DNA of 25,143 bases, from positions 1 to 25,143 of the IMG/VR virus record IMGVR_UViG_3300025846_000038. One strand, 5' to 3'. The notes under the pieces were generated by a model. It ran no database searches and was not told where the DNA came from. It worked only from the letters and a program-made list of their open reading frames with translations. The position numbers were made by a program, and so were the translations under genes. Positions 1 through 25,143 of the stretch are shown here, piece after piece (the stretch's first letter is position 1; every line of letters starts with the position of its first letter). The DNA comes from a virus.

Positions 1-30
1 AAAACATTAAAAACATATATTTTTTAAATA

Positions 31-51
31 TAAAAAAAATTATTATATTTG
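31..51 (+). promoter_or_regulatory. Putative Bacteroidota-type promoter for the first exported-protein gene
   Basis: The box TATATTTG lies at 44-51 and fits the Bacteroidota -7 consensus TAnnTTTG. The ATG of the next gene is 24 bases downstream of the box. The ATTATATTTG core is shared with the promoter at 4896-4931, but the upstream half of the extended motif is not recognisable here, so this is the weakest member of the set. Confidence 0.45.
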
Positions 52-75
52 ATTATTAACTTTAAATTATTAAAA

Positions 76-612
76 ATGAAAAAATTACAAATTTTAATCT
101 TAGGAATGTTAATGATTACATTAACAAGTTTTTCTCAGTTTTCAATATCAACCACCTGTAATTGGAATGATGCAGCATTAAGAATAAAACCAAATGTGGA
201 TAGTGTATGTATTATCAAAGTACCAATAAATGCCCCAATAACGGTTATTGAAAAAACAAATGATTTATATTTTAAAGTTAAATATAAGGAAAATATTGGT
301 TATATGAAAATATCGTGTATCATTAATGAAGAAGGCAATAGTAAAAAAGATAGAGAAATAAGAGCTAATTTAAAAACTTTGCCAGATATGTCAAAGTTGG
401 GATTAACAGATGAAACTATGGATGATGCAATACGTTTGTATGGTAGCGCAGATGAAAAAAGTCTATACAAAACAGATGGATATAACGCAATAACGTTAAT
501 TTGGCATTGCGCAAGTGGTAAATATCGATCTATAACATATACAATTGGAACATCAGATCATTATAGTTATTATAAAAAAGATTCTGAATATATTTCTGAT
601 TGTGTAAATTAA
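76..612 (+). CDS. Exported protein with SH3b-like domain
   Basis: The protein has 178 residues. It begins with a signal peptide: two lysines, a hydrophobic stretch, and a likely cut at SFSQ near residue 21. Residues about 25-75 (ALRIKPNVDS, then VIEKTNDLYFKVKY and IGYMK) fit a bacterial SH3 (SH3b) fold, which in other proteins binds peptidoglycan or peptides; this assignment is by eye. The C-terminal half, with several aromatic residues and cysteines, is not recognised. I chose the ATG at 76 because the in-frame TTG at 49 lies inside the promoter box, and translation from 76 starts with a textbook signal peptide. It likely acts in the periplasm or on the cell surface. With the next two genes it forms an exported-protein cluster, a plausible superinfection-exclusion or envelope-modifying cargo; that role is inferred from context only. 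Confidence 0.75.
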   Translation: MKKLQILILGMLMITLTSFSQFSISTTCNWNDAALRIKPNVDSVCIIKVPINAPITVIEKTNDLYFKVKYKENIGYMKISCIINEEGNSKKDREIRANLKTLPDMSKLGLTDETMDDAIRLYGSADEKSLYKTDGYNAITLIWHCASGKYRSITYTIGTSDHYSYYKKDSEYISDCVN

Positions 613-649
613 TTCGTAACTTAATAAATATTAATTTAAAATCAAAATT

Positions 650-1159
650 ATGAAAAAAATCTTATTTTTAATGTTTGCAATGTTAATATTAACGTTAACA
701 TCTTTTGGGCAAAATGATTGGGATATATCATTGGGTGTAACTAGTTTTTCTTTAGACACAAAACTTTCATCTAGAGTCGGAATCAATATAGGTGTATCAA
801 TTAATCATTTTTATTGTGATTTATCCAGTAACATGGCAAGTGGAATGGGTGAAGAATTAGATTTTTCTTCTTCCTATACGTATAATGCAAATAAATTGAG
901 TGTGGGTGTTATTAATGTTGGATATAATATTTTCATACTCCCTTCAAAAATTTGGTCTGTTACTCCGATGATTGGATATGGTTATACAAGAGAAATTTAT
1001 GAAGACCCAATTGGTTGGGACACATATTTTTATGGAGATACTAAGTCTTATATTAATTTTGCGGTAATTACTAAAGTCTATATAAATAATGTTGGCATAT
1101 TTGCAGGAACAGGATTAATTGAAAGATTTAAATTTGGTTTATCATATAAATTTAATTAA
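650..1159 (+). CDS. Small outer-membrane beta-barrel protein
   Basis: The protein has 169 residues, with a signal peptide cut near SFG|Q (residue 20). The rest is a series of alternating polar/hydrophobic strands, with repeated patterns such as LSVGVINVGYNIF, WSVTPMIGYGYTR and VGIFAGTGL. It ends in FGLSYKFN, an aromatic-rich terminal strand as in OmpA-like or OMP_b-brl barrels. The size suits an eight-stranded barrel. It lies 37 bases after the previous gene, whose signal peptide is almost the same (LTSFSQ versus LTSFGQ), so the leader may have been duplicated. A phage-coded outer-membrane barrel could mask or replace a receptor, but that is inference. The barrel topology is judged from the residue pattern only. 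Confidence 0.65.
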   Translation: MKKILFLMFAMLILTLTSFGQNDWDISLGVTSFSLDTKLSSRVGINIGVSINHFYCDLSSNMASGMGEELDFSSSYTYNANKLSVGVINVGYNIFILPSKIWSVTPMIGYGYTREIYEDPIGWDTYFYGDTKSYINFAVITKVYINNVGIFAGTGLIERFKFGLSYKFN

Positions 1160-1171
1160 TAAATTAAAACT

Positions 1172-1513
1172 ATGAGAACACTATTAAAAATTACAATCGT
1201 TATATTCCTTTGGATAGGATGTATAACAATGAATGAAGTTAAGTCTCAAACAACTTTAGATACATTAACAGTATATAGAGAAATACATATAGACAGAAGT
1301 CAACCCAATGTAGGTTATAGATGTTCTGAAGACAATCCCGATGGATCATTTATTCTTTCTAAAGATGTTAAACCAATTTATAAATCTAGAATGGCAGCGC
1401 TTAAAGTGTACACTTCTCAAGGTTGGGAGGTAGTTAATGTTTTTTATAAAAATGGAGAAGATTTTTACGCGATTTATTTACTTAAAAGGACTAAACCAGG
1501 CTTTAGAAGATAG
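1172..1513 (+). CDS. Exported DUF4177-like protein
   Basis: The protein has 113 residues with an N-terminal hydrophobic signal segment; a likely cut is after VKS (near residue 25). A cysteine in WIGC is not preceded by a good lipobox, so a lipoprotein is less likely. The C-terminal third (ALKVYTSQGWEVVNVFYK, then YAIYLLKR) matches the DUF4177 pattern, in which a GWE turn is followed by strands ending in a basic KR motif. The molecular role of that domain is unknown. The gene lies 12 bases behind the barrel gene and probably shares its transcript. Confidence 0.6.
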   Translation: MRTLLKITIVIFLWIGCITMNEVKSQTTLDTLTVYREIHIDRSQPNVGYRCSEDNPDGSFILSKDVKPIYKSRMAALKVYTSQGWEVVNVFYKNGEDFYAIYLLKRTKPGFRR

Positions 1514-1538
1514 AATAACAAATTAAAAATTATAAATT

Positions 1539-1856
1539 ATGAAAACATTAAACGCAACAATTTCACGAGCAAGCAAAGGCTCAAGCGAAGGACGCAGTAT
1601 TTGGATTGATTCAGATCAATACTCTAAAAAACAAACACTTAACGCTTTAAATAATAATTTCAATTCTCTTCTTGGCTCAGGAGATAAATTTTATTTAAAA
1701 GTTAAAATCGGCAATGATATTCACACTTTTAATGGGCATTGCAATAAATCTCGAGGAGATTTTTATATCGGAAACAAAGAATGGAAAAGAGTATGTAATC
1801 TTGAATTTCCAGTTGGATCTATAATTAAATGTGAAATTCTTGCTTTAGAGTACTAA
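1539..1856 (+). CDS. Hypothetical protein, 105 aa
   Basis: The predicted product has no signal peptide and no membrane segment. It is basic near the N-terminus, and its second half looks like a small beta-rich fold (FYLKVKIGN, HTFNGHC, GDFYIGNKEW). I do not recognise a family. An A/T-rich leader (AAATTATAAATT) stands directly before the ATG, as with other genes here. It ends 5 bases before the cysteine-peptidase-like gene, so the two are probably co-transcribed. Confidence 0.55.
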   Translation: MKTLNATISRASKGSSEGRSIWIDSDQYSKKQTLNALNNNFNSLLGSGDKFYLKVKIGNDIHTFNGHCNKSRGDFYIGNKEWKRVCNLEFPVGSIIKCEILALEY

Positions 1857-1861
1857 ATCCT

Positions 1862-2275
1862 ATGATACCTGTTAAACAAAAATATCTTCATATCCCGGGC
1901 AAACAAAACGGCGATTGCTGGCGTGCTGCCATTGCTTCGATTATTGAATGTGACATTGAAGACTTGCCAATGATACCTATTGAAGAAAGTTGGTCTGAAT
2001 ACGGTTTTAAAATGGATAAAAGACTTGCTGAATTAGGTTGGGAGATCACTCAATATAAAGTCCGCTGTATTACTGAGGGTATGTTAGCTTCTCCTGACAC
2101 CAATGGTTATGTACTGGCTTTGGGCAAAAGTCCAAGGTTTAATAGTTCTGTTGAGAGAGTTAATCATTATGTGGTTTGGAAAAATGGCATGGTGCATGAC
2201 CCACATCCCGAGAATCTAAGCATTTTAGATATTATTGATTTTGAGGTATTACGCAAGATTCCTAAATCTGTATAG
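1862..2275 (+). CDS. Papain-like cysteine peptidase candidate (C39-like fold)
   Basis: The protein has 137 residues. Cys19 in GDCWRAAIASII opens a helix as in papain-like and C39 peptidases. His102 in NHYVVWKNG and Asp113 in VHDPHPE stand in the order and spacing expected for a Cys-His-Asp triad, and the GDCW...NHYVVW...HDP pattern is common in short phage proteins annotated as papain-like. No signal peptide is present, so it would act in the cytoplasm. The substrate is unknown; protein processing or removal of a modifier are both possible. It is 11 bases upstream of the methyltransferase gene, and both are more GC-rich than their neighbours over about the same stretch. Confidence 0.6.
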   Translation: MIPVKQKYLHIPGKQNGDCWRAAIASIIECDIEDLPMIPIEESWSEYGFKMDKRLAELGWEITQYKVRCITEGMLASPDTNGYVLALGKSPRFNSSVERVNHYVVWKNGMVHDPHPENLSILDIIDFEVLRKIPKSV

Positions 2276-2286
2276 TTAGCCCTAAC

Positions 2287-2820
2287 ATGAAGTACAAAAC
2301 TATATATGTTGATCCTCCCTGGAATCTCTCTGGCGGTGGCAAGATTAAGCGTGGCGCCGATAAGCATTATCCTCTCATGCAAACCCAAGCTATCTTCGAT
2401 ATGAAGCCTTTCATCGAAGAACTTTCTGATGATCAGTGTCACATGTACATGTGGGTCACAAATAATTTTCTTGAAACTGGATTAAAAATAATGGCTCATT
2501 GGGAATTCAAATACATCACAAATATCGTATGGGTAAAAAATCAAATTGGAACTGGACAGTACTTTCGTGGCCAACATGAAATTTTGCTTTTTGGTCGTAA
2601 AGGAGCTCCCATGCCTTATAAACATATAAAAAATATCCCTTCAGTTGTTTTTTCAAATAAGGCAAATCACTCACAAAAACCTCACGAATTTTATAGTATC
2701 ATTGAAAAAGTAAGTTACGCTCCTTATATAGAATTATTTGCAAGAAATAAAAGAGAAAATTGGGATAGTTGGGGAAATGAAATTAAATCTGAAGATACAA
2801 ATTCAAAAGGTCTCTTTTAA
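2287..2820 (+). CDS. MT-A70 family N6-adenine methyltransferase
   Basis: The protein has 177 residues. The catalytic DPPW motif is at residues 9-12, after a short strand (YKTIYV), as in MT-A70 enzymes. The MYMWVTNNF, IVWVKNQIGTGQYFRGQHE and HSQKPHEFYSIIE segments follow in the usual family order, and the C-terminus has ELFARNKRENWDSWGNE, the family's typical ending. It is predicted to transfer a methyl group from S-adenosylmethionine to N6 of adenine, most likely in DNA. No cognate restriction enzyme is adjacent, so a role in shielding phage DNA from host nucleases is the simplest guess. The first 60 or so codons are visibly richer in G and C than the rest. Confidence 0.88.
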   Translation: MKYKTIYVDPPWNLSGGGKIKRGADKHYPLMQTQAIFDMKPFIEELSDDQCHMYMWVTNNFLETGLKIMAHWEFKYITNIVWVKNQIGTGQYFRGQHEILLFGRKGAPMPYKHIKNIPSVVFSNKANHSQKPHEFYSIIEKVSYAPYIELFARNKRENWDSWGNEIKSEDTNSKGLF

Positions 2821-2838
2821 TATATGCTAAAAAGGATA

Positions 2839-2846
2839 TATAAAGA
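2839..2846 (+). promoter_or_regulatory. Possible late-type promoter box before the lysozyme gene
   Basis: TATAAAGA lies 12 bases before the lysozyme ATG. It matches the T4 late box TATAAATA in six of eight positions, and its spacing to the start codon resembles the exact match at 4866-4873. In sequence this AT-rich such boxes arise by chance, so the call is weak. Confidence 0.25.
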
Positions 2847-2858
2847 AAAACCTATGGC

Positions 2859-3674
2859 ATGCTAGTAAACGAATCAGTGTATTCATTCCTAAATGAAGAA
2901 TTTATTGCTCAAGAAATCATCAATGAGAGATTCGATATTAATAAAATTAAGGATAAGGTAAAGAAAACTGCTATTCTTACTTCGATGTTTCTATTTGCTG
3001 CAAATCAACAAGGTTATAAAAATCTTCCTTCTAAAGAAGAAGTTAAGCATAATCATACAATTGGTGTTTTAGCGAATCAAAGAAATCTAACACTTAAAGA
3101 GATAGAGCAAAAATTTGAAAATCTTTTTGATATCTATTTTTATGAAACACCGCAAATATCACAAACACCGCAAATAAATTACGATATTTTGCAGAATCCT
3201 ATGACTCTAATAACTAGCCCAGAAGGAATAAAGTTTATTAAAGATCATGAAAAACTTAGTTTAGAAGCTTATTCAATTGGAGATGGAAAAGTTACAGTTG
3301 GCTGGGGTCATGCAGAACCAGAAGGAACTTCAGAATTTGAAATAGGCCAAACTATTTCTAAATCTGTAGCCAGTAAATTATTCAGGAAAGATATAAAAAC
3401 AGTAGAAGCAGGGGTTAGAGGTTTATTTAGATTATGGAAAGGAAGAGGATTAGATGTTAACATCTCTCAGCATATGTGGGATTCTATGATTTCAATGGCC
3501 TTTAATATGGGGGTGGATGGATTAAGAGGATCTGACGTAATTTTAGCTCTCAGAGATGAAGACTATATTCAAGCAGCCGATAGTATTTTAACTACAAATG
3601 TAGATGATAAGTTCCCTGGATTGGAAAGAAGAAGAACCGATGAGAGAAAGCTTTTTATAAAAGATTTAATCTAA
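2859..3674 (+). CDS. T4-type lysozyme (GH24) with N-terminal extension
   Basis: The protein has 271 residues. The GH24 domain starts near residue 118: Glu131 in DHEKLSLEAY, then GDGKVTVGWGH with Thr146, exactly 15 residues after the glutamate as in T4 lysozyme (Glu11, Thr26). The usual catalytic aspartate position (+9) is isoleucine, and the nearest aspartate is Asp142 (+11), so the loop is shifted. The domain continues through MISMAFNMGVDGL to PGLERRRTDERKLF, the usual GH24 ending. It should cleave peptidoglycan glycosidic bonds. About 115 residues precede the domain: an acidic/hydrophobic start (SFLNEEFIAQEIINE), a weak hydrophobic stretch (TAILTSMFLFAA, residues 38-49), and a linker with two TPQI units. 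This extension may be a membrane or head-targeting element. The stop overlaps the facing gene by 4 bases. Confidence 0.88.
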   Translation: MLVNESVYSFLNEEFIAQEIINERFDINKIKDKVKKTAILTSMFLFAANQQGYKNLPSKEEVKHNHTIGVLANQRNLTLKEIEQKFENLFDIYFYETPQISQTPQINYDILQNPMTLITSPEGIKFIKDHEKLSLEAYSIGDGKVTVGWGHAEPEGTSEFEIGQTISKSVASKLFRKDIKTVEAGVRGLFRLWKGRGLDVNISQHMWDSMISMAFNMGVDGLRGSDVILALRDEDYIQAADSILTTNVDDKFPGLERRRTDERKLFIKDLI

Positions 3675-3892
3675 TGTTTATATACTAATGTGATCCAAAA
3701 TGCAGCAAACCCGCCGGTTAATGTGAGTACCATATCTTTCCAGTCAAATATGCCACCCTTGTATTTATCATAGAATTCTTTTCCAACTGCCATCAAAACT
3801 ACAGATAAAATCATTACAATTAATGAGAATTGAAGACAGGTTGCCAGAAAAAAACCTCCTAAAAAATGAATTATTAAATCTTCTCTTATCAT
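3671..3892 (-). CDS. Small two-helix membrane protein, holin candidate
   Basis: The protein has 73 residues with two hydrophobic helices, about residues 8-36 and 52-70, separated by a GKEFYDKYKGGIFDWKDM loop. The pattern of HFLGGF, GKE-D and FDWKD followed by TGGF is one I associate with small phage and bacterial membrane proteins of unknown function. It is the last gene of a leftward operon and converges on the lysozyme gene with a 4-base overlap. Position beside an endolysin and two membrane helices make a holin possible, but it is encoded on the opposite strand, and no sequence feature proves the role. Confidence 0.6.
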   Translation of the reverse strand: MIREDLIIHFLGGFFLATCLQFSLIVMILSVVLMAVGKEFYDKYKGGIFDWKDMVLTLTGGFAAFWITLVYKH

Positions 3893-3910
3893 ATTATTAA
3901 GTTATTTTAA

Positions 3911-4387
3911 TTATTCAGCAGCTTCTCTTAAAGCATCCATCAATTCATGTATATTTTTGAATGTTTGTTTCAATACTCCTTTTTTGTGTGATGCATGTTC
4001 ATAATCTCTGAATGGATTAGATGAAGATTTTTCAAATTCTTCTCCATTTTCTCCATCTTCATATTCCATAGACATTTTACCTGATGTATATACAGTTTTA
4101 GCATCAATGGAAATTTCTTTAGTTTCTGGATCAAGTGTTAACACACCATCAACCTCTACTTCATAAAATGTTTTATTATATCCCGACATTTGATGATCAA
4201 TTGTGCCATGTATTTCAACAGTAATTGCATTTATTTCATCAAAAATACTTAAATTAAAAACACTTCCATGATTAGTTTCATCAAAATTATCTTCAATTTG
4301 TTTCATTAAAGGTGTTATGCCAATATGCATGTCTTTAATAGGATCAGATTCTTCTTTAAATGCTTCGCTTACGAACTTAGCTCTCAT
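3911..4387 (-). CDS. Leader-bearing unknown protein A (158 aa)
   Basis: Two ATGs are possible, at 4393 and 4387. I chose 4387 because it makes an ATGA overlap with the stop of the upstream gene and gives an N-terminus (MRAKFVSEAF) aligned with that of the upstream protein. Residues 1-23 match the upstream protein at M-x-A-x-F-x-x-E-x-F-x-E-x-S-D-P-I-x-D-M-x-x-G. After that the sequences differ completely. The remainder is acidic and beta-rich (ITVEIHGTI, YEVEVDGVLTL, EISIDAKTVYTSG) and ends in a helix (IHELMDALREAAE). I know no family for it. The leader resembles a T4 capsid-targeting sequence, so it may be a virion internal protein. Confidence 0.6.
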   Translation of the reverse strand: MRAKFVSEAFKEESDPIKDMHIGITPLMKQIEDNFDETNHGSVFNLSIFDEINAITVEIHGTIDHQMSGYNKTFYEVEVDGVLTLDPETKEISIDAKTVYTSGKMSMEYEDGENGEEFEKSSSNPFRDYEHASHKKGVLKQTFKNIHELMDALREAAE

Positions 4388-4851
4388 AGCCATGTTTCTA
4401 TTTCTTTTAATGTTTGCAACTGTTTCTCAACTGTTTTAATACGTTTTGCAATTTTTACTTTGGTACCATATTTTCTTTTAATCAAAACTTTTATAGACAC
4501 CATTGGATCATGAGAAACTTTGCATATATTACTTCCATAGTCATTAGCTAAACTAAAACCACCTTTCCAGCCTTCTTCACGTGCAGCTGCTGTAGTAGAA
4601 TAAAAATATTGAACATCCATGCTCTTATCCTCATCGTAATCAACGGCATTCTCATCTCCTTGAATATTAATCTCATAGTGACCATCTCCGAATTCAAAGG
4701 ATTTGTTAATTTCAGCTTCAATATCATATTTTTTAAGTTCTTTAACCAACCATGGCAGAAGAACTTTAGGATTGTTTTTTAAACCCACTCCCATGTCTAT
4801 AATAGGATCGGAACCTTCTGTAAATTTCTCATTAATAAACTGAGCTTTCAT
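4384..4851 (-). CDS. Leader-bearing unknown protein B (155 aa)
   Basis: First gene of a three-gene leftward operon (4851 to 3671). The N-terminus MKAQFINEKFTEGSDPI is the leader shared with the next gene. It contains INE, which fits the (I/L)-x-E cleavage rule of the T4 prohead protease. The body has an amphipathic helix (PKVLLPWLVKELKKYDI), a beta-rich acidic middle with YFYSTTAAAREEGWKGG, and a basic C-terminal part (IKRKYGTKVKIAKRIK) that could form a coiled coil or bind nucleic acid. There is no signal peptide. A TATAAATA box stands 14 bases before the ATG. Function is not recognised. Confidence 0.6.
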   Translation of the reverse strand: MKAQFINEKFTEGSDPIIDMGVGLKNNPKVLLPWLVKELKKYDIEAEINKSFEFGDGHYEINIQGDENAVDYDEDKSMDVQYFYSTTAAAREEGWKGGFSLANDYGSNICKVSHDPMVSIKVLIKRKYGTKVKIAKRIKTVEKQLQTLKEIETWL

Positions 4852-4865
4852 TATTAATTGTATTT

Positions 4866-4873
4866 TATTTATA
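4866..4873 (-). promoter_or_regulatory. T4-late-like promoter box for the leftward leader operon
   Basis: On the minus strand this reads TATAAATA, the exact T4 late promoter consensus, ending 14 bases before the ATG of the first leftward gene. The window also encodes a gp45-like clamp, which in T4 activates late transcription. No late sigma or coactivator (gp55/gp33) is visible in the window, so the mechanism is inferred. Confidence 0.4.
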
Positions 4874-4895
4874 TATTCAGTGAAAATAGTTGCCT

Positions 4896-4931
4896 AAATA
4901 TTTTTTTGTATCAAAAAATTGATTATATTTG
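4896..4931 (+). promoter_or_regulatory. Extended phage promoter motif, copy for the nuclease gene
   Basis: AAATATTTTTTTG, then ATCAAAAAATTGAT, then TATATTTG at 4924-4931. The last box is a perfect Bacteroidota -7 element (TAnnTTTG). The TTTG at 4905-4908 could be the -33 element, but the gap of 15 bases is shorter than usual for that class. The ATG is 37 bases downstream of the box. Related copies are at 5684, 11643 and 19396. Confidence 0.65.
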
Positions 4932-4968
4932 TATTGTAATAGCAATTAAATCATTAAAACTAAAGAAA

Positions 4969-5574
4969 ATGAAAATTACAAAAAAAGAAACTTTAACTGA
5001 AGCTCCTAAGTATCTTAATGAAAAATGTTTTAATATACGTGAAGCTCATATCGAGTATGGTAGTATTAAAATTCCTACATTTCCACAAATATTTGCAAAC
5101 TCTAATCAATCAGGGCAAGATCAAACAAAAATGTTAAGTTCTATTATTAATAACTTTCTTTACGGTTATATTAAAAAGTATAAAAATGTCGATATTAAAC
5201 AAGAAGCGAATAATCATGATGCTTTATATCATATTAATTTTTTGGAATTTAAATCAACATTAGCAAAAAATGGTTTTGTTAAGGAATGGATTGGAAATAA
5301 AGCATCAAATAAAACTCCCATACATGTACTTATAGCGTACACTTGCAATGATACAACTATAACAGGATTGTTTATTGGTGTAATTGATTTAACAAAAGGC
5401 AGAAAAGACAGAGAAATATATTCAGGTTGGAAACACGGAAAGTCAGAAAACTCGAGTTATTCCAAACTGCAAATTGATATTCGAGACGATGATAAAATGC
5501 ATGTCTTAATAGGAAAACGAAAAAAGTTAACAGCCATCAACAAATATCAGCATTATGAAGTAGAAATGTTTTAA
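4969..5574 (+). CDS. Putative PD-(D/E)XK (restriction-endonuclease-fold) nuclease
   Basis: The protein has 201 residues. I chose the ATG at 4969 because an in-frame upstream reading would cross the promoter. Asp84, then Glu93-Phe-Lys95 (HDALYHINFLEFKST), gives the D-x(8)-ExK core of the PD-(D/E)XK superfamily. It is followed by W107-IGNKASNK and the strand HVLIAYTC, then LFIGVIDL and a W-containing turn (YSGWKHGK), an order I associate with type II restriction-like enzymes. No partner methyltransferase is adjacent; the nearest is MT-A70 at 2287. The gene appears monocistronic with its own promoter. The start (LTEAPKYLNEK) faintly recalls the leaders of the genes just upstream. Catalysis and target are unproven, and the family is inferred from motif order only. 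Confidence 0.55.
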   Translation: MKITKKETLTEAPKYLNEKCFNIREAHIEYGSIKIPTFPQIFANSNQSGQDQTKMLSSIINNFLYGYIKKYKNVDIKQEANNHDALYHINFLEFKSTLAKNGFVKEWIGNKASNKTPIHVLIAYTCNDTTITGLFIGVIDLTKGRKDREIYSGWKHGKSENSSYSKLQIDIRDDDKMHVLIGKRKKLTAINKYQHYEVEMF

Positions 5575-5683
5575 ATCTGCTCTAGAGTACTAGCATTATT
5601 CCGAGTTGCTTAGACACTAATTATATGGACACTTTGAACATAGTTTTGCATATTTAGTTAATGTTTTGTTAAAATAATCCATC

Positions 5684-5720
5684 AAATATTTTTTTTTGTC
5701 AAAGAAATTGATTATATTAC
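5684..5720 (+). promoter_or_regulatory. Extended phage promoter motif, copy for the LamG-like lipoprotein
   Basis: The motif has a T-rich block, TTTG at 5695-5698, TCAAAGAAATTGAT, and TATATTAC at 5713-5720. It differs from the copy at 11643 mainly in the T-run and in the last base (C for G). The ATG lies 34 bases downstream, after two tandem ACAATTAAAA units. The 109 bases between the nuclease stop and this motif show no gene or clear terminator. Confidence 0.7.
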
Positions 5721-5754
5721 TAATACATTAAAAAAACAATTAAAAACAATTAAA

Positions 5755-7038
5755 ATGAAAAAAATGAAAAAACTTGTATTTTTATTATTGATGAGTTTCG
5801 TTATCTTCGGATGTTCAAAACCCGCAGAGTTGACGCCGGACCCGGTTACTGAAGATCCTAAAGTTCCTGTAGTTGTACCTCTGACGTTTTGGTTTAAAGT
5901 AACCCCTGCTTATAGCCATACAATTTGTTGCACTAATACAGCATTAGATGGAACAACTTTAACTTTTGATGGAACAATTGAGATTACTGGTGCTGATCCT
6001 GGTGGAGTAGGGGATAAGAGTACTAAAGTAGATACTGAAGTAGATAAAGGTGTTTATGCAAAACTTGAAGATATACACTATAGAATATCTGTAAAAGCTG
6101 GAAAATGCACAATATTTGTTAGAGATGATAAAACTGGAAAAGAAGTATCAAAAGACACAATAGTAACTACAACAATCGAAATTGATACTCCTGTGGAAAC
6201 TAAATTGCCTGACATAAATGTGTACATCAGGTATAATCAGGATGCTACAAGTTACAATACTTACACAGGATTGGTCCAATTAGATATCAGTGCAGCTTAT
6301 AGACCATTTAGTGTAACTAATGGCATTGATACTCAATATTTTCCGGCAGATCAGAATCCTGACAACTTAACTGGTGAACGCGTAAATTTTGAAAAATTAC
6401 ATGCTGGAACCTACACATTTACTATCAAAGATAATAAAAATAGAACATGGGTACAAGATATTACAGTTTCAGAGCCATTACTGCAACCGGCAATATATAC
6501 AGCAACCACAGTATCTTCAGGAACTAATCTTTCAGAAAAAAGTAATCTTTTTACAGGTCGTAACCAATTTTCTGTATCATTTACGTACGAAACTCCAAGT
6601 TCATACGTAATTAATAAAAATTATCCTACTGCCCCCAGTGCAGCTCTTCTTACAGTATTTACATATAAGAGCGGTATAAATTTAGAATTATCAACTGCAG
6701 GTATTAAATATAAAAGATATAATAATGATACACCCGATAGATACACTGAAGTATTTTATGAGAACTCTGATATTTATAAAGGAAAACATAAAGTAGTTAT
6801 CACATTCAATGATTCAGAAATGTCACTCTATGTAGATGAAGCATTAATTAAATCTGTTAACTCTGGTGTAGATGTTGCATCATATCCTTCCCTATATCCC
6901 GACGGTTTGTATATCGGAACAGATGGGATTAACCAACCATGGATTGGTGCTCCTTATATGGTTTACAACGGAACAATAAGCAATATGAATATTTACAATC
7001 AAGCTTTAGAACTTGCAGATGTAAAAAAAGGTCTATGA
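5755..7038 (+). CDS. Surface lipoprotein with C-terminal LamG-like domain
   Basis: The protein has 427 residues. A lipoprotein signal peptide ends in VIFGC with Cys20, followed by SKP and an acidic/proline-rich linker (TPDPVTEDPK). Residues about 45-245 look like two or three Ig-like beta-sandwich domains. Residues about 250-427 fit a laminin-G/concanavalin-like lectin fold: FSVSFTYET, HKVVITFNDSEMSLYVDEALI, LYIGTDG, and the typical ending YNGTISNMNIYNQALELADV. The ATG at 5764 is an alternative start. It should be anchored in the outer membrane and may bind glycans or cell-surface polymers. It has its own promoter and its own terminator, so it is expressed alone, as moron genes are. A phage-coded receptor mask or conversion factor is my inference. 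Confidence 0.72.
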   Translation: MKKMKKLVFLLLMSFVIFGCSKPAELTPDPVTEDPKVPVVVPLTFWFKVTPAYSHTICCTNTALDGTTLTFDGTIEITGADPGGVGDKSTKVDTEVDKGVYAKLEDIHYRISVKAGKCTIFVRDDKTGKEVSKDTIVTTTIEIDTPVETKLPDINVYIRYNQDATSYNTYTGLVQLDISAAYRPFSVTNGIDTQYFPADQNPDNLTGERVNFEKLHAGTYTFTIKDNKNRTWVQDITVSEPLLQPAIYTATTVSSGTNLSEKSNLFTGRNQFSVSFTYETPSSYVINKNYPTAPSAALLTVFTYKSGINLELSTAGIKYKRYNNDTPDRYTEVFYENSDIYKGKHKVVITFNDSEMSLYVDEALIKSVNSGVDVASYPSLYPDGLYIGTDGINQPWIGAPYMVYNGTISNMNIYNQALELADVKKGL

Positions 7039-7057
7039 TCTTTAACAAAAACTTAAC

Positions 7058-7091
7058 ATCCGAGGTATTTTATATCTCGGATTTTTTTTTT
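7058..7091 (+). terminator. Rho-independent terminator after the lipoprotein gene
   Basis: ATCCGAG (7058-7064) pairs with CTCGGAT (7076-7082); inner GTAT/ATAT pairs extend the stem to a 3-base loop. A run of T follows directly. It ends 20 bases before the next unit begins. Confidence 0.88.
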
Positions 7092-7114
7092 AACTATACA
7101 ATTAAAACTATTAA

Positions 7115-7600
7115 ATGAAAAAGCTAATACTTTTAGTAAAATTATTTTTCTTAGCGTCACTAGCTATGGCGCAAACAACTGAAATCGGTCCTGACCAGTG
7201 GAGTTTTATGACTGATACTTCTGCTTTTGATGGCGTAAGCAGAGCTGCTTTGATTATAGGAACTAGCACTGAAGTTGGTTCACCAATGCTATCGGTTAAC
7301 AGAACTGATGAACAAAAAACAAAAGTTTATTTATCATATTGGCCATCGGGAATTTGTGGCTCAACAAATTTAACAATTAAATTTAAGAATGAAAAGACTT
7401 TATACAATGTTTCAGCATTATATTCAATTAGATATAGACGATATGTTATAGATTTTAATAACAATTTAACTGTTGAAAGCTTTATCGAAAAGCTAAAAAT
7501 TTATCAAAAGTTTTACATCAGAATGATCAGTCAATGCGTTACAATGGATGTAGAGTTTACGTTGGAAGGCGCGTCTGAAGCATTAGAAATACTTAAGTAG
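7115..7600 (+). CDS. Exported protein of unknown function (161 aa)
   Basis: The signal peptide is clear: KK, a leucine-rich core, then SLAMA|Q with a predicted cut near residue 19/20. The mature part begins TTEIGPDQWSFMTD and has strand-like segments (TKVYLSYWPSGIC, LTIKFKNEKTLYNVSA, RRYVIDFNNN) and two cysteines that could pair after export. The WSF-x(n)-KVYLSYWP-x(n)-F-x-N layout recalls small periplasmic proteins of unknown role. The preceding terminator means that this gene either has its own promoter in the 30-base gap or depends on read-through. The following gene starts 1 base after its stop. Confidence 0.65.
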   Translation: MKKLILLVKLFFLASLAMAQTTEIGPDQWSFMTDTSAFDGVSRAALIIGTSTEVGSPMLSVNRTDEQKTKVYLSYWPSGICGSTNLTIKFKNEKTLYNVSALYSIRYRRYVIDFNNNLTVESFIEKLKIYQKFYIRMISQCVTMDVEFTLEGASEALEILK

Positions 7601-7601
7601 T

Positions 7602-7835
7602 ATGGAACTGAATTATATGATACATTGCATTAATCATGCAACAGGAAAACTTAAGAAAACTTTCCATACATTTGAAGAAGCTGTTGAATGGGCAAAACGA
7701 ATGAATAAAAACCCAAAATTTATTCATAAACAAGTGGCATACAAATGCAGACAATGCCTCAAGTTTCATACAGGTAAAAGCCCTCATAATACACTTCTTA
7801 TACATAAAGAAAATATTTTTGAAAATAAAAACTAA
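7602..7835 (+). CDS. Small protein with CxxC-x3-H knuckle
   Basis: The protein has 77 residues and no signal peptide. A helix-forming HTFEEAVEWAKRMNK segment (residues 22-36) precedes YKCRQCLKFHTGK, in which Cys49, Cys52 and His56 could bind zinc; a fourth ligand may be Cys9 or His12. This layout resembles short phage proteins of unknown function. The ATG at 7617 is an alternative start. It is coupled to the gene before it (1-base gap). The last 18 codons and stop are duplicated at 11589-11645. Confidence 0.6.
   Translation: MELNYMIHCINHATGKLKKTFHTFEEAVEWAKRMNKNPKFIHKQVAYKCRQCLKFHTGKSPHNTLLIHKENIFENKN
7779..7835 (+). repeat. 57-base repeat, copy 1 (3' end of the small knuckle gene)
   Basis: This is the intact copy, codons 60-77 plus stop. 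The second copy, at 11589-11645 on the same strand, matches at about 50 of 57 bases by my count. Confidence 0.8.
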
Positions 7836-7850
7836 TTAAAATTTTAAATT

Positions 7851-8378
7851 ATGAAAACTGTGATTTTATTCTTATTAATTATCCTTTTATTTTGTGTATC
7901 TTGTAAAAAACAGGATTTAAATCCTGTTAATAAAGAACCTTATAAAAATTCTTTATTGATAGAGGAATATATCCACGATTCAACTGGGATAGTATTTAAA
8001 ATAATAAATGATATTGATTCAGCATATAATTATCAAGAAAAATTCAATCAAAAAGTTGACAGTGTTTATTTAAAGAAATTTCATATTTTTATTGGAGATA
8101 CAAATATGTATAGCACTACTTACACTTGGTTTTCGAAAAAAGGACAATACGTATGTTGGAGATATAATTATATAGATGGCAATTCTAAATTAATCGATAT
8201 AGGATTTCCTAATCATATTAGATATTATAACCCTTGGAAATATTGTGGCTTTGTAACTTATATTTTTTGTTCAGAACCATCAAGAGAATCCTATCAATTA
8301 TTACAAAGATTCCCTAAACCTATTAACGATACAGTATATTGCAAATTATCGTCTTTTTTTCCAGATAAATTATGGTAA
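7851..8378 (+). CDS. Lipoprotein of unknown function (175 aa)
   Basis: The N-terminus is MKTVILFLL and a long hydrophobic run ending in CVSC, with Cys18 as the likely lipidated residue, followed by KKQDLN. The mature part is aromatic-rich (YTWFSKKGQYVCWRYNY, YYNPWKYCGFVTYIFC) with several cysteines. No family is recognised. It is the last gene before a strong bidirectional terminator. The leader AATTAAAATTTTAAATT before the ATG is typical of this genome. Confidence 0.65.
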   Translation: MKTVILFLLIILLFCVSCKKQDLNPVNKEPYKNSLLIEEYIHDSTGIVFKIINDIDSAYNYQEKFNQKVDSVYLKKFHIFIGDTNMYSTTYTWFSKKGQYVCWRYNYIDGNSKLIDIGFPNHIRYYNPWKYCGFVTYIFCSEPSRESYQLLQRFPKPINDTVYCKLSSFFPDKLW

Positions 8379-8380
8379 TA

Positions 8381-8413
8381 AAAAATGAGAATCAATATTG
8401 ATTCTCATTTTTT
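8381..8413. terminator. Bidirectional terminator between convergent units
   Basis: Perfect 12-bp inverted repeat: ATGAGAATCAAT at 8385-8396 and ATTGATTCTCAT at 8397-8408, flanked by an A-run on the left and a T-run on the right. It can end both the rightward lipoprotein unit and the leftward adhesin gene. Confidence 0.9.
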
Positions 8414-8427
8414 AAAGTTAATTTCTT

Positions 8428-11400
8428 TTAATCTTTTATTAATCTTAATGAAAAATAATTTGTTCTAACTTGCCACGAAAAGTATATTGTATTTGTGTTG
8501 TCTAAATAAAGTAGTTCAGTATTTCCTGTAGCATCTGTTGAAGTCCACCATAATCCATAACTTTTTAAACCGCCGAAACCTCCCCAATTTCCACCACCAC
8601 CACGACCACCCCATCCAGAGGTATTAGTTCCATTAACTGTATTCCAATAAGTTGTTCCTATTTCCTTTAAACTATTAGCAGAATTACTGACAGTAGTTTT
8701 CAGTGTTTTATATTCAGTTTCTGATGGTAAGTGAAAACCCGGATACTGAGCAACAGCAGTACTTAATTCGGTATAGGTATAAAGTCCGCCATAAAGTGCT
8801 CTATTAGCCTCATCGTTATTATATACTGTGCCAACTACATTTGTATCAACATTATATTTCATCCAAACTTGTGAACCAATAGTAATAGTTGGAATTGTAG
8901 ATAAAGTTGTTACATTCAAAATATTAGATGGATTAGAATCACCTGCTAAATTATGGGCAAATACTTTATACCAATATGATGTTGATGGAATTACACTATT
9001 ATCAAAGGCCCAATTGGTACCATTATTTGATATTAAACTATAATTAGCCCCATCTGTTGATTTATATAGTTTACACCACTCAGTGTTCGTATTCCATTGT
9101 AAGAGGATTGATGTACTTCCTATATCTGTTGCTATTAAGTTTGTTGGTGCATTAGGTACGACACCAGCTGTTTGAACAACTATCCTCAATATTCCAACCA
9201 CTGTATGACCAGTTGAATTATAACAATCGAGTCCAAAATAATATATAGTATTAGCAGTAAGTCCAGTAACATTAAATGTTGTTGAATTGGCAGGTAATAT
9301 TTGTTCCCATATTGGCGGATCGTACGTAGGATCGATGTATCGTATTACTTTATAATTAGTCTCGGTTACAGAATTATCTACCCACGATAAATTAATTTGA
9401 TTAGTGCCAATATATGATGCTACAAAATTCGTTGGAGATGATGGAATACATGGTATAGAACTTGTAGTAAATTCCCTTAAATCACTGTATAACGATGTGG
9501 AATACGTATCAGTTGCTTTTATTCTATAATAATATGTCGTTAATGGTAAAACAGACCAATCATTATATAAATAATATTCACCCCGTTGATCATTGGGATA
9601 TGACGGAGTAAGATCAGACAAGTGATTCCAATTTACATTATCCGTTGATTTTTCTAATATAACTGTATTATTCATGAAAGATTCACTAATCATTGCACAC
9701 TCTATTCCACAACTAGCATGTTGAGTCATGGTAAAAAAGAATGGTTTACGAACAATTAAGGATGGTTTTTCACCAACTTGAATATCGTCAATTATGATAT
9801 AACTACCATCGGCTACGATTTTTATAGATGTTAAAGTTTTGCCTACAAAATAACTGCTAATACTATATAAAGTATGCAGATTAATTGCGTTACCCCACCA
9901 ATAAGAACCACCAAGACACATTAAATCATTATAGCTGCCATAGGATGTTTGACTCGTAATCCGAATCCAAGGTAAACTATCACTTTTAATATAAAATTTT
10001 ATCCAATATTTATCTACAGACCAATCAAGAATATCATTAAGAGGAATATTTATTTCTATATGAGTTATATTAGATGTTTTTACATATTTTAAGCTATTTG
10101 TTCCTTCATAACTATCATTAGATATGACAATAGCAGGTGTATTGGATTCCAAATAAGCACCACTATTAATAAATCTAATTTCAGAATCTGTGACTCCGGC
10201 ACGCGTTTCGGCATTTACAAAATCTGGAATATTATTTATGTTCAATGGTATCGATGTGGGCCTAGCACTTACAATATTAGAATCCGAAGAATTACCCTTA
10301 GAATTATACGCACACACCTTATAGAAATATAGAATTGAAGGATTTGTGTCATTATCTGAATAATTACAAACATTGGTTGTAGTGGTTGCAATTTCTGTCC
10401 ATGACGTATTATTATATAACGACCTGTAAATTCTAAATAGTGATTCATAATCACTATTATCACTCCAATTTAAATCAATCTTTGAAGAAGATACAACAGT
10501 GGCTATTAAGTTAGTTGGAGCATTAAGAAAGGGTATCGCAATCGATATATAATTTGAAAAAGATGATTCCAATCCAGCTGGATTGAATGTTACAATTTTA
10601 TACCACCAAACCAATATTTCAGAATCTAAATAATTATTAATATATGTTGTTGGTGTAGGTAAAACACTGTAATTATTAACTTTTTCAAACAATGAGTAAT
10701 TGCTGCCATCAACTGATCTAAATACTTTAAATCCAATTACACTACTATCATTTGGAGAAAAAGATAATGTAATTTCCATAGCACTATCATCAAAAAATCC
10801 TGTTAAATTCGTAGGAGTATTCGGCATATCAAAGGGATTTAAATATGTATAATTTATATCTTTAATGTACAAAGGTTCGTAATAGGCTGATACGTCAATT
10901 TGATGCGTCGACGCTTCCCATCTAATAAGAGGTAAAAAACAAAATCCTACAGCAGACTTTATAGGATTACTCATATTTATGCTCAAATCTATTATTTTGG
11001 CTGTAAGATCATATTCAAAAGGAGTCCAAGACGTTTTGGCTGGTAAATCTTCACAAACTTCTATGAATTCAGAACCGTCTTGCTGGCCAGGTCCAGCCAT
11101 GTCATCTCCTGTAAAATCTAAATAAATTTGATAATCATTATCAGATTTATAATTAAAAGATATTTTATAATGATAATCAGGTGTTGTTAAAATATTATAA
11201 GGATTCATAATATTCACCCCTATTGTATTTTCTGCATAATATGCACCCCAATATCCTTCTAACATTTTAAAACACGGGGTTGGATTTATTTCAGATTCGA
11301 TATGTCCTTCCCAGTGAAAATCCGGGCCAGCTGGTCCGCCAACTACTGCCGCAAAAACAAAAGAATTTTGCATGGTGTCATCGTAAATCCATCCTGAAAC

Positions 11401-11454
11401 ATCGCTGTTAGCAATGATAGGATTTGGTAAATATTTGGTTAAATAATTGCTCAT
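8428..11454 (-). CDS. Tail adhesin: multi-FN3 with C-terminal FISUMP (C-type-lectin-like) domain
   Basis: The protein has 1008 residues and no signal peptide. Order: an N-terminal part of about 200 residues with jelly-roll-like strands; FN3 domains about 212-308 and 311-398; a carbohydrate-binding-module-like region 402-563; three more FN3-type domains about 567-666, 671-764 and 767-852; then residues 854-1008. That last part begins ITIGSQVWMKYNVDTN, contains GFHLPSETEYKTL, a glycine-rich loop and SYGLWWTSTD, and ends in FSLRLIKD, as in Fib_succ_major/FISUMP domains, which have the fold used by the Mtd-type variable proteins of some phages. It is most likely a receptor-binding tail fibre or a virion adhesin. 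It is the only gene of its leftward unit. Without structural neighbours, a secreted adhesin cannot be fully excluded. Confidence 0.8.
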   Translation of the reverse strand: MSNYLTKYLPNPIIANSDVSGWIYDDTMQNSFVFAAVVGGPAGPDFHWEGHIESEINPTPCFKMLEGYWGAYYAENTIGVNIMNPYNILTTPDYHYKISFNYKSDNDYQIYLDFTGDDMAGPGQQDGSEFIEVCEDLPAKTSWTPFEYDLTAKIIDLSINMSNPIKSAVGFCFLPLIRWEASTHQIDVSAYYEPLYIKDINYTYLNPFDMPNTPTNLTGFFDDSAMEITLSFSPNDSSVIGFKVFRSVDGSNYSLFEKVNNYSVLPTPTTYINNYLDSEILVWWYKIVTFNPAGLESSFSNYISIAIPFLNAPTNLIATVVSSSKIDLNWSDNSDYESLFRIYRSLYNNTSWTEIATTTTNVCNYSDNDTNPSILYFYKVCAYNSKGNSSDSNIVSARPTSIPLNINNIPDFVNAETRAGVTDSEIRFINSGAYLESNTPAIVISNDSYEGTNSLKYVKTSNITHIEINIPLNDILDWSVDKYWIKFYIKSDSLPWIRITSQTSYGSYNDLMCLGGSYWWGNAINLHTLYSISSYFVGKTLTSIKIVADGSYIIIDDIQVGEKPSLIVRKPFFFTMTQHASCGIECAMISESFMNNTVILEKSTDNVNWNHLSDLTPSYPNDQRGEYYLYNDWSVLPLTTYYYRIKATDTYSTSLYSDLREFTTSSIPCIPSSPTNFVASYIGTNQINLSWVDNSVTETNYKVIRYIDPTYDPPIWEQILPANSTTFNVTGLTANTIYYFGLDCYNSTGHTVVGILRIVVQTAGVVPNAPTNLIATDIGSTSILLQWNTNTEWCKLYKSTDGANYSLISNNGTNWAFDNSVIPSTSYWYKVFAHNLAGDSNPSNILNVTTLSTIPTITIGSQVWMKYNVDTNVVGTVYNNDEANRALYGGLYTYTELSTAVAQYPGFHLPSETEYKTLKTTVSNSANSLKEIGTTYWNTVNGTNTSGWGGRGGGGNWGGFGGLKSYGLWWTSTDATGNTELLYLDNTNTIYFSWQVRTNYFSLRLIKD

Positions 11455-11588
11455 AAAATATAGTTTTTTGGGTTAAGTGTAACTGAAGTGTTACAATTAT
11501 TTTGGTTCGCTACAAAGAAAATTGTAGTTATTTTCTAGAAATTATATTCTATATATCTACCAACTAAAATAAAATAAATAACATTTTA

Positions 11589-11645
11589 AGTTCTTATAAT
11601 ACACTTCTGGTTCATAAAGAAAATATTTTTGAAAATAAAAGCTAA
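11589..11645 (+). pseudogene. Remnant copy of the 3' end of the small knuckle gene
   Basis: Reads S-S-Y-N-T-L-L-V-H-K-E-N-I-F-E-N-K-S-stop, against S-P-H-N-T-L-L-I-H-K-E-N-I-F-E-N-K-N-stop at 7779-7835. Similarity stops upstream of 11589, so the rest of the gene is missing. It ends at the edge of the promoter motif at 11643 and is probably a relic of duplication or recombination. Confidence 0.75.
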
Positions 11646-11681
11646 AATATTTTTATTTGTCAAAGAAATTGATTATATTAG
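11643..11681 (+). promoter_or_regulatory. Extended phage promoter motif, copy for the DUF932 unit
   Basis: TAAAATATTTTTATTTG, TCAAAGAAATTGAT, and TATATTAG at 11674-11681. Identical to the copy at 19396-19434 over 39 bases except for one base (G at 11659). Its first three bases are the stop codon of the remnant gene. The likely ATG is 25 bases past the box. Confidence 0.75.
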
Positions 11682-11706
11682 TACTATAGAATTTAATAAT
11701 ACATAT

Positions 11707-12090
11707 ATGCAAAACGTAGAAATGAAACAGCCAATGATACAGGCAACCGAACTTCTTGAAGCTATTGGACTTAAAAATACTACCACTAAGCGCCAGCTTA
11801 AAAACGGTACACTTCAGTTTACAGACCCCAAAAATAAGCCTGTAAGTTATACTCTTCACGCAAATGGTTATTATCGCAAATACATCCGTTCAGGCTATTA
11901 CTTCGCTTCTGGTGGTACTGAGGGTTATCAACTTAATCGTGTACAAAAAGAACCGTATTTCATACCACAAAATGAATATCATAAAGCAATTAAAGGATTT
12001 TGTTTAACACGTATTCTTATCCCAGGTGAATATCTTCTTATGGCTGCACGTATTGTAAGAATTGCACTCAAATCACGTAAACGTAAATAA
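11707..12090 (+). CDS. Hypothetical basic protein, 127 aa
   Basis: I chose the ATG at 11707, the first after the promoter box; the ATG at 11722 is an alternative. Residues 12-45 (QATELLEAIGLKN, then KRQLKNGTLQFTDPKN) suggest a short helix and hairpin. The middle is tyrosine-rich (YYRKYIRSGYYFASGGTEGYQLN), and the C-terminus is basic (RIVRIALKSRKRK), which could suit nucleic-acid or membrane contact. No family is recognised. It lies 18 bases before the DUF932 gene and is probably co-transcribed with it. Confidence 0.6.
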   Translation: MQNVEMKQPMIQATELLEAIGLKNTTTKRQLKNGTLQFTDPKNKPVSYTLHANGYYRKYIRSGYYFASGGTEGYQLNRVQKEPYFIPQNEYHKAIKGFCLTRILIPGEYLLMAARIVRIALKSRKRK

Positions 12091-12108
12091 TTTTTAATAC
12101 ATACACAC

Positions 12109-12969
12109 ATGACAACTATCGTCAACCCAATCACCAGCATCGGTTACAAAGTATCATCAATTGATGAGATTCGTGACCATGCACCTGCCGCTTTTTCAGC
12201 ACACGAAAGCCCAAAGGTTTCTGACCGTTACTCTTTCGTTCCAACCCTCGACTTACTTACAGCATTTGATGCACTAGGATGGCATCCTACATACGCACGT
12301 CAGAACGGCACAGGCCCTTACGCCCGCCACATGGTTCGTCTCGCAAACCCAAAACTTGGGTTTATGGACCTTAAATCTGATAAAGTGAAACCTCAGATTG
12401 TACTCGACAACTCTCACAACGGAATGTCGAATGCTCAAATTCACATGGGTCTTTTCAGACTCGTCTGCACAAACGGACTCGTCGTCGCAATGCCAGGAAT
12501 GTTCACCTCTGTTAAACTTCGTCACGTAGGTATTGATATGACTGAACTTAAACAACTTATGGAAGTTGTTGCCAATCAATACAACACTATTGGAACCCAT
12601 ATTAAAGAAATGCAGCAAGTTAAACTCAATCAGGATGAAAGAGAACAATTTGTTATCAAAGCTGTTGCAGCCAGAGAACCTCACGTTTTCATTAAGGAAG
12701 ACGGAACGATAGACATGAAGAAAGCCACAACTATTATTAAACCTTATCAAATTGTTGAACCTTTAAGAGGTGAAGATAAGAAGGAAGACCTTTGGACAGT
12801 ATTCAACATTATACAGGAAAGACTTGTAAAAGGCGAATTCGATCGTCAAACAATGAATGGTCGTAGGACGAAACCAAGAGGCATAAACAATGCAGTTCGT
12901 CATATCGATTTCAATAAGAAACTTTGGGAAATAGCTGAAACTTATATGGTTCCAGAATTAACTCAGTAA
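12109..12969 (+). CDS. DUF932 family protein
   Basis: The protein has 286 residues. The family core is at residues about 95-126: PQIVLDNSHNGMSN, AQIHMGLFRLVCTNGLVV. It also has the usual start with RYSFVPTLDLLTAFDALGWHP and the C-terminal helix-rich part (DLWTVFNIIQERLVKGEF, NAVRHIDFNKKLWEIAE). DUF932 proteins are common in plasmids and large phages; their biochemical role is not established. The 5' half uses many C-ending codons and is visibly GC-richer than the 3' half. That could reflect selection for strong expression or a mosaic origin. Confidence 0.85.
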   Translation: MTTIVNPITSIGYKVSSIDEIRDHAPAAFSAHESPKVSDRYSFVPTLDLLTAFDALGWHPTYARQNGTGPYARHMVRLANPKLGFMDLKSDKVKPQIVLDNSHNGMSNAQIHMGLFRLVCTNGLVVAMPGMFTSVKLRHVGIDMTELKQLMEVVANQYNTIGTHIKEMQQVKLNQDEREQFVIKAVAAREPHVFIKEDGTIDMKKATTIIKPYQIVEPLRGEDKKEDLWTVFNIIQERLVKGEFDRQTMNGRRTKPRGINNAVRHIDFNKKLWEIAETYMVPELTQ

Positions 12970-12990
12970 TCACTTTTAAAACATAAAATC

Positions 12991-13296
12991 TTGGCAATAC
13001 TTGGAATTTTTGGGGCAGGATTAATAGGATTGTTTATAGCAATCTTTATTTACGGACCTATTCTTTTATATTTTTTCTATGTGCCCACAACGAATAAACT
13101 TCGTGTATCAGAAAAAGTAGAGGGACCATACACATACTATCGCTCAGAATATTATCGTCCAATTGCTGGATGGACTGGATTTAACGCTTCAAAATATAAT
13201 GGAACTATATGGGTGGATAATTCATGGACAAATAATAAACAATATTGTGAAGATAATATTGTAATTTACAAAAACCTTAAAAACATAAAATCATGA
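12991..13296 (+). CDS. Small membrane protein, tandem paralogue 1 (TTG start)
   Basis: The protein has 101 residues. The start is TTG at 12991: the 13 bases before it (AAAACATAAAATC) are the same as those before the ATG of the next gene, and translation then gives a clean hydrophobic helix (residues 2-30). The helix is followed by TNKLRVSEKVEGPYTYYRSE, then GWTGFNASKYNGTIW, shared in outline with the next protein (TN-x-x-RV-x-EK; GW-x-x-F-x-ASKY-x-G-x-I). Function unknown; it is probably anchored in the inner membrane with a small soluble domain. It overlaps the next gene by ATGA. Confidence 0.65.
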   Translation: MAILGIFGAGLIGLFIAIFIYGPILLYFFYVPTTNKLRVSEKVEGPYTYYRSEYYRPIAGWTGFNASKYNGTIWVDNSWTNNKQYCEDNIVIYKNLKNIKS

Positions 13297-13586
13297 CAGA
13301 AACACTTGCATCAATATTCGTAATTATAGGCATTGCATCAGTTTTCGTAGTATTTGCCATATTTTTCAGATGGTTCCCTGCAACAAATGTTTTTCGTGTT
13401 GCTGAAAAGAAAAAAGGAACACTTATGTTTTACAGAGCTGAAGTACGTCATCCATTTTTTGGATGGTCTCCGTTTTGGGCTAGTAAATATGATGGTGTAA
13501 TTAGCAGATGTTATGATTGGGAAATGTATACTTCCGGTGCACTTAATAATATCGAAGTATTCAAACAGCTTAAACCAATTAAATAA
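13293..13586 (+). CDS. Small membrane protein, tandem paralogue 2
   Basis: The protein has 97 residues. One membrane helix (about residues 6-28) is followed by FPATNVFRVAEKKKGTLMFY, then GWSPFWASKYDGVI, the same layout as the preceding protein, so the pair arose by tandem duplication. The leader before its ATG also repeats. No function can be named. Confidence 0.7.
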   Translation: MTETLASIFVIIGIASVFVVFAIFFRWFPATNVFRVAEKKKGTLMFYRAEVRHPFFGWSPFWASKYDGVISRCYDWEMYTSGALNNIEVFKQLKPIK

Positions 13587-13587
13587 T

Positions 13588-13869
13588 ATGAAACTCGGAA
13601 AACTTTTGTATCTTATTGCCATAGTAGTTATGGCTATAATGTCTTATGTTATGATTACACATGGATGGCCTTTTGCCGGATATTTCGTCGGATTAATAAC
13701 ATTTGCTGGCACAATTAATTATATTGATATTGTTGAAACAAATCGTCAATATGCTTGCAAAAAATACAAAAGCATGAGAGCTATTCACTTTAACAGTATG
13801 ACGCATGAACAACAAGAACGTCATTTATTTGATATTCATAAAGAAATAGAAAAAAAACTTAAAAAATAA
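13588..13869 (+). CDS. Small membrane protein (93 aa)
   Basis: Two hydrophobic segments at about residues 5-24 and 27-48, then a charged tail with MTHEQQERHLFDIHKEIEKKLKK that can form a helix. The ATG at 13588 follows the previous stop by 1 base; a longer reading from 13513 would overlap the previous gene and add no signal. Not recognised. It belongs to the run of membrane genes 12991-13869. Confidence 0.6.
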   Translation: MKLGKLLYLIAIVVMAIMSYVMITHGWPFAGYFVGLITFAGTINYIDIVETNRQYACKKYKSMRAIHFNSMTHEQQERHLFDIHKEIEKKLKK

Positions 13870-13873
13870 AAAT

Positions 13874-14167
13874 ATGAAGACAAAAAAATATACAGATAAA
13901 GAGCTTGCAGAAGCACATATATTTCCTAGTCAGTTATCTCCTACTGAGAAAAAAGAAACTGAAAAGGAATTTTCAGAGTTTCGGAAGAATCAGACCTTTG
14001 ATGGAATAAATATCGAAAGAATCAATATCGTTCATGGCAACCTCGCTATTATAGATAATAACAAGGTTCTATACTACCTCATCCCAGGAGAACTCATACA
14101 GATTCTTAAGAATGTTAAATTTAATGTCAAAGAAATGAAACATAAATGGATATCACCTAAAAAATAA
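13874..14167 (+). CDS. Hypothetical protein, 97 aa
   Basis: The N-terminal half is highly charged and probably helical (LSPTEKKETEKEFSEFRKN). The second half is strand-like (INIVHGNLAIIDNNKVLYYLIPGE), followed by a lysine-rich end. No signal peptide, membrane segment or known motif. It lies 4 bases after the preceding gene and is in the same transcript. Confidence 0.55.
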   Translation: MKTKKYTDKELAEAHIFPSQLSPTEKKETEKEFSEFRKNQTFDGINIERINIVHGNLAIIDNNKVLYYLIPGELIQILKNVKFNVKEMKHKWISPKK

Positions 14168-14182
14168 AAATAAAAATAAAAA
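14165..14182 (+). repeat. Tandem TAAAAA units before a start codon
   Basis: Three perfect TAAAAA units, with a partial unit before them, end just before the ATG at 14184 and overlap the previous stop codon. They may serve as an A-rich translation leader; copy number could vary by slippage. Confidence 0.7.
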
Positions 14183-14183
14183 T

Positions 14184-14447
14184 ATGGGATATTATATTAA
14201 CAAAACAAGCAAAGGAGTTGAACTCCCAAGTTCTGATAAAGCAGATTATCTTATACTTGATGGTGCTGTAGAAGTTCCGGCAAAATTTCAAGCAAATCTT
14301 ATATGCGTAGTTGAAAATCCAGCATTTGATGCAGCTGCATACGCTTATAGCGAAAATGAATTTAATGCATTCAACTATCCTGATGGCAGACCAAAAAGAT
14401 GGTTGGTTCACCCTATGGCTGCAAAGCTATCTGGATATAATTCGTAA
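14184..14447 (+). CDS. Conserved phage protein of unknown function (87 aa)
   Basis: The sequence MGYYINKTSKG, then LPSSDKADYLI, VPAKFQANLICVVEN, FDAAAYAYSENEFNAFN, and DGRPKRWLVHPMAAKLSGY follows a pattern I have seen in many large phages, often near DNA metabolism genes, with no assigned role. No membrane segment is seen. It ends 39 bases before the topoisomerase gene. Confidence 0.7.
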   Translation: MGYYINKTSKGVELPSSDKADYLILDGAVEVPAKFQANLICVVENPAFDAAAYAYSENEFNAFNYPDGRPKRWLVHPMAAKLSGYNS

Positions 14448-14486
14448 AACTTTATACTTAATCCTCATATAATATAAAAAAATTGC

Positions 14487-16298
14487 ATGGCAATAAAAAT
14501 TGATCAAAAGAACTCAAAAGAAATTATTGCATTAAATACATTTGAAGCGGTTCGTCTAAGACCGACTATGTACATAGGTCAAGTATCGCCTACAGAAGAA
14601 AAACTTCCTTTGGTTATTAAAGGAACACTCACATCTGTTCAAAAAGTTTGGTCACAGGGTTTTATGCACCTTATTGTTGAAATACTTGAGAACGCATTAG
14701 ATGAAGCGAAACGTTGCAAAGGTAAAATGAAAAACATTACTGTTAAAGTAAATCTTGACACTAATGAAATAACTGTGATTGATGAAGGCTTAGGCTTTCA
14801 TAATGCTGCAAAAAAACATCCTAAAACTAAAAAGAATGTTGTTCGTACTGCATTAGAAGAATTACACGCAGGCTCAAACTTTACAGATACAGATGAAAAT
14901 ATTTTGGGAACGAATGGTGTAGGTTCTGCTATAACAAATATTCTTTCAGAAAGATTCACAGTTGAAACAGTGAATAAAACACACTTTGTCAGGTTTGTTT
15001 GGAATGACTTTAAAATAGTTGAAGAAGAAATTCGTAAGAAAACTCCTAAAGATATTCTTGGAACAAAAATAACATTTATTCCATCAAAGGAATTATTCCC
15101 AAATTATAAGTGGGATTACGATATTATAACTACATACTTATCTTATAAAACTTTTCTGGTTAAAAACGACCCTGTAATAAGTAAACTCAATTTAAGAGGT
15201 TATTTTATTGAGGGAGGAAAGGAAAAAGATATTCCCATAACTGCAGTATTTATTCCTGCAGAACATATAGTTGTTTCAAACAGTTACGGAACGATTTACA
15301 TGTGGGAAGCCTATGAAAATTCCTGCTCATTATCATTTGTTAATGGATCGGAATGCACGGGAATACACCAGAAGGTTGTAAATGATTGGACCAATGAATA
15401 CTTTAAGTACAATTTGGCACACCATTTCTATGAAACGATGATATCACTCAACGTTCCATCGACTCTTATGAGATTTGCAGACCAGAATAAAACAAAATTT
15501 GCTGCAGGAAGATGGGAACTTGAAGAAGACATGAAAGAACGTTTCATGGATAAGATGTTGAAGCTTTTGAAAAAGTCTCCATTATCTGTAAATATTGAAA
15601 AATCTATTGAGGATCGCATGCTCAATGATAATATGAATAAGATCAAAAAAGCAGGAAGACAATCAAAACGTAAAATATCAGAAAAGTTCAGCCCTGCATC
15701 AAAGTTCAGACAAAACATTTACATTACTGAAGGACTTTCTGCTGCAGGTTCAGTTAAACAAGCAAGAGATTCTGAAACTGATGCTATATACGCTCTTAAA
15801 GGAAAAGTTAAAAATGCTCGTAAATTATCTGATCTTACTGGAAATGTGGAATGGTTAGATATAATGAGCATACTTGAAATCGAACCTGGAAGCAAAAAAT
15901 TACCTGTGTATGATAAAATTATCATTGCAACTGATGAGGATGCCGATGGTCAACATATTAGTTCTTTAATCATAAGCTTTTTCCATAGATGGTTCCCACA
16001 AATCATTGAAGATAAAAGACTTTATAGAATTATTACTCCATTAGTTTCATGCGATGCAGGCAAAGAGAAAAAGTATTTCTTCACATTTGAAGAATTTCAA
16101 GATTTTTCAACAAAAAATAAAGTTGCCGGCGTTAAATATTTGAAAGGACTTGGATCTCTTTCATTAAAAGATTGGGAATATGTAATGGACAACAAAACGT
16201 TATTTTCGATTATTAATGATAGAAGTGCAGGGAAATTTTTAGATATAGCGTTCGGCGATAACGCAAACCGTAGAAAAAAATGGTTACAAGGCGAATAA
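14487..16298 (+). CDS. Type II DNA topoisomerase large subunit (ATPase plus TOPRIM; T4 gp39/gp60-like)
   Basis: The protein has 603 residues. The N-terminal GHKL ATPase shows RLRPTMYIG (23-31), Glu65 and Asn69 in VEILENALDEA, DEGLGF (99-104) and GTNGVGSA (141-148). The TOPRIM domain shows Glu415 in YITEGLSAAGS and the Asp483/485/487 cluster in IIATDEDADGQH, then LKGLGSL. These give ATP-driven strand passage together with the breakage-reunion subunit at 20441. In T4 the equivalent is split into genes 39 and 60; here it is one uninterrupted gene, as in cellular GyrB/ParE, but shorter than GyrB. It supports replication and relief of supercoils. Its stop overlaps the AAA+ gene by 19 bases, so the two are probably translated together. 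Confidence 0.92.
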   Translation: MAIKIDQKNSKEIIALNTFEAVRLRPTMYIGQVSPTEEKLPLVIKGTLTSVQKVWSQGFMHLIVEILENALDEAKRCKGKMKNITVKVNLDTNEITVIDEGLGFHNAAKKHPKTKKNVVRTALEELHAGSNFTDTDENILGTNGVGSAITNILSERFTVETVNKTHFVRFVWNDFKIVEEEIRKKTPKDILGTKITFIPSKELFPNYKWDYDIITTYLSYKTFLVKNDPVISKLNLRGYFIEGGKEKDIPITAVFIPAEHIVVSNSYGTIYMWEAYENSCSLSFVNGSECTGIHQKVVNDWTNEYFKYNLAHHFYETMISLNVPSTLMRFADQNKTKFAAGRWELEEDMKERFMDKMLKLLKKSPLSVNIEKSIEDRMLNDNMNKIKKAGRQSKRKISEKFSPASKFRQNIYITEGLSAAGSVKQARDSETDAIYALKGKVKNARKLSDLTGNVEWLDIMSILEIEPGSKKLPVYDKIIIATDEDADGQHISSLIISFFHRWFPQIIEDKRLYRIITPLVSCDAGKEKKYFFTFEEFQDFSTKNKVAGVKYLKGLGSLSLKDWEYVMDNKTLFSIINDRSAGKFLDIAFGDNANRRKKWLQGE

Positions 16299-17611
16299 AA
16301 ACTGAAATCTGTTCAGTACGTTATTTCAAAGGATATAAAACTATTGTTGTAACCCCTGATATAATAAAACAATTTAACGAACAATCAAAAGATATGCAAT
16401 TAGAAAAATATGATGATTATGACGAGGATGGCATCCTCATAGAAGAAAAAGAAGACTGGAAAGATATTGCGTTAAATATCACGGGAATTCCTACTTTAAA
16501 ATTCAGTGATATAAAAGAAATGCCATTTACAGAAATACATAGCAAAATAATTCCTGGTGATAGTTATGCTGCATATATTGATGCATATTCAGAATTAGGT
16601 TTTTATATGTATTGCTATCAAATTTATAATAAATTTAATCCATACACATATAGATTTGAAAAATTTAATGTAAGTATGTTTATTAAAAATCTTTTTAAAT
16701 ATTATAAAGTTCCTACTACTGCGTATGTTAAAACGTCATATCAAGATAATAATGGAGCATTAATTACATCAATGATAATTGGATTTAGTGATACGCTTTG
16801 GATGTACATTGATGGTCCAGATAAAGGCATACTTTATTATGACCCTAAAGATGAATATGACCCTAAATCATTATTGCATACAGTATTAGGATTACTTAAA
16901 ACTGCTAAACGCCCAAAGATAGCAAAAAACAAAATTTATATCGTTCATAGAAACAGTCACGGATTTGAAAAAACTGGCTTCAATATTTCAAAACGTAAAA
17001 TCGATTTGAATGAAAATTACAATGATGATTTTGTGCCTATTTCTGATAAAATCATTGAAGGCTTAAATAATAAGAAGAAAACATATCTTGTTATTTTAAG
17101 TGGAGAATATGGCACAGGAAAAACGAGTTATATTCGTTATCTTGCAACCAAACTAAAAAAGAACATTATCTTTATATCATCAGACATGGTAGAGTCAATT
17201 ACCGACCCATCTTTTATCCCATTTCTTATGAGTAATAATGATGCCATTCTTATTATTGAAGATGCAGAACCCGCTCTTGAAAAAAGAGGAAGTGGTGGTA
17301 GAACTAGTGCAGTATCTAATGTACTTAACTTAACTGATGGATTACTTTCTGATTGTTTGAAAATTTCTATTGTAGCCACTTTCAATACAAAAGAAAAGAA
17401 TATCGACGAAGCCCTTATGAGAAAAGGAAGACTTTTAATGAACTATAAATTCGAAAGACTTCAACTAAACAAAACAAAAAATCTATTGAAGAAACTAGGA
17501 CATGACGAAAATGAAGTTAAAGAACCTATGACTTTGGCAGATATTTACTATTACGGAACTGATAACAACGCAAAAACAAATAAAGGCAAACGAATAGGGT
17601 TTACAAATTAA
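16280..17611 (+). CDS. AAA+ ATPase
   Basis: The protein has 443 residues. Walker A is GEYGTGKT at residues 275-282, Walker B is ILIIEDAE at 323-330, sensor 1 is TFN at 367-369, and Arg381/Arg384 in MRKGRL fit an arginine-finger or sensor region. This set resembles the BCS1/proteasomal side of the AAA family. The first 265 residues, with acidic and tyrosine-rich stretches (KYDDYDEDG; YMYCYQIYNKFNPYTYRF), are not recognised and may recruit substrate. A C-terminal KGKRIGF tail follows. It probably remodels a protein or protein-DNA complex. The 19-base overlap with the topoisomerase gene suggests linked expression, not necessarily a shared complex. Confidence 0.82.
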   Translation: MVTRRIKTEICSVRYFKGYKTIVVTPDIIKQFNEQSKDMQLEKYDDYDEDGILIEEKEDWKDIALNITGIPTLKFSDIKEMPFTEIHSKIIPGDSYAAYIDAYSELGFYMYCYQIYNKFNPYTYRFEKFNVSMFIKNLFKYYKVPTTAYVKTSYQDNNGALITSMIIGFSDTLWMYIDGPDKGILYYDPKDEYDPKSLLHTVLGLLKTAKRPKIAKNKIYIVHRNSHGFEKTGFNISKRKIDLNENYNDDFVPISDKIIEGLNNKKKTYLVILSGEYGTGKTSYIRYLATKLKKNIIFISSDMVESITDPSFIPFLMSNNDAILIIEDAEPALEKRGSGGRTSAVSNVLNLTDGLLSDCLKISIVATFNTKEKNIDEALMRKGRLLMNYKFERLQLNKTKNLLKKLGHDENEVKEPMTLADIYYYGTDNNAKTNKGKRIGFTN

Positions 17612-17623
17612 AATTTAAATAAA

Positions 17624-18157
17624 ATGAAAACGGAACTACAACAAAAACTTTTGAATAAATATCCTCAATTCTTTTCAACTAATATAAAAATCTATACGGG
17701 TGAAAAACCGATGATAGAAGAACTTAAAGAATTGGTGAAACAAAAAGAAATGGTATTACCAATACAGTTCGGATTTGAGTGTGGAGATGGTTGGTATATG
17801 CTTCTTGACACACTTATGGATGATATTGCTAATCATCTTAAATGGAAAAATGAAGATCGTGAAAAGAAGGGCGGATCGCCTTTAATAGTGCAGGTAAATC
17901 AAATCAAAGAAAAATTTGGTGGATTATCTTTTTACTTTTCAGGTGGTGATGAAGTAATATGGGGAATGATCACATTAGCTGAAAGCTTGTCATATAAAAT
18001 ATGCGAAACTTGTGGAACGACACTTAATGTTGGTAGAACTCGAGGATGGATTTATACTTGTTGCAAAGATTGCTATGATAAAAATGATAGAGCCAAAAAC
18101 ATGAGTTGGAAACCGATAGGAGAACGTTTTGATGAAGACAATAAAAATTTAAACTAA
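17624..18157 (+). CDS. Phage protein with C-terminal zinc-ribbon-like motif (177 aa)
   Basis: Residues 48-67 (QFGFECGDGWYMLLDTLMDD) and 90-106 (QVNQIKEKFGGLSFYFS) match a pattern widely seen in phage proteins of unknown function. The C-terminal part has Cys127 and Cys130 (CETC) and Cys146/147 and Cys150 (CCKDC), spaced to bind one zinc ion. It may contact nucleic acid or protein. It is the first of four genes joined by TAATG overlaps, which suggests translational coupling with the genes downstream. Confidence 0.7.
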   Translation: MKTELQQKLLNKYPQFFSTNIKIYTGEKPMIEELKELVKQKEMVLPIQFGFECGDGWYMLLDTLMDDIANHLKWKNEDREKKGGSPLIVQVNQIKEKFGGLSFYFSGGDEVIWGMITLAESLSYKICETCGTTLNVGRTRGWIYTCCKDCYDKNDRAKNMSWKPIGERFDEDNKNLN

Positions 18158-18339
18158 TGAAAATTATTATTGGGATTTTGTTAATGTATATTCTTGCTGT
18201 AGCAATGGGTACTTGTTTATGCAAATTGACAATGCCCGAAGACACAATTAAAAAACATTTGAAAATAATGTTAATTGGATTCGGAATAGCATTTGCAACA
18301 ATAGGAGTATTAATGAATATGACCTTTAGTTTTGTTTAA
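18157..18339 (+). CDS. Small membrane protein (60 aa)
   Basis: Two hydrophobic helices, about residues 2-24 and 36-58, are joined by a short loop (TMPEDTIKKHLK). Both ends of the gene use TAATG overlaps. It contains LCKL and several methionines but no named motif. Holin-like size, but it is placed among metabolic genes; function unknown. Confidence 0.55.
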   Translation: MKIIIGILLMYILAVAMGTCLCKLTMPEDTIKKHLKIMLIGFGIAFATIGVLMNMTFSFV

Positions 18340-18728
18340 TGAAAACCTCTTGCTTTAAATATTACACAGGTGAAATGGGAGTGGCCATTTGTCTATATCC
18401 TCCAATTGATTGGTCGGGATTAAGATTTTCTGCGCTTGAACCTGACAGAGATATCTTTTTTGCAATTAAAAACGGCCAATTGACTCAAAAGGAATATGAA
18501 AAACTTTATATACAAAATACTCTTTCAATATTAGACCCTACAAACATATACAATATGTTCAGCAAAAATGTATTGTTATGTTGGGAAGACCCAGGAGAAT
18601 TTTGCCATAGGAGAATTGTGGCAAAATGGATTGAAGAAAATACTGGATTTGATGTTCCAGAGTGGAATATCAAAGATGACAAATTAGAACAACTACAACA
18701 AAAGAAAAATATCAAACCTTTATTCTAA
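18339..18728 (+). CDS. DUF488 family protein
   Basis: The protein has 129 residues. The order SCFKYY, VAICLYPPIDWSGLRFSALEPDRDIFFAIKNG, YIQNTLSILDPTNIY, and LLCWEDPGEFCHRRIVAKWIEE fits DUF488; the LC-W-E-x-PG-x-FCHR-x-x-VA-x-W core is diagnostic. Its biochemical function is not established. It directly precedes the NADAR gene with a 1-base overlap, and I recall short DUF488 proteins as frequent in phage and mobile-element accessory regions. Confidence 0.8.
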   Translation: MKTSCFKYYTGEMGVAICLYPPIDWSGLRFSALEPDRDIFFAIKNGQLTQKEYEKLYIQNTLSILDPTNIYNMFSKNVLLCWEDPGEFCHRRIVAKWIEENTGFDVPEWNIKDDKLEQLQQKKNIKPLF

Positions 18729-19210
18729 TGAGAACAACAGATACACACATATATTTTTGGGGATCGTTCCTTTCGAATTGGATTCCGGCTGATTTGGAAA
18801 TTGAATATCTTGGAAAAAAATTCAATACTTCTGAACAATTGTATATGTATATTAAAGCCAAGGCTTTCAATGATCATGAAACAGCTCATGAGATTTTAAC
18901 AAAAGGCCAGCATCCTAAAGACGCAAAAAATTTAGGTAGAAAAGTTACAAATTATGATGATGAAATATGGGCAAAATATCGTGAAGAAGCAATGTATAAA
19001 GCAGTATTCGCAAAATTTTCGCAATATCCATATTTGTGTATGCAACTTTTAGACACAGGCGATAAAATTCTTGTTGAAGGCACTCCATTCGATCCAATTT
19101 GGGGAGTTAAAATTAAATGGGACGATGACAAAATATTGGACGAAAAGAATTGGAAAGGCCAGAATTTACTTGGCAAAGTATTAATGAAAGTAAGAAAAGA
19201 TTTGAGATGA
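18728..19210 (+). CDS. NADAR domain protein (YbiA-like N-glycosidase family)
   Basis: The protein has 160 residues. It contains FWGSFLSNWIPADLEI (10-25), KFNTSEQLYMYIKAKAF with Glu36 (31-47), HPKDAKNLGRKV (62-72), a helix-rich middle, and LVEGTPFDPIWGVK (115-128), together the full NADAR signature. Family members hydrolyse N-glycosidic bonds: YbiA acts on riboflavin-pathway intermediates, and others remove ADP-ribose from guanine in DNA as antidotes to DarT-type toxins. For a phage, reversal of host ADP-ribosylation or a nucleotide-salvage role are both reasonable; the sequence does not decide. It is coupled to DUF488 upstream and overlaps the next gene by ATGA. Confidence 0.87.
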   Translation: MRTTDTHIYFWGSFLSNWIPADLEIEYLGKKFNTSEQLYMYIKAKAFNDHETAHEILTKGQHPKDAKNLGRKVTNYDDEIWAKYREEAMYKAVFAKFSQYPYLCMQLLDTGDKILVEGTPFDPIWGVKIKWDDDKILDEKNWKGQNLLGKVLMKVRKDLR

Positions 19211-19398
19211 CACAATTTACGCTAACCGAGAAACAAGAAAAGCAATTGAAGAAATGGCAAAATGCCATTAAAACAGTTTATAGTGAGTATGGAAATTTCG
19301 AATATCGTTTCCGTCCAACTGGCATTGGCGATGGTATTGAAGTCTGGAGTGATTTGGCTAAGACAACTATTGATCTAACTGATGTAAATAATTGGTAA
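19207..19398 (+). CDS. Hypothetical protein, 63 aa
   Basis: The ATG at 19207 overlaps the NADAR stop (ATGA) and gives MTQFTLTEKQEKQLKKWQ, a charged helix, followed by YGNFEYRFRPTGIGDGIEVWSD, probably beta strands. A longer reading from 19150 would lie inside the NADAR gene. This helix plus FRPTGIGD-x-x-x-VWS layout is common in small phage proteins of unknown role. Its stop codon is the first three bases of the promoter motif. Confidence 0.65.
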   Translation: MTQFTLTEKQEKQLKKWQNAIKTVYSEYGNFEYRFRPTGIGDGIEVWSDLAKTTIDLTDVNNW

Positions 19399-19434
19399 AA
19401 TATTTTTATTTATCAAAGAAATTGATTATATTAG
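19396..19434 (+). promoter_or_regulatory. Extended phage promoter motif, copy for the PTH2-like/topoisomerase unit
   Basis: The same 39-base motif as at 11643, with one change (TTTA for TTTG). TATATTAG is at 19427-19434, only 3 bases before an ATG at 19438, so transcripts should begin at or just inside that codon. Confidence 0.72.
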
Positions 19435-19437
19435 ATT

Positions 19438-19611
19438 ATGAAAGCAAAAATATTTAACATTGAATCAGGAAATAATGCACCGGTAATTGCGGAAAGAGAA
19501 ATGAACTTGTGGTTATCAGAAAACTCTGCAATAAATATCACAAATGTGGTTTTTAACTCAAACGATTATCGTTTCATTCTTGTAATTTTTTATACTGAAA
19601 ACAAACTATAA
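19438..19611 (+). CDS. Small hypothetical protein, 57 aa, possibly leaderless
   Basis: The reading frame gives MKAKIFNIESGNNAPV, a helix-like middle (AEREMNLWLSENSA), and a strand-like hydrophobic end (NVVFNSNDYRFILVIFYTE). It ends TAATG, coupled to the next gene, which supports real translation. The ATG is only 3 bases after the promoter box, so the mRNA would have little or no 5' leader. No family is recognised. Confidence 0.55.
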   Translation: MKAKIFNIESGNNAPVIAEREMNLWLSENSAINITNVVFNSNDYRFILVIFYTENKL

Positions 19612-20243
19612 TGGAAAATAAAAAATTAACACAACGTATGTATTTCTTCGTGCCTTACAACATTTCACCTATTCAACAGGCGATACAGGCTGGACATGCA
19701 GCATTAGAATACGTGCGAAGATTTGGATTAACTCCAGATTTAATATCATTTTTAGATAATGATAAAACGTGGATAATTCTTAATGGCGGAACGACTAATA
19801 GTTCATTAGATGGAAATGATGAACCTTTAGGAACATTAAATTTAATTCATGAAGATTTGTGGAAAGCTAAGATTGATCATTCAATATTTCATGAACCAGA
19901 TTTAAATAATGCTCTTACTGCAGTATGTTTTCTTGCAGATGAAAGAGTATGGGATTATGAAACGTATCTTGAATTTTATGATTGGCTGTTGGAAATAAAA
20001 ATGACTCCTAACTCCAAAGCAGAAATGGATCGCAAAAATCCTCAGATAAGACGCTATACGCCAGAACAACACAAAGAAATGTTTCCGGAATACTATGCCC
20101 AATGGGTTTTTGAAGTTCTTGAAGGATATAAAAATGAATTTTTAAGAAATTTAATCAAAGGAAAAAAATTAGCAGGAGCTGAACCAGGAATTCATAGTCC
20201 ATCTTACGGAGCTAAATGGAATGGATATAGATTTATAAAATAA
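19611..20243 (+). CDS. PTH2-like (peptidyl-tRNA hydrolase fold) phage protein
   Basis: The protein has 210 residues. The first 110 residues follow the type II peptidyl-tRNA hydrolase layout: an opening strand (RMYFFVPYNI), IQQAIQAGHAALEY helix (21-34), KTWIILNGGTT (52-62), IHEDLWKAKIDHSIFHEPDLNNALTAVCFLADE (79-111). It lacks some residues I would expect of cellular Pth2, so catalysis is uncertain. The C-terminal 100 residues are helical and unrecognised. Cellular PTH2 frees tRNA from stalled peptides, so a phage copy could sustain tRNA pools late in infection. It starts in a TAATG overlap and ends in another. Confidence 0.6.
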   Translation: MENKKLTQRMYFFVPYNISPIQQAIQAGHAALEYVRRFGLTPDLISFLDNDKTWIILNGGTTNSSLDGNDEPLGTLNLIHEDLWKAKIDHSIFHEPDLNNALTAVCFLADERVWDYETYLEFYDWLLEIKMTPNSKAEMDRKNPQIRRYTPEQHKEMFPEYYAQWVFEVLEGYKNEFLRNLIKGKKLAGAEPGIHSPSYGAKWNGYRFIK

Positions 20244-20431
20244 TGGGATTCTTTGGTTCAAGTTGGTTTGAAGATGATAAGCCTATAGGCCCAATGGCTC
20301 ATTGGTTAGAAGATGAAGGAATGTATGATGAAACTTCAGATAGAGTATGTTCTACTTGTATTAAACAAAATAAATGTAAAATTATTCTAGAAGATGATGA
20401 CGATGATTGTATCGAATGGAAACAAAAATAA
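20243..20431 (+). CDS. Small acidic Cys-rich protein (62 aa)
   Basis: The sequence begins MGFFGSSWFEDDKPIGPMAHWLEDEG and has CSTCIKQNKC, then an aspartate run (EDDDDDC). The three or four cysteines (CxxC-x5-C) could bind a metal. It starts in a TAATG overlap with the PTH2-like gene and stands 9 bases before the topoisomerase medium subunit. Unknown function. Confidence 0.58.
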   Translation: MGFFGSSWFEDDKPIGPMAHWLEDEGMYDETSDRVCSTCIKQNKCKIILEDDDDDCIEWKQK

Positions 20432-20440
20432 AACTATTAT

Positions 20441-21880
20441 ATGCGTAAATCAAAAGATTTAACAAAACCAAAACGTAAAGAAAAAATCATTAGACTTCCA
20501 ATCTCAAAGTTCATTGATTCAAAATATCGAGATTATGCTGTGTATGTTCTTGAATCTCGAGGCATACCAAACTTTTTTGATGCATTGACTCCAGTTCAAC
20601 GCTATATAGTAAAAAATACTCCCACCAATTTCGTAAAGACTTTGACTGTAGTAGGAAAAGTTATTCAGGATGGCTATCATCATGGTGATGCTTCTCTTGA
20701 AAAAGCTATCAATAAACTTACTCGTCCTTTCGGAAATGCTATGTCAATTCTTGAAGGAGACGGATTTTTTGGTACAGAAGTAAGTCCCTCACCTGCTGCA
20801 GCCCGATACACTTCGGTGCGTTTAACTTCATTAACCAATAGTATATTAAGCAAGTACAATTACCTTACTACGAGAGAACCGGAAGGGCCGTACGATCCAC
20901 TGTGGTTGGATATTCCATTAGGACTTGTTTCACCTATTGTTGGTATCGCTGTTGGTTACAAAACTACAATACTTCCGCGCAAATTAAGTGATATCAAAGA
21001 ATTTCTTGCCGGCACACGTAAAAATGTTAAACCTTATTTTGAAGGATTTACAGGAACAGTAGAAAAATATAAAGGTCTTGAAAAATCATGGTTAATTTCA
21101 TCAAAAGTTGTTGTTGAAGGAAAGAAACTTTTAATACGTGAAATTCCTCCAATTCTTAAGTATGAATCTGTCATAAAAAAGTTTGATAATCTTTTCAATA
21201 AATACGAAGGAGTTATTCGTATTGAAGATAACTCAAAAGTTCATGTAAACATTGACATCATTTACAAAGGTAGAAGTGAAAAAGATTGGGAAGACATTCA
21301 AGCGTATGTTCATAAAGCATTCTCTATTATCGTTACAGAAAATCTTGTATTTGTAAAGGACGGTACTGTTCTTACTTATGATTCAATTGAACAGTATCTT
21401 GAAGATTACAAATGGCAAGTTGTAAGACTTAAACATAAAAATACTTTATACGAACGTGATAAGCTTCAATTTGATCTTACGTTTAACTATGCAAAGGAAT
21501 TATTCATTGCTTTCATTTTAGCCAAGAAAAGATCAAATGCTGAAATTGACACATGGTTAAAGACTTATGAGAAAGAAATTCAAGAAAGATTAGAGCGAAT
21601 GACGGCTCGAAAATTCACAAGTGATGAGTTACTTTCAACTAAAGATGAGATAAAAGAATTAGTGAAGAAATTGAAGGATAAAGAAGCAGAGTTAAAAGTA
21701 TCTGAAAAAGCATTCAATATTTATGCTGACCCAACCATCGCTCGAGGAATTGGACATAAAACCAATACAGTGAATCTATTCGAGACATCTGATATAGAAA
21801 TTATCGATGATGTCACAATTTGGGATGGACAAGATGTTTACGATGAAAAAGATGAAAATGATGAGGACGAAGGTGAATAA
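20441..21880 (+). CDS. Type II DNA topoisomerase medium subunit (GyrA/ParC-like; T4 gp52-like)
   Basis: The protein has 479 residues. The breakage-reunion domain starts with ISKFIDSKYRDYAVYVLESRGIPNFFDALTPVQR (21-54); HHGD (80-83) and AAARYTSVRLT with the catalytic Tyr123 follow. The LEDYKWQVVRLKHK segment and a long coiled-coil region (about 370-440, rich in K and E) match the family's long helices. It lacks the GyrA beta-pinwheel, as T4 gp52 does. It ends in an acidic tail (DVYDEKDENDEDEGE). It pairs with the subunit at 14487, about 4 kb upstream. Confidence 0.92.
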   Translation: MRKSKDLTKPKRKEKIIRLPISKFIDSKYRDYAVYVLESRGIPNFFDALTPVQRYIVKNTPTNFVKTLTVVGKVIQDGYHHGDASLEKAINKLTRPFGNAMSILEGDGFFGTEVSPSPAAARYTSVRLTSLTNSILSKYNYLTTREPEGPYDPLWLDIPLGLVSPIVGIAVGYKTTILPRKLSDIKEFLAGTRKNVKPYFEGFTGTVEKYKGLEKSWLISSKVVVEGKKLLIREIPPILKYESVIKKFDNLFNKYEGVIRIEDNSKVHVNIDIIYKGRSEKDWEDIQAYVHKAFSIIVTENLVFVKDGTVLTYDSIEQYLEDYKWQVVRLKHKNTLYERDKLQFDLTFNYAKELFIAFILAKKRSNAEIDTWLKTYEKEIQERLERMTARKFTSDELLSTKDEIKELVKKLKDKEAELKVSEKAFNIYADPTIARGIGHKTNTVNLFETSDIEIIDDVTIWDGQDVYDEKDENDEDEGE

Positions 21881-21907
21881 ATATTAAAAGAAAATAATCA
21901 AGAAAAC

Positions 21908-22297
21908 ATGAAAGGCAAATTTGTAAAAGAAAATCTTAACGAATCAGATTTAGATTGGTTTGAAGGTGATAATGAAAAACACGATCCAAATGATTGGGAA
22001 GATGAATATGGAAAAGATCGTCCGGGTTTAGTAAGAGAATTAACAGCATTATTTGAAGAAGCAGCTCAAATAGGTTATTCATTAGAAGAACTTCAAGAAG
22101 TATGTAATGCAGCTTTAAATGAGGTAGATTGGGAAGAAATTAATAACTATAAAAATAGACATAAAGAACAACAAGAACCTCGAAGAGATTTCTATAAGGT
22201 TCAGCATGCTAATAAAGAATTGGAAGAGGAACATAAACAACACGAAAGATCTTCGGATTCAGAAATATATGGTGATGGTCCTGGCGGACAATTCTAA
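21908..22297 (+). CDS. Leader-bearing acidic protein (129 aa)
   Basis: The N-terminus MKGKFVKENLNESDLDWFEGD resembles the leaders of the two leftward genes at 4387 and 4851 (M-x-x-x-F-V/I-x-E, then E-SD). Residues 39-75 (PGLVRELTALFEEAAQIGYSLEELQEVCNAALNEVDW) are an amphipathic helical pair. The tail is charged and probably disordered, ending GDGPGGQF. Known family not recognised. It lies between topoisomerase and clamp genes; a head-packaged protein is possible if the leader works as suggested. Confidence 0.6.
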   Translation: MKGKFVKENLNESDLDWFEGDNEKHDPNDWEDEYGKDRPGLVRELTALFEEAAQIGYSLEELQEVCNAALNEVDWEEINNYKNRHKEQQEPRRDFYKVQHANKELEEEHKQHERSSDSEIYGDGPGGQF

Positions 22298-22316
22298 TAA
22301 ATATTGTGTTAAAAAT

Positions 22317-22354
22317 ATAAAAAAGGAGTAAAAACTTAAAACTTTTCTCCTTTT
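22317..22354 (+). terminator. Putative terminator before the clamp gene
   Basis: AAAAGGAG (22321-22328) pairs with CTCCTTTT (22347-22354), with A/T pairs extending inward across a bulge. The T-tract is part of the stem and then reads TTTTGTG, so termination may be partial. Confidence 0.6.
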
Positions 22355-22371
22355 GTGATGTATAATACTTA

Positions 22372-22379
22372 TATAAATA
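22372..22379 (+). promoter_or_regulatory. T4-late-like promoter box before the clamp gene
   Basis: Exact TATAAATA, 21 bases before the clamp ATG and just behind a terminator. In T4 the clamp gene itself is not mainly late, and the region is very AT-rich, so chance is a real alternative. Confidence 0.35.
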
Positions 22380-22400
22380 TAAATTATAACTTTTAATACT

Positions 22401-23186
22401 ATGGCTACGAATAAAAAGAACATTGAATTTACAGCGAAAAACGTAAAAGCATTTACAGGATGGCTCAAAAGATTTTCTACAATTGACAACTCATTACTCT
22501 TAGAGATTGATCAACAGAAAATGGTGTTCATCGCAAAAACATATAATGAAGAACGTTCGGTTGTTAAAATGAGTTCTATAAAGTTTGATGAAGCTGGATT
22601 GACAATAAAGGATAATAAAGACTCAAAAAGAGTAAAAGTTGGAATTTTCAATATCCCAAGATTGATAAAAATCATGGATCAATTTAATGATGTTGAATTC
22701 ACAATAACAATCGAATATCAAGAAATTATCAGTGATATAGACACTCAATATGCAGGTGAAAAAATTCTTTTGAAAAATAAAAATTTGAAAATGAATGTCG
22801 ATTGCACTTCATTAAATATTTTTAAATACATTCCAGATCAATTATTTATAGATAGTATTGCAACAATTGAAACAATTGGAAGTTTTGAATTAAATAAAGC
22901 AACTCTTGAAAATATCAATTCACTTAACAGTTTGGATAATGACCATAGATTTATGCAAATAGCATTTAAAGAAGGTGAAATTAAAGTATCAGGAAAATCA
23001 TATGAAAGAATACTCGATATTACTCCAGGAATATTTAAAAATGCAGAATTAAGTATTTTCAAAGATCAATTTGTAACTTTGGATAATGAAAATTATGACG
23101 TTAATTTAGGAGAAGATAGACTCGTATTTCGTTCAAAGGATAGTGAGACCACAACCGTAATTTCAAAAGCAGAAGATTCAGACTAA
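22401..23186 (+). CDS. DNA sliding clamp (T4 gp45-like)
   Basis: The protein has 261 residues, close to gp45 (about 228). The N-terminal pattern VKAFTGWLKRFSTIDNSLLLEIDQQKMVFIA-T-x-x-EE lines up with the gp45 start (FLKNFATINSGIMLK...FIMTRA). Two clamp-like halves follow, with IFNIPRLIKIMDQFNDVEFTI in the first and ATLENINSLNSLDNDHRFMQIAFKEGEIKVSG in the second. It would form a ring on DNA that tethers the polymerase and, in T4 relatives, activates late promoters. Flanked by terminators on both sides, it seems to be a single-gene unit. Confidence 0.75.
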   Translation: MATNKKNIEFTAKNVKAFTGWLKRFSTIDNSLLLEIDQQKMVFIAKTYNEERSVVKMSSIKFDEAGLTIKDNKDSKRVKVGIFNIPRLIKIMDQFNDVEFTITIEYQEIISDIDTQYAGEKILLKNKNLKMNVDCTSLNIFKYIPDQLFIDSIATIETIGSFELNKATLENINSLNSLDNDHRFMQIAFKEGEIKVSGKSYERILDITPGIFKNAELSIFKDQFVTLDNENYDVNLGEDRLVFRSKDSETTTVISKAEDSD

Positions 23187-23215
23187 TTTTTTATATTTAA
23201 CATTTATACTACTTT

Positions 23216-23248
23216 AAAGCTCGATTACTAAAATGATCGAGCTTTTTT
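23216..23248 (+). terminator. Rho-independent terminator after the clamp gene
   Basis: Perfect 10-bp stem, AAAGCTCGAT (23216-23225) and ATCGAGCTTT (23236-23245), a 10-base loop and a T-run. It cleanly closes the clamp unit. Confidence 0.9.
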
Positions 23249-23286
23249 GTTTATCTCGTCTTAAATATATAAAATAAAGTATCGAT

Positions 23287-25143
23287 ATGTTATTGTACCC
23301 ACGATTATTTGAAAATCCTAACGCAATATATAATTCAAAGACAGATAATGAAGTAGATTGGGGCAATGCTAATACAAAGCCTTTTTCTTATTACAACGGA
23401 AAATTATTTATTGGAGAATACGGTACAACACATGATGATATGACTTATCTTAAAGATTATCCTGCAGATTATACTGGTGATGGGCGTGGGCAATATTCTG
23501 GAAGGCTTTTCTTTGATTATCATATTGTAACATTTTGGCATTTTCCAGAGAATAAATATAAGCTTAAACAAATATTACAAGATTTGCAAAGTAAGCTTCA
23601 AGAAAACAAAGTATCTGTTAACTTTTTTGATGGCAAGTGGAAAATAGAAGTTCCTTCTAAAAATTTTAATAAACTAAAAAACTATCCTACGAAGCCGGTT
23701 TCTGATAATTGGAATAAAATATTTCCAACTTGGGGAGATTGGCATCCTAACGCTAAAACCCAAAAATATATTACGCCTGATAAATACAATGAAAAATATG
23801 AAAGATCACCAGAAGAATTAAGCATTAAACACTTAATTTCGCCTGGATCTGGCAAAAAAGAAGTGCCTTATGGCTATGGTTCGAAAAGTCCTAAATATCA
23901 ATCAAAACGTCAATGGCAAATGGCAACTCTTGGAGATGAAAGTGTTCATGAACCTTTTTACCCATCATTATATGAAACTGCAATTCCTAAAAATAAACAG
24001 TTATGGGTAGATTTATATATAAAAGATATGAAATCTGCGGATTATGTTTCTCCTAAATCATTCGAAACTCTTAGAGCAAATTTCGGGCCTAATAATGGAA
24101 CCGCTGAAGACTCTATAAAAAGTTTTTTAAAAAATTCTGCAAAAATTAATATCGATACATATACAATTGATGTAGTTCATAAAGGTGTGTTTGATAATGA
24201 TGCTAAAAAACAAATATCTGGAGAATTTGAAGCATATAAAATAAAATTTATCACGTCCACAACAGATGTTTTTGGAAATAAATATGAAGTTGGAAAATTT
24301 TTAATAATCACCAATAGAACAAAAGTTGACGTAAAAACAGGAGAATCAAGTGTTATAGGAAAAAAGGATTTAACTCCTGATAAAATGAAATTAACTACTA
24401 GTACATATAACAAATCATCAAAACTTTTACAAAAAATAAAAGATTTTATAAGTAAATCTCAATACCCAGAAAATTACAAAAAGTTTATTCTGGAATCTTC
24501 TGAAAAAATAGTTACTGATAAAAGCAACTTAAATAAATTTAATAATTTTAGTGATTATGCTATAGTTACAACACCTGTAAAATATAGTATTCCTATAGAA
24601 TTATTTGAAGGAATAGATCCTTTATCGATTCATAATATACAAAATGATTATGGTGAAGTACTTGGCGCATTGATGTTTTTTAACATATTGAAAAAATATG
24701 GAAAAGGATTAACATATCCGACTGCGTCAAATCAAAAACTTGTGGACTTTTATTTCGATGATTACAAAATCTCTTCAAAAGCAGGTGGTGGAAGTACTCC
24801 AAGTGGAGACACTATGATTAAACTTATTAATGATGCGTATGAAAATGGAGAAGTTTCTTTTGAAGAAGATGAAGAACTTGATTTTTATAATAACGTTGTT
24901 AAACCGTGGATTACTCCTGATAAATTATATGCTAGAAGCATCATATATAATACTGTTATGACATTAGCTAAAATACATTTAGGCTCCAATGAAAATTCAG
25001 GATATTCATATCTTTTATCTAATATGCATACTACCAATAAACCGATTACTAGAGAATCCATATTATCATTTATGGATAATTTAATAAATGATGAAGAAAA
25101 ATTTGCCGAATTTATATCTGAATTTTTGAAAAGAACAAAAATG
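23287..25143 (+). CDS. Large phage protein, incomplete at the window end
   Basis: Open from the ATG at 23287 to the last base, 619 codons without a stop. Residues 31-110 (KPFSYYNGKLFIGEYG, DGRGQYSGRLFFDYHIVTFWHFP) form a module I have seen in other phage proteins without a known role. Residues about 455-505 have DYGEVLGALMFFNILKKYGKG, then LVDFYFDDYKISSKAGGGSTPSGD. Asp487 with Asp492-Tyr-Lys494, followed by a glycine/serine turn, recalls a PD-(D/E)XK-like core, but this is weak. A large virion-associated or nuclease-related protein is possible. A box-like TATAAAATA stands about 12 bases upstream of the start. Confidence 0.7.
   Translation, partial: MLLYPRLFENPNAIYNSKTDNEVDWGNANTKPFSYYNGKLFIGEYGTTHDDMTYLKDYPADYTGDGRGQYSGRLFFDYHIVTFWHFPENKYKLKQILQDLQSKLQENKVSVNFFDGKWKIEVPSKNFNKLKNYPTKPVSDNWNKIFPTWGDWHPNAKTQKYITPDKYNEKYERSPEELSIKHLISPGSGKKEVPYGYGSKSPKYQSKRQWQMATLGDESVHEPFYPSLYETAIPKNKQLWVDLYIKDMKSADYVSPKSFETLRANFGPNNGTAEDSIKSFLKNSAKINIDTYTIDVVHKGVFDNDAKKQISGEFEAYKIKFITSTTDVFGNKYEVGKFLIITNRTKVDVKTGESSVIGKKDLTPDKMKLTTSTYNKSSKLLQKIKDFISKSQYPENYKKFILESSEKIVTDKSNLNKFNNFSDYAIVTTPVKYSIPIELFEGIDPLSIHNIQNDYGEVLGALMFFNILKKYGKGLTYPTASNQKLVDFYFDDYKISSKAGGGSTPSGDTMIKLINDAYENGEVSFEEDEELDFYNNVVKPWITPDKLYARSIIYNTVMTLAKIHLGSNENSGYSYLLSNMHTTNKPITRESILSFMDNLINDEEKFAEFISEFLKRTKM

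Follow-up and report, generated by a model that had tools for sequence, protein, structure and literature searches.

A common N-terminal leader on unrelated proteins of uncultured giant T4-like phages, a probable head-targeting and processing tag

Two neighbouring genes of an uncultured phage encode proteins that begin alike and then continue as unrelated sequences. What is their common beginning for, and how far does it extend beyond this pair? Both genes run leftward in the window analysed here, a viral contig of 25,143 bp (IMG/VR record IMGVR_UViG_3300025846_000038), and their products are called proteins a and b (Table 1).

Two leftward proteins and their surroundings

Consistent with the preliminary description of this DNA, in which two adjacent leftward proteins share a leader in front of unrelated bodies, the ORF starts (MAMRAKFVSEAFKEESDPIKDMHIG for 3911-4393, MKAQFINEKFTEGSDPIIDMGVG for 4384-4851) align over their first 25 residues with a BLOSUM62 local score of 70 (shuffles 15.6 ± 3.5, 0 of 5,000 reaching 70), whereas the bodies score 31, which is the chance level (shuffles 31.1 ± 5.7). 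The leader common to both proteins comprises their first 23–25 residues. In protein b it consists of an 8-residue start peptide with a predicted cut after E8, followed by the conserved junction described below; in protein a the predicted cut follows E10 and V-S-E replaces [ILV]-N-E. When a leader HMM is run over the window, only proteins a and b score strongly, all others reaching at most 2.2 bits. Ordinary gene duplication, with a and b as diverged full-length homologues, would fit their adjacency and the fair similarity of their leader DNA. Against bodies that align at chance and a leader found on 112 body clusters, the probability of such an origin is negligible, and full-length homology of the pair is ruled out.

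No PHROG family matches protein a or protein b, and a search for homologues of the protein a body found none. Protein b has two homologues, of which one (L043) carries a 10-residue start peptide instead, the start having 8 residues in two phages and 10 in the third. The AlphaFold2 model of protein b (mean pLDDT 50) is too poor for use.

Table 1. Features of the window that bear on the leader (↓, predicted cut)
Feature	Position	Strand	Details
Protein a	3911..4393	−	160 aa; leader and 135-residue body
Leader of protein a, MAMRAKFVSE↓AFKEESDPIKDMHIG	4319..4393	−	HMM 41.8 bits
Protein b	4384..4851	−	155 aa; leader and 131-residue body, family not assigned
Leader of protein b, MKAQFINE↓KFTEGSDPIIDMGVG	4783..4851	−	HMM 44.6 bits; 15 s.d. 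above shuffles versus the other leader
Lysozyme N-terminus with two [LI]NE sites (FLNE, IINE)	2859..2927	+	Sites kept in orthologues; endolysin family match; without SDPI junction
Possible start-peptide-only case, MKGKFVKENLNE	21908..21943	+	Fronts the 129-aa protein 21908-22297; without SDPI junction
ORF ended by the contig end	23287..25143	+	Orthologue in G001 of 843 aa

Two further proteins had been cited as similar cases, and for each the likeness is at best partial. The start of the 21908 protein (MKGKFVKENLNESD) gives 7.2 bits with an 8-residue start matrix, the best among the other window starts but at the chance level for a whole genome; with the leader HMM it gives 2.1 bits, the SDPI half being absent. 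Its N-terminus is kept in an ordinary homologue of the sister phage (L031:15541-15810), and it would at best be a case of the start peptide alone. In the lysozyme, orthologues from other phages keep two [LI]NE sites within the first ~23 residues, which is compatible with a processed N-terminus, but the SDPI junction is absent. As for the ORF that runs off the contig, its sister-phage orthologue has an internal leader near residue 763, and the corresponding leader of the window copy may lie beyond the contig end.

Other genes of the window encode an MT-A70 methyltransferase (2287-2820, +), a NADAR-domain protein (18728-19210, +), a DUF932 protein that is 91% identical in the sister phage (12109-12969, +) and a protein of 1008 aa (8428-11454, −) that combines fibronectin type III repeats with a Fib_succ_major domain at its C-terminus and could be an adhesin or tail protein. 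Two adjacent small predicted membrane proteins (12991-13296 and 13293-13586, both +) match the same sister-phage protein and are probable tandem duplicates. Lipoprotein-like signal peptides and the Fib_succ_major domain suggest a host among the Bacteroidota.

Spread and anatomy of the leader

Much of the window gene order is found, in the opposite direction, in a sister contig of 162 kb (G001), in which a 25-residue leader query gives 23 matches, several of them within single ORFs. A degenerate DNA pattern for DPIxDMGIG retrieves 101 IMG/VR stretches, crowded onto some tens of contigs. Many further leader-bearing genes are found in a 405-kb phage (G002): over the 400 kb scanned, 64 of 483 ORFs contain between them 88 copies by the leader HMM, set apart from all else by a clean gap in score (20 versus 6 bits). 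A second contig (G003) probably derives from this phage, its protease segment matching that of G002 exactly, and two others from the sample of G003 (G004 and G006) have leader copies in common with G002. Altogether, 345 distinct leader modules were collected from related uncultured phages, the copies being de-duplicated on exact sequence only and their retrieval through the DPIxDMGIG motif favouring typical ones. Across 257 Gb of bacterial and archaeal genomes the same pattern has four matches, of which one lies in a Bacteroidetes MAG and none is part of a leader-like context. Among isolated-phage relatives there was no match to the protein or to either leader, short leader queries revealing strong matches only, and the literature text searched contained no SDPIKDM-like strings.

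The leader is a two-part element, composed of a start peptide and a junction. The start peptide (M-K-[LI]-V-[RK]-E-[HY]) is conserved at N-termini only, positions P10–P4 carrying 1.4–2.4 bits in N-terminal copies versus 0.4–1.3 bits internally. The junction ([ILV]-N-E↓K-F-x-E-[ED]-S-D-P-I-x-D-M-G-I-G) is found both at N-termini and, in multi-module ORFs, between domains of ~100 residues. Its conservation, as [ILV]-[NY]-E-K-F-x-E-[ED]-S-D-P-I-x-D-M-G-I-G, differs little between N-terminal and internal copies, in a comparison whose search pattern required E at P1; a looser copy set has E at P1 in 97% and I, L or V at P3 in 95%. The length from the start Met to this E peaks at 10 (90 copies) and at 8 residues (56 copies), and nearly all N-terminal SDPI copies with a Met have a removable predicted propeptide. 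For a module family that could be modelled well, the structure prediction gives a flexible leader (pLDDT about 50) in front of a folded body (above 90).

The bodies behind the leader are diverse. The 345 modules form 112 BLAST body clusters (75 single), and the larger body families occur behind first and later leaders alike, which indicates that modules have been shuffled. Ankyrin repeats are present in 20 of 60 scanned proteins, LRR-like domains can be recognized by eye, and many bodies are of no known family; searches of 60 leader ORFs with Pfam, PHROGs and PADLOC returned mainly ankyrin and little else. The second-largest module family (L036:882-1223 and 40 relatives) yields a confident model (pLDDT 86), for which a fold search found no PDB match. 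One G002 protein (167659-169563, −) has a start resembling the T4 capsid-targeting sequence (CTS), MKFSSYISWLNENINEG, followed by a cytidylyltransferase-like domain, a leader and a nucleotidyltransferase-like domain, both domains being assigned by eye with no Pfam match.

A leader that sits at module boundaries, is inserted in frame in some orthologues and fronts shuffled bodies could be a recombination or selfish DNA cassette whose peptide has no function. Synonymous codons are nevertheless free to vary at the invariant leader residues, so that selection acts on the protein, and the protein pattern is retained by two alleles whose bodies are homologous; the cassette explanation is accordingly highly improbable.

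Upstream of most G002 leader genes that have free upstream DNA lies an AT-rich box (AATATATAAAATAAA), similar ones preceding the portal and protease genes. The box precedes 13 of 17 such leader genes versus 48 of 174 others (p = 1e-4, an optimistic value because the box was chosen from the same leader genes) and may represent a shared promoter. It precedes 2 of 6 homologues of T4 late genes versus 1 of 14 early ones, numbers too small for a late-promoter call.

Likeness to T4 head targeting and prohead processing

IPII, IPIII, Alt and gp24 are cleaved head proteins of T4; in IPIII, replacing the P1 E by D is reported to prevent cleavage. A weight matrix derived from the 10-residue leaders alone and run over 742 candidate T4 Met starts places these four proteins at ranks 1, 2, 3 and 5, respectively, a ranking equalled by 0 of 2,000 column-shuffled matrices. 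In T4, ten N-terminal residues are enough to package IPIII, those at 4 and 7 being important for targeting and those at 8 and 10 for processing, and gp21 cuts after L/I-x-E (PMC9026906). When positions 8 and 10 are taken out of the leader matrix, the four T4 ranks drop to 12–61, so that a large share of the signal comes from the processing residues. Alt, from which T4 removes seven residues, fits the 10-residue register only partially. Other G002 proteins show a slight enrichment of [ILV]NE in their first 20 residues (16 versus 10.5 expected).

Leader-rich G002 encodes a protease of the gp21 family (Peptidase_S77, E = 2.4e-15), which forms one polypeptide with a scaffold-like region and is located beside a Gp23-type MCP; homologous protease/scaffold ORFs adjoin the MCP in 13 further relatives. 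Neither MCP nor S77 protease was found in the window contig or in G001, both of which may be fragments. In all MCP relatives with an N-terminus read (30–100% identity), [LI]NE immediately precedes the predicted mature arm; this reading excludes L181, in which the N-terminus is absent, and L174, for which the neighbouring ORF was read and whose MCP is 100% identical to that of G002. The T4 scaffold is cut at many sites, and the protease/scaffold ORFs of 14 relatives contain 5–12 [ILV]NE triplets versus 1–2 expected. Several close MCP relatives have no SDPI leader; two of them carry the NFERG allele described below.

A direct connection between leader and capsid sequences is seen in a leader-bearing G002 ORF that runs into an MCP-arm-like stretch (MKARTVSE↓MMGAGATPGMGTGAPASMAATTGAQMTGTSSTGSGDNW; the predicted mature MCP arm reads LNE↓AAMGGVSVP...GTAVPASVAATTGAQFTGTTVKGSGDKW). 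In G001 a tail related to this stretch follows a HAD-phosphatase domain with no leader between them, and L061 encodes a related protein in which three in-frame leader modules separate the phosphatase from the tail; judged by sequence, the two are a natural pair with and without leader modules. Four proteins (L061:2568-4622, L034:16436-17581, L153:5622-6779 and L077:1275-1679) have a basic tail that contains an MCP-arm-like stretch and finishes with [LIM]NENK at the C-terminus. The tail sits on a HAD phosphatase or behind leader modules, which some phages have as in-frame insertions and another lacks. G002 also has a second Gp23-family gene besides its main MCP (278966-279658, +; 315-aa frame).

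Most bodies have no head-related family, as might be expected if the leader were unrelated to the head and sent proteins elsewhere, to a replication compartment or the membrane, or marked them for turnover. Such a destination is very unlikely in view of the site held in common with MCP and scaffold, the T4 ranking and the MCP-arm-like stretch in a leader-bearing ORF.

A second allele, a proposed mechanism and known systems

The MCP of one phage (G017) is 79% identical to that of G002, and this phage is devoid of the SDPI leader. It contains about 30 copies, N-terminal and internal, of [IV]-x-E-[SN]-[LI]-N-F-E-R-G-x-D-P-K-x-S-M-x-I-G, and a pattern scan for this NFERGxDPKxSMxIG allele retrieves 31 stretches. 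The cores of the SDPI and NFERG alleles align in a profile alignment with a modest score. Of 65 bodies behind the NFERG leader, 14 are homologous to bodies behind SDPI leaders, suggesting that the repertoires served by the two versions overlap. At the N-terminus, about 13 copies of the NFERG allele are bare (MNFERG...), leaving no room for a cleavable peptide, and are the main sign that the leader core has a role of its own. A further phage (G023, 436 kb) has neither SDPI nor FERG leader, and some twenty of its N-termini read MK[YH]LKxFE, reminiscent of the T4 CTS.

These bare copies bear on whether the leader is cut at all. As an uncut docking peptide, its FxxxxDPxxxMxIG core would bind a single partner, be it the scaffold, a protein of the capsid interior or some other hub, copies in a chain would provide avidity and the E-rich N-terminal part would be no more than a flank. 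Several features of the core suit docking: conservation is highest there, the second allele retains it, some N-termini begin with it directly, and it is flexible and outside the fold. However, P3 and P1 are as well conserved as the core, internally too, and match the MCP and scaffold sites, and the start peptide picks out cleaved T4 head proteins, so that docking without cleavage is rather unlikely.

We favour, with a probability of roughly 0.7, the reading of the leader as a T4-type head-targeting and processing tag that has been elaborated in an uncultured lineage of giant T4-like phages. The first 8–10 residues would steer the new protein into the prohead core, like the 10-residue capsid-targeting sequence of T4, and the gp21-family prohead protease would cut after [ILV]-N-E, a triplet apparently used on MCP and scaffold too. 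Mature cargo would then start with K-F-x-E-E-S-D-P-I-x-D-M-G-I-G, which may aid the protease from the prime side or retain the cargo within the head. Where an ORF has several modules, a single targeting peptide would carry the whole chain, and cuts at the [ILV]NE↓KF junctions would release ~100-residue cargo domains (ankyrin, LRR-like and others); cutting at internal junctions is suggested by the conservation of [ILV]NE there, where the start peptide is not conserved. Finally, the cargo would exit with the DNA and act in the new host. A targeting peptide with a head-protease site is well supported by the sequence comparisons, from which packaging and cutting are inferred; ejection and cargo function are extrapolated from IPI and Alt.

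The modular T4-type tag with a prohead-protease site that the preliminary description had envisaged gains independent support from the T4 ranking, the gp21-family protease, [ILV]NE in MCP and scaffold and the many bearers, but gives an incomplete picture, in which the conserved SDPIxDMGIG after the proposed cut, the internal junctions, the second allele and the bare copies have no place; of its four examples, two (21908 and the lysozyme) lack the SDPI half. Several points count against the tag: conservation peaks on the prime side, over a length greater than that required by known gp21-type sites; the bare MNFERG N-termini exist, and window protein a has V-S-E rather than V-N-E; and no MCP or S77 protease was found in the window contig or G001, nor an SDPI leader in several close MCP relatives.

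A more specific proposal, to which we give slightly less than even odds, is that the multi-module ORFs encode cargo polyproteins. A single N-terminal targeting peptide would bring a chain of as many as eight small domains into the prohead, where the capsid-maturation protease would separate them at the recurring [ILV]NE↓KF..SDPIxDMGIG junctions, providing each particle with a reshufflable injected library. Protease-cut chains of this kind would deliver many proteins at once; neither this mode of delivery nor a head-cargo polyprotein of such a kind was found in the portions of the literature that were searched. If the tag reading is true, the sequence marks 64 of the 483 ORFs of the giant phage G002, about one in eight, as probable head cargo, and a large set of uncharacterised proteins becomes a testable list of injected-protein candidates. 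The cargo domains (ankyrin, LRR-like and others) fit what might be expected of host-target binders, perhaps involved in counter-defence. The existence of a second allele indicates that the principle withstands divergence in sequence, so that the tag is a potential finder of injected proteins in other uncultured T4-like phages.

Comparison with known systems places these features in context. The freshwater Bacteroidetes myophages with bS21 (PMC9723584) resemble the present phages in being large uncultured myophages with a block of terminase, portal, prohead protease and MCP genes; no leader is mentioned in the text consulted. PhiKZ-like giant phages (phiKZ gp175, SPN3US gp245) are similar in that many head and ejected proteins are cut after a short motif ending in E, and some of their propeptides are cut several times (PMC10052503, PMC9026906). 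They differ in their motif, S/A-x-E, and in propeptides that often have 100-250 residues and vary between proteins; no common leader or domain chain was found in the text consulted.

Phage P1 carries in its head the Dar proteins, anti-restriction proteins with capsid-targeting regions that are active in the new host. Compared by description, they share with the proposed cargo the loading of internal proteins into the head for action in the new host, and differ in having no short common junction in chains. With the T4 CTS (IPIII MKTYQEFIAE↓A, IPII) the present leader shares its N-terminal location, its length of about 10 residues, its presence on unrelated bodies and the register of processing residues 8 and 10, as well as a gp21-family protease in the phage and the same type of triplet in MCP and scaffold. 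Beyond T4, what is new is a conserved stretch after the predicted cut, which would stay on the mature protein and has no T4 counterpart, the repetition of the junction within chains, a diverged second version on homologous bodies, and tens of leader genes in one genome in place of the few internal proteins of T4.

Follow-up and report, generated by a model that had tools for sequence, protein, structure and literature searches.

A candidate promoter family with putative terminator-bearing copies in uncultured T4-like phages of Bacteroidota

The stretch of DNA analysed here (the window) is the 25,143-base IMG/VR virus record IMGVR_UViG_3300025846_000038, which has 31% G+C and is probably a fragment of a phage genome. 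Genes were called with a simple longest-ORF caller rather than a trained gene finder, and the following products could be named.

2859-3674, endolysin
12109-12969, DUF932 protein
14487-16298 and 20441-21880, T4-type topoisomerase subunits

None of the 36 window ORFs has a Shine-Dalgarno-like word, as expected for Bacteroidota hosts, and no Rfam family was found in the window or in three pieces of G002, a 162-kb relative. A topoisomerase comparison against 50,697 phage records gave no near relative of the window clade, with identities of 28% in the best-ranked matches and below 60% in all 2016 matching phage records.

Four copies of an element of about 48 bp lie on the plus strand of the window.

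4882..4929, plus strand, element copy 1, one base shorter: AAAATA box 4883-4888, T-tract 4901-4907, TC 4911-4912, TTATATT 4923-4929; ATG at 4969
5671..5718, plus strand, element copy 2: AAAATAA 5671-5677, ATTTTT 5688-5693, TnTCRR 5697-5702, TTATATT 5712-5718; ATG at 5755
11632..11679, plus strand, element copy 3: AAAATAA 11632-11638, T-tract 11649-11654, TnTCRR 11658-11663, TTATATT 11673-11679; ATG at 11707
19385..19432, plus strand, element copy 4: upstream box 19385-19391, T-tract 19402-19407, TnTCRR 19411-19416, TTATATT 19426-19432; ATG at 19438, predicted leaderless

An earlier note on this DNA had proposed a four-copy extended promoter motif at these sites, and the arrangement is indeed non-random, as none of 100 shuffles gave four matches. 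The sequence CAAAGAAATTGATTATATT has exact matches at 5700, 11661 and 19414 and one with three mismatches at 4911, always on the plus strand, against a chance expectation of 0.16 matches in the window. Copies 3 and 4 differ, as had been noticed, by a single base (38 of 39 positions equal, or 97.4%, between 11643-11681 and 19396-19434). Counted from its last T, TATATT lies 40, 37, 28 and 6 nt ahead of the start codon in copies 1 to 4. All four sites precede a plus-strand ORF, which is in keeping with the proposal that each heads a distinct transcription unit, but copy 4 lies inside a run of plus-strand genes, where a separate unit can only be presumed. The motif as first drawn captured the element in part; its AAAATAA upstream box, its copies in relatives and its stem-loop forms had been missed.

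Relatives were found via the topoisomerase and DUF932 proteins and via the motif itself. A held-out matrix of 31 columns, built from 46 training sites in the relatives and none in the window, was run over 16 contigs from related T4-like phages and retrieved 112 copies at a score of 20 or more, against zero when the contigs were reversed, so that further copies, the absence of which had been named as grounds for giving up the proposal, do exist. Most of the 112 hits are intergenic (n = 104) and nearly all are codirectional with the next gene (n = 109). The hits include window copies 2, 3 and 4 but not copy 1, the one-base-shorter variant; also missing from them is a supposed partial relative at 44-51, which is weak, scoring 17.8 with the first matrix and not appearing among the three window hits of at least 16 with the held-out matrix. 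The counts per copy given below refer to 106 distinct copies in 15 records, a set in which G007 (it repeats part of G008) was left out and two indel variants were added. Three low-scoring hits had been dropped before the first 52-site set was formed, and the 51-site count omits the weak hit WIN 37.

An IUPAC version of the motif matched 14 stretches in 12 contigs of the viral_contigs collection, five of which were already relatives by protein, and in genome_contigs it was present in a single, phage-like contig of a Bacteroidetes MAG. As the motif is confined to these contigs, a general host promoter was rejected. An exact 20-mer was found at three places in viral_contigs, two of which (L004, L006) lie within a coding gene and represent chance matches. 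No published description of the element was found in a literature search that covered few subscription papers, which is weak evidence.

Alignment of 49 copies revealed four boxes, namely AAAATAA at -54 to -48 (71-94% per position, an A-rich UP-like block), ATTTTT at -37 to -32, TnTC(A/G)(A/G) at -28 to -23 and TTATATT at -13 to -7. The C at -25 is present in all 49 and lies outside the described host consensus. TATATT is found in all but two of the 106 distinct copies and amounts to a near-consensus box for the host primary sigma factor, which bears out the suggested likeness to a Bacteroidota -7 element; the box reads TATATTTG in 30, TATATTTA in 44 and TATATTAG in 20 of the 106, and the exact host consensus TAnnTTTG occurs in only 30. 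TC at -26/-25 is kept in 103 of the 106 copies, its spacing to TATATT being constant. When TC was left out of the search pattern (TTTTT-N18-TTATATT), 110 places were returned, 87 of which have it, and thus the TC box is not a product of the matrix alone.

The gap between the -7 box and an upstream TTTG had been thought unusually short. This finds no support as a real feature of the family, since just 34 of the 106 copies have TTTG at gap 14, and gaps 17-33 are without it throughout. Two rRNA promoters of one Bacteroidota genome have the form TTTTG-N19-TACCTTTG, and at this host N19 spacing, known to us from that one genome, the phage element has TTTT and not TTTG (11651-11654 in copy 3), so that the gap anomaly comes down to the choice of T-rich word called -33. 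The conserved middle of the motif had also been taken to imply an extra protein contact, a claim that may stand for a smaller stretch than was assumed. Identity is 95.7% among the window copies and 76.5% between them and copies elsewhere, and the conservation of the whole TCAAAGAAATTGAT core is therefore no sign of contact; judged from these identities, it is mostly homogenisation within the window genome. Within-genome and between-genome copy identity are nearly equal in the other contigs. Family-wide, only the near-invariant TC and the two purines after it (-26 to -23) persist of the core, and an extra contact there, with a phage activator or an altered polymerase, is possible.

The distance from TATATT to the start codon is bimodal, with 10 distinct sites at 6-7 nt (12 when the duplicate record is counted), none at 8-13 nt and the rest mostly at 14-50 nt. 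Window copy 4 with the ORF at 19438 belongs to the first group. This peak agrees with the 4-5 nt that separate the -7 element from the start site in F. johnsoniae, according to the available part of PMC6847099. The 10 distinct genes with an ATG 6-7 nt past TATATT appear to anchor the transcription starts, and their mRNAs would be leaderless.

The name PeSL denotes a composite promoter-terminator motif known from T4-like phages, reportedly treated by Arbiol in 2010 and Comeau in 2014. In the present family, a strong stem-loop (-9.4 to -21.9) precedes the box in 20 of the 106 distinct copies, and no other copy folds better than -7. When arms were swapped among all 106 copies, own arms gave -4.57 vs -2.98 for swapped ones, none of 5000 permutations was as good, and the 20 copies at -9 or lower compare with 2.8 expected. 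Stem copies have on average more T in the 8 nt past the stem (6.15 vs 3.83 in the others; p 1e-7), and a codirectional gene lies upstream of 20 of 20 stem copies vs 69 of 86 non-stem copies (p 0.038); as these two comparisons split the copies by energy they are partly circular, and the unselected arm-swap test is the fair one. The T-run and covarying arms of a promoter-terminator fusion of the PeSL type are accordingly present in 20 of 106 copies of the family, and folding gave no such stem in any of the four window copies. We infer that the stem-bearing copies are promoters fused to an intrinsic terminator, at which transcription would end. When one stem-bearing copy was compared as DNA with the phage collection, all matches were weak and fell in unrelated phages.

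One further window feature has part of this structure.

7058..7107, plus strand, stem-loop (dG -13.2) and T-run, then the leader word ACTATACAATTAAA, without a TATATT box; before the ORF at 7115

Its T-run has ten T, and the leader word occurs five times over all contigs examined, four of them inside elements. Most likely, this is an element copy that kept its terminator and lost its box.

Exchange between copies may have left traces in the window. Copy 1 and the G002 copy at 119253 are 91% identical over 93 nt; the identity ends at the start codon, and the downstream proteins are unrelated. A second trace lies directly upstream of copy 3.

11588..11645, plus strand, remnant of the 3' end of gene 7602-7835: a copy of 7778-7835, 88% identical

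This remnant looks like a recombination footprint, and in G002 an intact homolog of gene 7602-7835 directly precedes an element. Genes behind elements have a homolog in 40 of 76 cases and their neighbours in 311 of 517 (p 0.21), which is no difference in turnover, and support for gene shuffling between copies is therefore limited to single cases; it is plausible and need not be general. Among homolog pairs, 29 of 86 have both genes behind an element, vs 7% of all genes.

In G002, copies of the element occur at 1.8-9 kb and 96-144 kb, with none in the 9-96 kb stretch that includes the portal gene. The element is absent from the structural block of G002 and stands before non-structural genes, as early promoters would, and its temporal class is suggested by this gene class and position. 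The driven genes include those for NAD ligase and tRNA nucleotidyltransferase, which are associated with replication or repair. The 9-96 kb block is enriched for GATATATAA (6 sequences vs 0.1 expected). A late promoter would be a TATAAATA-type box without upstream elements; the element has upstream boxes, and a separate GATATATAAAATAAA late-box class is present besides it, including in the window.

2835..2844, plus strand, late-type box GATATATAAA, before the endolysin gene at 2859
4868..4877, minus strand, late-type box AATATATAAA, before the minus-strand gene 4384-4851, divergent to element copy 1
11548..11557, minus strand, late-type box GATATATAGA, 103 nt before the minus-strand gene 8428-11454, divergent to element copy 3
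22370..22379, plus strand, late-type box TATATAAATA, before the ORF at 22401
23264..23273, plus strand, late-type box AATATATAAA, before the ORF at 23287

These boxes are less specific than the element, with 28 in G002 vs 17 in reversed G002, and they are not confined to the structural block, G008 having them nearly throughout. A family search identified a gp55-type late sigma factor in three of five relatives, which fits the separate late boxes better than the element. PHROG comparison found no transcription factor among 40 G002 proteins, the gp55 match coming from the family search only.

We consider it probable that the four sites belong to a single family of strong promoters, which uncultured T4-like Bacteroidota phages use in a role like that of T4 early promoters. 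The polymerase would be that of the host, carrying the primary Bacteroidota sigma factor and binding at the TATATT(T/A)(G/A) box and at the T-tract at -33; the A-rich upstream box may serve as a UP-type contact. Transcription would start about 7 nt past TATATT, which would leave the gene at 19438 leaderless. In about one fifth of the sister copies, the same stretch would act as an intrinsic terminator halting read-through from the preceding co-directional gene, and recombination of the copies with each other could place the same promoter and leader ahead of unrelated genes. That the motif is an artefact of AT-rich DNA, as the low G+C of the window and the AT-rich boxes might suggest, deserves practically no credence, being refuted by the shuffles and by the reversed sequences.

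The persistence of TC, also in most places of the TC-free search, invites the reading that these are middle-type promoters, at which a phage activator on TnTCRR (-28 to -23) replaces the contact of sigma region 4, as MotA does in T4, and host sigma binds TATATT. TnTCRR lies near the position of the MotA box, 12 +/- 1 bp from the -10 box according to the portion of PMC2988021 at hand, and the NAD ligase and tRNA nucleotidyltransferase genes also suit this idea. However, the T-tract already fills -33 at host spacing, and one stem-bearing copy (G002, about 122784, minus strand) lacks TC while retaining TTATATTTAC. MotA (phrog_1345) had no match in the records of five relatives, which may be fragments, and neither had AsiA (PF09010), for which the positive control gave no match anywhere. 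Moreover, in the T4-like phages RB49, RB43 and Aeh1, early promoters are predicted, and middle promoters and a motA ortholog were sought and not found, as far as the accessible text of PMC1524935 goes, which indicates that a T4-like phage can lack both. We regard the middle-type reading as rather unlikely. Only a little less doubtful is a wider conjecture, that TnTCRR is the target of a phage regulator that would capture Bacteroidota RNA polymerase in the manner of MotA/AsiA through unrelated proteins, the 48 bp then being a cassette of promoter, regulator site and, where the right arm is complemented, terminator that spreads in the clade.

The element might instead be mainly a recombination site or mobile cassette with secondary promoter activity, in which case the homogeneity of the window copies, the gene-end remnant ahead of copy 3 and the identity between copy 1 and its G002 counterpart that stops at the start codon would be explained. 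The near-uniform codirectional placement, the peak at leaderless distances and a -7 box that stays constant are promoter traits, though, and the flanking genes are as conserved as their neighbours, which makes this account improbable.

To our knowledge, the promoters of Bacteroidota phages are poorly mapped. For a T4-like clade lacking a near relative among the phage records compared, the promoter family favoured here provides a precise promoter model and predicts the start site, and its sites are candidate strong or leaderless expression signals for Bacteroidota. The stem-bearing copies suggest that promoter-terminator fusion, known in enteric T4-like phages, occurs in a different register also in phages of another phylum with its own sigma factor.

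Like the PeSLs, the element combines a promoter and a stem-loop in one short intergenic cassette and places one element ahead of unrelated genes. Counted by eye, 9 of the 19 intergenic stretches printed for RB49 have a stem placed within the region from -35 to just past -10, whereas here it lies farther upstream, the loop falling on the -33 T-tract and the spacer containing the T-run. A further difference from PeSLs is that the stem is limited to 20 of 106 copies and is lacking at all four window sites.

Primary-sigma (sigma-ABfr) promoters of Bacteroidota are given as TTTG / TAnnTTTG in the parts of PMC7366714 and PMC6847099 available. The element resembles them in the TATATTTG form of its box in 30 of 106 copies, in the start distance and, if TTTT is the -33 box, in the N19 geometry, but it has no TTTG at the canonical gap and shows fixed spacing and extra conserved boxes. 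With T4 middle promoters it has in common a phage-specific box, at about -30 to -23, whose spacing to a -10-type box is constant, although its own box is unrelated to (a/t)(a/t)TGCTT(t/c)a and no MotA match was found. The resemblance to T4 early promoters, which in T4-like phages have an extended UP/-35/TGn/-10 layout and, according to the accessible sections of PMC2988021, extra consensus regions beyond those of host promoters, is wider. As described there and in the corresponding part of PMC1524935, these occur in many near-identical copies with conservation past the host consensus and an A-rich upstream block, and head early and novel ORFs, apart from the late boxes of gp55 type; the element differs in having a Bacteroidota -7-type box in place of TATAAT, a -33 T-tract and the added, near-invariant TC(A/G)(A/G) at -26 to -23.

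Copies of the promoter element lie beside NAD-dependent DNA ligase ORFs in one relative and before a ligase-like ORF in another contig. In the 162-kb relative G002, two ORFs at 140176-142896 (L028) constitute a split NAD-dependent DNA ligase with a separate ORF in the middle, and each ligase half has one element. The element at 4740 in the phage-like contig of a Bacteroidetes MAG (L072) precedes one uninterrupted long ORF of 639 aa, the sequence of which reads like a ligase. A further copy in G002, at about 122784 on the - strand, consists of TTATATTTAC and a stem-loop without the TC box, and falls outside the definition of the search matrix.

Within the window, the genes at 7851-8378 and 8428-11454 converge and are separated by a gap containing a terminator-like stem:

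8387-8416, both strands, terminator-like stem
8428-11454, - strand, gene whose product, 1008 aa long, carries fibronectin type III and Fib_succ_major domains

The latter gene has a late-type box, and its product is possibly a tail or adhesion protein. The protein of 22401-23186 is conserved (59-86% in five relatives) and had no matches in PHROG or Pfam; its position and sequence give the impression of a sliding clamp.

TTTAACA-N4-6-TTTAAC is a direct repeat with 27 copies, many of them in the relatives, against one in reversed sequence; it is frequently positioned 40-42 nt upstream of the element core. Its copies in the window are:

5658-5672, - strand, direct repeat
7042-7056, + strand, direct repeat

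The repeat resembles a Pho-type box.
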